Positions 1 through 64,000 of a DNA stretch of 64,000 nt are shown here, one piece after another. The stretch's first letter is position 1, and every line of letters starts with the position of its first letter. The translations under genes and the position numbers were made by a program. The notes under the pieces are model-generated. The model did no database searches. It worked only from the letters and a program-made list of their open reading frames with translations, and was not told where the DNA came from. Source of the stretch: an uncultured Verrucomicrobiota bacterium (GTDB lineage: Bacteria; Verrucomicrobiota; Verrucomicrobiia; Chthoniobacterales; JACTMZ01); NCBI GenBank assembly GCA_903953565.1, contig CAJBKE010000015.1, positions 1 to 64,000 on the forward strand, read 5' to 3'.

Positions 1-1
1 C

Positions 2-415
2 CAAAAGCTCGGTATCGGGCAGACTTATGAGTTCGCGGCGGTGCAGGGGAATCGTCTGGAATGCGGCGGCTGGCGTAACACTTCCGTTCCGAATTGGGTC
101 TATCGCTTCACCGCGTCCGAAATCCGGCAGACCATCAACTGTGCCGCGCCCTTCGGTCCCCACCGGTTTCATTTCCACTACCGCACCCGTGTTCCGTGGC
201 GTCAGTTGCGCGCGCGCCGCAATAAGGTTCCCCTAATGTTGGCAGCTATTGCTGCGCCGGTTTTGCGTGTTCTCGACGCGTTCGGTCCGGTGGCGAGTAA
301 CAACCTTGCTGCCGTGGTCGTGAAACCGGATCTGCCCGCGGAGAAATTCCCGTGGGTCGATCAGCGGGGTAACGAGTGGGTGGCCGATCCGGCTTGGTTC
401 CGCGCTGGTGGGTAG
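2..415 (+). CDS. 3' end of a protein in the polysaccharide locus, possibly a methyltransferase
   Basis: An open frame runs from the window edge to a TAG at 413-415, so the 5' end is missing. About 137 residues are visible. They are rich in Arg, Trp and Phe and end in Trp-Phe-Arg-Ala-Gly-Gly. The style (an early Trp/Tyr-rich stretch, then a hydrophobic helix, then a short polar tail) resembles the C-terminal part of class I SAM-dependent methyltransferases found in sugar loci, but the SAM-binding motif is not in view. The function is a guess from context. A glycosyltransferase gene follows on the same strand after a repeat-like gap. Confidence 0.45.
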   Translation, partial: QKLGIGQTYEFAAVQGNRLECGGWRNTSVPNWVYRFTASEIRQTINCAAPFGPHRFHFHYRTRVPWRQLRARRNKVPLMLAAIAAPVLRVLDAFGPVASNNLAAVVVKPDLPAEKFPWVDQRGNEWVADPAWFRAGG

Positions 416-542
416 AGAGATTTTAACGAAAAGTAATAAAGTTAACGAAGGGTGATAGCGAAGCGGATTGGAGGGCACTCACGGAGGCACGGAGAGCGCG
501 GGGGACAGGAGTGCGTTGCCACTTAGTGGGGGCTGTGGTCTG
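416..542. repeat. intergenic word-like repeat sequence
   Basis: The gap between the truncated gene and the first glycosyltransferase carries a TTAACGAAAAG..GTTAACGAAGGG type string (about 422-452). A similar string sits at 16922-16952. It also carries a CACGGAGGCACGGAG tandem (about 479-495). These look like members of short dispersed intergenic repeat families rather than coding sequence. A longer frame starting at 468 crosses this repeat, which is one reason I place the next gene's start at 543. Confidence 0.5.
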
Positions 543-1748
543 ATGCGAGGAATGGAGCGGCGGCCGCGAGTTTTGCAGATTTTTAATCGCTACCTGGAAT
601 ATGGTGGGGAGCAGGGGAGCGTGGGGCGGATTGGGGACACGATGCAGGAGATTGCGGATGTCGAATATTTCCTTACCTCGAGTGATCAACTGCTCGGTCA
701 GAGGATGCCGGAGGAGATGGTCAAAGCGGCGGCGTTAGCATTGCACAATCCGCAGGTGGTCGAGCGGTTGAAGCGGTATCAGAAGATCGGTCGGTTCGAC
801 ATCTGGCTGATCCACAATGTCTTTCCGGCGATGTCGCCATCGGTTTACGCGCTGGCTTTCAAGCTGGGTATTCCGGTCGTGCAATATTTGCACAACTACC
901 GGATGTCGTGTGTGAATGGTTTTTTTCTCAATCACGGGGAGACCTGCACTTCTTGTATCCACGGCAATTTCACCAAGGCGGCACTGACCGGTTGTTGGCA
1001 CAACAGCCGGGTGGTCAGCGGCTGGATGGGGGCAGTGATGATGCGGGTTCGTGCCATGGGAGTGTTCCGCGAGGTGGCGGCATGGATTGCGGTCAGCCGG
1101 GCGCAGAAGGACCTGCATGTGCAGATGGGTATTCCGGCGGAGCGCATTCATGTGTTGCCGCATTTTTACGAGGTGGATCCCGAGCGGTTCATCGTGGAAC
1201 CGGGACGCGATGTGTTGTTCGTGGGACGTCTTTCCAAAGAAAAAGGCGTCGAGCAAGTGCTCGACGCCTGGAAGCGGACGGATCGCGGTGAGGCGAAGTT
1301 GCTATTAGCCGGGGAGGGTCCGGAAAGAGTGGCCCTAGAAAACAAAATCGCCGCCGAAAAGATCGGCGGTGTGGAGTTTCTCGGCTTTGTGGCGAAGGAG
1401 GATCAGGCAGCTATGTGGAAACGCGCAGCATTCTCAGTCGTCCCGTCCATCTGGCAGGAACCGCTGGGCCTGGTGGTGTTCGAGGCGTGGGAGCGAGGGC
1501 GTGGCGTGGTGGTGTCCGACGCGGGCGGCTTGGCCGATTCGGTGGACGATAGCGTTAGCGGTTTCAAGGTGCCGATGCGTGATGCGGAGGCTTGGGCGGC
1601 GGCGATGGGCAAGTTGTTGCGCGAGCCGGCGCGCAGTGTGGAAATGGCGCGGGCGGGGGTGGCGAAGCTGGAGCGGGATTTCACGAAGGAAAAGTGGCTT
1701 GAGCGTATCGGGGCTATCTATGATGAACTATTGAAGAGAAAGAATTGA
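543..1748 (+). CDS. glycosyltransferase family 4 (GT-B fold)
   Basis: Predicted to move a sugar from an activated donor to a membrane-bound polysaccharide intermediate on the cytoplasmic face. The protein is about 401 aa from the ATG at 543. The N-terminal domain opens with RVLQIFNRYLEYGGEQ, as in GT4 enzymes. The C-terminal domain has FVGRLSKEKG near residue 226 and an E-x7-E motif (EPLGLVVFE, about 306-314) that binds the donor nucleotide sugar. Four cysteines near 123, 135, 138 and 151 match a cysteine-bearing insertion seen in some members of this family. An in-frame start at 468 would add 25 residues of repeat-derived sequence, so I reject it; 552 is a further alternative start. Donor and acceptor cannot be told from sequence. 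Confidence 0.9.
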   Translation: MRGMERRPRVLQIFNRYLEYGGEQGSVGRIGDTMQEIADVEYFLTSSDQLLGQRMPEEMVKAAALALHNPQVVERLKRYQKIGRFDIWLIHNVFPAMSPSVYALAFKLGIPVVQYLHNYRMSCVNGFFLNHGETCTSCIHGNFTKAALTGCWHNSRVVSGWMGAVMMRVRAMGVFREVAAWIAVSRAQKDLHVQMGIPAERIHVLPHFYEVDPERFIVEPGRDVLFVGRLSKEKGVEQVLDAWKRTDRGEAKLLLAGEGPERVALENKIAAEKIGGVEFLGFVAKEDQAAMWKRAAFSVVPSIWQEPLGLVVFEAWERGRGVVVSDAGGLADSVDDSVSGFKVPMRDAEAWAAAMGKLLREPARSVEMARAGVAKLERDFTKEKWLERIGAIYDELLKRKN

Positions 1749-1984
1749 GCCACAGCCGGAGCGTAGCGCAGACGGCCGAAGGCAAATTAACACGGATGAA
1801 CGGCCTGGATAAAAATGAAAAAGTTGCGCCGTTGGACAACGGCGCAACTTCAGTTATCGCGACAGAAGACAAGGTCCTCAGATGGCGGTCATCAGACAGC
1901 AGCGGGAAGAAAAACTGCTTTGATAGCACCACCCAAACCAAGGAAACTTAGCCACCGATTGACGCGGATTAACACGGATAAAGG
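1749..1984. repeat. intergenic repeat region
   Basis: This 236-bp gap carries two copies of the 12-mer ATTAACACGGAT, at 1786-1797 and 1968-1979. Each follows a GCCAC word (near 1749 and 1951). A strong hairpin lies between them. The arrangement looks like two copies of one intergenic repeat flanking other sequence. No convincing gene is present. Confidence 0.6.
1821..1850. terminator. 13-bp perfect stem-loop, possible terminator
   Basis: Arms AAGTTGCGCCGTT (1821-1833) and AACGGCGCAACTT (1838-1850) pair perfectly around a GGAC loop. On the plus strand it lies about 70 bases after the glycosyltransferase stop. An A-rich run precedes it, so a U-rich tail would exist only on the minus strand. 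The loop resembles those of the other intergenic hairpins in the window. Confidence 0.5.
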
Positions 1985-2668
1985 ATGAAAGATATTTTTG
2001 CAAAGAACGCGAAAGACCGACGGTGGTTGATGGCGGTGCCGTTTGTTGCGGTGCTGGCGATTTTTCTGATCGAGGTCGAGACACCGGGGATCCGGGTCAC
2101 GCCGTCGTTGCTGACGATTGCTTTGGCCATCTTCGCGCTGTTCCTGTCGCCTCGGGCAGTGCTTTGGTGGGCGGTGGTGTTATTTGTTCCGGTTGTGCTG
2201 ACTTTGTGGCTCGTTCCGAATGCCGGGGTGCGGGAGTCCGCGAACTTTGTCGCGCTGCGTTCGGCGGCTTATCTCGCGGTTGCTTGGGTGGCGGTGGGGT
2301 TGAGTCGTTACCGCTGGGATTCCGAGCGCAGGTTGGAGGGAATGCTGGCCTTGTTCGACTCGCTGCAGACTCCGATCGTGGTGTCCGACATCGACGGTAA
2401 CATCAGATTCGCCAACCGGGCCTGTTGCGAGCTGCTCGGGCGCGGTGCGAAGGAGATCAAGGACACGAACTTCTTTGCGGTGTTCAGCCAACCCGATCGT
2501 CGCGGCCAATCGATCGAGGACTACCTCAAGTGCTTCGACCAGAACACAAACCAGAGCACATCAATGACCGTCAGCATCCAAGACGCCGCCGGAGAAAAAA
2601 TGCTGCGCGCGAACTGTGTATCCATGCAATGGAATCACCAGCGGCTGCTGGTTACCCAACTAAGTTAG
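1985..2668 (+). CDS. membrane protein with C-terminal PAS domain
   Basis: The 227-aa protein has about four hydrophobic segments in residues 15-105, then a PAS-type domain from about 118 (LFDSLQTPIVVSDIDGNIRF followed by ANRACCELLG). No kinase, GGDEF or other output domain follows; it ends right after the PAS fold. It may be a truncated or accessory sensor, or a regulator of polysaccharide export. The first residues (MKDIFAKNAKD) are encoded by an AAAGAACGCGAAAGA word typical of dispersed intergenic repeats, so the true N-terminus is uncertain. The last 18 codons recur in a degenerate second copy at 3702-3755. Function unknown. Confidence 0.75.
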   Translation: MKDIFAKNAKDRRWLMAVPFVAVLAIFLIEVETPGIRVTPSLLTIALAIFALFLSPRAVLWWAVVLFVPVVLTLWLVPNAGVRESANFVALRSAAYLAVAWVAVGLSRYRWDSERRLEGMLALFDSLQTPIVVSDIDGNIRFANRACCELLGRGAKEIKDTNFFAVFSQPDRRGQSIEDYLKCFDQNTNQSTSMTVSIQDAAGEKMLRANCVSMQWNHQRLLVTQLS

Positions 2669-2675
2669 ACACGCA

Positions 2676-3596
2676 ATGAAAGCTCTCGTCACTGGCGGCG
2701 CAGGATTTATCGGTTCACACCTCGTCGATCTGTTGCTTTCGAAAGACTGTGAGGTGGTGGTGGTCGATAACCTTGCGACAGGCCGACGGTCACAAGTCCC
2801 TGAGGAAGCTTTTTTCCTGCAGGGTGGTGTTAGTGATGCCGACTTGCTCGCCAAAGCGCTGCCCGGGTGTGACGTGGTTTTTCATCTGGCTGCGGTCTCT
2901 TCGGTTCAGGATTCACTGGACCGGCCGATCGAGGTTCACAATACGAACCTTACCGCGACGCTTGTGCTGCTCGAAGCTGCTGTGCGCTACAAAGTGCCGC
3001 GCTTTGTTTTTTCCTCATCGGCCGCCATCTATGGCGATACCGGTGGCGAACCTGCCCGCGAGGACATGATTCCCAAGCCGATGAGTCACTACGCGGTGCA
3101 GAAGCTGGCCTCCGAACACTACTGTCAAGTTTACCAGCGCTTGCACGGGTTGGAGACAGTCTGCCTGCGCTATTTTAACGTGTATGGTTCGCGGCAGCGA
3201 GCCGACTCCCCCTATTCCGGAGTCATCGCCAAGTTCATCGACGCAGCCCGCGCCGGCCAGCCCATCACGATTTTCGGGGATGGGGAGCAGACCCGGGACT
3301 TTTGCCACGTGAGAGATGTGGCGTCGGCCAACTACTTGGCCGCGACGCAAGATAGCGCCAAGGTCGCCGGAAGAGTTTTCAATGTAGGCACGGGAACATC
3401 GACTTCAGTCAACGAGCTAGCTCGCCTCGTTGGGAGTGTTTTTGGAACTGGCGCGGTGCCTATCGCGCATAAACCGGCCCGCCCAGCGGAGATTCGCTAT
3501 TCGCAAGCCTTGGTTGAGGCTGTTCGTGACAAAGTGAGGTGGGCGCACTCTGTTCCCCTTGGAACATCGTCGCTCGCAACCTGCGTCCAAGAGTAG
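2676..3596 (+). CDS. NAD-dependent sugar-nucleotide epimerase/dehydratase (extended SDR)
   Basis: Likely a UDP-hexose 4-epimerase or related enzyme making a sugar donor for the locus. The 306-aa protein has the Rossmann motif GGAGFIG at 7-13, the catalytic Ser region (FSSSAAIYG) and YAVQK near 139-143 as the Tyr-x3-Lys pair. NVYG and RDF.HV.DV substrate-domain signatures are also visible. The start is 7 bp after the PAS gene. The body is normal to SVPLG, but the last dozen residues do not resemble the usual family ending, and the stop comes about 100 bp before a degenerate duplicate of the PAS gene end. The C-terminus may have been replaced by recombination. Confidence 0.88.
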   Translation: MKALVTGGAGFIGSHLVDLLLSKDCEVVVVDNLATGRRSQVPEEAFFLQGGVSDADLLAKALPGCDVVFHLAAVSSVQDSLDRPIEVHNTNLTATLVLLEAAVRYKVPRFVFSSSAAIYGDTGGEPAREDMIPKPMSHYAVQKLASEHYCQVYQRLHGLETVCLRYFNVYGSRQRADSPYSGVIAKFIDAARAGQPITIFGDGEQTRDFCHVRDVASANYLAATQDSAKVAGRVFNVGTGTSTSVNELARLVGSVFGTGAVPIAHKPARPAEIRYSQALVEAVRDKVRWAHSVPLGTSSLATCVQE

Positions 3597-3847
3597 CGTG
3601 TTGGTTTCATGCCAATGATGTCTCGATAGCGCCACTTGTCTGACGTAGTTTCATGTCCGCGATGCTACGGATTACCAAACCGGACCTGCTATATGGACCG
3701 CGGCAACTGCGTATCCATGCAATGGGATCACCAGCGGTTTTTGGTTGCTCAATTGGGACAGGGCAATATTGACATGCACCCGCTCTGCCGGTCAGAGCTA
3801 TGGAGAAGCTCGGTGATATTAGTATCCAAATGCGGTGCAATCGGTTT
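3597..3847 (+). pseudogene. intergenic region with a degenerate copy of the PAS-gene 3' end
   Basis: Bases 3702-3755 match 2609-2662, the last codons of the PAS-domain gene, with few changes. Read in the same frame they give the words NCVSMQWDHQRF and LVAQL, against NCVSMQWNHQRL and LVTQL in the intact gene. The frame around the copy has no PAS body and no plausible start. It is therefore a gene fragment left by duplication or recombination, not a working gene. The two copies flank the epimerase gene as direct repeats about 1.09 kb apart. Confidence 0.7.
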
Positions 3848-4711
3848 ATGAAGCTTTCCGTGTTCAAGCCAAGCAAGCTACAATGGCTTTTCAGCCATGA
3901 TGTTGCTCGCAAGCACCCCTTTCGAACCGTTTGGCGGCTGATCAATTGGGAGCTTATCCGGATTCTTAATCGAACTGTTGAGAGCCGATATGACGGGAAT
4001 TTCGACGTTACTCTCTTGCCGCGCGAGGGGGCGTCTCGGTTGGCTTACTACTTTGGAGTCAGCGAGCCGGAGTTATTCGCTTTTTACGAGGGCTTCCTCA
4101 AACCGGGCATGACAGTTGTGGATGCGGGTGCAAATATAGGCCTTCACACGCTCTTCTTTGCCAAGCGCGTGGGGCCTGAGGGAAGGGTCTATGCATTCGA
4201 GCCCGGCCAATCGGCTTTCGGTCGCCTAAAAAGTCATGTCGAGAGGAACCAACTCGCCAACGTTCACTGCTTCCACTGCGCCTTGGGTGCTTCCGAAGGA
4301 GTCGTCGCGATCACGGAGAATTGCCACGACAATTCACGCAACTTCGTGGTGGAATCTTCCTCTGGGACAAATGGCACCAGGAATGTTGTGCTGCGCTCTT
4401 TGGACCAGGTTCTCAAAAAGGAAGGCGTGGGTCGTGTTGACTTCCTGAAAATTGATGTCGAGGGCTTTGAGCCGCAAGTGTTAGAGGGCGTCAGCAATTA
4501 CCTGCGGCAGCAATCCATTCGTGTCCTGCAGCTTGAGTTAGATGATAGCAGCTTGGCTAGGTCCGGATACACCGCTGCCCAAGTTAGTAATATGCTGCAT
4601 GATGCTGGCTATCGGTGTGCCGAATGGAGTTGTCAGAGCAGGAGCTTTCGAGCTGCAAGCAAGGCTTCATTCAACACTTTCTTTGTCACCGAGAACGAGC
4701 TGGTGCAGTGA
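3848..4711 (+). CDS. FkbM-family methyltransferase
   Basis: Probable SAM-dependent O-methyltransferase acting on a sugar of the surface polysaccharide. The start at 3848 (MKLSVFKPSK) gives 287 aa; a start at 3800 would add residues from the fragment region. Motif I is MTVVDAGANIGLHT at about 95-108, followed by VYAFEPG, the acidic SAM-ribose strand. The later DFLKIDVEGFE motif is the FkbM signature. The gene converges with the next glycosyltransferase, leaving only 2 bp between the two stop codons. Confidence 0.85.
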   Translation: MKLSVFKPSKLQWLFSHDVARKHPFRTVWRLINWELIRILNRTVESRYDGNFDVTLLPREGASRLAYYFGVSEPELFAFYEGFLKPGMTVVDAGANIGLHTLFFAKRVGPEGRVYAFEPGQSAFGRLKSHVERNQLANVHCFHCALGASEGVVAITENCHDNSRNFVVESSSGTNGTRNVVLRSLDQVLKKEGVGRVDFLKIDVEGFEPQVLEGVSNYLRQQSIRVLQLELDDSSLARSGYTAAQVSNMLHDAGYRCAEWSCQSRSFRAASKASFNTFFVTENELVQ

Positions 4712-4713
4712 CG

Positions 4714-5976
4714 TCAGCGTGCAGATTTCTCTCGCCGCTGCTGCAATGCGTCGGAGTAAACCATATTGATGTTACTCGCGTAGGAATCCTCACGGAACGA
4801 AGCTGCCACCAATTCTGAGGCAGCGCGCCCCATTTCAATCCGACGTTGTGGTTGTTCCGTTAGGAGGCACACTACGCTTGCCAAGCCTTTCGAAATGTCA
4901 GCTGCTCTACCAACAGGAATCTTGAATCCGCAGCTATCGTTGACCACTCCTGCCTGTGCGCTGGCATCAACAATTACGGGCACGCAGCCTGCAAGCATGG
5001 CCTCGAGCATAGTGATTCCCGCATTTTCGCGAAAGCTGGGAAGGATAAACACGTGAGACTCCTTGAGTTTGTTCAAGTATTCATCTCCGGAAAATCCCAT
5101 GTGGAACTCGACCCAATCGTCTATCCCGAGCGCGCGAGCTTGTTTCTTTAAAAAGGGAATCTCCGGTCCATAGCCTCCGACAACGAGGCGCCACTTAATA
5201 CCTCTTTGAGCCGCAATTTGTAGGGCTTCCAAGGCAAAGATTAGTCCTTTGGATCCGATAATGTTCCCTCCGGCAAAAAGACGAATCGGATCTGCGGGAG
5301 GTTTGTCTTCCGGATCGCATCGAAACATTGCGACCTGTTGGTCGGTGAAGAAGGTCGGGAACAGCAGATGCATGCCATTGGATCTGCCGCGCAGGTCCAA
5401 GAGCTTATCAAACGTCTCCTTGTTAGACGCGACCACGGCATCCGAGTTGCGCAAGCAATTCCTCAGTGATCTGGAATGCGAGGCGTGCAGGTTCGAAAAT
5501 CCCCGCACCAGCTCGAAGACAGCTGAGCGCGTTGCGAGTCTTCCGAGAAGATGAAGCGGATATACAGCGGCGCCACCAACGGGCCCCCAGACAAAAGGCA
5601 AATCCAGCTGCCAAAGCGGTGAGGGAATCCGCCAAGACGAGTAGGTCACATGGTGGGCCAAGTCGAAGTGCTGATGTGCTGCGAGTTTGCGCGCGATTTC
5701 CAACGACTGGCGTGTCCAATCCACATATCGCTGCCAGCTTTGGAGGCGCGCGATGAGGCGGTTCTCGTGGTATGGGGCGTCGCTTCCGAAGAAAGTGAAA
5801 GAGAGGTTTGGGTATGCGCCGGTCGCGAGCGCGCGTTCGACACCATCGTGCTCTCCCTTGGAGGTAAGCACGCGCACGGTGTGCTCTTTGCTGAGCGCTG
5901 TAGCCGCTTTCCAACCCACGCCACTTTCGGAGCCACGGTCTGGATAACAAGCTATGGCCGACAGAAGGATCCTCAT
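4714..5976 (-). CDS. glycosyltransferase family 4
   Basis: The start at 5976 (MRILLSAIACYPDRGSESG) gives 420 aa. This opening is typical of GT4 enzymes with the YxPxxGSE nucleotide-sugar loop, and it removes a non-conserved 17-residue extension. The C-terminal half has LRRLFAGG-type and VVGGYGPE donor-site strands and an E-x7-E motif (ENAGITMLE). It is a cytoplasmic GT-B enzyme adding one sugar to the repeat unit. It is divergent from the polymerase-like gene at 6063, so the 86-bp gap holds promoters or leaders for both. Confidence 0.88.
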   Translation of the reverse strand: MRILLSAIACYPDRGSESGVGWKAATALSKEHTVRVLTSKGEHDGVERALATGAYPNLSFTFFGSDAPYHENRLIARLQSWQRYVDWTRQSLEIARKLAAHQHFDLAHHVTYSSWRIPSPLWQLDLPFVWGPVGGAAVYPLHLLGRLATRSAVFELVRGFSNLHASHSRSLRNCLRNSDAVVASNKETFDKLLDLRGRSNGMHLLFPTFFTDQQVAMFRCDPEDKPPADPIRLFAGGNIIGSKGLIFALEALQIAAQRGIKWRLVVGGYGPEIPFLKKQARALGIDDWVEFHMGFSGDEYLNKLKESHVFILPSFRENAGITMLEAMLAGCVPVIVDASAQAGVVNDSCGFKIPVGRAADISKGLASVVCLLTEQPQRRIEMGRAASELVAASFREDSYASNINMVYSDALQQRREKSAR

Positions 5977-6062
5977 GGGCAGGACTTCTCCGCTAAGCGC
6001 ACTTGAATCGCGTATCGCTCTGCGCAAGGCTTCTGCATTGTCGGTGAGATAGGCCTACCACT

Positions 6063-7682
6063 GTGAACCTGCGAAATATTTCCGCCAACCAGATCGTCGT
6101 TTGTACGGCATTACTTCTTGGATTGCTCTTGGCTGTGATGCTCGGCAATGCGGTAGGAAGTTCGGATATGCGGTTAGTTGCGGGAATCATTGCGGTGATT
6201 CCGGTCGCGGTCATCTTTGTCAAACTCAAGACGAACATCTGGGTATTGTTGCCAATTGGTTGGTATCTGTCCGGAAAATTCACATGGTTGCCGCTACCTT
6301 TCACGGTGCGTGATCTATGCTTCATGACGGTGATTTTCTTTTTCACGCTGTTTCTTGCGACGCGCGCTCTGCCATGGAGACGAAAACTCAGCGCCCTCGA
6401 TTACCTCATTTATATCAACTTGGCCTACCTCGCGACCGTGTTTGTTCGCAATCCGGTGGGCTTCTGGGCGATGCAGTCGAGCATGGTTGGTGGCCGGCCG
6501 TATTTCGAAATCGGCTTAGCCTTTGGCGCCTTCATGATTCTGAGTCGTGTTCAGATCACCGATTTTATCGCCAAGGTTTTCCCGCTTTTCTTCGTCGTGC
6601 CCGCATGGTGTGTGGGTATCCTCGACGTAATCAGCCGACTTAGCCCCCAAACTGGCTATGTGCTAAACTCGATATACAGCGGCGTAGGCACGGGGGGGGC
6701 CACCGCTGCGTTTCAAGCCGAAGCCGAACTTGGCGCAACGCGCATGACCGGGTTGCTAGGCGCAGGCTTAGCCTCAGTGTTAGCTCTTTGCGCTAGATAC
6801 AATCCCATTACCCTGATTTCGCCACTGTATCCCCACAGGGTCATGATGCTGACGATTGCTTTTGGCGCCATTTTTCTTTCCGGTTTCCGTAGCGCTCTGA
6901 TCTTTGCTTTTCTGTCATTCTTGATCTCGTCCATGCTACGAGGCCGCTTAAAGGACCTATGGGTTGCGGGCGGGGTTGCGATGTTGGCTTTGGTCTTGCT
7001 CATCTCGATGCAGGGAAGCGTTCTGCAGTTGCCCTTCACGATGCAGAGAGCGTTATCGTGGCTGCCGGGAGATTGGAATACCGAGGCTGTCACTGACGCC
7101 GACGAATCTTCTCGGTGGCGCTTCGAAATGTGGGGATGGGCATGGAACGACAATCGAATTCTGCGGGACCGCACGTGGGGTCAAGGCTTCGGTCTATCTC
7201 TGGACGATATGAATCTTATCGCCAGTTCCATGATGGCTGGTCAAAGCGGAGCAAGTCTTCTGGGCGGTTCCGACCGGGAAAACTTCATGATCATGGGAAC
7301 CTTCCACAGTGGACCTCTCTCAACCGTCAAATATATCGGGGTAGTCGGCTTTTGCCTCTATTACTCCCTCATGTGCTATATGGCCTTAACGGCTTGGAGA
7401 CTGTGTAAACGCGCACGTGGGACGAATGCTTTTACGCTGTCTCTGTTCGTAGGAATCCCGATTATCTATGAGCCATTCAATTTTGTAGTCATTTTTGGAG
7501 GCTTAGACAGTAATTATCCGCAAATGCTTTTTTGGGCCGGCTTGCTCAATATGACCAACAACTACATCACGCAACTGCAAGCAGGAAGCGTAAATCCTTC
7601 TTTACCTCAACAAGTTAACCATTCTGGCATCGCTTCTATTTCGGCCGGGCGCAGCGCAGTAACCGCGTTGAAAATCAGCTGA
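6063..7682 (+). CDS. O-antigen polymerase/ligase-like polytopic membrane protein
   Basis: A 539-aa protein with about 11-13 hydrophobic segments spread along its length and a long loop around residues 330-415 containing the words RWRFEMWGWAWNDN and WGQGFG. This resembles the large periplasmic loop of Wzy/WaaL-type proteins. Context (glycosyltransferases and a flippase) supports polymerisation or ligation of repeat units. Start is GTG at 6063. Sequence conservation in this class is low, so Wzy and WaaL cannot be told apart. The stop abuts the stop of the convergent neighbour with no spacer. Confidence 0.72.
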   Translation: MNLRNISANQIVVCTALLLGLLLAVMLGNAVGSSDMRLVAGIIAVIPVAVIFVKLKTNIWVLLPIGWYLSGKFTWLPLPFTVRDLCFMTVIFFFTLFLATRALPWRRKLSALDYLIYINLAYLATVFVRNPVGFWAMQSSMVGGRPYFEIGLAFGAFMILSRVQITDFIAKVFPLFFVVPAWCVGILDVISRLSPQTGYVLNSIYSGVGTGGATAAFQAEAELGATRMTGLLGAGLASVLALCARYNPITLISPLYPHRVMMLTIAFGAIFLSGFRSALIFAFLSFLISSMLRGRLKDLWVAGGVAMLALVLLISMQGSVLQLPFTMQRALSWLPGDWNTEAVTDADESSRWRFEMWGWAWNDNRILRDRTWGQGFGLSLDDMNLIASSMMAGQSGASLLGGSDRENFMIMGTFHSGPLSTVKYIGVVGFCLYYSLMCYMALTAWRLCKRARGTNAFTLSLFVGIPIIYEPFNFVVIFGGLDSNYPQMLFWAGLLNMTNNYITQLQAGSVNPSLPQQVNHSGIASISAGRSAVTALKIS

Positions 7683-8882
7683 TTAGCCTGCCGCCAGTAT
7701 TTCAGCGAGCATCTCATTATAAGAGGCCGCGTTCTTCCGTAGGCTATATACTTCCGATGCAGCTTGCAAACCTTCTTGGCTCGACTTGGATCTTAAGTCT
7801 GGGTTACTTGCGATCTTGGACATCGCTTTGGCCATGGAAAGCTGAGACGTAACACATACTCCTGCTGGTAATGAGGCTATGCACCCGGCTTTGCGGCCGA
7901 TCCAAGGCTTGGCAAAGGACATAGACTCCAAAATAGATATGGGTTGCGTTTCCAACTTCGAGGAAAGCACGAATGCGTCTGATTCACGAAAGGCGGAAAG
8001 CGTATCTTCTCTCGTCTGTTTATCGAGCCACACGATGCGACCGCACTTGCTAGTGGCCGGAATATCATCGTCCATTTTTTGGAACTTTCTCGACCATTCA
8101 TTGAACTCGGTCCCAATAAACACAAGAACTGACGCGGGGATGTTAGCTTTGCGAAACGCTTTTACTGCGAATCCTTGGTCTTTGCCCTGCGAGTAGTAAG
8201 CGACACAGAGGAAGACGAAGGCGTCCTCCGGTATGTGATGAGCGCTGCGGAAGGATCTGGGTGTCTGTGTGTAGTCGACAGGTTCAACCCCATTTGGGAT
8301 AACTCGGATGCCGGGATGTCGTATGAATCGCGCCAGTGTATGATCAAAAAACGCATCAAAGTCGCATTGGTGGCTTAGGAAAACCCAGCGATTGATGTAG
8401 CGCGCCCATCGGAGCATCGAAAAACTTTTAAGAGTCGACCGTGCCCATTGGCCGAGGCCGAAGGGAAATTTCCGCACCCAAAACCACCGGAGAGCGGCGT
8501 AGCCATGGCTCACCAGCACCTTTTTGGCCTTGATCTTTGGGAGTAGCGGGACGGCGAGTTGCAGGGGCCAGCCATAACCTTCAAAAATAATGACGTCCCA
8601 TAAACCGTTTCTGAGGAAATCCCTATAGCCGGCGATGATCGCGTCACGGCGCTGTTGATCATCCTGTGTGCCCTCCACGTCGAACTCATGCACCCTTGCA
8701 CCCCTCCACCTCATTTCCTTGCGATTGGTTTTCGCCGGCGCGGTGGCGATCTCCACCTTCCACCCCGCATCGAGCAGGATACGCGCGCAGGTGCTAGACG
8801 CCTTAGCCACCCCGTTTAAATCTGGCGGAAAGGTAAAGGTTGCTACAAGCGCTGAGGGCTGGTGCGGCCTATCGCGTACCAT
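7683..8882 (-). CDS. glycosyltransferase family 4
   Basis: The start at 8882 (MVRDRPHQPSALVATFTFPP) gives 399 aa and overlaps the upstream FkbM gene end by 14 bp. The N-terminal domain has PPDLNGVAKASS, the glycine-bearing acceptor loop. The C-terminal domain has a FVFLCVAYYSQGKDQ strand where GT4 proteins carry G(R)xxxxKG, and a donor-site E-x7-E type motif (ETQPISILE). It is expressed with the FkbM gene and the flippase on the minus strand. Confidence 0.85.
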   Translation of the reverse strand: MVRDRPHQPSALVATFTFPPDLNGVAKASSTCARILLDAGWKVEIATAPAKTNRKEMRWRGARVHEFDVEGTQDDQQRRDAIIAGYRDFLRNGLWDVIIFEGYGWPLQLAVPLLPKIKAKKVLVSHGYAALRWFWVRKFPFGLGQWARSTLKSFSMLRWARYINRWVFLSHQCDFDAFFDHTLARFIRHPGIRVIPNGVEPVDYTQTPRSFRSAHHIPEDAFVFLCVAYYSQGKDQGFAVKAFRKANIPASVLVFIGTEFNEWSRKFQKMDDDIPATSKCGRIVWLDKQTREDTLSAFRESDAFVLSSKLETQPISILESMSFAKPWIGRKAGCIASLPAGVCVTSQLSMAKAMSKIASNPDLRSKSSQEGLQAASEVYSLRKNAASYNEMLAEILAAG

Positions 8883-9723
8883 AGACGAAGTCTCTTTCGT
8901 AGGGAGGTGAGCCTGCCGGAGCGTAAGACAAATGGAATCCATGCTCTACGAGCAGCCTCTGAACGGCTGATTTTGTTTTTGTGTGCTCTCCCAGGAAGTC
9001 GTGGCAGCAGACGCAGACCGACTTGGTCTTTCCCAATGTATCAGGTGCGCCCTGCAACGCGTCGACTTCCGCACCCTCTATATTCATTTTCAGAAACGCG
9101 ATATCTCGTGCCTCCATGACTTGCGGCAAATCGTCGATACGCTTGGCCGGCACCTTGCTTCCGGTGCCACCGCCTCGCTTAAGCGAGGCGCATTGCCAAA
9201 GTTCCTCAGTTTCCTCGGTGATGAAGCAAAATCCCGCATGGTCGGAAACGGCGCAGTGTTCCGCAAACACATTAGGCAACTGGTTCAAACGAACAAAATT
9301 GTCTAAAATCGCGTACGTCTTGGGATGCGCTTCGATGGCCACAACCTTGCCAGACGGGCCCACTGCTGTGGAGAGGACGCACGTGTCCTCTCCTCTTCCG
9401 GCACCAATATCCACAACGAAATCCCCTAGTGTAGGTCTGTAATGGCGGAACCACCAGATCCGTCGGAGTCGGGACATCTCTTCGCCACGGGGCTCCCAAG
9501 TGAGCATAGCGCCCCGATTCAGGTTGAAGCGGCCGCCGAGTGGAATGGCAGCTCCATCATCAATGCGGAACCAACAGCCATCAACGTATTGAAAATCAAT
9601 CGGTCGCTGAGTCACAGCTCGCGCAACCAAGCGCCCGGTGACCAGTAGCATACGTCGCCCTAGCCGCGAGCGCTCCAAGAGCCCTGATAGAGAAGTTAAT
9701 AGCGAACGAAGCTGCTGATTCAT
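8869..9723 (-). CDS. FkbM-family methyltransferase
   Basis: A start at 9723 (MNQQLRSLL) gives 284 aa and a 4-bp ATGA overlap with the flippase stop, so I prefer it to a start 78 bp upstream. Motif I is FVVDIGAGRGEDT, followed by VVAIEAHP. The FkbM acidic motif is IAFLKMNIEGAEVDAL. Likely methylates a sugar of the same polysaccharide. A perfect 20-bp palindrome (9171-9190) sits inside the coding sequence at the ASLKRGGG segment. Confidence 0.85.
   Translation of the reverse strand: MNQQLRSLLTSLSGLLERSRLGRRMLLVTGRLVARAVTQRPIDFQYVDGCWFRIDDGAAIPLGGRFNLNRGAMLTWEPRGEEMSRLRRIWWFRHYRPTLGDFVVDIGAGRGEDTCVLSTAVGPSGKVVAIEAHPKTYAILDNFVRLNQLPNVFAEHCAVSDHAGFCFITEETEELWQCASLKRGGGTGSKVPAKRIDDLPQVMEARDIAFLKMNIEGAEVDALQGAPDTLGKTKSVCVCCHDFLGEHTKTKSAVQRLLVEHGFHLSYAPAGSPPYERDFVYGTR
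9171..9190. repeat. 20-bp perfect palindrome inside a gene
   Basis: CGCCTCGCTTAAGCGAGGCG is its own reverse complement. It lies within the FkbM methyltransferase gene at a Lys-Arg-Gly-Gly-Gly loop. It could form an mRNA hairpin or be a remnant of a small palindromic insertion; nothing in the sequence decides between these. Confidence 0.6.
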
Positions 9724-11231
9724 GTGTGCATACGGCAGATGGAGGAACGGGCCCTTTTGACTAGTTGTATTCGCGCCCCGGGCGACATTATAAGAAACCA
9801 AGCTGAGATGGTACCCGCCACCATGACCAAGCCAGTCAGCAACCCATAGCCCAGCGAGGATGAAAATTGTGGGAACGCTTGCGTTACGAAGAAGATCACG
9901 CAGACGATTAAACCAGCTTGAAGCATCAAGTGGTTGAATGAGGTATTGTCACCCAACACCCGCCTCGCAGCAACCGACGAAAACGTTAAAGTAATGAGCA
10001 AGTGCACCAACAGTGAAGCGCCTATCAACCCCGGAATCCCAAAGCGGGTTGCCGTAGGTATACCGATGGCAATAAAGACTGCGCCTTCGACCCAATAGAG
10101 GTTGCGCACGGGTCGCAAGTTTCCGGCGATGCCGAAAAGACCGACGAGGCAACGACTGGAGGTTGTAGCCAGCAGCAGCGCCCCAAGCAGAAAGTCCCAT
10201 CGACCGTTCCACTCGACCACTCCCGAAGTCCACCACCGCACTACCAGGGTGTTTGCCGCTACGAGAGCGATGGAGCCTACTGTGCCTAAGAACAACGAAG
10301 TGCGGAAAACATCCACAAAGCGGTGCCGCAACCTGTTGTTGTCTTTCTGCACAAACATTTCTGTGAGGGCCGGCGCGGAGGACTCCACCAGACGCCCCGT
10401 GAGTTGGCTGCCGAGGGTGTAGAATTTTGTGCCGACGGCGAACGTTGCGGCGGCTTCCAGTCCGGCTGTGCGCCCCAAGATCATGATCTGCGAGGAATTC
10501 ACTAATTGCGAGCCAACGGACAGAAGCATCACGTCTTTGCCGAAAGCAAACATTTCGCGAAATGTTTCCCAACGAGGCTGTCCCCAGTTGCCGCGGGATG
10601 GATAGAATCCTGCACGTTGACACACGGCAAATCCCACGACGGTGCCTACGATCAGCGGAGGGATTCCAGCGATAGCGAAGCTGTAAATGCCCCAACCGAG
10701 GTAGAATGCTGCCCAAAGGCTGGCCAGTCCGACCACCAGAGAGATGATCCCCAGACCATAAGAAACGTCGAGGCGTTGGAAAGCCCACAATGGAGCTGTT
10801 AGCGAGCGCAGGGCAATAGTGACTCCGGTCAACGCCGCGAGGAGTGTAATGATATTACGAAAAGTATCCGCCAAAGCGGGGGGAACTTGAAACAGTGCAG
10901 GCGCGAAAAGCGCGAAAAGTGCTCCCAGGGCGAAAACCATCATGCCTTGCAGAATGAAGACCGCCGCCCCGGTTATCAGCAGCGAGCCGTATGGACCTCC
11001 GTTGATGTGGTCTTTGTGGTTGGCTAGCAATCGGCTGACCGCACTGGATAGCCCGAAATCGATCAGCATCAGGTAACCGGCGATTTGCTGAGCCAAAGCC
11101 CAGAGGCCAAATTCCTCTTTGCCCAGATACCGCAAGGCGAGCGGAATGCTGAGGACCGTGAACGCGATGTTCGCGACGATGAGTGCGTAACCCGTCCCGG
11201 TGTTGACGGCAAACTGTCGGGTGCGGCTCAC
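9720..11231 (-). CDS. Wzx-like polysaccharide flippase (MATE/PST superfamily)
   Basis: A 503-aa protein with about 12-14 hydrophobic helices from residue 10 to the end. The N-terminal segment (NTGTGYALIVANIAF then RYLGKEEFGLWALAQQIAG) matches the first helices of Wzx/RfbX oligosaccharide flippases, including the Gly-Leu-Trp element. It would move lipid-linked repeat units across the inner membrane. The start is 4 bp inside the end of the upstream glycosyltransferase gene, and its stop overlaps the FkbM start, so this is an operon. Confidence 0.87.
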   Translation of the reverse strand: MSRTRQFAVNTGTGYALIVANIAFTVLSIPLALRYLGKEEFGLWALAQQIAGYLMLIDFGLSSAVSRLLANHKDHINGGPYGSLLITGAAVFILQGMMVFALGALFALFAPALFQVPPALADTFRNIITLLAALTGVTIALRSLTAPLWAFQRLDVSYGLGIISLVVGLASLWAAFYLGWGIYSFAIAGIPPLIVGTVVGFAVCQRAGFYPSRGNWGQPRWETFREMFAFGKDVMLLSVGSQLVNSSQIMILGRTAGLEAAATFAVGTKFYTLGSQLTGRLVESSAPALTEMFVQKDNNRLRHRFVDVFRTSLFLGTVGSIALVAANTLVVRWWTSGVVEWNGRWDFLLGALLLATTSSRCLVGLFGIAGNLRPVRNLYWVEGAVFIAIGIPTATRFGIPGLIGASLLVHLLITLTFSSVAARRVLGDNTSFNHLMLQAGLIVCVIFFVTQAFPQFSSSLGYGLLTGLVMVAGTISAWFLIMSPGARIQLVKRARSSICRMHT

Positions 11232-12391
11232 CGTTGACCTGATAAATTCGCCGATCGGACAACTTGGTCGTACACTTGCAAGTGGCGCTGTGCGACTGAT
11301 GTTGGCCCGTGTTTCTCCAAGCAGGCGCTTTGGGCGACCTGTGCCATGTGTGTGGCTTTATGTTTGTCAGACAGAACCACGCGGACAGTGTCGCTGATGG
11401 AGGTTGCATTACGAGGATCGAAAAGGAGACCGCTCCGGCCATCTTCGACCAAATCGGGGATACCGCCGATGTTGGCAGCGGCAATAGGGACACCAGCCGC
11501 CGCCGCTTCCAAGACCACCATAGGACAATTGTCCTCGAAAGAGGGCAGCACCAAAGCGGTGGCCGCAGAAAGCTCGCGACACAACGCGTCCCGTTCCAGA
11601 GGACCTGTGCAAACGCACCACTTACGCTCCGCAACCATGCTCCTGAACCTTGTAGAGTAATGATCTTGCCCGCTAAATGCGCCGATAAACCGGAGTTCAA
11701 AGTCTAGTTCGCGACGAAGGGGGTCCAAAGCCGCAATCAAACCAGTTTGGTTTTTCCATGGGCTTACGTTGGCTATGCAAACAAGACGTTCCGTGGTGAC
11801 AGGTTGGCGATCTACTCTGAAAAAATCATTGTTTACTGCGTTAGGAATCAACCAAACCCGTTTGGTGTAAGGTGCAACAGCTTCCGCCGTGTAGGAACTG
11901 ATCGCCACCACGCCATCGGTTTTGCGCAAGCACCATCGTTCAAAGCGTGCCGCTAGCCAGTAGTAGGTGAGCGGCTTGGCATGGATTAGCGCGGCTACCT
12001 TGCCCATGTTGCCGTGTATAGTAATCACGTTAGGAAAGCCGGACTGAACCGCGCTGATTGCGCAGTCACGCTCTGTGCCTTGGCCGTGGACAATGCTGGG
12101 CTGGATCTCGCTGAGCTTGCGTCGCACTGCGCTGATGCACCCACGGTAACCAGTGCGCAGCCAACCGAGTTTAGAAACAGCGAGCGGATGGTAGTAGATG
12201 TTATGTGCCAGCTTGCTCGGAGACGACTTGGGCGGTTGCTGCAGGCAAGAGATCACATGCACTTCGATCTCGTCCCGCAGCTCTTTGAAGCCCTCTAATA
12301 ACGCCTCTGGTGCTGTGCCAAAATACGGGATCGGATTCGCGTAGTTTTTGAAGTGCTCACGCGAGTCAGTGGTGAGAAAGGCAACCCTCAT
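11228..12391 (-). CDS. glycosyltransferase family 4
   Basis: The start at 12391 (MRVAFLTTDSREHFKNYA) gives 387 aa and a 4-bp ATGA overlap with the methyltransferase upstream. A longer frame would add 66 Arg-rich residues that are a shadow of that gene. Features include IVHGQGTE, VITIHGN in the N-domain and LVCIANVSPWKNQ, ALVLPSFEDNCPMVVLEAAAAG in the C-domain, the latter with the E-x7-E donor motif. Typical of enzymes building bacterial exopolysaccharide repeat units. Confidence 0.88.
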   Translation of the reverse strand: MRVAFLTTDSREHFKNYANPIPYFGTAPEALLEGFKELRDEIEVHVISCLQQPPKSSPSKLAHNIYYHPLAVSKLGWLRTGYRGCISAVRRKLSEIQPSIVHGQGTERDCAISAVQSGFPNVITIHGNMGKVAALIHAKPLTYYWLAARFERWCLRKTDGVVAISSYTAEAVAPYTKRVWLIPNAVNNDFFRVDRQPVTTERLVCIANVSPWKNQTGLIAALDPLRRELDFELRFIGAFSGQDHYSTRFRSMVAERKWCVCTGPLERDALCRELSAATALVLPSFEDNCPMVVLEAAAAGVPIAAANIGGIPDLVEDGRSGLLFDPRNATSISDTVRVVLSDKHKATHMAQVAQSACLEKHGPTSVAQRHLQVYDQVVRSANLSGQR

Positions 12392-13197
12392 GCCGTGCGC
12401 TGAAAGACGCGATTGTGGCCGACCCGCAGGATTTCTCGAAACCGAGCCTGGTCCACCTCCCGAGCAACCCGTGACGGTCCGGGGTGGCCAGCGGTGGCGA
12501 AGGCCGGCGGTCGGTAAGCGGTATCTACAGCGGAGTCGTCGAGCACGATGATGCCACCCGTCCGCACCTGTTCGGCGCAAAGGTCCCAATCCGTCCGAGC
12601 GACTTCGTAATCGTGGTTACCGTCGATGTAGATCGCGTCCCAAAGCTCTTCTTTGATTCGTTCACACGCGGCGGAATCCGTAGAAAAAGCCTGCACCAAG
12701 TCTGGCTCCGGAAGAGCGAAGTGCGCAAAGTTCGTCTTTGTGTCGGCCAGGTAATCAACATCGTTGCGGTAACTGCTGACCGCGTCTCCCGAGGACGTGA
12801 ATGGCGAAATGCCCGTGATATGGCCGGTGATCCCTAGATCATTTTGGAGCATGGCAGCCAAACTCAACGTCTGTCCGCGATAAACGCCGATTTCCAGAAA
12901 CTGATTCGGTCGCAATTTTCGGAACAGCATCCACCACATCACATGAAACGCGTCCTCCCCAAAACCACGTTGATCCTGGAGAAAATACTCCCTGTGCATC
13001 TTCAGTTCATCCGGAAATTGAGACCTGTGGAAATAACGTACGCAGTCAAGGTAGTAGCTCGTGGGGTCGGAAAGACTGCGCTCCCAATCCTCCAGTGCCG
13101 AAAAGTTAGTCTCACGAGCCAGAACCTTGCGGAGAACCTGCTTCGAGCGCAGTCGATGCAAATTTCCTCCGAAATGTTTTCTAAGTGCTCCGATCAT
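12388..13197 (-). CDS. class I SAM-dependent methyltransferase (Methyltransf_24-like)
   Basis: The 269-aa protein has LEIGVYRGQTLSLAA as motif I near residue 102, then WDAIYIDGNHDYE and GGIIVLDD. These are the signatures of the O-methyltransferase/Methyltransf_24 group found in polysaccharide and cephalosporin-hydroxylase-like loci. Likely modifies a sugar or the chain end. It sits between two GT4 genes and overlaps the downstream one by 4 bp. The ATG start at 13197 is 10 bp after the previous gene. Confidence 0.8.
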   Translation of the reverse strand: MIGALRKHFGGNLHRLRSKQVLRKVLARETNFSALEDWERSLSDPTSYYLDCVRYFHRSQFPDELKMHREYFLQDQRGFGEDAFHVMWWMLFRKLRPNQFLEIGVYRGQTLSLAAMLQNDLGITGHITGISPFTSSGDAVSSYRNDVDYLADTKTNFAHFALPEPDLVQAFSTDSAACERIKEELWDAIYIDGNHDYEVARTDWDLCAEQVRTGGIIVLDDSAVDTAYRPPAFATAGHPGPSRVAREVDQARFREILRVGHNRVFQRTA

Positions 13198-13207
13198 CGG
13201 GAATTCC

Positions 13208-14209
13208 TCAAAGTGTCTTGTAAATTTGCATCAGTTGATTGGCGACATCGCCCCAGCGGCAAGGCTTGCAAGGAGATGGGAGTGTTTGCGCCTCTTCATA
13301 GAATTTCCGCAGTGCTGCGGCAGTCGAAGCAGTGTTGCCGATCGGACAGTAAGTCGCGGTGCGGCCGAAGGTGGAACGAGCCCATGGAAGATCGGAGAGA
13401 AGCAGCGGGCATCCTGCGGCCGCGGCTTCCTCCGACGAAAGGCTTCGGGTTTCCATCGTGCTGAGAAGCACGAAACCGCGAGCCTCCTTGTAAGCGCGGG
13501 CCAGTTCGGCGCGGTCTTTCAGTGCTCCAGTGTAGCGGATCAGATCGGGCCTTTGCTCCGCAATGCCTAGGAATCTCCGATAGTAAGGATCCTCCTCTCC
13601 GTAGGGGGCACCAAGGATTCGCAGCGGGGTCTCAGCGAGAAGCGCTGCTTCGGCCAGCTCGACTACCCTTTTGCGTGGCGTGACTGTGGCGGTGCAGACA
13701 AGCTCATTGCTGCGGGGGACGGCTTGTGAGCTTGGATTTAGGAAAAACACTTCTTCGACTCCATTGGGCACTATGTGAATCCTCTCAGGAGGAGGGGCGA
13801 AAAGAAGTGTCGCCACTTCGGCTTCCCAAGTTGTGCCAACCAACAGTGCGTCTGCTTTCTCGTAAGCCTCCCAACGAAAACTCGCTAGAAAGGTTGCTGG
13901 CACGACGTTGCGAAGCGTCTTCTCCAAAGCTCCTTGGAGTCTTAATTGAGCGGGTGTCCTCGATCCCTGCCCAGTGAATAACTCGCTCATTACATACTTC
14001 ATGCCCTTGGCGTGTGCGAAATCGATGTGGCATGGATTTGCGCGACCAAAGAAGTGAATAATGTCCCCGCCCTGCGAGTCATCCCACCACCGAAGATATT
14101 CGGCCTCGATTCCGTTGGCCTGCAGAGCTTGCTTGGTTCGCTCGATTTGGATTTGCAGTCCTCCATGAGCCAATAAAAAGGGAAGTTGATGGTCTATGAG
14201 AACTTTCAC
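13208..14209 (-). CDS. glycosyltransferase family 4
   Basis: A 333-aa protein. MKVLIDHQLPFLLAHGGLQ is the N-terminal strand and acceptor loop. HIVPNGVEEVFF, VCTATVTPRKRV and an EEAAAAGCPLLLSDLPWARS-like donor region are the C-domain features. It is shorter than its neighbours but appears complete. It is the first gene of the minus-strand run ending at 7683 and is separated from the membrane protein upstream by about 150 bp with no clear structure. Confidence 0.85.
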   Translation of the reverse strand: MKVLIDHQLPFLLAHGGLQIQIERTKQALQANGIEAEYLRWWDDSQGGDIIHFFGRANPCHIDFAHAKGMKYVMSELFTGQGSRTPAQLRLQGALEKTLRNVVPATFLASFRWEAYEKADALLVGTTWEAEVATLLFAPPPERIHIVPNGVEEVFFLNPSSQAVPRSNELVCTATVTPRKRVVELAEAALLAETPLRILGAPYGEEDPYYRRFLGIAEQRPDLIRYTGALKDRAELARAYKEARGFVLLSTMETRSLSSEEAAAAGCPLLLSDLPWARSTFGRTATYCPIGNTASTAAALRKFYEEAQTLPSPCKPCRWGDVANQLMQIYKTL

Positions 14210-14357
14210 GGCATTAGTAGTTCGCCCATTGGGTGGAGAAATTATTAACAGTGAGTGACATGCTTAGTCCAAACTGTTGCGTCAGGGGCCGCTGCCCACC
14301 CGGTCAATAAGTAGCAAAGGCCCTTCACAAAAATGCTGCAAAAAGCAACTTGCGCAC

Positions 14358-15908
14358 TTAATCCAGACGTCGATAAACGCGAAAATTATTAGCGTTGAAA
14401 AATTTTCCCCCGGCCGGCACGAACGCAAAAGGGTGGGGGAGAGCAGGTATCTCTTGTTTTGGAATGGGCACCTCGATCCATTCTCCCCCGCTCCAATCCT
14501 TCAAGATACCGACGAGTTTCTGCTGCCGCTCGCTCAGATCGGTCACAATCATGGTGACTGAACGGGCCAAATCCCTTGGGAGGACGTTCTCCAGCGAGTC
14601 CTCGGCCTCATACGTGGTCGAAACATGAAAAAGGGAGTAGAAACTTCCGACTTTGGGGCGCAGAGCCATGTAAGCGGCTTCAGTGCCCAGAACGACATCC
14701 TGCGGTCCAGCCCCGGATAAGGCCAAACGACCAGACACAGCCTTGTGGTCAGTGAGAGTCCATGCAGCCAAGTGGCTGTAAGACAATGAATGGGCCAAGT
14801 TGTTGCGCAATAAAAGCAGCACCAGCAGCACCAAGAAGGCCCAGCGGTATACCTTCGGTGCTGGTGCGCCACCAAAGATAAAAACCGCGTACACAACTAT
14901 CAAGGGTAGCAGCACAAGGAAGTTATAGTGTGCATACCAAACGTAAAAATTGCCGACAAATCGCATGCACACCATGGTGACAACGCAATACGCGGAAACG
15001 CTCAACACGAGCTGGGCAAAAGGCGTGCCCTTATTCGCACCCAAGACGACTGCAAGCAAAACCACGGGGAGTAACACGAAGAGATGCGATTGAATAAATG
15101 CATAAGAGTATTCGCCGTAACTGAAAAAGTTCTTGAGGCGGTCGAGGATGGACAAGCCTCCAACCAGTTTGATGTTCTCGTGGTAAGACACCCATGCGCC
15201 AGTCCATTGATACAAAAAATAAAAGCTCGCGCCACCCAGTAGAATACCTCCCGCAATTGAAGCGACCTGACGTCTACCGCAGTATTTGAACAGGTAAGCA
15301 ATTGAGAGTGCGATCACGGCAGGAATCGTCATGTGCAGGCCGCAGTAGGGTATCAATGCAGATAGTGCGGTTAGGGCGGCAAGGTTTCCCGGGCTTGTGC
15401 GAAACGTGGCGGTTAGGATGATCAGCGAAAAAACAAAAATCGTAAGGCTTTCTGGTCTGGCGTGGTGGGAAGCGTAGAACGCCGGATAAGTAAGCATCCA
15501 TAGAATGAGAAGCAGCAGAGCTTGTCTGGTGCCGCTGATCAACTTCATGCGGTTGAGTGCAAGTATGCTGACGAGTCCTGCAGCGCAGGTTAGAAAGAAT
15601 GGAAAAAGCCTTACTGAGAGCAGATCGAACCCGAAGACCGTGATCCACGCTGCCAGAAGCGTGGAAAAAAGCGGATAGTTCATTCCATAAGGAGAGTGCT
15701 GGGCAAAGCTCGCGACCAAAGTGGAAGCCGGCTTGCCCGAGGTCGCCAAATGCCAAGCGGGCTCTACCATGAAAGCTTCATCGTAGTTAAAAATTGGCAT
15801 TCTCGGCAGGGCCAAGACCCACTGAATGCACAGAAATAAGAATACGAGCCAAAGAACCACATCATACGAGCGGCTAGCTGGATTTCTGAGGAAACTCGAG
15901 CGCTTCAT
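14358..15908 (-). CDS. GT39/ArnT-like polytopic membrane protein
   Basis: A 516-aa protein with about 10-12 hydrophobic helices. The first large loop holds IFNYDEAFMVEPAWHL. An Asp-Glu pair in this loop is the catalytic position in ArnT/PMT-type lipid-phosphosugar glycosyltransferases (GT39). SHHARPESL in the next loop also fits. It probably transfers sugar from a polyprenyl-phosphate donor on the periplasmic side, but the acceptor is unknown. ATG at 15917 and 15908 are both possible; I chose 15908. Confidence 0.72.
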   Translation of the reverse strand: MKRSSFLRNPASRSYDVVLWLVFLFLCIQWVLALPRMPIFNYDEAFMVEPAWHLATSGKPASTLVASFAQHSPYGMNYPLFSTLLAAWITVFGFDLLSVRLFPFFLTCAAGLVSILALNRMKLISGTRQALLLLILWMLTYPAFYASHHARPESLTIFVFSLIILTATFRTSPGNLAALTALSALIPYCGLHMTIPAVIALSIAYLFKYCGRRQVASIAGGILLGGASFYFLYQWTGAWVSYHENIKLVGGLSILDRLKNFFSYGEYSYAFIQSHLFVLLPVVLLAVVLGANKGTPFAQLVLSVSAYCVVTMVCMRFVGNFYVWYAHYNFLVLLPLIVVYAVFIFGGAPAPKVYRWAFLVLLVLLLLRNNLAHSLSYSHLAAWTLTDHKAVSGRLALSGAGPQDVVLGTEAAYMALRPKVGSFYSLFHVSTTYEAEDSLENVLPRDLARSVTMIVTDLSERQQKLVGILKDWSGGEWIEVPIPKQEIPALPHPFAFVPAGGKFFNANNFRVYRRLD

Positions 15909-16006
15909 GGGAAGCATTATATGGCCGAATTCCGCGGGAACGCCTTCAGGGAAGCAATGCTGGGCAGCAGAGATCCATTTTGGTGAACGAAAGCGTGATC
16001 AGAGGC

Positions 16007-16906
16007 TCAACGGGCAGACTTTTTGTAGTCACCGCGGGAGAAGTATTTCTCAAGCCATACGTAGAGAACGATGAAGAGATAGCGGCTGCCCATTTCTTTG
16101 ATTTTGAGTTTGGCGACGCCATGACGCCGGTTGCGCCAGGTGATGGGGATGACGGTGAAGTTATAACCGCGGACGATGGCTTTGAGGGGGAACTCGACGG
16201 TAATGTTGAAATGTGGAGAAAGAATGGGGCGGATGCCGTCGATGACTTCTTTGCGGTAGGCTTTGAAGGCGTTGGTGGTGTCGTTGAGTCCGTGGCGGAA
16301 GAGGAAACGCACGAAGGCGTTTGCCATGCGGTTCATGAAGAGTTTGATCGGCGGGTAATCGATGGTGCCGCCGCCTTTCATGAAGCGGCTGCCGAAGACG
16401 CAGTCATAGCCTTCGTTGAGTTTTTCCCAATAGCGGACGACATCGCGGCAGTCGTCCGATTCATCGGCCATGAAGATGACTGCGGCGTCACCGTTTATGG
16501 CGTCGAGTCCGAGGGTGATCGCCCTTCCAAAACCATGAGGACCATGGTTTTGGATAGGGCGGAGAACAGAGCGCTGTAAGCTAAGGCTGAGACTTGAGGC
16601 GGAAACCTGAGTGGCTGAGGGAAGGGCTGAACCGGAGGCCGAAGGCTGGAGATGGGGCGCCGCGGCGACCAAACCTGAGTTTGAAACCTGAGCGACAGAG
16701 GTGGAAGTATTAAGGCGGCGGGCTTCTTCTTGAAGAATTTGCCATGTGCGGTCGGTGGAACCGTCGTCGACGACAATGATCTCGTGCGGGACGCCGCGGA
16801 GATCCAACTCGAGGTGCAGATGTTCGACGGTGGAGGCGATGCAGCCCTCCTCGTCGCGCGCGGGAATGATGACCGACAGGAGTCGGAGTGGTGGGCTGCT
16901 GCTCAC
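16007..16906 (-). CDS. glycosyltransferase family 2 with an in-frame repeat-derived insertion
   Basis: Resembles dolichyl/undecaprenyl-phosphate sugar synthases. SVIIPARDEEG starts the GT-A fold, VVDDGSTDRTW (about 45-55) carries the DD pair, and FMADESDD is the metal site. HGPHGFGRAITLG follows at 121-133. In the family this glycine-rich helix comes about 25-30 residues after the DDGS motif; here it is about 75. The extra 45-50 residues (about 67-114) are a Ser/Ala/Val/Gln-rich string encoded by the same AAACCTGAG and GGCTGAG words seen in the nearby gaps. One hydrophobic segment near the C-terminus may touch the membrane. Product activity is uncertain because of the insertion. Confidence 0.85.
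   Translation of the reverse strand: MSSSPPLRLLSVIIPARDEEGCIASTVEHLHLELDLRGVPHEIIVVDDGSTDRTWQILQEEARRLNTSTSVAQVSNSGLVAAAPHLQPSASGSALPSATQVSASSLSLSLQRSVLRPIQNHGPHGFGRAITLGLDAINGDAAVIFMADESDDCRDVVRYWEKLNEGYDCVFGSRFMKGGGTIDYPPIKLFMNRMANAFVRFLFRHGLNDTTNAFKAYRKEVIDGIRPILSPHFNITVEFPLKAIVRGYNFTVIPITWRNRRHGVAKLKIKEMGSRYLFIVLYVWLEKYFSRGDYKKSAR
16565..16708. repeat. repeat-word insertion inside the GT2 gene
   Basis: About 144 bp with three copies of AAACCTGAG and several GGCTGA words on the plus strand. The same vocabulary occurs in the non-coding gaps at 17715-17735 and 19645-19680. It is an exact multiple of three by the boundaries I chose and keeps the reading frame open. Boundaries are estimated from the break in family similarity, good to about 6 bp. 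Confidence 0.65.
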
Positions 16907-17038
16907 GGGTGACAGGGACTATCTTAACAAAAGGTAACCAAGAAAACGAAGGGGGCAGGCTACCGCATTTGGTCGCGGCGCTGGCTGGCGCTTAACCGGG
17001 CAAGTTTTGAATGTGTTGCGCGGGAGCGCAGAAAGTCT
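16907..17038. repeat. short intergenic region with repeat word
   Basis: Bases 16922-16952 read TTAACAAAAGG..AACCAAGAAAACGAAGGGG, a relative of the string at 422-452. A small TGCGC-GGGA-GCGCA stem lies near 17016-17030, just downstream of the regulator gene on the minus strand. No gene seen. Confidence 0.4.
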
Positions 17039-17539
17039 TTAGCCGCCGCCGAGGATTTTTCTCGCGATGGGTAAAATGGTGCGGGCGCTGCGGTGCCATT
17101 TGGCGACGCGGTCGAGGCGGAAGCGGGCGGCAGAGGAGTTGAGAGATGAGGGATGAGAGTTGAGAGCGACGCGGAGGGCTTTGACGCGGGACTCGGTGGA
17201 TTCGAGGCGGGGGATGACGCGCTCTTTAAGGAAGCCGGATATGAGGAGCTTCATTTCAAGCTTCGCGGTGTAGAGGGCTTGGCGGGATCCGTTGTGGCGC
17301 TCTTTGATCACGGCACCGAAAGCTTCGAGTTGGCGGAGTCCTTGACTGGTGGAGCCTTGGCTGATGCCCAAGCGCTGCGCGATGTCTTCCATGGACATGG
17401 GTGCTTCGCTGGCGAAGAGGAGGCCGTAGATTTGTCCGTAGGATTTCGGGTTGCCGAAGAGTTCGGCGAGGTCGGCGAATACTTCGACAAGGCCGGATTC
17501 GTAATCAGCGGGGAGCATGGAGGCTGGATTGGCGGCCAT
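17039..17539 (-). CDS. MarR/GbsR-family winged-helix regulator
   Basis: A 166-aa cytoplasmic DNA-binding protein. The winged helix lies at about 34-90: YGQIYGLLF, then MSMEDIAQRLGISQGSTSQGLRQLEAFGAV (helix-turn-helix) and a Tyr-rich wing. The style is closest to GbsR-type regulators. A C-terminal helix would dimerise. Within this tail the residues NSHPSSLNSS are encoded by two copies of GAGTTGAGAG (17136-17145 and 17157-17166) around GATGAGGGAT, which looks like another repeat-word intrusion. It may control nearby polysaccharide genes, but no operator is evident. Confidence 0.8.
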   Translation of the reverse strand: MAANPASMLPADYESGLVEVFADLAELFGNPKSYGQIYGLLFASEAPMSMEDIAQRLGISQGSTSQGLRQLEAFGAVIKERHNGSRQALYTAKLEMKLLISGFLKERVIPRLESTESRVKALRVALNSHPSSLNSSAARFRLDRVAKWHRSARTILPIARKILGGG

Positions 17540-17881
17540 TCCGGGGGATTTCAGATTTGAAATTGGAGATATCAGATGGCGGTTGCGCGATGAAGGAATA
17601 TGGAGCTTTGGGCTCTAATGTCAATTCAAAATGAAATGGAAAGCTTGGAGCTGTGAGCTTGGAGCGTGGAGCCAGAGAGGGAGCAAAGAACCGCAGGATG
17701 GGAGGCGGGGGAGCGCGGAAGGCTGAGACCTGATCCGCCTTCGCGCTTGGCGCTTACGGCGTGACGAGGGGGGCGGAGGGAAAAGAGACAAAGAGATCAA
17801 AGGATCAAGGGACGATCCGATCGCAATGCTGGGCGTCTGAAGCACCGGATACCGAACTAGCGGCCGCCGTCGTGGGCGACG
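17540..17881. repeat. 342-bp gap rich in purine-skewed word repeats
   Basis: Holds a string of short words: ATTTCAGATTTGAAATTGG (near 17550), AGCTTGGAGCTGTGAGCTTGG (17642-17662), AAGGCTGAGACCTGAT (near 17720) and AAAGAGACAAAGAGATCAAAGG (near 17781). These are strongly purine-biased on the plus strand and resemble words in the 19.5-19.75 kb gap. No convincing gene or RNA is visible. It also contains the promoter region of the regulator gene. Confidence 0.5.
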
Positions 17882-19456
17882 TCAGGGGGTGATGGACGGG
17901 AGTTCCTCTCCTTCGCGGGCTAGGATGGTGAAGGCGTGAAGCTGCATGGCCGGAACGAAGCGGTTTTCCGCGGCGTAGCGCGCAACGGCACCTTGCGGAT
18001 CGTAGATGTCGGGCTTGCTGATAAGGATGACGCGCGGGGGGTATTTGAAACGGATGTCATTCCACGACGGTGCCTGCATGGCCCAGGCACGGCCTGGGAC
18101 TTCCTGCAGGGCGATGGGTGTGAGGTAAATGTAAGCGGCAGCTGGATCGGCGGCCCACCAGACTTCTTTGTTCGCGGCGAGGGCGGCGGCGGCGACTTTG
18201 GCGGCAGTGCGGTAATCGTCTTTGGCGTGCGCCGGCTGCCAGCGGTAGTTGAAGGCGGAGGCAAGCCAGAGCAGGGGCAGGAGCACGGCGACAGCGCGCC
18301 ACAGGATGGATTTTTGCATGAAGGCGTGCTGCAGGAGAAAAGCGAGAAGGATGATCAGTGCGGGCAGCGCGGGAATGAAATGCCTCGGCAGCGGGCGATG
18401 ATCGAAGAGGAACATAGCGACAAAAATCACCAAAGTCGGAAGGCCCAAGGCAAGCAGCCAAGCGGTGATTGCCGGCTTGTTCTTAGCATGGCGTCGCGTT
18501 TCCAAGACCGCGAACACTCCCAAGGCAGCGAACGTGGCGGCGAGCGGCAAAAGCGCGGCAATGCTGCCAAGGACAGAGGCGACGGGCGTGGCGCGCATTT
18601 GCAGTTTGCCGGGCCCGAAGCCGGAGAATCCGAGAAGTTCGTAAGCGATAAAGGGAAGGCTGAGCAACGAAACGCCCCCGCGATGGTAACCGCGGCCCGC
18701 ATTGTGCCAGGTCAGCACGTAGTAGGCAGTGAAACCCACAAGGAGAGCGAGCGCACTCAATCCGATGAGCCAGAGGTTCGGTGCGGACGCAGGTCTCGCA
18801 GATTTTTCGCGTGCGAGCACGCTGGCGATGGCGAGGGCAAAAGCGCCGGTCCATATGACACCGATGAGACTGGAGGCAAAAAGAACAACCGCCGCGGCAA
18901 CGATGGCTGTGATCTCGGCGAACGAGAGTGGTTCATGATCCATCAGCCCGGATGCAGTCGGCCTTGCCGTGAGCCGAGCGAGGGCGGCGGTCAGCCAACA
19001 AGCGGCCGCATATTGCATGACATAAGGGCGCGTCTCATCGAGGTAGACCCACAAGACGGGGCTGATGGCAGCGAGCAGGCAGCCGAGAAGAGCGAGTTTT
19101 GGCCGTTGGCGGAGCAGAAGGAGGAAAGCCAGTTGGCCGAAGACAAACCAAGGCAGGTTCGAGGCGCGCATGGCCCACTCGCCACTCCCGAAAACTTTGT
19201 GCCAGCCATACAGGTAGATTTGGTAGAGCGGCATCTGCAGCGTGGAACCGCTGACTGCCTGCGCGTATTTCCATGCCTCGGTCGGGTTCGGAGCCATGGC
19301 AACGATGAGCGAGAGGGCTTCATCGATCCAATAGCTTTGGGTGCTGATGGCCAGAGCACCGACCATGAGGGAGGCGGCGAGGACAGCAATGATGACCGCG
19401 CGCGAAATCGGGGGCTGGGCTGAAATGCTCGCTGGGAGGGGGGCGCTGTCCGACAT
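17882..19456 (-). CDS. ArnT/GT39-like polytopic membrane protein
   Basis: A 524-aa protein with about 11-12 hydrophobic helices and a C-terminal soluble part of about 110 residues. The first periplasmic loop holds SYWIDEALSLIVAM, where the Asp-Glu pair is the catalytic site in the ArnT/PMT class. VYLDETRPYVMQY follows in the next loop, another family motif. It likely transfers a sugar or amino-sugar from a polyprenyl phosphate to a surface glycan or protein. It has no tight operon partner; both flanks are repeat-filled gaps. Confidence 0.75.
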   Translation of the reverse strand: MSDSAPLPASISAQPPISRAVIIAVLAASLMVGALAISTQSYWIDEALSLIVAMAPNPTEAWKYAQAVSGSTLQMPLYQIYLYGWHKVFGSGEWAMRASNLPWFVFGQLAFLLLLRQRPKLALLGCLLAAISPVLWVYLDETRPYVMQYAAACWLTAALARLTARPTASGLMDHEPLSFAEITAIVAAAVVLFASSLIGVIWTGAFALAIASVLAREKSARPASAPNLWLIGLSALALLVGFTAYYVLTWHNAGRGYHRGGVSLLSLPFIAYELLGFSGFGPGKLQMRATPVASVLGSIAALLPLAATFAALGVFAVLETRRHAKNKPAITAWLLALGLPTLVIFVAMFLFDHRPLPRHFIPALPALIILLAFLLQHAFMQKSILWRAVAVLLPLLWLASAFNYRWQPAHAKDDYRTAAKVAAAALAANKEVWWAADPAAAYIYLTPIALQEVPGRAWAMQAPSWNDIRFKYPPRVILISKPDIYDPQGAVARYAAENRFVPAMQLHAFTILAREGEELPSITP

Positions 19457-19913
19457 GAAATCTTACTGTGGATGAGGTGCTTGTTGTTTAGAAGGCGAAA
19501 GGAGGGGGATGGCTGTAGAGATCAAAGGCTTGGGGAGAGGGGTTTAAGAGACCAAAATACGAAAAGACTAAGAGACCGGGGGTCCCGAGATCGGATTTCA
19601 GCGGGACAGGGGACGGGAGGTGGGGAGGATTCATGAAATAACGAAAGGCTGAGATGCTGAAACTTGAGACATGAGGGGTAGAACCTAGGAAGCAGAGGGG
19701 GAAAGAGACCAAAAGACTAAGAGACGAAGAGACTAAGAGGCCGGTGCGGTCAGAACATGGGTAAGCCATGTCGGCTTGAGGGGAAAATTGCAGAATGGGT
19801 CTCGGAAATCCACACATGGACTTTCTGCAGAAAGTCCATGTGTGGGCAGTTGGGGGCTTTTTACAGAGGAAACATGGGGTGTTGGCGCAGTAGGCTGAGT
19901 AAGCTCGGCCGAA
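19457..19913. repeat. 457-bp gap with purine-skewed repeats and a palindrome
   Basis: The left part carries repeated AGAGACC/AAGACTAAGAGAC words (about 19549-19580 and 19706-19742), a CTGAAACTTGAGACATGAGG string near 19655-19675, and a GTCCCG/CGGGAC pair (about 19582-19607). The right part holds the 36-bp palindrome listed separately. The predicted frames here are low-complexity and I do not accept any as a gene. Confidence 0.55.
19810..19845. repeat. 36-bp perfect palindrome
   Basis: The 18-base arm CCACACATGGACTTTCTG is followed directly by its exact reverse complement. The sequence can form a cruciform or a long hairpin. It lies about 70 bp beyond the stop of the minus-strand DUF192 gene. 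No clear U-tract follows on either strand, so it is not a standard intrinsic terminator. It could be an operator or a recent palindromic insertion. Confidence 0.8.
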
Positions 19914-20402
19914 TCAATCCGGTTGGGCGGTTTGGGGGGCGGGGAGGCCGAGGATGCGGTCGCCGGGGAGGATTTTGTTTCTTTGGAACCAGCCTTGCGG
20001 CACCTCGAGGGCGTAGACCAAATCCCGGAAGGCGCTTTGAGCTGCGGTTTCATCCAGAGGTTTGAGTTCGTGGATCTCGCGGATGACGCCGGCGGCGTTG
20101 ATGTAGGCGATGGAGAGCGGGACGAGTGTGTCTCGCATCCAGAAGTTCATGGCTTGCGGTTCGCGGAAGACGAATAGCATGCCTTTGCCATCGGCCAAAT
20201 CATCGCGACCCATCAGCCCGATGGTCCGTTCATCGATTTCGTCGGCCACCTCCGCCTCAATCGCGACGGTGCCGATGCGGAGCGTGATGGTCGGGAGTAT
20301 TTCCTGCGGGGGAGTGCGGGCAGCGGACCATGAGGCGCAAATTTGACACAGTGCGACCAGAATGAGCGCGGACTTGCGGAGGACTCGGGCAGAGCAGTGC
20401 AT
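19914..20402 (-). CDS. secreted DUF192-family protein
   Basis: A 162-aa protein with an N-terminal signal peptide (basic start, hydrophobic core LILVALCQICASWSA). The mature part has the DUF192 signatures: RTIGLMGRD, GMLFVFREPQAMNFWMRDT, PLSIAYI and a closing GDRI. DUF192 proteins are small beta-rich domains of unknown function, often exported. It is divergent from the respiratory operon that starts at 20529. Confidence 0.85.
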   Translation of the reverse strand: MHCSARVLRKSALILVALCQICASWSAARTPPQEILPTITLRIGTVAIEAEVADEIDERTIGLMGRDDLADGKGMLFVFREPQAMNFWMRDTLVPLSIAYINAAGVIREIHELKPLDETAAQSAFRDLVYALEVPQGWFQRNKILPGDRILGLPAPQTAQPD

Positions 20403-20528
20403 GGCATGAGATTACGCAGAAAGGCGCCCGGAGTTCACAATTTTTGTCAGAGAGAAATCAGGGTTGCTATTAGCTGCGTTAATAATACGCTCGTCCGATC
20501 CGCGCCCACGGCGCCTCACGTTAATTGG
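20403..20528 (+). promoter_or_regulatory. divergent promoter region of the respiratory operon
   Basis: This 126-bp gap separates DUF192 from actA. A TTGTCA box (20444-20449) and a TATTAG box (20468-20473) are 18 bp apart on the plus strand and could be sigma70-like -35 and -10 elements for the operon. The match is moderate and there may be others. No strong inverted repeat suggesting an operator is seen. Confidence 0.3.
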
Positions 20529-21182
20529 ATGGCAAATTTTTTTCCAAGCTGGACGAACTGGCTGCCCCTGAAGTTGCTGGTCATTGTGCTGGTTCTCGGC
20601 GCGGTGGTGACGGGCGGCATCTGGTATTATTTCACTCCGAAATACACCAACGTGGGCTACATGCCGGAGCAGCCTGCGCCCTTTTCCCACGCCATCCACG
20701 TGGAGCAGCTCGGGATGGACTGCCGTTATTGTCATACCCATGTGGAGGTCGCCGCGCACTCGAATGTCCCGGACACCCAGACCTGCATGGCCTGTCACTC
20801 GCAGATCAAAGCCCAGAGTCCGAAGTTGGCCGCGGTCCGTGCCAGCTGGGAAACGGGAACACCGGTCGAATGGATCCGCATCCACAAGGCGCCGGACTAC
20901 GTCTATTTCAACCACGCGGTGCACGTGAACCGCGGCATCAGCTGCTACAGCTGCCACGGCCAGATCAACGAAATGCCCGTGGTCTACCAGGCCAAACCGC
21001 TCAGCATGGCCTGGTGCCTCGAGTGTCACCGCGCGCCGGAGTTGCACCTGCGTCCGCCCTCGGAAATCTACAATCTCAACTGGCGCCCCGCCTCCGCGCA
21101 GGAGCAGCTCGCCATGGGCGCGCAATACAAGAAAGAATGGAACGTCAACCCGCCCGTCGGATGCGGGGCCTGCCATCGCTGA
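20529..21182 (+). CDS. actA: alternative complex III subunit A, pentaheme cytochrome c
   Basis: Multiheme membrane-anchored cytochrome of the ACIII quinol:cytochrome c oxidoreductase, carrying electrons toward the oxidases. The start at 20529 (MANFFPSWTNW) gives 217 aa. One membrane helix lies at about 14-33. Five CxxCH heme sites follow at C65-H69, C86-H90, C139-H143, C163-H167 and C212-H216. A longer frame from 20343 overlaps the DUF192 start and lacks any signature, so I reject it. The next gene starts 1 bp downstream. Confidence 0.93.
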   Translation: MANFFPSWTNWLPLKLLVIVLVLGAVVTGGIWYYFTPKYTNVGYMPEQPAPFSHAIHVEQLGMDCRYCHTHVEVAAHSNVPDTQTCMACHSQIKAQSPKLAAVRASWETGTPVEWIRIHKAPDYVYFNHAVHVNRGISCYSCHGQINEMPVVYQAKPLSMAWCLECHRAPELHLRPPSEIYNLNWRPASAQEQLAMGAQYKKEWNVNPPVGCGACHR

Positions 21183-21183
21183 C

Positions 21184-24100
21184 ATGAAACGCGTCCTGCC
21201 CCATCCCGCCCGCGAAGAGCGTCCGACGCTTTGGCGCAGCCTCGACGAATTGGCGTCCTCGCCCGACTTCACGGAAAAACTCGAACGCGAATTCCCGCAG
21301 GGCGCATCCGATTGGCATGGCGGCGAATTGTCGCGCCGCAATTTTCTCCAGCTCATGGGTGGCTCGATGGCCTTGGCTGGCATCGGCCTGACCGGTTGCC
21401 GCCGTCCCGAAGCGTATCTCGTGCCCTTCACGAAGAGCGCCGAGTGGACCATCCCGGGCAAATTCCTCTACTACGCGACGTCCATGCCGCGCCGCAACGG
21501 CGCCATGCCGCTCATCGCCACAACGAGTGACGGGCGTCCGACCAAATTGGAAGGCAACCCGCTGCACCCGATCAGCAATGGCGGCACGGACACCTTTGCG
21601 CAGGCTTCGGTTCTCGACCTCTACGATCCGAACCGTTCGAAAGCGATCAAGTCGTCCGGGGCAAAGAGCGATGCCGCCGCGCTTGGCGCCAAGCTCGACG
21701 AAATCGCCTCCGCGGCCGCGGCCAACGGGGGTGCCGGTCTGGCCTTCCTCGCCGAAGGCCACGCCTCGCCCACCCGCGACCGTTTGCTCGGCCAGCTTCG
21801 TCAGAAATTCCCGAACCTGCTCTGGGCCGAATACGAACCGCTCGGAACGAATGAAACCGATGCCGCCGTTGCCGCGTGCTTCGGTGCAAACACTGTCATA
21901 GTTCCCGATTTCAGCCGCGCGGACAAAGTTCTCGCCGTCGACAGTGATTTTCTCAATGCGTCCTTCAGCGGGCTCGACCAAGTGAGCGGCTTCATGGCGC
22001 GCCGCCGCATCAGCGAGCCGGGTCAGCCGATGAACCGGCTTTACGTCGCCGAGACGCATTATTCGTCGACCGGCGGCATGGCCGACCATCGGGTGCGCGT
22101 GAAGCCTTCCGAGATTGGCGCCTTCCTCCGCGCTCTCGGACAGCAAGTCGCCACGCTGACCGGCGATGACAATTTGACGTCCGTGGTCGCCGTGTTCCCT
22201 GAGGTCCCGCTCTCCACCGATCCCCAGTGGATCGCCGAATGCGCCAAGGACCTCGCTGCCTCGCCCGGCAAAAGTGTCATAATTGTCGGCGACCAGCAGC
22301 CGGCCGCTTTGCAGGCGCTCGGCTTGGCGATCAACAATGCGCTCGGCGCTCCGGGCCAGACGCTGCGCGGCATGCGCGCCGAGTCCGCGCCGTCCGCGAC
22401 CATCTCGGAACTGGCCGCCGCCATGCAGGCCGGACGCGCGCAGAATCTTTTCATCCTCGGCGGCAATCCGGTTTACAACGCGCCGGCCGATCTCCGCTTC
22501 GGCGAACTTCTCTCCGGCGTCCCGGTCAGCGTGCGTCTCGGACTTTACGAAGACGAGACGTCCGCCGCTTCCACGTGGCATGTGCCGCAGTCCCATTACC
22601 TCGAAAGCTGGGGTGACACGCGCAGCTCGGACGGCACCATTTGCGCCGTCCAACCGATGATCCTCCCGCTCTGGGACGGCGTGAACGAATTGGAAATCCT
22701 CAACCGTCTCGCCGGCAACGAGCAACCGATCGGTCCGCAACTCGTGCGCGAAACCTTCGCGCAGATCGCGGGTGGCGGCGACCTCGAGGCGAAGTGGACC
22801 GAATTTCTGCGTCAGGGATTTTTGCCCGACACGGCTTGGCCCGACTCGCCGCTCGCTTTCAACGCCGGCGGGGCCGCCGCGCTCGCCGCGTTATACCGGC
22901 CCGAAACCGGCGGGCTCGACATCGCTTTCATCCCGAGCAGCACGTTGGACGACGGACGCTATGCCAACAACGGTTGGTTGCAGGAGACCCCCGACTTCGC
23001 GACCAAGATCACGTGGGACAACGCCGCGTTGCTAAGTCCGGCCACGGCGAAAGAACTCGGTGTCGCGACTGGCGACATGGTGGAACTTTCCGCCGGCGAC
23101 CGCGCGATCGAGGCGCCCGCGCTGATTGCTCCCGGCCATGCCGAAGGCGCAGTGAGCATCGCGCTCGGCTACGGTCGTGTGGACATCACGCATCTTTCCG
23201 ACAAAGTCGGTTGCAACGCCTACCCTCTGCGCACCACGCGTGGAATGTCGCACGTGTCGAATGCCTCGCTGAAACGCACCGGCGCGAAGCACAAATTCGC
23301 CGAAACGCAGACGCACCAGAGCATGGAAGGACGCGATCTCGTGCGCGAAGGCACGGCGGAGCGCTACGCCAAAGAGCCGACGTTTGCCCAGACCATGGGG
23401 ATGGATGGACACATCCCGCCGAACATTTCGCTTTTCACCCATCCGCCGCTTACCTCACCCGAGCAGTGGGGCATGACCGTCGACCTCAGCACCTGCACGG
23501 GTTGCAACGCGTGTGTCGTCGCCTGCCAAGCGGAGAACAACGTGCCCATCGTCGGCAAAGATCAAGTCTCGCGCGGACGTAACATGGCGTGGATCCGCAT
23601 GGACCGTTATTTCGCCGGCGACGAGAACGATCCCGAAATGCTCTCGCAAGCCATCATGTGCCAGCATTGTGAGAACGCACCGTGCGAAACGGTCTGTCCG
23701 GTCAACGCCACGGTGCACAGCGAGGACGGCCTCAACCTCATGGCCTACAACCGCTGCATCGGCACGCGGTATTGCGCGAACAACTGTCCGTGGAAAGTCC
23801 GCCGCTTCAATTTCTTCGACTACAACCAGCGTCCGCTCGACCAGCTTTACCTCGGACCTTTCGCCAAGAAAGGCATGGCCGACAGCCTGCAGATGTCGAA
23901 AAACCCGAACGTCACGGTGCGCATGCGCGGCGTGATGGAAAAATGCACCTATTGCATCCAGCGCATCGAGGAAGCGCGCATCACGCAGACCGTGCGCGCC
24001 GGCGCGTCGGACAAGTCGCTCGTGCCTTTCCCCGAAGTGAAGAGCGCCTGCCAGCAGGCGTGCCCGTCGGAATCGATCGTCTTCGGCAACATCAAGGATC

Positions 24101-24330
24101 CAAACAGCCGCGTGGCAAAGTTGAAGACCGAGCCCCGCAATTACGAAATGCTGAAGTATCTCAACGTCACCCCGCGCACGACTTACCTCGCGCGCATCAA
24201 GAACCCGAACATGGCCATGCCCGGGGCGGACAAAGTCGGCTGGGCCAACGGTCATCCGCACCACGGTGGTCACGGTGACGATCACAACGGCCAACAGGCC
24301 AGCCACGCGAAGGAGGCGCAGGCGCACTGA
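21184..24330 (+). CDS. actB: alternative complex III subunit B, molybdopterin-like plus Fe-S domains
   Basis: The 1048-aa protein fuses a molybdopterin-oxidoreductase-like domain (no cofactor expected, as in known ActB) with a C-terminal ferredoxin-like domain. A Tat-like segment has SRRNFLQ at 50-56 and a hydrophobic stretch ending LTGC (C72), so it may also be lipid-anchored. Four-cysteine clusters begin near residues 770 ([11 protein letters not shown]), 826 ([13 protein letters not shown]), 858 ([13 protein letters not shown]) and 920 (CTYC, with CQQAC near 957). Together these bind up to four Fe-S centres. It relays electrons from ActC to ActA/ActE. A His-rich tail ends the protein. Confidence 0.95.
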
Positions 24331-24332
24331 TT

Positions 24333-25772
24333 ATGGCTGACGCGATCATGCAGAGCCGGGAAGCGGCGGCCGAGCGCCTCAAGCGCGCGCCGTTGGTGAC
24401 GAGCAACCGAACGATGTCGTGGATCACCGACCACGTCGCGTCGGTCACGGAAAAAAGCGCGCCCAAATGGTGGTGGATCGCCTTCACCTTGAGTTCTTCC
24501 CTCGCCATGGTCAGCGTCTTTTGCATCGGCTACCTTATTTCGACCGGTGTCGGCGTGTGGGGCTTGAACCATCCCGTCGGCTGGGCGTGGGACATCACCA
24601 ACTTCGTTTTCTGGATCGGTATCGGCCACGCCGGCACGCTTATTTCGGCCATCTTGTTCCTCACGCGCCAGAAATGGCGCACGTCGATCAACCGGGCGGC
24701 CGAAGCTATGACTCTCTTCGCGGTGGTTTGCGCCGGCATTTTCCCGGCGGTGCACGTCGGCCGCATCTGGATGGTGTGGTTCCTTGCGCCCGTGCCGAAC
24801 TCGAACGCCATCTGGCAGAACTTCCGCAGTCCGTTGCTCTGGGACGTCTTCGCCGTCTCGACCTATTTCACCGTCTCCGTCCTCTTCTGGTATACCGGCC
24901 TCGTCCCCGACCTCGCCACCCTGCGCGACCGCGCGACGAATAAATTCCGCAAATTTTTCTACGGCATCGCGGCCCTTGGTTGGCGCGGCGGGAACCGTCA
25001 GTGGAAGCACTACGAGATGGCCTACCTCATCCTTGCCGGCTTGAGCACGCCGCTCGTCTTGTCCGTCCACTCGGTGGTGTCCTTCGACTTCGCCACTTCG
25101 GTCATTCCCGGATGGCACACCACCATTTTCCCGCCCTACTTCGTGGCCGGCGCCATCTTCGGCGGGTTCGCCATGGTGCTGACCATCATGTTGCCGGCCC
25201 GCGCCATCTTCGGCCTGCATGATCTGATCACCGACGACCACGTCGACAAGATGTGCAAAATCATCCTGCTGACCGGTTCCATTGTCGGCTACGCCTACGC
25301 CATGGAGTTCTTCATCGCGTGGTATGGCGGCAACGCGTTCGAGCAATACGCCTTCATCAACCGCGCGACCGGACCCTACTGGTGGGCTTATTGGGCGATG
25401 ATTTTCTGCAACGTGGTCACGCCCCAGTTGTTCTGGTTCCGTTTCTTCCGCCGCCACGTGCTCTGGGTTTTCGTGGTCTGCATGTTCGTCAATGCCGGCA
25501 TGTGGTTCGAGCGCTTCGTCATCATTGTGACCTCATTGCACCGCGACTTTCTGCCTTCGAGCTGGAACATGTTCTATCCGACGTGGGTCGATATCTGGAC
25601 GTTCGTCGGCACCTTCGGCATCTTCCTCGCCCTTTTCCTGCTCTTCATCCGCTGGCTGCCGATGATTTGTATTTTCGAAGTCAAAGCTGTCCTGCCGGAA
25701 GCGGACCCGCACCACGGACACGACGAGCATCACCACGAACCCGCCGCGGCGGTGAAGGGAGGCGCGCACTGA
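24333..25772 (+). CDS. actC: alternative complex III subunit C, NrfD-like membrane protein
   Basis: Quinol-binding integral membrane subunit of ACIII, in the NrfD/PsrC family. The 479-aa protein has about ten hydrophobic helices between residues 50 and 445. His and acidic residues near the ends of helices, as in [14 protein letters not shown]-like and RIWMVW segments, fit a quinone site. A His-rich tail ([13 protein letters not shown]) follows. The start is 2 bp after actB and the next gene starts 1 bp after its stop. Confidence 0.93.
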
Positions 25773-25773
25773 T

Positions 25774-26334
25774 ATGCAGATCGCCGGCAATCCCCAGTCG
25801 CAACTTTTCGCCATGGCCGCCGAGGTGCCGAATGCGTCCGCGCTTTATCATGCCGCGGAAAAAGTCCGCGATGCCGGTTACACGCGATGGGATGTGTATT
25901 CGCCGTTCCCCATCCACGGGATGGACCATGCCATGGGGTTGAAAAAATCCTGGCTCAGCGCGCTCGTCTTCATCGGCGGGATCACCGGTCTGACCATCGC
26001 GGCCATTTTGCAATTTTATCCGTCGTCGATCGAATACCCGCTCGTCGTGGCCGGCAAGCCAACCAACTTTTTCACCGTGCCGGCCTTTTTCCCGATCATG
26101 TTCGAGCTGACCATCCTGTTGTCCGCCTTCACCGCGACCTTCGGCATGCTCGCGCTCAACGGTCTGCCGCGCTGGAACCATCCGATGTTCAATTGGGATC
26201 TCTTCAAAAAAGTGAGCAACGACGGGTTCTTTGTCGCCATCGAGTCGACAGATCCGAAATTCGACGAGGAAGCAACACGCGCCATGCTCGAGGGCCTCGG
26301 CGCCGATCATATCACGCTGGTTTACGGGGACTGA
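25774..26334 (+). CDS. actD: alternative complex III subunit D (DUF3341)
   Basis: The 186-aa protein has two membrane helices near 60-80 and 100-120 and a cytoplasmic N-terminus with YHAAEKVRDAGYTRWDVYSPF, the DUF3341 signature. It ends in a small domain with LGADHITLVYGD. ActD is a structural subunit of ACIII that binds no cofactor. The gene lies in the standard actC-actD-actE order. Confidence 0.92.
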   Translation: MQIAGNPQSQLFAMAAEVPNASALYHAAEKVRDAGYTRWDVYSPFPIHGMDHAMGLKKSWLSALVFIGGITGLTIAAILQFYPSSIEYPLVVAGKPTNFFTVPAFFPIMFELTILLSAFTATFGMLALNGLPRWNHPMFNWDLFKKVSNDGFFVAIESTDPKFDEEATRAMLEGLGADHITLVYGD

Positions 26335-26335
26335 T

Positions 26336-27025
26336 ATGCTGCGCTACTTCTTCATCGCTCTCGGACTTTTCCTCGTCGGTCTTCTGGCCGTGGCGGGCTT
26401 CCGCGGTCAAAAGAGCGGCAAGCCGCCGATCGAGATTTTTCCTGACATGGACCACCAGCCGAAGGTGAAAGCGCAGGTGCCGAGCGAATTTTTCGCCGAC
26501 GAGCGCGGCAACCGTCTGCCCGTCCCCGGCACCGTCCCGATTGGCTACGAGGCGCCGGTGTCGAAGGAAAATCCGTTCCCGGACGAAGGCAAATACCGCA
26601 TGGTGCGTTATTCAACCGGCACCGACTATCTCAACACCGGACGTTTCGGCGACCGTTGGGGCACGGGGATTCCGCTGCCGGTCACGGCCGAGTTGATGCA
26701 GCGCGGGCAGGAGCGTTACACCATTTTCTGCGGCGTCTGCCACGGCGCGAGCGGCGGCGGCAATGGCGTGGCCGGACAATACGGTCTCGTGGCCATCGCC
26801 AACTTCCATCAGGACCGCCTGCGCGAGATGGCCGATGGCGAAATCTACAACACCATCGTGATGGGCAAGAACACCATGCTCGGATACGGATCGAAAATTC
26901 CGGTCGATGACCGTTGGGCCATCGTGGCCTACGTGCGCGCGCTCCAGGCTGCGCAGACCGCAACAATCAACGATGTGCCGCCGGCCGAGCGCGCCGCATT
27001 GGAGACGCCTCCGACCCAACCATGA
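26336..27025 (+). CDS. actE: alternative complex III subunit E, monoheme cytochrome c
   Basis: The start at 26336 (MLRYFFIALGLF) gives 229 aa; a 35-residue upstream extension is a shadow of actD. The hydrophobic N-terminal segment (4-22) is a signal anchor. The one heme site is C132-x-x-C-H136 (FCGVCHGASGGG). A Met-bearing GKNTMLGYG segment is the likely sixth ligand region. In the family ActE passes electrons from ActA to soluble or oxidase-bound cytochromes. It overlaps actF by 4 bp (ATGA). Confidence 0.92.
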   Translation: MLRYFFIALGLFLVGLLAVAGFRGQKSGKPPIEIFPDMDHQPKVKAQVPSEFFADERGNRLPVPGTVPIGYEAPVSKENPFPDEGKYRMVRYSTGTDYLNTGRFGDRWGTGIPLPVTAELMQRGQERYTIFCGVCHGASGGGNGVAGQYGLVAIANFHQDRLREMADGEIYNTIVMGKNTMLGYGSKIPVDDRWAIVAYVRALQAAQTATINDVPPAERAALETPPTQP

Positions 27026-28218
27026 GCGACCACGGAACCAAGATCAGCTCGAAGGAATTCTTCGATTATCAGGGCTTCGGCGGGAAACTGCTCTTCACCG
27101 TCGTGCTGGCCGTGCTTTCGCTCGGACTGGCCGCGTGGGGAGGATTCCTCTCGTCCAAGCAGTTCGCTTTCTCCTGGCTCTTCGCTTTCACCTTTTTCTT
27201 CACCATCGCCGCCGGATCGCTTTTCTGGATCCTTGTGCACCATGCAGTCGATGCCGACTGGAGCGTGGTCGTGCGGCGTCAGCTGGAAAATGTCGCGTGG
27301 CTCTTCCCGGTGCTGGCCATCCTTTTCATCCCGATCATTTTCAACGCACCGACGCTTTTCAAATGGATGAAGATCCCGCCGGGAGTCGATCCGTTGCTCG
27401 ACGGCAAGGCGGCATATCTGAATGAACCGTTTTTCTGGGCGCGCGCCGCGTTCTACTTCCTCTTTTTCAGCACCGCGGCGTATCTCCTGCGGCGCAATTC
27501 GGTGCGGCAGGACAAGGACGGCGATCCGCGGCACACATGGCTCTCGCGCAAGATGGTTTTCGCCATGCTTCCGCTCTTCGCCTTGTCGCTGACCTTCGGT
27601 GCCTTCGATTGGCTGATGGGCCTCGACTTCCACTGGTTCTCCACCATGTGGGGCGTCTACATTTTCGCCGGCTCGGCCCTCAGTTCGATGTGCGTGCTCG
27701 TGTTGCTCATCACCGCGCTGCGCAGTGCCGGATATCTCGAGGGTGTGGTCTCCATCGAGCACTACCACATCATGGGCAAGCTCATGCTGGCCTTCACCGT
27801 GTTCTGGGCCTACATCGGCTTCAGCCAATACATGCTCATCTGGTATGCGAACATCCCGGAGGAAACTGTCTGGTTCCTCCGCCGCAACACCGGGAGCTGG
27901 AACACGCTGAGCATCATCCTGGTCATCGGCCACTTTTTCGTGCCGTTTGTCATTTTGCTTTTCCAGGCGACGAAGAAAAAACCGCTACTCCTCTGCACCG
28001 TGGCTGCGTGGATTCTTCTGATGCACATTCTCGACCTCTACATCATCGTGTTGCCGACCTACCACAAGGCCGGCGCTTCGCCGCATTGGCTCGACCTCGT
28101 TTGCTTGCTGGCCATCGGCGCCACGCTGGCCGCCATTTTCCTGAAACGATTGGGCGACGCGCCGCTTTGGCCGGTCAAAGATCCGCGCCTCGGCAACTCG
28201 CTTAAACTCCGCAACTGA
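27022..28218 (+). CDS. actF: alternative complex III subunit F, integral membrane subunit
   Basis: The start at 27022 (MSDHGTKISSKEFF) gives 398 aa. About ten hydrophobic helices are spread along the protein, with two short loops rich in Arg/Lys. ActF is an NrfD-related subunit of ACIII thought to lack a tight quinone site. The stop shares 1 base with the ATG of the next gene. Order and spacing agree with known act operons. Confidence 0.9.
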   Translation: MSDHGTKISSKEFFDYQGFGGKLLFTVVLAVLSLGLAAWGGFLSSKQFAFSWLFAFTFFFTIAAGSLFWILVHHAVDADWSVVVRRQLENVAWLFPVLAILFIPIIFNAPTLFKWMKIPPGVDPLLDGKAAYLNEPFFWARAAFYFLFFSTAAYLLRRNSVRQDKDGDPRHTWLSRKMVFAMLPLFALSLTFGAFDWLMGLDFHWFSTMWGVYIFAGSALSSMCVLVLLITALRSAGYLEGVVSIEHYHIMGKLMLAFTVFWAYIGFSQYMLIWYANIPEETVWFLRRNTGSWNTLSIILVIGHFFVPFVILLFQATKKKPLLLCTVAAWILLMHILDLYIIVLPTYHKAGASPHWLDLVCLLAIGATLAAIFLKRLGDAPLWPVKDPRLGNSLKLRN

Positions 28219-28697
28219 TGAACCCCGCACCGCACAACCCCGCACCGCGCGAGAAGAGCATTTGGCCGATGTTCGCCGGTGCTTTCGTGCTTTTCGCGCT
28301 TTTCGCCCTCGGGGTTCTCTGGATGCTCCGTTCGGGCGACCCGGCCTCCTACGATGAGGAAGCCATTCGCGCGAAAGAGCGCTATGACATTCTCGCCAAG
28401 ATCCGGGAGGAAAACAAAACTCTCACCACCGGTTACCGTTGGGCTGACCAGGCCAAGGGGCTTGTGCGCCTTCCGATTGATCGTGCCATGGAACTGACCG
28501 TGGCCAACCTCGCCGCGCAGGGCGAGCCACGTCCGGCCAATCCCATCGACCTGACGATCCCACTCGGGTCGGCTGTCAAACCGGGCGGATTGGCCGCCGC
28601 GCAGCCGACGCCTCCGCCCTTCAATGCCCCGGAGCCCGCGGCACCCGCGATGCCCGCCACGCCGGCGCCGTCACCGGAGACACCCGCCGCACCATGA
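28218..28697 (+). CDS. uncharacterised single-helix membrane protein of the respiratory operon
   Basis: A 159-aa protein with one strong helix at about 16-37 (IWPMFAGAFVLFALFALGV) and a periplasmic-facing or soluble region with an EEAIRAKERYDILAKIREEN helix. A middle segment (WADQAKGLVRLPIDRAMEL) is similar in feel to short oxidase-linked accessory proteins. The last 50 residues are a Pro/Ala tail. It overlaps actF by 1 base and ccoS by 4 bases, which ties it to the complex. I recognise no named family. It could bridge ACIII and the oxidase. Confidence 0.8.
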   Translation: MNPAPHNPAPREKSIWPMFAGAFVLFALFALGVLWMLRSGDPASYDEEAIRAKERYDILAKIREENKTLTTGYRWADQAKGLVRLPIDRAMELTVANLAAQGEPRPANPIDLTIPLGSAVKPGGLAAAQPTPPPFNAPEPAAPAMPATPAPSPETPAAP

Positions 28698-28915
28698 CCA
28701 CGATCGTATACATCCTCCTTGCGGCCGGACTCGTCTTCTTCGGCGGAACGACGCTGGCCGCTTTTTACTGGGCGGCCAAGACCGGGCAATTCCGCAATCT
28801 TGAAGACGGATCCAAGTCCATTTTTGATGAAGACGAACCCGTCGGCACGGCCACGGACGCCTTCGCCGACAAACAAGCCGACCGCCCGCTACGGCGCGGT
28901 GCCGTTGCCAACTGA
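28694..28915 (+). CDS. ccoS: cbb3-type oxidase maturation protein CcoS
   Basis: A 73-aa single-helix protein: a hydrophobic helix at 4-28 (VYILLAAGLVFFGG), then WAAKTGQFRNLEDGSKSIF and DEDE. The GQF..LE element followed by acidic residues is the CcoS/FixS signature. CcoS is needed for cofactor insertion into cbb3 oxidases. It sits directly in front of ccoN. The last 25 residues are more variable than usual. Confidence 0.82.
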   Translation: MTTIVYILLAAGLVFFGGTTLAAFYWAAKTGQFRNLEDGSKSIFDEDEPVGTATDAFADKQADRPLRRGAVAN

Positions 28916-28917
28916 TC

Positions 28918-30393
28918 ATGAGTGCGACTTTGACCGAAGCCCATCCTTCCACCGTGACGCCTGAAATGGAAAAGGCGCAGCGCGCGATGATCGACGAATC
29001 GACGCGTTTGCCTGTCGTGCTTTTTTATGCCTCGGCCGTCTTCTGGTTGCTGGTCGGCACGGTTTTCGCGTTGCTCGCGTCCTTCAAGATGAACGCGCCG
29101 ACGTTTCTCGATCAGTGGGGATGGCTGACTTTCGGACGCGTGCGTCCGGCGCATTTGAATGCGGTGGCCTACGGTTGGGCGGCCTCGGCCGGCATCGGCA
29201 CCGGTCTCTGGCTCATGGCGCGTCTTTGCCGCACGCCGCTGCGTCATAGCAAACTTCTCATCGGCGCCGCCGTTTTCTGGAACATCGGCATTCTTCTCGG
29301 GATCCTCGGTATTCTCGCCGGCGACGGACGTTCCATCGAGTGGCTCGAATTCCCGAACTACGCGAGCTTCATGCTCTTCGTGGCCTTCGGTCTCATCGCC
29401 GTGTGGGCGATCATCATGTTCCGTTTCCGCCAGCCCGGACACGTTTACGTCAGCCAGTGGTATCTGCTCGCGGCCTTCCTCTGGTTCCCGTGGCTTTATT
29501 CGACGGCCAACCTCCTGCTCAATTTCCAGCCGATCCAAGGCGGCGCGCAGGGCGCGGTCAATTGGTGGTATGGCCACAACGCCCTCGGTCTGTGGTTTAC
29601 CCCACTCGGACTGGCCACCGCCTATTATCTCATTCCCAAGGTCCTCGGCCGTCCGATCCACAGCTACTACCTCAGCATCCTCGGTTTCTGGTCGCTCGCG
29701 CTTTTTTACAGTTGGAACGGAATGCACCATCTGATCGGTGGACCGTTCCCCGCGTGGTTGATCAGCGCCAGCGTGGTGGCCAGCGTGATGATGTTCATCC
29801 CGGTCATCACCACCGCGATCAACCACCACATGACGGTGCGCGGAAATTTCCAGGCGCTGAAATGGAGTCCGACACTCCGCTTCACCGTCTTCGGTGCGAT
29901 GTGCTACACGCTGGCCAGCTTGCAGGGTATCTTCATGGCCGTTCCCTCGCTCAACGTCGTCACGCACTTCACGCACTACACGGTCGGTCACGCCCACCTC
30001 GGGCTGTATGCCTTCTTCACCATGATCATGTTCGGCGCGATGTATTACATCCTGCCGCGCGTGGTCGGATGGGAATGGCCATCCGTCCGGCTCATCCGCT
30101 GGCATTTCTGGCTCGTGGCCATCGGCATCGGGATGATGGTTGTCGTTCTGACCCTCGGCGGCATCCTCCAGGGGCTCGCGCTGCTTGATCCCAACATCAC
30201 CTTCATGGCCTCGCTCGATTACACCAAGCCGTGGCTGTTCCTGCGCAGTATTTCGGGAGTGCTTCTCACCGCGGGCCATATCGTTTTCGCCGTCAGCTTC
30301 ACCCTGCTCCTGCTCAAAGCCGGATCCCTTCGCACTGAGCCCACGCTGTTCGGCAGCGACCAAGGACGCCAACCGGAGCCGCTCAACGTATGA
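28918..30393 (+). CDS. ccoN: cbb3-type cytochrome c oxidase catalytic subunit
   Basis: Heme-copper oxidase core (C family), reducing O2 at a heme b3-CuB site. The 491-aa protein has about 12 helices. Heme/copper ligands are visible as RPAHLNAVAYGW (low-spin heme), WYGHNALGLWF (CuB), GMHHLIGG and HYTVGHAHLGLYAF (high- and low-spin hemes). The conserved Tyr of the C-family active site lies in the helix after the GMHH motif region. It starts 2 bp after ccoS and overlaps the next gene by 4 bp. Confidence 0.93.
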   Translation: MSATLTEAHPSTVTPEMEKAQRAMIDESTRLPVVLFYASAVFWLLVGTVFALLASFKMNAPTFLDQWGWLTFGRVRPAHLNAVAYGWAASAGIGTGLWLMARLCRTPLRHSKLLIGAAVFWNIGILLGILGILAGDGRSIEWLEFPNYASFMLFVAFGLIAVWAIIMFRFRQPGHVYVSQWYLLAAFLWFPWLYSTANLLLNFQPIQGGAQGAVNWWYGHNALGLWFTPLGLATAYYLIPKVLGRPIHSYYLSILGFWSLALFYSWNGMHHLIGGPFPAWLISASVVASVMMFIPVITTAINHHMTVRGNFQALKWSPTLRFTVFGAMCYTLASLQGIFMAVPSLNVVTHFTHYTVGHAHLGLYAFFTMIMFGAMYYILPRVVGWEWPSVRLIRWHFWLVAIGIGMMVVVLTLGGILQGLALLDPNITFMASLDYTKPWLFLRSISGVLLTAGHIVFAVSFTLLLLKAGSLRTEPTLFGSDQGRQPEPLNV

Positions 30394-31013
30394 ACCGGAT
30401 GCCTGTTCTCGTTGTCGGGATTTTCCTGACCTTCCTGAGTTCCTGGCTCGGACTGGTCGCCTATCCCTATTTTGCACTGGGGCGCTTCACGCCGGTGACC
30501 GACGAGGAAACGGGCGATATCAATCCGCCGCCGCTCTCCGGTCTGGCCGAACGGGGCCAGCAAGTCTACGCATCGGCAGGTTGTATTTATTGTCATAGCC
30601 AGCAGGTCCGCCAAGTCGGCTACGGCAGCGATCTCGAGCGCGGATGGGGTGCGCGGCCCACCGTGGCCCGCGACTACATGCGCGAAAATCCCGTGTTCCT
30701 CGGCACCATGCGCACAGGTCCCGACCTGACCAACATCGGCGCCCGCCAACCCAGCGAGATGTGGCATCACCAGCATCTTTACCAGCCCGGCACAGTCAGC
30801 CCCGGCTCGATCATGCCGAGCTACAAATACCTTTACCGCACCCAGAAAATCGAAGGCCAGCGCTCGGCCGAAGCGATCGATTTGCTTCCACCGGAAACGC
30901 CGGCAGACGGCTATGAAGTTGTCCCGACCTACGAGGCAGAAGCTCTCGTCGCGTATCTGCTCTCGCTCAACCGCAACTATCCCCTGCCGGAAGCACCGGA
31001 ACCGCCGCAATGA
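30390..31013 (+). CDS. ccoO: CcoO-like membrane-anchored cytochrome c
   Basis: A 207-aa protein. The N-terminal helix is at 5-30. The one heme site is SAGCIYCHSQQVRQ (C65-H69). The CYGSDLERGWGARP-like and GPDLTNIGARQPSEMWHHQHLY stretches are CcoO signatures, and MPSYKYL provides a Met ligand region. It transfers electrons into CcoN. The start overlaps ccoN by 4 bp and its stop overlaps the next cytochrome by 4 bp. Confidence 0.92.
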   Translation: MNRMPVLVVGIFLTFLSSWLGLVAYPYFALGRFTPVTDEETGDINPPPLSGLAERGQQVYASAGCIYCHSQQVRQVGYGSDLERGWGARPTVARDYMRENPVFLGTMRTGPDLTNIGARQPSEMWHHQHLYQPGTVSPGSIMPSYKYLYRTQKIEGQRSAEAIDLLPPETPADGYEVVPTYEAEALVAYLLSLNRNYPLPEAPEPPQ

Positions 31014-31783
31014 TCGACGACCCGCACAAACACGGTTCTGATGAATTGCAGTCCCACCTCGAAGGCGAGGGGCTCAACGTGCGTGATGTGCACGGTGCCA
31101 TCCTGCGCGAGAAGGACGACCCGCGCGATGGCTACGAGCCCATTCCGTTATGGCTCGTCTCGGCCTTCATGGCCCTGGTGTTCTGGGCCGGTGCTTATCT
31201 CGCTTTCAACAGCGGCGGCTTCCAGTCCGATGTTTACAATCCCACCCAAGTCTCATGGACCGGCGGTGGCGGTGCGGCCAAAGGTCCGCCCGACCCCATG
31301 GTCGTGGGCAAACGTCTGTTCACCGCGAATTGCGTGGCCTGCCACCAAGCGACGGGGCAGGGCGTGGCCGGTCAATTTCCCACGCTGGTCGGGAGCGAAT
31401 GGGTCCTCAGCGGCGACTGGCACGGTGACAATCACCTCGTGCAAATCCTGCTGCACGGTTTGCAGGGACCGATCCAAGTGAAGGGCAGCACCTACAACGG
31501 CGCCATGCCCCCGTGGAAACAGCTCAAAGACGAGCAGATCGCCATGATCCTCACCTACATCCGCAACGAATGGGGCAACAGCGCGCCACCGATCACGGCC
31601 GAGCAGGTGGCCAAGGTCCGCGAAGAGACTGCAACGCAAACCGAGCCCTACACGCAGAACCAATTGAAGGCCATTCCCGCCATCAAATATGACTCAGCCC
31701 CGCCTGCCGCCCCGGCGGAAGGCGAAGCCGTCCCGCCTGCCCCAACCGAAGCGCAACCCGCCGCCACCCCTGCCGCCGCCTGA
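31010..31783 (+). CDS. single-heme membrane cytochrome c, CcoP-like
   Basis: A 257-aa protein. A 45-residue N-terminal part (ending YEPIPLW) resembles the cytoplasmic lead of CcoP. One helix lies at 47-66, and one heme site is C108-x-x-C-H112 (NCVACHQATGQG) with M166 in GAMPPWK as axial ligand. Canonical CcoP has two hemes; only one is present here. A Pro/Ala/Glu tail of about 35 residues ends the protein. It could be a shortened CcoP for the cbb3 unit or the electron shuttle to CoxB, which follows 2 bp downstream. Confidence 0.85.
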   Translation: MIDDPHKHGSDELQSHLEGEGLNVRDVHGAILREKDDPRDGYEPIPLWLVSAFMALVFWAGAYLAFNSGGFQSDVYNPTQVSWTGGGGAAKGPPDPMVVGKRLFTANCVACHQATGQGVAGQFPTLVGSEWVLSGDWHGDNHLVQILLHGLQGPIQVKGSTYNGAMPPWKQLKDEQIAMILTYIRNEWGNSAPPITAEQVAKVREETATQTEPYTQNQLKAIPAIKYDSAPPAAPAEGEAVPPAPTEAQPAATPAAA

Positions 31784-31785
31784 CC

Positions 31786-32700
31786 ATGAGAAGCGTCCTT
31801 GCCAAACTCCTTTTCTGCACCGCTCTCGTTCTGCTGGCGGGTTCGTTCGACGCCTTGGCCGAAGTGCGCGAGCGCAATCTTTATTGGGCGCCCGAAGCCG
31901 CCACGGTCGGTGCCAAGAAGATCGACACGCTGCTCAACTTCATTTTCTACCTCACCGCCGCGGTCTTTGTTCTGACCCAGAGCGTTTACATTTATTACCT
32001 GGTCAAATACCGCAAACGCCCCGGCTCGAAGGCCTACTACAGTCACGGCAACAACAAACTCGAAATCATTTGGACCGCCATCCCCACGGCGATCTTCCTC
32101 GGCCTTGTCATCTACAGCAACCGCCTGTGGAGCGAGTTGCACAGCCCGCCTCCGGAAGGCTCGGTCAAGGTGGATGTGGTCAGCTATCAATTTGGCTGGG
32201 ATATGCGTTATGCCGGGGCTGACGGGCAACTTGGCAAGGTCGATGTGCGCAGCTATTCGGTGGACAACAAATTCGGTCTCGTGCCGGACGACGCCGCCGG
32301 CGATGACGATTTTTCCAGCACGGAATTGGTCATCCCGGTGAACAAACCGGTCCATATTTATCTCCACTCGCGCGACGTCATCCATTCCTTCTACGTCCCG
32401 CAATTCCGCCTCTATCAGGCGGCCGTGCCAGGCCGCACCATTGCGTGGGTCTGGTTCGAGCCGACGCGCACGGGGAATTTCGAATTGGCCTGCAGCCAGA
32501 TCTGCGGGTCGGGTCACTACAACATGAAGGCCCCGATCCGCGTCGTCTCGCAGGAGGAATTCGAAAAATGGCAGGCCGGCAAAATCAACGCCAAGGCCGA
32601 AGAGGCCAAAGCCGCCGCGGCCGCGCGCACCCTGCGCACTTCGACCGCTTCCACCCATCCGGCGGGCGATGCCCCGCGTAACGAGGAGAGCAAACTATGA
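31786..32700 (+). CDS. coxB: cytochrome c oxidase subunit II
   Basis: CuA-bearing subunit of an aa3-type oxidase, accepting electrons from cytochrome c. The 304-aa protein has a signal sequence, two membrane helices (about 45-70 and 95-115), VVSYQFGWDMRY and the CuA ligands C236, C240, H244 and M247 (CSQICGSGHYNM). There is no fused cytochrome c domain. The tail is Ala/Lys-rich. It overlaps coxA by 4 bp. Confidence 0.95.
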   Translation: MRSVLAKLLFCTALVLLAGSFDALAEVRERNLYWAPEAATVGAKKIDTLLNFIFYLTAAVFVLTQSVYIYYLVKYRKRPGSKAYYSHGNNKLEIIWTAIPTAIFLGLVIYSNRLWSELHSPPPEGSVKVDVVSYQFGWDMRYAGADGQLGKVDVRSYSVDNKFGLVPDDAAGDDDFSSTELVIPVNKPVHIYLHSRDVIHSFYVPQFRLYQAAVPGRTIAWVWFEPTRTGNFELACSQICGSGHYNMKAPIRVVSQEEFEKWQAGKINAKAEEAKAAAAARTLRTSTASTHPAGDAPRNEESKL

Positions 32701-34475
32701 GCACGAGCGCCACGATCTTTGTCCCCGATGCCGGTCAACCATCCGTCGACCACGGACACCACGGCCACGAGCAGAGTTTCTTTTCCAAATACATCTGGTC
32801 GCTCGATCACAAGATGATCGGTCTGCAGTATCTCTGGACCAGTTTCTTCTTTCTCTTCATCGGCGGTCTGCTCGCCATGGGCATCCGCTACCAACTGGCT
32901 TACCCCGGCGTGCCGGTCCCGTTGATCGGATCTTTGCTTCCGTCCACCATCGCGATTGACGGCGTCATCCTTCCCGGCGGCTACAACATGTTCTTCACCA
33001 TGCACGCCACGGTCATGGTGTTCCTTGTCGTCATGCCGCTCCTCATCGGCGGATTCGGCAATTACCTCATCCCGCTGAAAATCGGGGCGGGGGACATGGC
33101 CTTCCCCACGCTGAACGCCATGAGTTACTGGCTCTACGTGCTGTCGGGTATCCTCATTCTGGCCAGCTTCTTCGTCGGCGGCGGCGCTGCGCAGTCCGGA
33201 TGGACGGCCTACGCGCCGCTCAGCTCCACCCCGGCCTACATGAACAACACGCAGATGGGGCAAAGTCTCTGGTGCGTCGGCTTGTTCGTGAACGGTCTCT
33301 CGTCCATCGCCGGCGCGACCAACTACATCACGACGATCACCAACATGCGTGCCCCGGGCATGACCATGTTCCGTCTGCCGCTCTCGGTCTGGGCGCTCTT
33401 CATCACAGCTTGGCTGCTCATTCTCGCCGTTCCGGTGCTTTCTGCCGCGGCGGCCATGCTCTTCGCCGACCTGAATTTCGGCACGACCTTCTTCGCCGCT
33501 CAGGGCGGACAACCGCTCCTCTGGCAGCATCTCTTCTGGTTCTTCGGTCACCCCGAGGTCTACATCATGATCCTCCCCGCCATGGGTCTGGTGTCGGAAA
33601 TTTTGCCCGTCTTCGCCCGCAAACCCATCTTCGGCTACAAGGCGATGGTTTGGGCCATGGTGGCCATCGGGTTCCTCGGCTTCATCGTGTGGGGTCACCA
33701 TATGTTCGTCAGCGGCATGAATCTGACCCTCGGGGCGGCCTTCTCCGTCTCGACCATGATCATCGCCGTGCCCTCGGCCATCAAAACCTTCAACTGGATG
33801 GGCACCGTGTGGCGCGGTTCGATCGAATTCACCACACCGATGCTCTTCGCCCTGGCTTTCGTTTCGATGTTTGTCATCGGCGGATTGAGCGGCATCTTCA
33901 TGGCCTCGACGCCGGTCGATCTCTTCGTTCACAACTCGTATTTCATCGTCGCGCACATCCACTACGTGCTCTTCGGCGGCAGCCTTTTCGGTGCCTTCGC
34001 CGCCATCTACTTTTGGTATCCGAAAATGTTCGGGCGGATGATGAATGAGACCCTGGGCAAGATTCATTTCTTCGCCACGTTCATCTTTTTCAACCTGACC
34101 TTCTTCCCCATGCACAACCTCGGGTTGGGCGGGATGATGCGCCGCATCGCCGACCCGACGGTTTACGAGCACCTGCGTGCCCTGCAACCGATCAATATCT
34201 TCGTCAGTTGGGCGGCCTTCGGCATGGGACTGGCGACGTTTATCTTCATCTGGAATTTCATCTGGAGCATCCGCCACGGCAAGCCGGCCGGCAAAAACCC
34301 GTGGAACGCGACCACGCTGGAATGGACTGTTCCATCGCCTCCCGGCCACGGCAATTTCGACGTGACTCCGACCGTCTACAACGGCCCCTACGAATACAGC
34401 GTGCCGGGCATGGACAAAGACTACCTGCCGCAGAACGAAAAAGCCCCCGAGGGCGCACGGTTGGAAGTGCACTGA
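32697..34475 (+). CDS. coxA: cytochrome c oxidase subunit I (A1-type)
   Basis: Catalytic aa3-type subunit, 592 aa, with about 12 core helices. It has HDHKMIGLQY at the start, FTMHATVMVF (heme a ligand), WFFGHPEVYI (the Glu of the D-channel that defines A1 types, plus CuB His), GHHMFVSGM (CuB) and VAHIHYVLFGG (heme a3 and a ligands). It pumps protons while reducing oxygen. The 115-bp gap that follows holds an inverted-repeat element, so transcription may be attenuated here. Confidence 0.96.
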   Translation: MSTSATIFVPDAGQPSVDHGHHGHEQSFFSKYIWSLDHKMIGLQYLWTSFFFLFIGGLLAMGIRYQLAYPGVPVPLIGSLLPSTIAIDGVILPGGYNMFFTMHATVMVFLVVMPLLIGGFGNYLIPLKIGAGDMAFPTLNAMSYWLYVLSGILILASFFVGGGAAQSGWTAYAPLSSTPAYMNNTQMGQSLWCVGLFVNGLSSIAGATNYITTITNMRAPGMTMFRLPLSVWALFITAWLLILAVPVLSAAAAMLFADLNFGTTFFAAQGGQPLLWQHLFWFFGHPEVYIMILPAMGLVSEILPVFARKPIFGYKAMVWAMVAIGFLGFIVWGHHMFVSGMNLTLGAAFSVSTMIIAVPSAIKTFNWMGTVWRGSIEFTTPMLFALAFVSMFVIGGLSGIFMASTPVDLFVHNSYFIVAHIHYVLFGGSLFGAFAAIYFWYPKMFGRMMNETLGKIHFFATFIFFNLTFFPMHNLGLGGMMRRIADPTVYEHLRALQPINIFVSWAAFGMGLATFIFIWNFIWSIRHGKPAGKNPWNATTLEWTVPSPPGHGNFDVTPTVYNGPYEYSVPGMDKDYLPQNEKAPEGARLEVH

Positions 34476-34510
34476 GGTCCGCCATGATCCGCGGGGTGTT
34501 TTGTTTCCTC

Positions 34511-34583
34511 GGTAGGGACGGCTGGCCCAGCCGTCCGCTCACTTTCCTGAGGTTGCGGCCCGCTGAGGCCAGCGGGCCCTACC
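34511..34583. repeat. double-hairpin intergenic element between coxA and ctaA
   Basis: Outer arms GGTAGGG (34511-34517) and CCCTACC (34577-34583) pair. Inside are two stems: GGACGGCTG/CAGCCGTCC (about 34516-34536) and GGCCCGCTG/CAGCGGGCC (about 34557-34578). Architecture (outer ends plus two inner hairpins) is the same as in the elements at 38703 and 42747, although the arm sequences differ. Confidence 0.75.
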
Positions 34584-34590
34584 GCGCACG

Positions 34591-35613
34591 ATGAGCAACG
34601 CACACTACGGCACCGCCCGAACCCTTGTCTTCGCCTACGCGGTGCTGACCGCGGTGGCGGCTTTCATCTTGCTCCTCAGCGGTGGTCTGGTGACCTCGAA
34701 GGGCGTGGGAATGACCGTCCCCGACTGGCCGAACAGCTACGGCTACAACATGTTTCTTTTTCCGCTCTCGCGCTGGGTTGGGGGAATTTTTTACGAGCAT
34801 GTCCACCGTCTTATCGCGAGCGGTGTCGGCCTGATGACCATCATTCTGGCCGTCTCGCTTTGGATGACCGAGCCGCGCAAATGGGTCCGCGTCCTCGGCT
34901 ACATCGCGGTGGTGACCGTCATCGTGCAAGGTGTGCTCGGCGGACTGCGCGTCACCATGATCTTGGATGAACTCGGCATTTTCCACGGAATGCTGGCGCA
35001 GGCTTATATTTCGCTGCTCGTGGTCATTGCCATTGCCACAAGCAAAGCCGTCGCCACTGGCGGTGCGCGTTGGCGTTGGCATGCGCCGGGCTTGATGCGC
35101 TGGGCCGTCGTGCTGACTATTCTGGTCTACGCGCAGCTCGCCCTCGGCGCGACGATGCGCCATGAGCATGCGGGACTGGCCATCCACGACTTCCCGCTGG
35201 CCTACGGACAAATCTGGCCGATGGTTAACGCCGAGCAACTGGCCGCGATCAATGTGCAACGCATCGCGTCCGGAGAGGTTCCTACCACGAGCGGCTACAT
35301 CCACATACAGATGCTTCACCGCCTGATGGCCATCGTGCTGGCGGTCTTGTTTATTGTTTATGCTTGGAAGGCTCGTGGCGCCGCCATGGGCGTGCGCATT
35401 GCCTCCCGCTGGTGGGTCGCGCTGGTCATCGTGCAAATTGCCCTCGGTGCTTGGACCATCTGGTCGAACAAAGCGGCCGATATCACCACGGCCCACGTGG
35501 CGGTGGGTGCCCTGATCTTGTTTTTGGGAGTGGCGCAGTGTTTCCTACTTGGAACCTTCTCGCCCCGGGCCGCTGAGCTCAAACGCGAGAAAGCCAACCT
35601 CGTTCCTGCCTGA
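34591..35613 (+). CDS. ctaA: heme A synthase
   Basis: COX15/CtaA enzyme that oxidises a methyl group of heme O to give heme A for the aa3 oxidase. The 340-aa protein has eight hydrophobic helices. His pairs needed for heme binding are visible in YEHVHRLIASG, FHGMLAQAY, MRHEHAGLAIHDFPLA and QMLHRLMAIV. The stop shares a base with the start of ctaB. Confidence 0.93.
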   Translation: MSNAHYGTARTLVFAYAVLTAVAAFILLLSGGLVTSKGVGMTVPDWPNSYGYNMFLFPLSRWVGGIFYEHVHRLIASGVGLMTIILAVSLWMTEPRKWVRVLGYIAVVTVIVQGVLGGLRVTMILDELGIFHGMLAQAYISLLVVIAIATSKAVATGGARWRWHAPGLMRWAVVLTILVYAQLALGATMRHEHAGLAIHDFPLAYGQIWPMVNAEQLAAINVQRIASGEVPTTSGYIHIQMLHRLMAIVLAVLFIVYAWKARGAAMGVRIASRWWVALVIVQIALGAWTIWSNKAADITTAHVAVGALILFLGVAQCFLLGTFSPRAAELKREKANLVPA

Positions 35614-36500
35614 TGAAATCCGCCGTCCAGACCCGTCCCCGCGCGGCCGCCGCGATGGCCGATCTCGCCGAGTTGGTCAAAGCGCGCCTCAGCCTGTTGA
35701 CCGTGGTCACGGCCATGGCGGGCTTCGCGATCGGCGTGCAGGGCAATTGGACTTGGCTGCTCCTTGCCGCCACGCTCGGTGGCACGGCCTTGAGCGCGGC
35801 CGGGGCCGCGGCGCTCAACCAATGGTGGGAGCGCGCCCACGATGCGCGCATGAAGCGCACGCGCGAACGCCCCTTGCCGGCCGGACGCATGACGGCATCC
35901 GATGCGTTGCTCACCGGACTTGTTTTGTCGGTCAGCGGCGTCCTCTGCCTCGCGCTCTTCGCCAATCCCCTGGCAGCCGGTCTCGCGGCGACCACCATCA
36001 TTTTTTATATCCTCATCTACACCCCGCTAAAGCGCGTCACCACCCTCAACACGATCATCGGCGCGGTGCCCGGAGCCTTGCCCCCGCTCATCGGTTGGAC
36101 CGCGGCACGCGGCTCGATCAATGCCGAAGGTCTCACCCTCTTCGCGATTTTGTTTCTTTGGCAAATGCCGCACTTCCTCGCCATCGCGTGGCTTTACCGC
36201 GAGGATTACGCACAGGCTGGCTTCAAAATGCTCTCGGAAAATGACGAAAGCGGAGCGGTGACCGGACGACAAGCTTTCCTCTATGCGCTGGCCCTGCTCG
36301 CCGTGAGTTTGTTGCCGTCCGTGTTCTTCGAGTATTCCGCCGTTTATTTTTACGGCGCGCTGCTGCTCGGAGCCGGCTTCGCTTCGATGGCGGCAAATTT
36401 TGCGGTCAGCGGCGGTTCGATCCCCGCGGCCCGCTGGCTTTTCCTCGCTTCGATCGCTTATTTGCCGCTCCTGCTCGCACTGATGGTGCTGGCCCGATGA
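35613..36500 (+). CDS. ctaB: protoheme IX farnesyltransferase (heme O synthase)
   Basis: UbiA-family prenyltransferase that adds a farnesyl group to heme B. The 295-aa protein has about nine helices. The active-site loop is NQWWERAHDARMKRTRERPL near residue 70-90, and the second loop has WRTAARGSI-like and YREDYAQAGFKM segments. It acts just before CtaA. The gene overlaps ctaA by one base and the small ORF begins immediately after its stop. Confidence 0.94.
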   Translation: MKSAVQTRPRAAAAMADLAELVKARLSLLTVVTAMAGFAIGVQGNWTWLLLAATLGGTALSAAGAAALNQWWERAHDARMKRTRERPLPAGRMTASDALLTGLVLSVSGVLCLALFANPLAAGLAATTIIFYILIYTPLKRVTTLNTIIGAVPGALPPLIGWTAARGSINAEGLTLFAILFLWQMPHFLAIAWLYREDYAQAGFKMLSENDESGAVTGRQAFLYALALLAVSLLPSVFFEYSAVYFYGALLLGAGFASMAANFAVSGGSIPAARWLFLASIAYLPLLLALMVLAR

Positions 36501-36617
36501 ATGAATCCTCCCGATGCCAAAATCCGACAATCCAACCGTTGCCTGCTCGCGGGCCTCGCGGTTTTCGCCGTGTTGCTTTGCGCACTGGTGATTGTCTGGA
36601 AAACCTTTTTCACCTGA
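36501..36617 (+). CDS. 38-aa single-helix membrane peptide between ctaB and coxC
   Basis: ATG at 36501 follows the ctaB stop directly, and TGA is at 36615-36617. The translated peptide begins MNPPDAKIRQSNR, then a hydrophobic helix of about 22 residues (LLAGLAVFAVLLCALVIVW) and ends KTFFT. The positive N-terminal side suggests N-in topology. The position, between heme farnesyltransferase and subunit III, matches where very small oxidase subunits or assembly peptides occur in other operons. coxC starts 11 bp later. Family not recognised. Confidence 0.65.
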   Translation: MNPPDAKIRQSNRCLLAGLAVFAVLLCALVIVWKTFFT

Positions 36618-36628
36618 AATAAACAACC

Positions 36629-37228
36629 ATGAGCACCGCCGCCCTGACCGCCCACGACAGTCCGTCCGACCACCACGCCTCACAGCGCACGGCGGTCTTC
36701 GGCATGACCATTTTCCTTGCTTCCGAGGCCATGCTCTTCGCCGGGCTCATCGCCGGCTACGTCGTCCTTCGCCTGAGTTCGCCGGCATGGCCGCCCTCGC
36801 CGGATCTGCCCAAGCTCCCCGTGGTTCTGACCGGCATCAATACGGTGTTCCTCATTACTAGCAGCTTCACTTATCACTTCGCCGAAGTCGCGGTGAAGAA
36901 AGGCAAAAAGGGCACCGCGTGGCTTTTCCTCACCGTGTTGCTCGGCAGTCTCTTCCTCTGCATCCAAGGCTACGAGTGGTATCACATGCACCATGAGGGC
37001 CTGTGGTTCAACACGGGCGGTGTCTACGGGTCCTCGTTTTTCGTGCTGACCGGATTCCACGGGCTCCATGTTTTGATCGGGGTGCTCATGATCGCCTGGG
37101 CGCTTATCCGTCAACTCGGCGGCGCTTACACCGCGCAGAGCCACACCTATTTGATCCTCGCCGGCATGTATTGGCACTTTGTTGATGTGGTCTGGCTGTT
37201 TCTTTACTCGGTGCTTTATTTGGTTTGA
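36629..37228 (+). CDS. coxC: cytochrome c oxidase subunit III
   Basis: A 199-aa protein with five main helices. FGMTIFLASEAMLFAGLIAGY, GTAWLFLTVLLG-like, GYEWYHM, FVLTGFHGLHVLIG and YWHFVDVVWLFLY are all subunit III signatures. It is the five-helix form found with A-type oxidases. It stabilises CoxA and lines an oxygen path. A stem-loop element follows before the SCO gene. Confidence 0.95.
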   Translation: MSTAALTAHDSPSDHHASQRTAVFGMTIFLASEAMLFAGLIAGYVVLRLSSPAWPPSPDLPKLPVVLTGINTVFLITSSFTYHFAEVAVKKGKKGTAWLFLTVLLGSLFLCIQGYEWYHMHHEGLWFNTGGVYGSSFFVLTGFHGLHVLIGVLMIAWALIRQLGGAYTAQSHTYLILAGMYWHFVDVVWLFLYSVLYLV

Positions 37229-37240
37229 ACGACCGGCGCC

Positions 37241-37274
37241 GCTACATGCTGTAGCGTCGGCGTCCCCGCCGACG
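37241..37274. repeat. paired stem-loops between coxC and the SCO gene
   Basis: GCTACA/TGTAGC (37241-37255, loop TGC) is followed by CGTCGGCG/CGCCGACG (37255-37274, loop TCCC). They lie just downstream of coxC and 7 bp before the SCO start. They resemble a half version of the other hairpin elements, with the same GTCCC-type loop. Confidence 0.65.
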
Positions 37275-37280
37275 AATCCC

Positions 37281-37928
37281 ATGAACGATCACTCTCAGGA
37301 TGACATCATAGCCGGTCGGATGCGGCGCCTCGGCTGGGCGGGCGCTTTCCTTGTCTTCGTCCTCGCCGTGGCCATGGGCTATTCGATGTGGCAGGCCTCG
37401 CTACGGCGCGACGTGGAGAAATTGCCGGTCATCCGCGCCGTGCCGGAATTCTCCCTCACGGACCAAAACGGCCAAACCGTGACCAAGGCCGATTTGCGCG
37501 GCCATATCTGGATCACGGACTTTATCTTCACGCGTTGCAAGGGGCCGTGTCCGCTCATGACCGCGCGCATGCTGGAAATGCAAAAGGCGCTGGTCAAAAC
37601 CCCCGAGGTGAAACTTGTCTCGGTCACGGTCGACCCGGAATACGACACGCCGGAAGTGCTCAAGGCCTATGCCGAAGCGAACTTTGCCGATCCTGACCGC
37701 TGGAAATTCCTCACCGGGGACAAAGCGGTGATCGAGAAACTGGTCACCGAGGGCTTCATGCAGCATCTGGCGGAAGAAAACGGCGAACCGGTCCACGGCA
37801 CGATGTTCCTCATCGTCGACGGCAACGGCATGGTGCGCAGTGCGCGGATGCTGGAGGATCCGGAGCTGATTCCGAAGATTCTCACGGATACGGGGAATTT
37901 GCTGCGGGAGCAGGGGGCCGCTCCGTAA
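37281..37928 (+). CDS. SCO1/SenC copper chaperone
   Basis: Membrane-anchored thioredoxin-fold protein for CuA assembly on CoxB. The start at 37281 (MNDHSQDDII) gives 215 aa; an upstream extension would translate through the coxC end and the hairpin. The single helix is at 18-36. The copper-binding CxxxC is C86 and C90 (TRCKGPCPLM), and the conserved His is in EPVHGTMFLI. VSVTVDPEYDTPEVL is also typical. A strong terminator hairpin follows the stop. Confidence 0.93.
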   Translation: MNDHSQDDIIAGRMRRLGWAGAFLVFVLAVAMGYSMWQASLRRDVEKLPVIRAVPEFSLTDQNGQTVTKADLRGHIWITDFIFTRCKGPCPLMTARMLEMQKALVKTPEVKLVSVTVDPEYDTPEVLKAYAEANFADPDRWKFLTGDKAVIEKLVTEGFMQHLAEENGEPVHGTMFLIVDGNGMVRSARMLEDPELIPKILTDTGNLLREQGAAP

Positions 37929-37929
37929 A

Positions 37930-37963
37930 GCAGAAGCGGCGTCCCTGCCGCTTCTGCCTTTTT
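37930..37963 (+). terminator. intrinsic terminator after the SCO gene
   Basis: GCAGAAGCGGC (37930-37940) and GCCGCTTCTGC (37947-37957) form an 11-bp GC-rich stem with a GTCCCT loop, followed by C and five T residues. This is the clearest intrinsic terminator in the window and lies 2 bp after the stop. It also has the GTCCC-type loop of the intergenic hairpins. Confidence 0.75.
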
Positions 37964-38008
37964 GACCGGCGGCTTGCTCTGCGCAGCGGCGGAGGCTACT
38001 TTCCCCCT

Positions 38009-38245
38009 GTGAAATTCCTCGCCATCCTTCTCGCCAGCCTCTCGCTGCAAGCGCCTGCGTGGGCGTGTGCCGGTTGCCGCGTGATCAGCGAGGATCTCGA
38101 AGCCACGACCGTCATGGCTGGATTCGCCTTCTCATGGGGCGTTGTAGCCATGCTGGCCTTCCTCTTTGCCCTTTGCAGCGGTTTGGGGTGGTTCGTTATG
38201 AAGACGATCAAGGCGGTGGACGCGAATCACAGTTCGGTCGGATGA
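38009..38245 (+). CDS. small membrane protein with a cysteine pair
   Basis: A 78-aa protein starting at GTG 38009. A signal-like hydrophobic start (FLAILLASLSLQAPAWA) is followed by CAGCRVISEDLE and then one membrane helix (GFAFSWGVVAMLAFLFALCSG). The CxxC-like pair right after the predicted cleavage site could bind a metal or be redox active. It overlaps the DUF420 gene by 4 bp, so the two are expressed together. Not a family I recognise; linked to oxidase assembly only by context. Confidence 0.72.
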   Translation: MKFLAILLASLSLQAPAWACAGCRVISEDLEATTVMAGFAFSWGVVAMLAFLFALCSGLGWFVMKTIKAVDANHSSVG

Positions 38246-38682
38246 GCGTTACCGACCTTCCGGCTGTCAATGCCGCGCTCAATTCCATCTGCACCCTTCT
38301 TCTCTTCGCGGGGTGGTGGTTCATCAAGCATGAGCGCAAGCGGCAACACATCATCTGTATGGTGTCCGCGCTCGCGGTCTCAGCCCTCTTCCTGACGAGT
38401 TACGTCATCTACCACTACCACGTTGGCTCGATCCGCTTCACCTACGAGCATCCGGTGATCCGTCCGCTTTATTTTTTCATCCTCATCACCCACGTCATCC
38501 TCGCCGCCGCCATTGTGCCGCTCGTCCTCATGACCGTGATCCCCGCGCTCCGCGCCCGCTTTGACCGGCATCGCAAATGGGCGCGTATCACGCTTCCCCT
38601 TTGGCTCTATGTATCGATCACTGGTGTGATCGTTTACCTGATGCTCTACGTGTGGTTCCCGTCGGCGCAGTTGGGCGGGTAG
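38242..38682 (+). CDS. DUF420-family membrane protein, possible oxidase assembly factor
   Basis: The start at 38242 (MSVTDLPAVNAALN) gives 146 aa with four helices. NSICTLLLFAGWWFIKHERKRQHIICM, FLTSYVIYHYHVGS, FFILITHVILA and WLYVSITGVIVYLMLY are DUF420/YozB-CtaM features, including the conserved His in the second and third helices. CtaM of Staphylococcus is needed to activate a heme-copper oxidase, which fits this position. The gene ends at a double-hairpin element facing the convergent PfkB gene. Confidence 0.82.
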   Translation: MSVTDLPAVNAALNSICTLLLFAGWWFIKHERKRQHIICMVSALAVSALFLTSYVIYHYHVGSIRFTYEHPVIRPLYFFILITHVILAAAIVPLVLMTVIPALRARFDRHRKWARITLPLWLYVSITGVIVYLMLYVWFPSAQLGG

Positions 38683-38702
38683 GACAGATTTTTCACCTGC
38701 TC

Positions 38703-38775
38703 TTGTAGCGGCGGTCTATGACCGTCGGTGCCTTTCAAGAAGGTATGGTCCGGCGGTCGCAGACCGCCGCTACAA
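38703..38775. repeat. double-hairpin element between convergent genes
   Basis: Outer arms TTGTAGCGGCGGTCT (38703-38717) and AGACCGCCGCTACAA (38761-38775) match perfectly over 15 bp. Inside are CGGTC/GACCG (38712-38724) and CGGCGGTC/GACCGCCG (38751-38769). It can fold as one long stem or two stems. It lies between the ends of the DUF420 gene and the minus-strand PfkB gene, so a bidirectional terminator is a natural reading. Confidence 0.8.
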
Positions 38776-38789
38776 CTCTGTGGATATTT

Positions 38790-39713
38790 CTACGGCAGAT
38801 CCGCGTCGAAGTGCGCGAGGTCTTGGAACTCGGCGAAGCGTTCGAGGATGTGCTTCTGCTCGACGGAGCGCATGCGTTCGAGGCTGAAGGCTTCCACGTT
38901 GTAGCTGGCGAGCACACTGCCGACGACGACAGCGGTCTTCAGAGTCTTGAAGCTGACCTCGTGATTATCACGACTGGCCAGGTAGCCGGTCAGTCCGCCG
39001 GCGAAGGTATCGCCTGCGCCGGTCGGATCGTGGATGTCTTCCAGTGGGTAGGCGGGGCAGCTGAAGAAATCATTGTCTTCACCGAAAAGCAGACAGCCGT
39101 GCTCGCCTTTCTTCACCGCGACGATACGCGGTCCGAGGGATTGGATTTTTTTTCCGGCTTTGATCAGGCTGGTTTCCTTGGTCAGTTCGCGCGCCTCGCT
39201 GTCGTTGAGGATGAGCATGTCGACGCGTTTGAGGAGATCAAGCAGCGCAGGTTGCGCGATGTTGATCCAGAGGTCCATCGTGTCGGCAATGACGAACTTC
39301 GGTTTTTCCATCTGGTCGAGGACCTGCAACTGCAAATCCGGTGCGATGTTGGCGAGGAGGACGTAGTCGCTCGATTTGAAATGGTCCGGAAGCTTCGGCG
39401 AGAACGTCTCGAAGACATTGAGCGCGACTGATCGTGTCTCGCGTGTGTTCATGTCCCACATGTATTCGCCGGACCAGCGGAAGGTCTTGCCGGGGGCGCG
39501 TTGCACGCCTTCGAGATTGATCCCGCGGCCTTGGAGGAAATTCCAGTGGTCGGACGGAAAATCCTCGCCGACGATGGCGACGAGATTCACCGGAGAGAAA
39601 TACCCGGCGGCAACGGATGCGTAGGAGGCCGAGCCCCCGAGCAGATCGAAACGTTCCTCGACGGGAGTTTTGACGTCGTCGAGCGCGATGGAACCGACAA
39701 TGAGAACGGACAT
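38790..39713 (-). CDS. PfkB-family carbohydrate/nucleoside kinase
   Basis: Phosphorylates a sugar or nucleoside with ATP. The 307-aa protein starts MSVLIVGSIALDD and has GGSASYASVAAGY near 26-38 (substrate-lid motif), AVVKKGEHG-like anion hole and DPTGAGDTFAGGLTGYL near 239-255, where the second Asp is the catalytic base. Substrate cannot be fixed; adenosine/ribokinase-like enzymes are the closest in style. It stands alone, convergent with the respiratory operon. Confidence 0.88.
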   Translation of the reverse strand: MSVLIVGSIALDDVKTPVEERFDLLGGSASYASVAAGYFSPVNLVAIVGEDFPSDHWNFLQGRGINLEGVQRAPGKTFRWSGEYMWDMNTRETRSVALNVFETFSPKLPDHFKSSDYVLLANIAPDLQLQVLDQMEKPKFVIADTMDLWINIAQPALLDLLKRVDMLILNDSEARELTKETSLIKAGKKIQSLGPRIVAVKKGEHGCLLFGEDNDFFSCPAYPLEDIHDPTGAGDTFAGGLTGYLASRDNHEVSFKTLKTAVVVGSVLASYNVEAFSLERMRSVEQKHILERFAEFQDLAHFDADLP

Positions 39714-39758
39714 GGGACGGTCAAACTAGGAGACGCGGCGCGGCGCCTCAAGGTCAAA

Positions 39759-41897
39759 TCAGGGTGCCGGGGAGAGTTCGACCCGGCGATGCAGCATATC
39801 CTGATCCCATGCGGCCTCGTAGGTGAAGCGGCGCGGTGTTTTCAGCACCTCGGCCATGGCTGCCAGAGTGCTGGACTCGTCCGGTATCAATCCGGCCGTG
39901 ACGGACGCCAGCGAATCATCAGCCGTCAGCGCCGCGCTCCATGCCGCGGCAAAGGTGGCCAGGGGTGCCGTGTGGAAGGCAATCGATTGGACGGCAGTCT
40001 TACCATTTGCCGCAGGCAAAGCCGCGACTTCCAAGGTGAAGGGGCGCGATGTCCCGAGAATCCAGCGATTGCCGGCGATGGTCACGGAAGCGCCGAGATC
40101 AGGCCCGCCAAGCGGCAGCGCATATTCGTAGGAAACTGTGCCCGCGGGATCTTGCGACTGCACCGCGGCCGGCCATGCGGCCTTGGATTTTGACGAACCG
40201 GTCAACTCCTCCCAACCAAGAGCCAAAGCCTCGCGGTTGCGCAGCGCGGCAGCGACGGCCACCCGCGGAAGGATAGCCTGCTCCGCGGCAGCCGGCAGCA
40301 TGGGTGGAGGAGGCATTGCTCCATCGAAGGACACGGCCAAGGCGAACTGCGGTCCGAGTGCTCCCTCGATGAGTTTGCCCGCGCTTTGTTGCAACTGCTC
40401 CATAGGTCCGCCCACAGTGCCCAGAATCGAGCCGGCGATCGCCTTGCGTTTCTCGTCGAGGAAAACCGGTCCGAGCGCCTCGATCCATTCGGCGGAAAAC
40501 GCCGCCAACCCCGCCGTGAAATCAACAAGCCGGCCCGCGTAGCCTTCCTCCCAATTTTCCGTCCACAACAAATCCACGCCTGCCGCCGGGGCGAAGAGCG
40601 GGGCGGCGTTGCCGAGGGCGAGCCGCGGGGCCAAGGAGCCGCCGAAAAGTTCCGCCTGCCAACTTTCGTCCTTCTGCCGGACTACGCCGCTCACAGCGGA
40701 GAAGCGCGGCCGGAAAAGTTCGGCGGCCTGCTCACGCAAAGGACCGGCCGCTTTGCGCAGCGGATCGATCGTTTGGGCCGGCGCGAATTCGAGCGCAGCC
40801 TCCAGCGCGGCATCCAAATACTCGGCGACAGGAGGCGGTGCGGCGGCGAGGCTGACGACCAAAGGATTGGCATAGAAGAGGATGTCCGCCCCGTCACCGA
40901 GGAGAGGCTCCAATCTTTGCACGGGTGGAGCACCGACGAGCGAGCGATCCGGCGAATCGGATAAACCCGGCACGCCTGATTCCGTTCCGATGGAAATGAC
41001 GAAGTGTCCGTGCATCCTTCCGAATCCGAGAGTGGTTACTTTCGACAACAGATCGCGCACGATGTAAGTGGCGGCGTAGACGTCGCCGATGTTGGTCGCG
41101 AGGATGTCGCGCGCCCGCACGGCAACATTGGTCGGGACAAGCATGGTGACGGGAAGTCGCACGCGGGTGAACGGTCCGTGCGCCCCGGCATCCACGCGGT
41201 CGCGGGGAAGTTTTTCCGGCAGCGAGGCCGTCCAATCCTCGAGCAAGCGTGGTAGCGGGGAGTTGTCCGGAATTTTCATGCCGATGAGGACGGGAGGAAT
41301 GGCCGCTTCACGGACAAATTTTTCCAGCGTCTCCTGCATGGCGGGCGGAAGCGGAACCATGATTTCGGTGAATGCGGCGGAGCCGAGATCTTCCGGCAAT
41401 TCCTCGAGAGGCACCGTTTCTTCCGGCGGCGCGTCCTCGGCGAGAACCGGGGTGAAAAGGTTGCGCAGACGGGCGGCGGCGAAGAGTCGGTTGACTTGCT
41501 GCAGCGCGGCGAGCTGTGAGCCGGTGCCCTGGCCGAGCGCGATGAAAACTTCATGCTCCGACGCGCCAGCCAATACCTCGAGAAGGGCCGGGGTGCGCGG
41601 TGCTTCGAGAAAAGCTCCGGTCATGCGCCCGGCCGTTGTTCCCTGCCACCAACCGCGCATCCCTTGGTCGGACCAAAGCGGCAACCATGTCGAAGAGGCC
41701 GAGCGCCATGTGGTGGCGGGTGAGCGCATCCAGAAAAAAGCCTCCGCCTCCGACGGGACGTGACGGATAAATTCGCACGCCGCCCAAGGATTCGCCGGCA
41801 GGGTGGGTGGGGCGTCGTCCGGGCGCTTTTGGCATCCTGCCGCGAGGAAAATCGCGGCAAGCAAGGGCAAGGCAGCCGTGGGTGGGCATCGGTGCAC
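39759..41897 (-). CDS. large secreted lipoprotein of unknown function
   Basis: A 712-aa protein. The signal ends in LLAAIFLAAGC, a lipobox with the cysteine near residue 22, so it is likely lipid-anchored. The mature part has no transmembrane segment and no motif I recognise. It is rich in Ala, Leu and Pro, with repeated 'F..A..ALEFA' type helices. The start and the end of the mature part both have 'PSEAEAFFWMRS' and 'AWSAALTADDS' style segments, perhaps from a duplicated domain in the style of DUF3352-like proteins, but I cannot confirm this. It converges with nothing; cysH is divergent. Confidence 0.75.
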   Translation of the reverse strand: MHRCPPTAALPLLAAIFLAAGCQKRPDDAPPTLPANPWAACEFIRHVPSEAEAFFWMRSPATTWRSASSTWLPLWSDQGMRGWWQGTTAGRMTGAFLEAPRTPALLEVLAGASEHEVFIALGQGTGSQLAALQQVNRLFAAARLRNLFTPVLAEDAPPEETVPLEELPEDLGSAAFTEIMVPLPPAMQETLEKFVREAAIPPVLIGMKIPDNSPLPRLLEDWTASLPEKLPRDRVDAGAHGPFTRVRLPVTMLVPTNVAVRARDILATNIGDVYAATYIVRDLLSKVTTLGFGRMHGHFVISIGTESGVPGLSDSPDRSLVGAPPVQRLEPLLGDGADILFYANPLVVSLAAAPPPVAEYLDAALEAALEFAPAQTIDPLRKAAGPLREQAAELFRPRFSAVSGVVRQKDESWQAELFGGSLAPRLALGNAAPLFAPAAGVDLLWTENWEEGYAGRLVDFTAGLAAFSAEWIEALGPVFLDEKRKAIAGSILGTVGGPMEQLQQSAGKLIEGALGPQFALAVSFDGAMPPPPMLPAAAEQAILPRVAVAAALRNREALALGWEELTGSSKSKAAWPAAVQSQDPAGTVSYEYALPLGGPDLGASVTIAGNRWILGTSRPFTLEVAALPAANGKTAVQSIAFHTAPLATFAAAWSAALTADDSLASVTAGLIPDESSTLAAMAEVLKTPRRFTYEAAWDQDMLHRRVELSPAP

Positions 41898-41999
41898 GGA
41901 TCTTTATGGGATGGCTGATGGCGGGCGGTCGACCGAATTCGGGGTTATTTGCTTCTTGCCGCAGAGGCATCGGGCGCTTATTCGGCAGGGCTCCTTTTT

Positions 42000-42737
42000 A
42001 TGGCTGCCACCTTGCCGCACGGATACGACGACGCCCGCCTGGCCGAATACAACCGCGATCTGGCTTCGCGGCCGGCCGCCGAGCGCGTGCGTTGGGCCCT
42101 GGAGGAATTCCGCGGACACGCGGTCCTTAGCACCAGCTTCGGCGTGCAGGCCGCCGTCATGTTGCATTTGGTCACGCGCCTCGATCCGAAAATCCCGGTC
42201 GTCTTCATTGATACGGGTTATCTTTTTCCCGAGACCTACCGCTTTGCTGATGAGCTGACGGAAAAGCTTGGTCTTAACCTCAAAGTCTACGCCCCTCTGG
42301 TCACGGCGGCGCGGCAGGAAGCTGTCTATGGCAGACTCTGGGAGCAGGGCGTCGAGGGACTGGAGAAATATGGGCGCATGAACAAAGTCGAGCCGATGAA
42401 CCGCGCGCTGGGCGAACTCGGCGCCAATTTGTGGATCACCGGTCTGCGCCGCGAACATGCTTCGACCCGCGAAGACCTGCCTGTGCTCAAGCGCCAGAAT
42501 CGTGTGCTCAAGCTGCACCCGATTGTCGACTGGACCGATCGCCAAATCGGCGAATATCTCAACGAGCACAATCTGCCTTACCATCCGCTCTGGGAACAGG
42601 GCTACGTGAGTGTCGGCGACACGCACAGCACGACGCGCTTTGCCGACGGCATGCGACCCGAGGACACGCGTTTCAACGGACTGAAGCGCGAGTGCGGATT
42701 GCACGAGAAATCCGGTGAGCCGGATTATATGATTTGA
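42000..42737 (+). CDS. cysH: phosphoadenylyl-sulfate (PAPS) reductase
   Basis: Reduces PAPS to sulfite in assimilatory sulfate reduction, with thioredoxin as partner. The start at 42000 ([11 protein letters not shown]) gives 245 aa; an earlier start adds a poor leader. The PP-loop variant is [12 protein letters not shown] (about 44-55), then [14 protein letters not shown] and the C-terminal RECGLH with the catalytic C232. The two extra cysteine pairs that bind a 4Fe-4S cluster in APS reductases are absent, so PAPS is the likely substrate. No other cys genes are near. Confidence 0.9.
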
Positions 42738-42746
42738 GGAAACACC

Positions 42747-42810
42747 GGTGGATCGCGATGTCCCATCGCGATTCTCGGGGATTTATCGCGCCGGGACGGC
42801 GCGATCCACC
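42747..42810. repeat. double-hairpin element between convergent cysH and pdxA
   Basis: Outer arms GGTGGATCGC (42747-42756) and GCGATCCACC (42801-42810). Inner stems are ATCGCGATG/CATCGCGAT (42752-42772, loop TCC) and CGCGCCG/CGGCGCG (42787-42803, loop GGA). Same design as the element at 38703 with unrelated arm sequence. It lies exactly between two convergent genes and its end touches the pdxA stop codon. Confidence 0.8.
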
Positions 42811-43679
42811 TACAGACGAGACGCCAACATCTCCGCGGCCAGTTTGATCGCGGCAAGCATGCTGCGGTGGTTGGCGCATCCTTTTCCGGCGATGTCGAAC
42901 GCTGTCCCGTGGTCCGGGCTGGTGCGCGGAAAGGGCAAGCCGAGCGTGACGTTCACACCGGTATCGAAAGCGAGAAGCTTCATCGGGATGAGTCCCTGGT
43001 CGTGATACATGCAGAGCACGCCGTCGAATTCACCTTTGGCCGCACGGTGGAAAACGGTGTCGGGCGAGAGGGGGCCGGTGTAATCACCATCCCGCGCCAA
43101 CTCGGCGATGGCCGGAGCAATGATCGTTTGCTCCTCCGTGCCGAACCGTCCCTCTTCGCCGGCGTGTGGATTGAGTCCGGCCACGGCGATGCGGGGTGAG
43201 CGGCCGAGGCGCTGCCGCAAAAATCCGTGCAATAATTTTCCGACGCGCACGATTTCCTCGCGTCGCAACAATCGTGGCACCTCGTGCAGCGGCACATGGA
43301 TGGTGACAAGGGCGACGGTGAGAGGTCCCCCGGTCAGGCACATGGCGAAGTTGTCCGTCTTACTCCTCGCGGCAAAAAATTCGGTTTGCCCGGGAAAAGC
43401 AAAACCCGCATCGCACAATGACCTCTTCGCCACCGGGCCGGTGACAATGCCTTGGATTTCTCCGGACGCGAGCAACGCTGCGGCCTCTTCCAGTGCTTCA
43501 ATTGCGGCGAGGGCCGAGTCCTTTGTCGGGTGCCCGGCTTGATGGCCCGCGCGTCTGCCGATGTGGCGAAGCTGGCAATTCCGCGGCAGTTCGGGATCGT
43601 TCAGGCACGCCTCGAGAATTTCCGGCCCGATGCCCGCCGGATCGCCGGGGATGAGTCCGAGGACAGGAGGCGCGGGCAC
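42810..43679 (-). CDS. pdxA: 4-hydroxythreonine-4-phosphate dehydrogenase
   Basis: NAD-dependent enzyme of pyridoxal phosphate synthesis. The start is GTG at 43679, 2 bp after the SurA-like stop; this gives 289 aa. GLIPGDPAGIGPEI is the N-terminal signature, ITGPVAKRS-like and FPGQTEFFA follow, and metal ligands lie in TIHVPLHE, NPHAGEEG and MYHDQGL. It is shorter than the usual 320-335 aa: after PELPRNCQLRH the protein jumps to PTKDSALAAIEAL, omitting about 35-50 residues usually present. The catalytic parts look intact. It is the last gene of the minus-strand operon. Confidence 0.88.
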   Translation of the reverse strand: MPAPPVLGLIPGDPAGIGPEILEACLNDPELPRNCQLRHIGRRAGHQAGHPTKDSALAAIEALEEAAALLASGEIQGIVTGPVAKRSLCDAGFAFPGQTEFFAARSKTDNFAMCLTGGPLTVALVTIHVPLHEVPRLLRREEIVRVGKLLHGFLRQRLGRSPRIAVAGLNPHAGEEGRFGTEEQTIIAPAIAELARDGDYTGPLSPDTVFHRAAKGEFDGVLCMYHDQGLIPMKLLAFDTGVNVTLGLPFPRTSPDHGTAFDIAGKGCANHRSMLAAIKLAAEMLASRL

Positions 43680-43681
43680 GC

Positions 43682-44668
43682 TCAGTAGATTTTGACGTAA
43701 GCCTTCTCGCGGAGCGTGTCGATCCAGCGGTCCTGCATGCGGATGCGCTCTTCTTCGATGAGCTTCTTGGTGATTTCTTCGCGCACTTCGGAGAGAGGTT
43801 GGACCACGGCCGGCTTTTTGGCGTCCACCTTCATGATGTAGAAGGTGTCGCCGATCTGGATCACATCGCTCAATTTCCCCGGTGCCATGGCAAAGGCGGT
43901 GGTGTTGAGCGACCCGGTCAGCGTGTTGTCGTCGATCCATCCCCAGTCGCCGCCGAAGTCGGCCGTGCTGTCGTCGGAATACATCTGCGCCATGCCCGCG
44001 AAGTCGGCACCCCCGGCGAGCTTGTCGCGGATTTCCTTGGCCATCGTGCGTTTGGCCTCGACCGGATTATCCGAGCCGTCGAACTCGGGACGAAGGACGA
44101 TCATGCTCAGTTTGATTTCCGCTCCGGTGGAATACTGTTTGATGTTCTTGCGGTAATAGGCGTCGACTTTGTCGGGCGAAATGATGAAGTCCGACCGCAC
44201 GGCTTTCTGCCGCATGGCCTGCACGATGATTTTGTCCCGCTCGATATCGCGGAAGCGGCCGATGGTGAAACCCTGCGCTCGGAGGGTGCGGACGAAGGCC
44301 TGACGGTCGCCGCCGAATTCCTCGCGGATGATCGTGTTGACCCGGTCCTCGACCACGTAGGAGGGAATTTTGAATCCTTCGGTATTGAAGTAATCGAGGA
44401 TGAGTTGGCGGTCGATGAGGTCTTTCAGGGCAGCGTCCTGCGACTTTTTCATTTCCTTCCGCAATTCCTCGCCCTGATACATTTCGGCCAGCGAGCGCTG
44501 GCGGAACATGAGCAGTTCGCGCACCTGGCCGTAGGTGATGACGTTAGAATTGACCACGGCCGCTACGCCGTCGACCAGCCGGTCCCGCTGTTGGGCGGCA
44601 GCCGGGAGTGGAGGAAGGACGATGGCCAAGGCCAGCAGGCCCGGGAAAAGACGCACGAAGGTGATCAC
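43682..44668 (-). CDS. SurA-like periplasmic peptidyl-prolyl isomerase
   Basis: A 328-aa protein with a signal peptide (about 1-25, ending PAAAQQ). SurA-type N-terminal domain follows: VDGVAAVVNSNVITYGQVRELL. A single parvulin domain spans about 165-290 (DDSTADFGGDWGWID, DVIQIGDTFYIMKV). In proteobacteria SurA has two parvulin domains; one is normal in other phyla. Likely a chaperone for outer-membrane proteins. It overlaps mfd by 4 bp. Confidence 0.87.
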   Translation of the reverse strand: MITFVRLFPGLLALAIVLPPLPAAAQQRDRLVDGVAAVVNSNVITYGQVRELLMFRQRSLAEMYQGEELRKEMKKSQDAALKDLIDRQLILDYFNTEGFKIPSYVVEDRVNTIIREEFGGDRQAFVRTLRAQGFTIGRFRDIERDKIIVQAMRQKAVRSDFIISPDKVDAYYRKNIKQYSTGAEIKLSMIVLRPEFDGSDNPVEAKRTMAKEIRDKLAGGADFAGMAQMYSDDSTADFGGDWGWIDDNTLTGSLNTTAFAMAPGKLSDVIQIGDTFYIMKVDAKKPAVVQPLSEVREEITKKLIEEERIRMQDRWIDTLREKAYVKIY

Positions 44669-47600
44669 AACTGCTGCAAGAGTGTAAGAATCTGCCGCAA
44701 TTTCAAGGAGGGATCTTGCGAATCGAGCCGGGGGTGCCGGTGGCCGATCATGATGAAGTCGCCGCCCCGGCGGAATCGGAGGACATTTCCCTCTGTCTGG
44801 ACGAGGTCGATGCCTGCCATGGCGGCCCGCAGGCGGATGGCCCCGAGTTTCAAAAGGTTGCGGGCGGGAATGGGCAGACGCCCGTAACGGTCCCGCCAGC
44901 GGGCTTTGACCTCATCCAAGGCCGGCAAGGTCTCCGCTTCGGCCAGTTCGCGGTGGGCGGCGATCCGCTCGCGCGGTTCGGCGATATAATCCGCGGGGAT
45001 CCACGCGGGCAGGCGGTCTTTTTCCGCTGCCGCGGGGTCCGTGGCGACGAAATCGATTTCCACGCGCACCTCGGGCCGGCCGGGTGCTTTTTCGCCCTTG
45101 AGCCGGGCCACGGCGGCCTTGAGCAGGCGGCAGTAAAATTCGAATCCGATGGCCAGGATGTGTCCGCTCTGCTCCGTGCCAAGAATGTTTCCCGCGCCGC
45201 GTATTTCCAGATCTCGCATGGCCACGCGGAATCCGGCCCCGAGATTGGAATATTGCCGGATGGCCGCGATGCGCTGGCGGGCTTCGCCGCTCGCGCCGGT
45301 CATTTCGCGCGGAAGTAACAGATACGCATAGGCTTTGTGGTTGGAACGCCCGACACGCCCCCGCAATTGGTAAAGGTCGGCCAACCCGAAACGGTCCGCG
45401 CGGTCGATGATGATGGTATTGGCATTCGGGATATCGAGCCCGCTCTCGATGATGGTCGTGCAGAGCAGAACGTCCGCATCGCCGCGCACGAATTTCGCCA
45501 TGACATCCTCGAGTTGGTCCTCCGGCATCTGGCCGTGACCGACCAGGATGCGCGCGCCCGGCACGAGGTCTTTGATGCGGTCTTCGAGGTTTCCGATGGA
45601 ATGCACGCGGTTGTGCAGGAAGTAGACCTGTCCGCCGCGCGCCATTTCGCGTTTGATCGCATCACGGATGATGCGTTCGTCATAACCGCAGATGATCGTC
45701 TCGACCGGGATGCGGTTCGGCGGCGGTGTTTCGATCGTGCTCATGTCGCGCGCGCCGAGCAGGGAAAGGTAAAGCGTCCGCGGGATCGGAGTGGCCGACA
45801 GGGTGAGCACGTCGACCTTGCGGAAGTTTTCTTTGAGCCGCTCCTTGTGCAGCACCCCGAAACGTTGCTCTTCATCGACCACGACCAGTCCGAGATCTTT
45901 GAAAGCAACATCCTTCCCGAGCAGGCGGTGCGTGCCGACCACAATATCGACGGCGCCGTTTTTCATCCCGGCCAGCACCTGTTTTTGTTGCTTCGGTGTG
46001 CGGAAGCGGCTGAGCAGTCCGATGGTCACGGGATAGTCCGACATGCGTTCGCGCAGCGTCTGCCAATGCTGCTGTGCCAGCACCGTGGTCGGGGCAAGGA
46101 AGGCCACCTGCTTGCCGCCCATCACCGCCTTGAACGCCGCGCGGATGGCTATCTCCGTCTTGCCGAATCCCACGTCGCCGCAAATGAGACGGTCCATGGT
46201 TCGCGCCGATTCCATATCGCGCTTCGTGTCGGCGATCGCCACGAGCTGATCGGGTGTTTCGTCGAAAGGAAACGAATCCTCGAACTCGCGTTGCCAAGTG
46301 TTGTCCGCGGGAAAGACGACGCCCGGCTCCATCTCGCGTTCCGCCTGCACGCGCAGGAGTTTTTCGGCGTAAGCCAGCACGGATGTCTCCGCGCGGGTGC
46401 GTGCTTTTTGCCAACGCCCGTCGCCCAGCTCGCTCAGCGCGGGATTTCTTCGTCCGACCCCGATGTAGCGTGAAACTTTCCATCCTTGCTCGAGCGGCAC
46501 GTAAAGCTTCGACCCGCGCGCGAACTCCAAGACGAGCACTTCGCCCGCCTCTTCCTGTCCGGGCAGGACCTGCAACCCGCGAAACCGCCCGATGCCATAG
46601 TCGAGATGCACGACAAGTTCGTCCTCGGAAAAATCGTCGAAGCGCAGGCTCTGCCGGGCGAGGGCCTTGCGCGCGCGTTGCCACCCGCCCCGCCGCTGCT
46701 CGAGGCTTTCCGCGCGTCCGAAAATTTCCGCATCGGTCAGCAGGGCCAGTTTGGCATCCGGCAGCGTGAACCCGCGGGCCAGTGTGCCGAGCATGGTCGG
46801 AAGCGCCCGCGACGCAACTGCCTCACCCGCGGCCAACTCGCGCAATCGCGTGGCTTCGCCCTCGTTGGCGCAGACGATTTGCACCGTCCATCCGTCTTGT
46901 TGCCATCCGCCGATCTGACGGAACAAATCCCGCCGGCGTTGCTCGAGCAGAACGATGTCACCGGCGGCGAAGGACCCGCCCGGATGCGAGCCGCCGGCAA
47001 TTTCGATTTCGCCGCTCTCCGCCAGCACGGGTCCCGCGTGGATGCGGAGCGGCGCCTCCGGCATGGCTTCTTCCACGGCGAGGAAGACGGTTCCCTTGGG
47101 CAAATGATCCTGCGCCGTGCCTTTTTCTTTGCTGCCGGCCAGACCGAAGCAGATTTCGCAGGATTCGAGTGTTTCGATCGAACGCTGGGAATCCGGATCG
47201 TACGAACGCAGCGATTCGAGTTCGTCGCCGAAAAACTCCAGCCGCACGGGCAGCGCGGTTTGCCATGGATAAATATCCATGATCCCTCCGCGCACCGCGT
47301 ATTGACCCCGCACCGCGGCCGTCGGGGCGCGCATGAAACCCGCTTTGTCGAGATCGGCGGCCAGATCGGCCGGGGCGAGCGCTTGACCGCGGTGCAGAGT
47401 TTTCGTGTCACGATCCAGTTGATCCGGAAAAGGAGCGGCATGGCCGAGTCCCTCCTCGGTGAAGATGACAAGGGGAACATTACCACTCCGCAGTTCGCGC
47501 AGGGCTCCGAGCCGCGCGGCGGCCAGTTCCGGATCGGGGGCTGCTCCTGCGGCGGACAATTCCAAATCCGGCACGAGCAAGGCGCGATCGTTCCAGAATT

Positions 47601-47811
47601 GCAGGTCGTGGAAAAATTCCTCCTGACGCTTCACATCCGGGCAGACGACGCACAGCGGATGATCGAGCGTTGAAGCCAGCCAGGCGGCGAGGAATGGTTG
47701 GGCTGGTGCGGACACACCCCCGGCCACGGCGCTTTGTCCGCGGCACGCGGCCTCGCGCCAGCGCCGAGCGGCGGCACTGGCATCGCCGGCGGACAGCAAC
47801 GGATGGCTCAC
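44665..47811 (-). CDS. mfd: transcription-repair coupling factor
   Basis: DNA translocase that removes stalled RNA polymerase and recruits UvrA. The 1048-aa protein has an N-terminal UvrB-like region ([20 protein letters not shown]-type), the RNA polymerase-interaction (CarD-like) domain ([18 protein letters not shown] near 405), and a RecG-like helicase with [16 protein letters not shown], the DEEQRFG box and [24 protein letters not shown] domain closes it. It is slightly shorter than the E. coli protein. ATG at 47811 overlaps the stop of the pabC-like gene. Confidence 0.96.
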
Positions 47812-48605
47812 GGGATGATTTTTTCCCGCCGACAGCGGTCACGCAAGGCGCAGCCTATCGGTCCCGGTTCCACGGCCCCAAAACGCAGCGGCATGACACC
47901 GAGGCGGCTGTTGGTCAGGAATATTTCCCCGGCGTCCTTCAAACGGTCGGCCGCCACCTCAACCTCGCCGACGGATTGCTCTGCCATGACCCAGGCGCGC
48001 ATGATCCCCGGACGCAGCGCGAGGGAGGTTGATGGCGTGCATAGGGCGCCATTCTGCACGAAGAAGACATTGCCCATGGCTGCCGAGAGTAACCGACCAT
48101 CCTGATCGTGGAGCAGGGCGTGATCGAAGCCCGCCGAACGGGCGGCGGATTGTGCTGCGCACTGCATCCAATAATTTCCGGTTTTCGCACCGCGGGCAAA
48201 GGGCGTGACGGGTTCGGGGTGAAGTCGTGCCGTTTGCCAATCGGGCAGATTGCCCGGCAGTGGTTCAAAGAGGGCAAAGACACGGGGTGCTTGCACCGTG
48301 TCCGCGGGTCCGCCATCACCCGCTGTGACATAAACACGCAACACACCGGTGCTGTCCGCGGCCAACTCCGGGAGTGGGAGCGCGGAAAAACAATTCCCTT
48401 CGCCCTGCGCGGGGGAGAGAAGAGCGCGAACGTTCTCCTCGAGAAGCGCGAGGTGACGGGCGACGAGCAACGGTTGGCCGCCGCGCACCCCGATCGTTTC
48501 GAAAACCGACATGCCGTAGCGCAGGGCGCGGTCGGTGAGGGGTAGTGATTCCGTTTCGCTCCAGCGACCGCCGTCGAACTGCCAGCCTTTCACTGCCGTG
48601 CTCAC
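47808..48605 (-). CDS. class IV aminotransferase, probable aminodeoxychorismate lyase
   Basis: PLP enzyme of fold type IV. Start GTG at 48605 makes a GTGA overlap with the regulator stop and gives 265 aa. Motifs: LTDRALRYGMSVFETIGVRGG near the N-terminus, ARGAKTGNYW with the PLP lysine, DHALLHDQDGRLLSAAMGNVFF, and TNSRLGVMPL near the end. PabC (folate synthesis) and BCAT/DAAT share this fold; the short length and N-terminal style favour PabC. The alternative longer start is a shadow of the regulator gene. Confidence 0.82.
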   Translation of the reverse strand: MSTAVKGWQFDGGRWSETESLPLTDRALRYGMSVFETIGVRGGQPLLVARHLALLEENVRALLSPAQGEGNCFSALPLPELAADSTGVLRVYVTAGDGGPADTVQAPRVFALFEPLPGNLPDWQTARLHPEPVTPFARGAKTGNYWMQCAAQSAARSAGFDHALLHDQDGRLLSAAMGNVFFVQNGALCTPSTSLALRPGIMRAWVMAEQSVGEVEVAADRLKDAGEIFLTNSRLGVMPLRFGAVEPGPIGCALRDRCRREKIIP

Positions 48606-50026
48606 GCCGGCTCGGAGCGCAAATGTTCGAGCCGTTTGCGCAGGGTGGCGCGCGTGATGCCGAGCATTTTCGAGGCGCGCACCTGATTTTGTCCGGTCGC
48701 CTCCATGGCGCGCCGGGTGAATTCTTTTTCCAACCACGGAAGCAATTCGAGTCCGGGCTGGGTGGAAGCCGCCTCGAAGAGAAACTCGGCGGCTTCGTCG
48801 AGATTCGCCGGAGCGGCACCGCGGGCGGAGGCTTCGGCGGCCTTTGGCTGGGTTTGCTGTCCGAGCGGCAGATCCTTGGGCAGGAGAACATCCGAGGTGG
48901 CGAGGACTGCGGCGCGCTGAATGGTGTTCTCCAATTCGCGCACGTTGCCCGGCCACGGGTAAGATTCGAGCATCTCGGCCGCTTCGGTGCTCAACTGCAA
49001 CTGCGGCTTGTGCTTCTGTGCCGCGATGCGCTTGAGGAAATATTCGGCCAGCAGCGTGATATCCTCTCTGCGGCTGCGCAGCGGCGGGAGGTGCAGGCCC
49101 ACGACATTGAGGCGGTAGAACAAATCTTCGCGGAACGTCTTGGCCAGGATTTCGGCTTCGAGGTTCTTGTTCGTGGCCGCGACGATGCGGACATTGGTGC
49201 GGATCGTGTCATTCCCGCCCACCCGCGAGAAAGTGCCGTCCTGCAGCACGCGGAGGAGTTTGCTTTGCAGCGAGAGCGGCATTTCGCCGATCTCGTCGAG
49301 GAACAATGTTCCGCCGTCCGCCTGCTCGAAGCGTCCGATGCGCTGGGAACTCGCGCCGGTGAAGGATCCTTTTTCGTGACCGAACAACTCGCTCTCCAGC
49401 AAGTTCTCCGGAATGGCCGCGCAATTGATGGCGAGGAACGGCCGGTCGTGGCGCGCGCTGTATTGATGGATGGCGCGCGCGACGAGTTCCTTTCCCGAAC
49501 CGCTCTCGCCGGTGATCATGACCGCCGCATCGCTGTTCGAGATGCGCCCGACCATTTTGAACACTTCCTGCATGGCGGGTGATTGACCCACGATGCTGTC
49601 CTGATGCTGCTCCACGGTAAGGCTGGGCTCGAACTTTTGGGCGCGCTGCATTTCGGCCGCGGCTTTGATCGCCGCATCGACCACGATTTTCAAATTGAAC
49701 GGCAGTTGTTCCTTGCGCACGAAATCGAAGGCGCCGAGTCGCATCGATTCGATCACACTTTGCGTCGTGCCGAGCGCGCCGGTAATGATGACCAGCGCGT
49801 TGGGATCGCGTTTGCGCAAGCGGGCCAGCAATTCGAGGCCGCTGTGCGTGCCCAGCCGCATTTCCGTGATGGTGACGATCGGGGTCTGCGCCGAGAAAAG
49901 ACGGAACGCGTCCTCCGAGGTTTCCGCGGTGACGACCTCGATATCTTCCGCCGCGAGCTGGGCCCGGGCCCAGTCGAGAAAATCCGGGTCCGGATCGGCT
50001 ACGAGGATCTTTTGCTTGGCGGGCAT
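48602..50026 (-). CDS. NtrC-family sigma54 response regulator with atypical receiver
   Basis: The start at 50026 (MPAKQKILVADPD) gives 474 aa. Receiver domain 1-125, AAA+ domain about 145-385 (GESGSGKEL, GHEKGSFTGASSQ, GGTLFLDEIGEMPL) and a Fis-type HTH at the end (NQVRASKMLGITRATLRKRL). The phospho-acceptor site, usually Asp in xx(D)MRMP, is Glu55 here (TITEMRLG), while the acidic pair and the Lys (VRKEQL) remain. The sigma54 loop is GSFTGA, not GAFTGA. It sits alone, with no kinase gene, between uppS and pabC. Confidence 0.9.
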   Translation of the reverse strand: MPAKQKILVADPDPDFLDWARAQLAAEDIEVVTAETSEDAFRLFSAQTPIVTITEMRLGTHSGLELLARLRKRDPNALVIITGALGTTQSVIESMRLGAFDFVRKEQLPFNLKIVVDAAIKAAAEMQRAQKFEPSLTVEQHQDSIVGQSPAMQEVFKMVGRISNSDAAVMITGESGSGKELVARAIHQYSARHDRPFLAINCAAIPENLLESELFGHEKGSFTGASSQRIGRFEQADGGTLFLDEIGEMPLSLQSKLLRVLQDGTFSRVGGNDTIRTNVRIVAATNKNLEAEILAKTFREDLFYRLNVVGLHLPPLRSRREDITLLAEYFLKRIAAQKHKPQLQLSTEAAEMLESYPWPGNVRELENTIQRAAVLATSDVLLPKDLPLGQQTQPKAAEASARGAAPANLDEAAEFLFEAASTQPGLELLPWLEKEFTRRAMEATGQNQVRASKMLGITRATLRKRLEHLRSEPA

Positions 50027-50033
50027 GGGGTTT

Positions 50034-52072
<2,039 letters not shown>

Positions 52073-52117
52073 CTATTTCCCAAAAATGCGCCTCGCGGGC
52101 AAGAACAACCCTCGAGG

Positions 52118-52864
52118 TCAGGGCTCCCTCGCCGGCGCGTGGCCGGAGGCGCGCAGGGCCGAGTTGACTTCGGGCGCGCGGCGCCGCGAGACACTTAATT
52201 CCTCGCCGCCGGCCAGATAAAGCCGCAGTCCGCTGGCCGCGCTGCCGCGGTAAGACCGCACCGCCGACAAACGCACGGCCTGTCCGCGGCTTATCCGGGT
52301 GAACGGTGCGCCGGATGGTCCGGCCAAAAAATTCTCCAGCGTCTGGCGAACCAGCCCGCGTTGTCCGCCGTGGTCCACCTCGAGGTAATTGCCCTCCGCG
52401 GTGACCGAGCGAATATCGGCCAGCGGGACACGGACGTGCGCGCCGCGTTCCTCGATTTCGAGAAAGGGCTGCAACTCGGCCGGTGCCGCGTTTTCCTGCC
52501 GGGCCAATTGCTCGCGGGCCCGCGCCACCGCGCGCCGACAACGCTGTTCGTCCACCGGCTTGAGCAGGTAATCGACCGCGCCGACCTCGAAGGCGCGCAC
52601 TGCGTATTGCGCGTAGGCCGTGGTGAAAATGACGCACGCACGTTTGTCATCGAGCGCTTCCACCGCGCTGAACCCGTCCGCGCCCGGCAACTGGATGTCC
52701 ATGAAGATGAGTTGCGGGCGGTGACGGCGCGCCATTTGCCGCGCGGCCGCCGCATCGGAGGCCTGGGCGACAACACGCACGTTTTCCACCGCGGCAAGAA
52801 CCTGCTGCAAATCGCGGCGTGCGCCCGGTTCATCATCCACGATGAGTGCGTCGAGAGTTTGCAT
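52118..52864 (-). CDS. LytTR-family response regulator
   Basis: A start at 52864 (MQTLDALIVDDEPGARR) gives 248 aa. Receiver 1-118: acidic pair at about 10-12, phospho-acceptor D56 in LIFMDIQLPGADG, and K102 in YLLKPVDE. LytTR DNA-binding domain about 140-240 with VTAEGNYLEV and FTRISRGQAVR. It is paired with the kinase gene, which ends 1 bp upstream. Likely controls envelope or surface functions. Confidence 0.92.
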   Translation of the reverse strand: MQTLDALIVDDEPGARRDLQQVLAAVENVRVVAQASDAAAARQMARRHRPQLIFMDIQLPGADGFSAVEALDDKRACVIFTTAYAQYAVRAFEVGAVDYLLKPVDEQRCRRAVARAREQLARQENAAPAELQPFLEIEERGAHVRVPLADIRSVTAEGNYLEVDHGGQRGLVRQTLENFLAGPSGAPFTRISRGQAVRLSAVRSYRGSAASGLRLYLAGGEELSVSRRRAPEVNSALRASGHAPAREP

Positions 52865-52865
52865 G

Positions 52866-54605
52866 TTATACGGGTCGGCCTTCGCCTGCCGGGGGCGCGG
52901 CGGGCAACTCCAGCCTGGCGGCAACATCTTCCCCGTCCTGCCGGATGGCAAGCGATGCGTTCGGGCCGTAGGCGGCGTGCAGGCGGGCGCAGGCCATGCC
53001 GAAGCCGCCGGTGCGCCCCTGCGGTTCGGGTCCGAGGTTGCCGTGATTGCGCACCTCGGCGACGAGTCGCCCGTTCTCCAGCCTGACGTTCACGGCGAGC
53101 GGATGTTGCTGCGTGATCTCGCCGTGTTTGACCGCGTTCTCCACCAGATTGAGCAGCATCATTGGCGGCACCTGCGCGTGGTGGGCGGGTCCCTCGATCT
53201 CGATCATGCGCGGCAGATCACGTTCGTAGCGGAAGGACTGCAAGCTGAGGAAGTCCTCGCACAGTTGCCACTCCTCGTGCATCGGCACGGTTTCGCGGCC
53301 CTGCGCATTGGTGCTCTCCCGCAGGAAGCCCGACAACGTGTCGATGAACTTGCGTGCTTTCTCCGGGTCGGTGCGGACGATGCCACGCACGGCGGCGAGG
53401 CAATTGAAGAGCAGGTGCGGTGTGAGGCTGGAGCGCAGATTGCGCAGCTCCACTTCCGATTTCCACGCGGTGCGGCGTGTCTCCTCCAACTGCAACCGCT
53501 CGGAGGCGTCGATCAGCATGCCCGCCACCTCGCGCGGCGAGCCGTCCGCTCTCCGCGTCACCGTCTGCCAGAAGGACAGGGCAGCACTGCCGTCGAATTT
53601 CGTTTCGAGCGAACCGCGGTCTTTGGCCGCATCGAAAAGTTTTTCCGGGGCCTCGCCGCCATCGATTCGCAGTCCCTCCGTGTCGTTCCATTCCCAGAAG
53701 CGCAACCCGGCGGCCTGTTCCGCCGCGCGGCGTTGGCGCAGCAACCGGCGGTATTCGCCACTGGCCGCACCGACGGGCAGCACGCCGAAAGCGAGCAGGG
53801 CGAACAAGGCATAGACGCGCGAATAGTCCACTCCTTGCGGAGTGACCAACGGGCCGAATCCCATCCCGCTCAAGACCACGATGACGAGGGCGGTGATGGC
53901 CGACATGACACTCGTTCCGCGCAAGCCGGTTGCTACGGCGCCGGCCAGCACCGGAATGACAAGCAGGAAGGCGGGTTGTCCCAGACCGAACGCCAGCCAT
54001 GTGGCCGCGGCCGTCGCGGCAAACACCATGATAAAGCGCCACCACCAACCGCTCACCGGACTCCGCCACCAGACCAGCATGGCCGGCGTGATCAGGGCGA
54101 TGCCGAATCCATTGGCCAACACGAAGCGCAGAATGTCGGACTCGTTGCCGAGAAACGGCGAGCCGTCGGCCAGCTTCAAGTATCGACCGCAGATCAAGGC
54201 ATTGAGGAAAGGCGGCAACCACGCGGCTCCCAACACGATGGCGAGAATACCGCGCAGGTCATCCAACCTGGCGCGCTTTCCGATGGCGGCGCGCACGATG
54301 GCCGTGGCCAAGGCCGTTTCCGCGACCAGCCCCAGCGGCCCCACCAAAACAAATTGCACCGGCATTCCGTTGAAAAGATTCGAGGCGAGCACGCCCGCAT
54401 AAACACCGGCCAAGGCGGGCCAACCCCAGAGCAAGACGGCGCCAACGGCCACGCCGGAGGCCGGCCAGAAAGGACTGATGACCAATTGCGTTCCGGTGGC
54501 CACCCACAGGCCGACAAACGATGCGGCCACCACACATCCGGCTGCCGCCAAGGCCTTGGCCAGCGCGCTGGTCAAATGCAAAAAGGAACCGGGCAACGAA
54601 GGCAT
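52866..54605 (-). CDS. MASE1-containing LytS-type sensor histidine kinase
   Basis: A 579-aa protein. Residues 1-285 form about eight helices of a MASE1 sensor domain (PFWPASGVAVGAVLLWG, NPL/NFGIALITPAML-type). A PAS-like segment lies at 300-375 (FWEWNDTEGLRIDG, AGMLIDASER). The phospho-accepting His397 is in SLTPHLLFNCLAAVRG, and the N-box is MMLLNLVENAVKHG near 482-495, the LytS/YehU type. Partner regulator follows on the same strand. The signal sensed is unknown. Confidence 0.88.
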   Translation of the reverse strand: MPSLPGSFLHLTSALAKALAAAGCVVAASFVGLWVATGTQLVISPFWPASGVAVGAVLLWGWPALAGVYAGVLASNLFNGMPVQFVLVGPLGLVAETALATAIVRAAIGKRARLDDLRGILAIVLGAAWLPPFLNALICGRYLKLADGSPFLGNESDILRFVLANGFGIALITPAMLVWWRSPVSGWWWRFIMVFAATAAATWLAFGLGQPAFLLVIPVLAGAVATGLRGTSVMSAITALVIVVLSGMGFGPLVTPQGVDYSRVYALFALLAFGVLPVGAASGEYRRLLRQRRAAEQAAGLRFWEWNDTEGLRIDGGEAPEKLFDAAKDRGSLETKFDGSAALSFWQTVTRRADGSPREVAGMLIDASERLQLEETRRTAWKSEVELRNLRSSLTPHLLFNCLAAVRGIVRTDPEKARKFIDTLSGFLRESTNAQGRETVPMHEEWQLCEDFLSLQSFRYERDLPRMIEIEGPAHHAQVPPMMLLNLVENAVKHGEITQQHPLAVNVRLENGRLVAEVRNHGNLGPEPQGRTGGFGMACARLHAAYGPNASLAIRQDGEDVAARLELPAAPPAGEGRPV

Positions 54606-54983
54606 GGAAAGGTCAGATCAGAACATCCGCAACTGGGTCAATGCCAATAGGAATCCATCCCGGATAGTGCACCGCGCAAGCTATGCGCAATAAGAACCAG
54701 TTATGCGAATAGATATGTTTATACAATTATATGAAAATCAATGTTTTAAGCATGCAAGATACCGCACGTCACAGAAACACCGCCGCTCGTCCCAACCTCA
54801 TACTTCCCTGCGAAACATGGGGCAAACTAACTAGGCGTACAGCGCATGCTGACGTTGTTCTTTGTTGGTTGTCGGACGCAAGTCCGGCCAACGCAAATGC
54901 AGGATGAGTGCCCGCGGGTGCGAGGCATTCATCCTCTGGCGTAGTGAGCGGCGCCACGGCGGAGCAATCTGCCGTGGCGCTTG
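54606..54983. promoter_or_regulatory. 378-bp gap with AT-rich core and several stems
   Basis: On the minus strand this lies between tilS and the kinase gene. Bases about 54680-54775 are clearly AT-rich against the surroundings (TTTATACAATTATATGAAAA). Stems: GGATGAGTGCC/GGCATTCATCC (54902-54934, one mismatch), CGGAC/GTCCG (about 54883-54896) and GCGCCACGGC/GCCGTGGCGC (54951-54980, just after the tilS stop). No gene is convincing. It probably contains the tilS terminator and the kinase promoter; it could hold a structured leader. Confidence 0.4.
54951..54980 (-). terminator. 10-bp stem downstream of tilS
   Basis: GCGCCACGGC (54951-54960) pairs with GCCGTGGCGC (54971-54980) around a 10-base loop, 3 bp beyond the tilS stop on the minus strand. 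There is no U-tract, so termination efficiency is uncertain. Confidence 0.5.
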
Positions 54984-55961
54984 TCATTTCGCGCGGCGAG
55001 GTTTTTCCACGAACAATTTCCCCGCGCGCCGGCGCAGATGATGTCCGCCCGGCAAGTTTGTCTTCGCCGGTTGATCATCGGACAACGCGACTTCGCGTGC
55101 GCGTTCGATCGTTTCGAAATCGATGTCTCTCCCGATGCGCTGACGCAACCATGCCCGAAGCAACCTTCGTTGATGTGCCACCGGTTTGCGGCGCAACGTG
55201 CGCACGTCGAGCTGCGCAGGACGCGCATCGCCGGCCACGAGCGATTCCATCCATTCGTCTTCCGCGGCAAGGATTTCCCCGGTGCGAGCCATGACCGGAA
55301 CCGGATCGTGTCCGACCGCACCGGCCAGCGCGGGCATCACCTCATGCCGCAGGCAGTTGCGTGTATGGAGGCGCGAGTTGTTCGTTTCGTCCTCGCAAAA
55401 GGAGAGACGTCGCGCCGTCGCATAAGCCGCGATTTCTTGGCGCGTGAATCCCAGCAATGGGCGGACGATCGTGATGCCGCTGCGGTCCAATGGCGATTGT
55501 CCGCGCAAACTCGACAGCCCGCGCGATCCGCCGCCGCGTGCGAGATGAAATAGCACCGTCTCGGCCGCATCCCCGGAGTGGTGCCCCAGAAAGACGACCG
55601 TCGCTCCGTGTTTTTTCGCGGCCCGCGCAAAAAAAGCGCGGCGCAAGTTCCGTGCTGCTTCCTCGATCGATTCGCGTTTCCGTGCGGCCCGCACGCGGGT
55701 TTGTCCGCGTCCCGCGATGAACGGGTCTCCGGTTTCTCCGGCCAGTGCGCGCACGAATTCTGCATCGCGATCCGCCGACTTGCCACGCAGCCCGTGATGG
55801 AAATGCGCGACCGCCAGTTTCCGGAATTCCGCGCGTCGCAGAAGATCGAGCAACGCGACCGAATCGATCCCGCCCGAGACACCGGCGATGACCGGCGTGG
55901 TGCGGGGCAAGTGGCGGACGCGTTGCAGGAAACGCGGCAGGAGATCAGCCGCTTTCTTCAT
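54984..55961 (-). CDS. tilS: tRNA(Ile)-lysidine synthetase
   Basis: Modifies C34 of tRNA(Ile2) so that it reads AUA. The 325-aa protein has the PP-loop SGGIDS at 29-34, then HFHHGLRG and RAFFARAAKKHG and FLGHHSGDAAETVLFHL. RPLLGFTRQEIAAYA and TRNCLRHEVMPAL are also family features. It is shorter than E. coli TilS but normal for other phyla with a minimal C-terminal domain. It ends in a basic tail. Confidence 0.92.
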   Translation of the reverse strand: MKKAADLLPRFLQRVRHLPRTTPVIAGVSGGIDSVALLDLLRRAEFRKLAVAHFHHGLRGKSADRDAEFVRALAGETGDPFIAGRGQTRVRAARKRESIEEAARNLRRAFFARAAKKHGATVVFLGHHSGDAAETVLFHLARGGGSRGLSSLRGQSPLDRSGITIVRPLLGFTRQEIAAYATARRLSFCEDETNNSRLHTRNCLRHEVMPALAGAVGHDPVPVMARTGEILAAEDEWMESLVAGDARPAQLDVRTLRRKPVAHQRRLLRAWLRQRIGRDIDFETIERAREVALSDDQPAKTNLPGGHHLRRRAGKLFVEKPRRAK

Positions 55962-55965
55962 GCGG

Positions 55966-57240
55966 TCAGGATGCGGTCAGTTTGGCCGCGCCGAAATATG
56001 GATGAAGGATCTCGGGCAAATGCACGGAACCGTCCGGTTGTTGTCCGTTTTCCAGCAGCGCGACGTAAAGCCGCGCCAGTGCCGTGCCCGAACCATTGAG
56101 CGTGTGGCAGAGATGGTTTTTCCCGTCCGCCCCCTTGTAGCGCAGCGCCATGCGGCGTGCCTGGTAGTCGCCGAAATTCGAGCAACTGGATACCTCGAGC
56201 CAGCCGCCGTGCCCCGGCGCCCAGACTTCGATGTCATAAGTGCGGCAGGCCCCGAATCCGATGTCGCCGCCGCAGAGTTCGATCACGCGGTAGGGAAGAC
56301 CGAGCAATTGCAGCACGCGCTCGGCATCGGCGGTGAGGGATTCCAATTCAGCCGCCGATTTTTCCGGCGTGGTGATTTTGACCAGTTCCACTTTGTCGAA
56401 CTGGTGCATGCGGATGAGCCCGCGCGTGTCGCGTCCGGTCGAACCCGCCTCGCGGCGGAAGCACGGAGTGTAGGCCGCGTATTTGAGCGGAAGTTGGTCG
56501 GCCGACAAAATTTCGTCGCGGTGAAAATTGGTCACCGGCACTTCCGCGGTGGGAATGAGGAAGAGATCGCTTTCGGTCACACCGAACAGGTCATCTTCGA
56601 ACTTCGGCAACTGGCCGGTGCCGGTCATGGTCGGCCGGTTGACCAGAAACGGCGGGCTCATCTCGGTGTAGCCATGGTCTCGCGTGTGGAGGTCGAGGAG
56701 GAAGGAAATGAGCGCGCGTTCGAGGCGCGCCCCTTGTCCGGTGTAACAGACGAATCCGCTCCCGCTGATCTTCGCCGCGCGCTCCGGATCGAACAGTCCG
56801 AGCCGCGTGCCGATCTCGACGTGATCCTGCGGGTTGTCGATCTTCGGCGCTTCGCCCCATGTGCGCAGCACGGGATTGGCCGAGGCATCGCTCCCTTGCG
56901 GCACCTCGTCGTGCGGCGTGTTCGGGATGGAAAGAAGCAGGTCGCGTTGCCTTGCTTCGGCCTCGGCCGAGGCGGCTTGGATTGCTTCCATTTCCGCGCC
57001 GAGCTTTTTCGATTCGTCTTCCAGCGCGGAGCTGTCTTCTTTTTTTGCCCGGAGTGCGCCGATGTCCTTGCTCAGGCGTTTGCGTTCCGATTGCAGATGC
57101 TGCCAACGCGTCTCGTTGGCCCGACGCTGGCTGTCGACCGCGAGGACCTCGTCGACCATGGCTTCGTAGCCCGGACCGCGGAAGGCGAGAAGCGTCTTCA
57201 CGGTTTCGGGGGTTTCGCGGAGGCGGCGGATATCAAGCAT
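55966..57240 (-). CDS. serS: seryl-tRNA synthetase
   Basis: Class II synthetase, 424 aa. N-terminal coiled-coil arm ([15 protein letters not shown], then Lys/Glu-rich helices around 40-100). Motif 2 region is [31 protein letters not shown] and motif 3 is [19 protein letters not shown]. Tight to tilS (4-bp gap), so expressed together. It is divergent from the DnaJ-like gene, with 100 bp between starts. Confidence 0.96.
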
Positions 57241-57291
57241 GGTCGAATCAGCGTAGCGCGGCCCCGCGCGTCCGCCAAGCGGCGGAATCTG

Positions 57292-57322
57292 TTGGTCTCG
57301 CGGGGCGGGGGGAACCTATAAT
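57292..57322 (+). promoter_or_regulatory. sigma70-like promoter of the DnaJ-like gene
   Basis: TATAAT at 57317-57322 is a perfect -10 box, 18 bp before the GTG start. The best -35 is TTGGTC at 57292-57297 with a long 19-bp spacer. The closeness of the -10 box to the start means a very short leader. Confidence 0.45.
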
Positions 57323-57340
57323 GAGAGAAATTTTCCGCCT

Positions 57341-58279
57341 GTGGAATTCCGCGACTACTACAAGACACTCGGCGTGGCCAAGACCGCCACGGCCGACGAA
57401 ATCAAGAAAGCCTTCCGCAAACTGGCGCGGCAGCACCATCCCGATCTCGCGCAGGACAAAAAAGCGGCGGAGGAAAAATTCAAAGAGATCAACGAGGCCT
57501 ACGAAGTCCTCAGCGATGCGGAGAAGCGCAAAAAATACGACGAACTCGGCCCGAATTGGCAGCAGGCCGGCGGGGGTTTCCGTCCGCCTCCGGGCGGCGG
57601 CTATGCCGGCGGGTTCCCCGGCGGCATGGGCGGATACGGCGGCGGCGAAGAGGAATTCCAATTCGGCGGCACCGGTTTCAGCGATTTCTTCGAATCGTTC
57701 TTCGGCCGCGGTGCGCGCGGCGGCCGTCGGGGCAGCGCCTTTTACGGCGAGGACATGCCGTTGCGCGGACAAGATGCCGAGGCCGACATCATGGTCACGC
57801 TGGAGGAAGCGCTGCACGGATCGACGCGGCAGGTTTCGTTCACGCGCGGACGCTCTGGCAAAGTCGAGACTTACACGGTGAAAATTCCCAAAGGCGTGCG
57901 CGAGGGACAGCGCATCCGCCTGGCCGGTATCGGCGGCGAGGGAAGCGGCGGCGGCCAGGCGGGCGATCTTTATCTGCGCGTGCGCTTCGAGCGGCATCCC
58001 GAGTTCACCGTCGAGGGTTCGGACATCATCCACGAAGTCGAACTGCCCGTCACCCAAGCCGTGCTCGGCGGCGAGATCATGATCCCGACGCTCGACGGCC
58101 GCGCGAAATTGAAGGTGCCGCCGCTCACCCAAAATGGCCGCAAGTTCCGTATTCCCGGCAAAGGCATGCCCCAGCGCGGGGGCGTGCGCGGGGACTTTTA
58201 CGCGGTCATCGACGCGCAAATGCCGACTGCTCTCACCGATGCGCAGCGTGCCGCGTGGGAGGCTGTGGCCAAAGCCTGA
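57341..58279 (+). CDS. DnaJ-class chaperone, CbpA-like (no zinc finger)
   Basis: Co-chaperone for DnaK. Start is GTG 57341. The 312-aa protein has a J-domain at 1-70 (DYYKTLGV, HPD at 33-35), a Gly/Phe-rich linker about 75-125, then directly the C-terminal substrate domains (AEADIMVTLEEALHGS, RVRFERHPEFTVEGSD, PTLDGRAKLKVPP). The CxxCxGxG zinc repeats are absent, as in CbpA. The YhaM-like gene begins 7 bp later. Confidence 0.92.
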   Translation: MEFRDYYKTLGVAKTATADEIKKAFRKLARQHHPDLAQDKKAAEEKFKEINEAYEVLSDAEKRKKYDELGPNWQQAGGGFRPPPGGGYAGGFPGGMGGYGGGEEEFQFGGTGFSDFFESFFGRGARGGRRGSAFYGEDMPLRGQDAEADIMVTLEEALHGSTRQVSFTRGRSGKVETYTVKIPKGVREGQRIRLAGIGGEGSGGGQAGDLYLRVRFERHPEFTVEGSDIIHEVELPVTQAVLGGEIMIPTLDGRAKLKVPPLTQNGRKFRIPGKGMPQRGGVRGDFYAVIDAQMPTALTDAQRAAWEAVAKA

Positions 58280-58286
58280 CGCACTT

Positions 58287-59309
58287 ATGGCCGACCTCAC
58301 CGACATCGCTTCGCTGCGCACCGCCGCCCGCGAGGGCCGCACGCGCGCCGTGCTCCCTGTGCTGGTCGAGACAGTGGCCGAAAAGGCTTCGAAGGACGGC
58401 AAGCCTTTCCTCGAAATCCAGTTGGTCGACGCGCGCGACCGCTTTGTTCTGCGCGTGTGGTCGGACAACGGCCAATTCACCTCCGCGCAGGAACTGGCCA
58501 CCGGCGCCTGCCTCAAGCTCGAGGGTGAATTCACCGTCCATCCGCAATTCGGTCTCGAAGCGAAGCGCTGGAGTTTCGCCCCGCTGACCGGCGCGGCGAA
58601 GGACGAATTCCTCGCCGGCCCGGCCGACCTGCGCGCGCGGCAGGAGGCAGACTACAAATTCATCGAGTCTGAAGTTGCGGCAATGACTGACCCGCGTCTC
58701 AAAGCGCTCGGCGAAACATTCCTCGAGAAATTCGGTCCGCGTTTCCGACGGACGGCGGCCGCGCGGTTTTTTCACCACGCGCGCCGTGGCGGCCTCGTCG
58801 AGCATGTCGCGCAAATGATGCGCTACGGCGCGGCTATTTGCGCGGCCAACCCGGTGCTGCATCGCGATCTCCTGCAGTCCGGCGTGCTCTTCCATGATTG
58901 CGGAAAACTCTGGGAGAATTGCGTGGAGGAAGGCGGTTTCACCATGCCCTTCGACGAGCGCGGCGAGTTGCTCGGTCATATCAATATCGGCATCGAACTT
59001 GTCAATACCCTCTGGAAGTCGCTCCCGGTCGACGACTGGAAAGATCTCGCGCCCGACAACGAGGATGTGCGTCTGCACTTGCTCCACCTCATTGCCGCGC
59101 ACCACGGGGAATTGGAATTCGGTTCGCCCGTGCAACCCAAGACGCCCGAGGCCATCGCGCTGCACTATATCGACAACCTCGATGCCAAACTCGAAATGCT
59201 GGCCCGCGGCTACGAAGGCGGCCCGTCCGTCGCGGAGCGAATCTACGACAAAGTGAAACCTCTCAACGTTCGCCTCGTTGCCCCGCTCGGCCCTGCTCCC
59301 GGGGCATGA
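58287..59309 (+). CDS. OB-fold/HD-domain phosphohydrolase, YhaM-like
   Basis: The start at 58287 (MADLTDIASLRTAAREG) gives 340 aa. Residues 1-115 form an OB-fold (KPFLEIQLVDARDRFVLRVW). The HD domain follows: HHARRGGLVEHVAQMM, SGVLFHDCGKLWE, LLHLIAAHHGELEFGSP and ALHYIDNLDAKLEM. These are the signatures of YhaM 3'-5' exoribonucleases. It probably acts in RNA decay. It overlaps the next gene by 4 bp. Confidence 0.88.
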   Translation: MADLTDIASLRTAAREGRTRAVLPVLVETVAEKASKDGKPFLEIQLVDARDRFVLRVWSDNGQFTSAQELATGACLKLEGEFTVHPQFGLEAKRWSFAPLTGAAKDEFLAGPADLRARQEADYKFIESEVAAMTDPRLKALGETFLEKFGPRFRRTAAARFFHHARRGGLVEHVAQMMRYGAAICAANPVLHRDLLQSGVLFHDCGKLWENCVEEGGFTMPFDERGELLGHINIGIELVNTLWKSLPVDDWKDLAPDNEDVRLHLLHLIAAHHGELEFGSPVQPKTPEAIALHYIDNLDAKLEMLARGYEGGPSVAERIYDKVKPLNVRLVAPLGPAPGA

Positions 59310-60562
59310 GGCCGGCCGTTTTGCTGGCGGCACTCGCGGCTGTTGCCTGCATCGCGCAGGCCGATGCGGTCGATCCGGAGCAGATCAACAAGACGGCGGG
59401 CGGCAACTTGTTTCCCTCGACGGGAGCGCTCTGGGAGGAGGATGCCGGTGCGGTGGCGAGCCGTCTCGGTCTGCAACTCGAATCGCAGACGGGCACCGAT
59501 GCGAGTTACCGGCTTTATCCCGGCGAATCGGCGAGGCTGTTCGGTTGCCGTCCCTATTCCGTTGCTTTGTCGGCGCAGGACGGAAAACCAGTCGCGCTGA
59601 ACATCATTTTCGCGAACAAGGGCGACTCGGTCGGCCAGTTTGTCCGCGCGCAACCGGGACAGCGCCCGCCCCGGACCGCGGGAATAATGCGCGATTACCG
59701 ACGCGCCATCCGAGAGGACGAGGATGCGCTCGACTGGATCCTCGGGGAATTATTCGGTCCGGCCGCGCCGGAGAAAACCGGGTCCGCCGCCGGTCTCACC
59801 GAACGGGGTTCGCGCCGCGATTGGAACGGACATTCTTTTCTGCTCGTGTCGGCGCGCGACGAATACGTGGCGCTGCGCATCGTGCCGACCGCGGAATTGG
59901 ACGACACCCGTGGGGTTGATCGGGTGGCGGATGCGGATTTGCGCGCGCGTCTCGCGGGCCGGGTTGAACGCCGTGACAACGGCGATGTGGTCATCCGCGA
60001 CATTCCGATGGTCGACCAGGGACCGAAGGGATTCTGCGTGCCGGCCACCATGGAGCGGATGCTGCGTCACCTCGGGATTCCCGCGGACATGTATCTCTTG
60101 GCCATGGCAGCCAACACGCGGCCGGGCGGGGGAACAACGGTCGACGATGTTGTTTATGCGGTGAAAGACAAGGTGCGACGCCACGGGCGCCGCGTGGTTC
60201 CGTTCGGCGGGCGTCCGGACGACGAGACGGTCCGGCGTTGGATCGATCAGGGAGTCCCCGTTTTGTGGGCGCTGCAAACTTCCGACCAGGTCGACCAGCA
60301 TATCAACCGGCAAAGCCGCGAGCGTTCTGCCGTTGTCGATTGGGCAGCGTGGAAAACATCGCTCACCGCGGTGCGCCGCAACGCGCGGACGATGGCGCGC
60401 GGGGCGGACGAGGGACACGTTTGTTTGATCATCGGTTACAATGACGAAACCGGCGAGATCGCCATCTCCGATACGTGGGGCCCCGCCTACGCCGAGCGAT
60501 GGATCACCGGGGAGGAAGCGGCCGCGATTTCGCAGGGATCGATGGCCGCGGTGACATGGTGA
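59306..60562 (+). CDS. secreted C39-like cysteine peptidase domain protein
   Basis: The start at 59306 (MRPAVLLAALAAVACIAQADA) gives 418 aa with a signal peptide. The C-terminal half has a papain-like C39 triad: Cys in KGFCVPATMERML (about residue 243), His in EGHVCLIIGYND (about 370) and Asp in ISDTWGPAYAERW (about 388). The N-terminal part has no known fold (NTAGGNLFPSTGALWEEDA). It may cleave a secreted substrate or be non-catalytic. It overlaps the DUF362 gene by a few bases. Confidence 0.82.
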   Translation: MRPAVLLAALAAVACIAQADAVDPEQINKTAGGNLFPSTGALWEEDAGAVASRLGLQLESQTGTDASYRLYPGESARLFGCRPYSVALSAQDGKPVALNIIFANKGDSVGQFVRAQPGQRPPRTAGIMRDYRRAIREDEDALDWILGELFGPAAPEKTGSAAGLTERGSRRDWNGHSFLLVSARDEYVALRIVPTAELDDTRGVDRVADADLRARLAGRVERRDNGDVVIRDIPMVDQGPKGFCVPATMERMLRHLGIPADMYLLAMAANTRPGGGTTVDDVVYAVKDKVRRHGRRVVPFGGRPDDETVRRWIDQGVPVLWALQTSDQVDQHINRQSRERSAVVDWAAWKTSLTAVRRNARTMARGADEGHVCLIIGYNDETGEIAISDTWGPAYAERWITGEEAAAISQGSMAAVTW

Positions 60563-61578
60563 AAAGATCCGCGCTGCTCCTCGTTTTTCTCTGCGCGTTT
60601 GTTCCTGTCCGCGCGCAGGAAGTGCCGTCCCCCCCGCGGCGGGCGGATGTCTTTCTCGCCGAGTATCCGGGTGAAGCGCGCGGCGGACGTTTCGATGCGG
60701 CGGTCATCCGGCGCATGGTGGACGGGTTGGTCATGGGCGCGGCACGGCAACCGGACATCGCTTCGGCATGGCGCGTCTTCGTCAAACCCGACGATCGCGT
60801 CGGCATCAAGGTTTCCGCGTCCGGCGCTCCCGTGTCTTCCACCTATCCCGCGGTGATCTCCGCGGTGGCCGAGGGCTTGGTTGCGGCCGGAGTTGCGCCC
60901 GAGCGCATCATTATCTGGGACCGCAAATGGGACGATCTGCGCCGCGCCCGCTACGGGGCGCTCGGACGTCGTTACACCGTCGTATCGACCGATCGCGTGG
61001 ATGGCTATGACAGAGAACAGTTCATCACTGCGGCCGCCATGGGTCGATTGATTGCCGGCGACCGGGCTTTTGATCCGGATGGTGCGGCGGAGCAAACCAG
61101 CAGCAAAAGCCATATCTCGTCGGTCTTGCTGCGTGTGAACAAAGTCATTCATATCCCGGCGCTGACCGATCATTTGTCGTCCGGCATGAATGGTGCGCTG
61201 CCCGGCATGGTGCTCGACAACGTGGACAACTGGCGCCGGTTGGCTCGCGCACCGCATTTTGGCGATCCCTATCTGGCCGAGGCGTATGCTGATCCGCGAA
61301 TCGGTGGAAAGGTTGTGCTGACCATCCTCGATGCGCTGCGTCCGCAGTATGCGGGCGGACCTTTCCCCGAGCCGCAATATGTGCTCAACCACGGCGCGCT
61401 CTATGCCTCGCGCGATCCGGTTGCGATCGATGCGCTGGGTTTGCAATTGCTCGACCGCTTCCGCCAGGAAGGCGGGCTTCCTGTTTTGTCGAAAACGATC
61501 GGATGGATCCAATCTGCCGAGGCCATCGGGTTGGGTGTTGCGGCGCGGGAGAGGATCCGGGTTATTCCTGTCTATTGA
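60556..61578 (+). CDS. secreted DUF362-family protein
   Basis: A 340-aa protein. ATG 60556 overlaps the previous stop; GTG 60559 is an equally good start. A signal peptide (ALLLVFLCAFVPVRAQ) opens it. DUF362 features: VGIKVSASGAPVSSTYP, IIIWDRKWDDL, VNKVIHIPALTDHLSSGMNGALPGMV and DPVAIDALGLQLLD. The cysteine clusters of the ferredoxin-linked DUF362 forms are absent. Role unknown; exported, and operon-linked to the C39-like gene and to an isoprenoid synthase. Confidence 0.82.
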   Translation: MVKRSALLLVFLCAFVPVRAQEVPSPPRRADVFLAEYPGEARGGRFDAAVIRRMVDGLVMGAARQPDIASAWRVFVKPDDRVGIKVSASGAPVSSTYPAVISAVAEGLVAAGVAPERIIIWDRKWDDLRRARYGALGRRYTVVSTDRVDGYDREQFITAAAMGRLIAGDRAFDPDGAAEQTSSKSHISSVLLRVNKVIHIPALTDHLSSGMNGALPGMVLDNVDNWRRLARAPHFGDPYLAEAYADPRIGGKVVLTILDALRPQYAGGPFPEPQYVLNHGALYASRDPVAIDALGLQLLDRFRQEGGLPVLSKTIGWIQSAEAIGLGVAARERIRVIPVY

Positions 61579-61583
61579 AAGCC

Positions 61584-62483
61584 ATGACGGAAAAAGATCT
61601 TCTGCGCCGAACCTCGCGCTCTTTTTATCTCACCATACGTCTCTTGCCGCGCTGTCTGCGGGCGGATATCACGCTCGCTTACCTGCTGGCCCGAGCCACG
61701 GACACGATTGCCGATGCTTCCACCGCGCCGGTGGAGCAAAGAATGGATCTGCTTCGCGCGGCACAACGTTCGCTCCGTCAGGCGAGGATCGAGGGCTATG
61801 ATCCGCACACTTGGATCCGCTTCCAGCGCGATCCATCCGAGGCGGCGTTACTCGAGAGGCTTCCGCATTTGTGGGCGTCCATGCAGGTGTGCGATGTGCC
61901 TGTTCAAGCGCTCATCGCGGATCTGATGGATCATGTCCTCGAAGGCCAGATCTTCGACCTTGTCCGCTTCCATGAAGGTGCGGGTCCTCTCACCGCTGAT
62001 GAACGCGAACGCTACACCTATCTCGTGGCCGGCAGTGTGGGTGAGTTCTGGTATGACCTTTGTCGGCTCAAACTCGGCGACTATGACACCGGTGCACCCG
62101 ATGCCATGAGGTCGCGCGCGCGGCATTACGGTCAGGCCTTGCAACTTGTGAACATCATCCGCGACCGGAACATGGACCAAGCTCTCGGGCGCATTTACCT
62201 CCCGTCCGACGACGTGCCGCGCGCTGCGCGGCAGGCGAGGGATTGGCTGGGCGAGGGCGCAGAGTATTGTGCGGCGTTGCGTTCGGGTCGCTTGCGTTAC
62301 GCCACGCTCTTGCCGGCTTTGCTCGGTTTCCGGACGCTCAATCTGTGCGCCGCGCAGGAATCCGGAGACCTCACCCCGGTCAAAGTCCCGCGCGCCGAAG
62401 TGCGCCGCTCGATGCGGCGCGCCCTCCCGGTTTGGTGGTCGAAAGCATCCGTCACCACCGTGGCCCGCTGCGCCGCGGGCTGA
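61584..62483 (+). CDS. squalene/phytoene synthase family enzyme
   Basis: Head-to-head prenyl synthase. The start at 61584 (MTEKDLLRRTSRSFYLTI) gives 299 aa. The first Asp motif is ATDTIADAS, the second is NIIRDRNMDQALGRIYLP; both bind Mg2+-diphosphate. LVAGSVGEFWYDL lies between. The second motif style favours squalene synthase, but hopanoid or carotenoid partner genes are not in the window, so the product is uncertain. It follows DUF362 by 5 bp. Confidence 0.88.
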   Translation: MTEKDLLRRTSRSFYLTIRLLPRCLRADITLAYLLARATDTIADASTAPVEQRMDLLRAAQRSLRQARIEGYDPHTWIRFQRDPSEAALLERLPHLWASMQVCDVPVQALIADLMDHVLEGQIFDLVRFHEGAGPLTADERERYTYLVAGSVGEFWYDLCRLKLGDYDTGAPDAMRSRARHYGQALQLVNIIRDRNMDQALGRIYLPSDDVPRAARQARDWLGEGAEYCAALRSGRLRYATLLPALLGFRTLNLCAAQESGDLTPVKVPRAEVRRSMRRALPVWWSKASVTTVARCAAG

Positions 62484-62514
62484 GCTGGATCGTGCTCTCC
62501 AAGCGCGATGTTCC

Positions 62515-63396
62515 TCAGAACAGAACCAGGGTCACCGCAACAAGAATCAATGCACACCCGACCGCGCGCACCGCGAGTGTGCCTCGGTCGAAGATGGCAT
62601 CGCTGATCCCCCATGTTTTGGCGAAGAGCGCGAGGAGCAGCAGACTCCACAAACCGCGCGAGCCATAGACCACGTTCGCCGCGGTCGCATCGCCGAACAA
62701 TCCGATGGCCGAGGCCATGCCCATGGCCTGCAGTCCGAGGAGAACAACGCCGGTAGCCAGCCATTTTCGCGCCCCGGCTTGGACTTCGCGTCGCGGAGCA
62801 CGGAGAATATGCGGACGCACCAAAGGAAGGGACAGTGCCGTCACGGTTGCGAACATGACCGGCATGAAAAGCGTGAAGCCCGCGGCGGGCGCACCGATCT
62901 GCACCACGATGTCCGCCGCGGCGAAACTCAGCGCGGCCATCAAGGCCCAAGCCAGCGTGGGCAGCGGGCGCGAAGCGGGACGCGACGGTCCGCGGTGCAG
63001 CAGGACCATGCCGGCCATGGTCAAAACAACCGCCAGCCACAAATCGGGATCGGGACGGCTGCCGGGAACGAGCAAGCTGAGCAACGCCACGAACACAACC
63101 TTGGCGGCGAGTGCGGGCGTGGCGATGGACACATCGCCGCTTTGCAGCGAACGGAAGGTTCCCACTTGGCCGAGGAAAAAGAGGAAGCCCGACAACAAGG
63201 CGAGCGGGGCACTCCCGAGATTCCATCCGGACGATCCCGCGAACAGCAGCGGTGCGAACAAGAGGCCGAGCATCAGGTTGCTGTAGAAAAGCACCGCCCA
63301 TGTGGTGATCCCGCGTCCGAGCGCGATCTTCAGACAGAGGGCGGCTATGGCGTAAACCACCGCCGCAGCGAGGGGCAACAAAAGGTAGGGCTGCAA
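62515..63396 (-). CDS. EamA/DMT-family transporter
   Basis: A 293-aa protein with ten helices in two homologous halves. GNFSFFLGQVGTFRSLQSGDVSIATPALA lies in the first half and WLATGVVLLGLQAMGMASAIGLFGD in the second, typical of the EamA (DUF6) fold. Substrate cannot be predicted. It converges with the squalene/phytoene synthase, 31 bp between stops. Confidence 0.85.
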   Translation of the reverse strand: MQPYLLLPLAAAVVYAIAALCLKIALGRGITTWAVLFYSNLMLGLLFAPLLFAGSSGWNLGSAPLALLSGFLFFLGQVGTFRSLQSGDVSIATPALAAKVVFVALLSLLVPGSRPDPDLWLAVVLTMAGMVLLHRGPSRPASRPLPTLAWALMAALSFAAADIVVQIGAPAAGFTLFMPVMFATVTALSLPLVRPHILRAPRREVQAGARKWLATGVVLLGLQAMGMASAIGLFGDATAANVVYGSRGLWSLLLLALFAKTWGISDAIFDRGTLAVRAVGCALILVAVTLVLF

Positions 63397-63509
63397 AGTT
63401 CTCCGACTCTAGTCCCTTCCACTACGGTCGGCGAGCCCGAGCGAGCGGCCGTGGCTCCGATAATGCTTCACTTCATGCGCTGGCTTTGCAGACTGCTGCG
63501 CTCTTTTCG

Positions 63510-64000
63510 ATGATTCGTGCCCGTGTTTCCATCGTCGTCTTTCTCGCTTTGCTCGTGACCTCCGGCGCGGCGGAGCAGGAGGGCGCCGCCTTCGGGAAAT
63601 GGTGGAATTCGCAAACGGTGACCGGCGAACTGGGCGGCTTGCGTCCGGCGATGGCGGATCATGGGCTCTCTCTCGACGGTCGCTGGCGCGGAATTTATTA
63701 CGGCATCCTCTCGAGCGAGAATGGCTCGGGCAACGCCTTCCCGCAGGAGGTCGTTTTCAAAGGACGGCTCGACTTGGCCAAGGCGACAAAGTTCGGGGGA
63801 CTGCGCGGCCTCGGCGCCTTCGGCGAGGTGCGCTGGCGTGATCCGGCCTATGCCGCGAATCCGAACAACATCGTCGATGGCGACGGCTTCTTCAATCCGT
63901 CCCGCTATTCCGGCGGCGTCGGTTGGCGTTTGATGACCGCCGGTCTGGATTACATCGTGCCGGATATGTTCGGACGCGATGACGCGCTCGTGCTCCGCGG
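63510..64000 (+). CDS. OprB-like carbohydrate porin, 5' part
   Basis: ATG at 63510 opens a frame that continues past the window end, so 163 residues are visible. A signal peptide (MIRARVSIVVFLALLVTSGAAE) is followed by WWNSQTVTGELGGLRPAMADHGLSL, the OprB-type opening, then alternating strand patterns (RWRGIYYGILSS, VFKGRLDLAKATKFGGLRGLGAFGEVRW). It would be an outer-membrane sugar channel. A leader of about 110 bp separates it from the divergent transporter gene. The 3' end is missing. Confidence 0.82.
   Translation, partial: MIRARVSIVVFLALLVTSGAAEQEGAAFGKWWNSQTVTGELGGLRPAMADHGLSLDGRWRGIYYGILSSENGSGNAFPQEVVFKGRLDLAKATKFGGLRGLGAFGEVRWRDPAYAANPNNIVDGDGFFNPSRYSGGVGWRLMTAGLDYIVPDMFGRDDALVLR

Follow-up and report, generated by a model that had tools for sequence, protein, structure and literature searches.

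Gene content of the locus

The window, by which we mean the whole stretch of 64,000 nucleotides analysed here, carries a polysaccharide cluster (positions 1-17000) in which a PAS-domain gene, a sugar epimerase gene and a second copy of the PAS gene's 3' end stand in a row between a glycosyltransferase gene and a methyltransferase gene. The features under discussion are as follows.

468..1748, + strand: GT4-type glycosyltransferase gene, the conserved neighbour on the left (Pfam Glycos_transf_1, E 2.9e-30; 66% identical to the collinear gene of the relative G002, described below)
1985..2668, + strand: PAS-domain gene of sensor type, 227 aa, ending in repeat copy 1 (Pfam PAS, E 1e-10, residues 122-221; 51% identity with its G002 counterpart)
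2606..2659, + strand: repeat copy 1, the last codons of the PAS gene, which encode the C-terminus of its PAS domain (45/54 identical to copy 2)
2676..3596, + strand: NAD-dependent sugar epimerase/dehydratase gene of 306 aa, complete frame (Pfam Epimerase, E 2.5e-71; PDB homologues 6wjb and 4zrm)
3597..3698, no strand: spacer of 102 bp with the putative right insertion junction at its end (no source match found)
3699..3752, + strand: repeat copy 2, a putatively stranded PAS-gene end (45/54 identical to copy 1)
3848..4711 (alternative start 3800), + strand: FkbM-family methyltransferase gene (TIGR01444, E 2.9e-32)

The PAS stop codon and the epimerase start are separated by 7 bp, as if the two genes belonged together. 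Third-position G+C is 0.74 in the PAS gene, 0.64 in the epimerase gene and 0.60 in the FkbM gene, and G+C per kb is lower in the polysaccharide cluster (0.50-0.58) than in the rest of the window (0.57-0.67).

Several further features were recorded in the window. Between the glycosyltransferase and PAS genes, and thus upstream of the putatively exchanged region, lie an inverted repeat (1821-1850, 30 nt, 93% self-complementary) and two copies, at 1786-1800 and 1968-1982 (0.08 expected), of a dispersed repeat of the ATTAACACGGAT type, which has 29 sites in the genome at two or fewer mismatches versus none for the reversed control. Farther downstream, a direct repeat (19536-19576 and 19694-19733, 83%) lies near a perfect 36-bp palindrome at 19810-19845, and domain matches place a multihaem cytochrome, an iron-sulphur/molybdopterin protein and an NrfD-like protein in a row at 20343-25772, an arrangement like that of alternative complex III. 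Two frames of 1048 aa in the window were considered as possible paralogues and proved unrelated.

A direct repeat on both sides of the epimerase gene

The first-pass annotation had described a direct repeat of about 54 bp flanking the epimerase gene; the repeat is present, but three bases away from where it had been placed, at which coordinates 43/54 positions match. Aligned without gaps, 2606-2659 and 3699-3752 agree at 45 of 54 positions, with a longest common exact run of 15 bases in the BLAST self-alignment, and the pair is the top direct pair in a BLAST comparison of the 64-kb window with itself (E 2.5e-8; the runner-up has E 0.007). A 33-base pattern from the repeat, allowing up to three mismatches, matched the 2.86-Mb genome (70 contigs) at copies 1 and 2 only, and its reversed control gave no match. 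Similarity was not detected in the 100-base flanks of the copies: under two scorings, 824 and 538 of 1000 shuffles equalled the score of the left flanks, and 152 and 533 of 1000 that of the right flanks. A longer repeat, obtained by a permissive gapped alignment continuing past 3752, was dropped on the same grounds, the right-flank score being equalled in 152/1000 shuffles.

Searched against the 11 genomes of the family, the stretch 3560-3860 matches itself and copy 1, all remaining matches having E values of 0.3 or worse, and a 27-base pattern found no match in viral contigs. A scan of a collection of genome contigs turned up a single, weak PAS-protein relative. Within the window, the PAS end has a further, unrelated 20-base match at 6080-6099 with a score of 30.

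The two copies encode the same residue at 14/18 core codons. Over 21 codons they differ at seven first, one second and six third positions, and over the 54-bp core at four, one and four, respectively, a pattern that weakly favours two diverged working genes over a decaying recent duplicate (binomial ~0.03 for the 21 codons and ~0.14 for the 54-bp core). An open frame at 3636-3851 reads copy 2 in the same phase as the PAS gene does, and the stop of this open frame overlaps, in the form ATGA, a possible start of FkbM at 3848. An extended PAS frame running into FkbM was dropped as evidence, the frame after copy 2 being open in 301 of 2000 shuffles, and codon-usage scores of the pieces did not clearly separate the frames.

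The epimerase gene and the spacer

The epimerase covers profile positions 1-240 of 240 in PF01370 at 240.4 bits (cut-off 20.9), while its score of 192.5 bits for the UDP-glucose 4-epimerase GalE (TIGR01179) lies below the curated cut-off of 262.3. An altered 3' end had been proposed for this gene; the frame instead reaches a normal C-terminus by comparison both with solved homologues, which align up to residue 286 (6wjb) and 295 (4zrm) of 306, and with 16 of the 17 other phylum matches, which extend to residue 284 to 297 (G240 stops at 231). The two best family matches extend to residue 277. The epimerase frame is thus complete, with no clear alteration at its end.

No similarity of the 102-bp spacer to the PAS, glycosyltransferase, epimerase or FkbM genes survived controls, and among the 11 family genomes nothing better than E 0.3 was found besides the spacer itself. 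When the spacer was aligned with all of the PAS gene that precedes copy 1, 49/500 shuffles scored as high. Derivation from the epimerase gene was entertained when 0/300 and then 3/3000 base shuffles scored as high, but it was dropped since same-length control windows also reach the score (2/577 on the same strand and 1/577 on the reverse strand). Weaker alignments, controlled by base shuffles alone, were obtained with FkbM (7/300 as high) and with the reverse strand of the epimerase (13/300).

Comparison with relatives

Two of the 11 family genomes, the window's own and G002, harbor a match to the PAS protein, and the same two match the glycosyltransferase at E 1e-60. G002 belongs to the same genus but a different species, and eight genes of the window have collinear counterparts in its polysaccharide cluster, with identities of 72% for a methyltransferase, 66% for the glycosyltransferase, 51% for PAS, 30% for FkbM (over 139 residues), 41% for an inverted glycosyltransferase, 53% for a Wzy-like protein, 30% for a flippase-like protein and 56% for a further glycosyltransferase. 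The window genes at 7683 and 8981, between the Wzy-like and flippase-like genes, have no match in the G002 locus, and a 262-aa frame behind the G002 FkbM gene is specific to G002. In this other species of the genus the locus has a single PAS end and no epimerase at that place, the start of an FkbM-domain gene following the PAS stop at a distance of 5 bp. Because the FkbM proteins are only 30% identical over 139 residues, and the window FkbM has no match at E 1e-15 among the G002 proteins, the two may be different genes, and G002 provides only an approximate empty site.

Identity between the window and G002 PAS proteins drops at the C-terminal end, where 8 of the last 37 residues are alike. The drop was rejected as a sign of a foreign PAS end: in an alignment of 16 sequences (L065 and L072 left out) it was seen in several other pairs too, with no drop for the pairs L046/L047 and L069/L071, and it is silent on which PAS end is foreign because both copies carry the same divergent end. 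The two PAS ends of the window are closer to each other (14/18 core residues) than to that of G002 (8/37), as expected if two related strains were their sources.

Across the order, the PAS protein was matched in 20/213 genomes, including the window's own. Loci were fetched for the 19 others, of which 17, including G002, were usable; L061 and L070, in which the script identified no PAS gene, were set aside. None of the 17 harbors a comparable second copy of the PAS 3' end; in four of the loci under 4 kb of sequence was available downstream of PAS, and the PAS match in L072 is a short one. Downstream of PAS in these loci, matches to its 3' end reach a score of 28 at most, compared with 63 for the window repeat, and scores near 28 are background judging by the score of 30 of the unrelated match at 6080-6099. 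Likewise, in none of the 17 is an epimerase the next same-strand gene behind PAS; in L048 a convergent gene of 488 aa matches the epimerase at 28.5 bits. The pairing of a glycosyltransferase with a short PAS protein, as at 468-2668 of the window, recurs in the order, the two genes adjoining on the same strand in 7/17 loci (L042, L045, L046, L047, L049, L063 and L066, each with a strong glycosyltransferase match directly before PAS).

When a donor was sought, the tail motif turned up in 1 of 210 genomes from the order, namely that of the window itself, and the 17 PAS loci contained no same-strand PAS-epimerase pair. The epimerase was matched at E 1e-72 or better in 18 of 387 phylum genomes, the window's own included; the 387 were an even sample of a larger group, and in most of them six candidates were scored. 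The remaining 17 epimerases are 44 to 57% identical to that of the window, too distant for a donor to be named from them.

Origin of the arrangement

The epimerase and the second PAS end occur together in the window and are both absent from the collinear G002 locus, so that a gain in the window's lineage is the more parsimonious reading. The block is probably derived, given the single PAS end and lack of an epimerase in G002 and the absence, from all 17 PAS loci, of a second copy or of an epimerase as next gene. We consider it reasonably probable that the epimerase block recombined into the polysaccharide locus at the end of the PAS gene, and that it came from a related strain carrying both PAS and epimerase. 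The ancestral order would have been glycosyltransferase, PAS and FkbM methyltransferase, and the incoming DNA would have carried a PAS gene with the epimerase immediately behind it. The exchanged block would then run from copy 1 up to just before copy 2. An exchange on the left, in or before the homologous PAS gene, would have left the PAS gene whole with an incoming 3' end, and the right junction would lie near the resident PAS 3' end, with little or no homology there, so that the last 54 bp of the resident gene would have been stranded as copy 2 before FkbM. The direction of change, the donor and the positions of exchange are inferred, whereas the repeat, its restriction to two sites in the genome and the epimerase-free collinear locus of G002 are observed directly. 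Such an exchange would account for the whole PAS gene, the tightly following epimerase and the PAS end before FkbM, and is likely in outline. Weighing against it are the distance of the G002 FkbM, the failure of the donor search to bring up a PAS-epimerase pair, the lack of a source match for the spacer and the draft state of the assembly. Of the two options in the first-pass annotation, insertion of the epimerase by exchange fits best, and it gains from the epimerase-free G002 locus with its single PAS end and from the lack of the repeat in the 17 loci.

The other option of that annotation was a lost second PAS gene, in which case a duplication would have placed a PAS gene on each side of the epimerase and a deletion would have removed all but the final 54 bp of the second. 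We regard this as unlikely. Copy 2 does lie in the open frame whose stop overlaps the possible FkbM start, but an open frame arises so readily in shuffles that it carries little weight, and it fits the exchange equally well. Moreover, upstream of the 54 bp no PAS-gene sequence is detectable at copy 2, and in the 17 loci no second PAS match occurs within three genes on either side of PAS.

It is quite improbable that the epimerase and the repeat are old at this site and later disappeared from G002 and the remaining relatives. Although all 11 family genomes have relatives of the epimerase, the nearest in another family genome is 45% identical, and several losses would be required with 0/17 PAS loci showing the arrangement. 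Very doubtful, too, is the idea that a small element integrated site-specifically into the PAS 3' end and brought a replacement end with it: the expected architecture of a whole gene with a new end, cargo and a displaced old end is similar to that seen here, but the block consists of the epimerase and the 102-bp spacer only, and Pfam named no integrase or transposase in 17 frames scanned between 468 and 21179 (of the longer frames in and around that stretch, 41-415, 19488-19817 and 19914-20402 were left out, and a few scanned frames match no family). Lastly, a misjoin in the assembly, fusing versions of the locus from two strains, is highly improbable even for a 70-contig draft, since the 15-base exact run common to the copies is shorter than the words usually employed in assembly and the listed contamination is 0.7.

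Returning to the exchange at the PAS end, the arrangement is most likely a minor recombination scar of a well-known type, reflecting ordinary evolution of a polysaccharide cluster and indicating no new mechanism. It documents one step in the probable acquisition of a sugar-modifying gene by a polysaccharide locus, the stranded 54 bp serving as a marker for the direction of change. We give hardly any credence to the broader notion that, in this lineage, sugar-gene cassettes repeatedly dock at the PAS 3' end to enter the locus, each bringing its own PAS end; if it were true, the last strands of the PAS domain would be swapped together with the chemistry of the polymer.

Comparison with known systems

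A literature search found no direct parallel among the papers listed, and related arrangements are known. Cassette exchange occurs in bacterial O-antigen, capsule and exopolysaccharide loci, where partial genes remain at the junctions. The locus described here is similar in having variable sugar genes within a collinear backbone and a partial gene copy at one junction, and differs in that the partial gene is a PAS-domain gene rather than one for a sugar enzyme. Elements that integrate into the 3' ends of genes and replace those ends, as e14 does in icd, likewise leave a whole gene with a new end, cargo and a displaced old end, whereas here no integrase was found and the cargo is a single gene. 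Exchange of 3' ends has also been reported for tpsA/tpsC of Neisseria meningitidis, where shorter gene-related pieces lie downstream of the gene and recombination between them is described (PMC3848433). The gene-related shorter piece downstream of the gene is the feature shared with our locus; the Neisseria system comprises several cassettes with intervening frames and acts in growth inhibition, whereas here a single 54-bp piece lies beside an epimerase gene.
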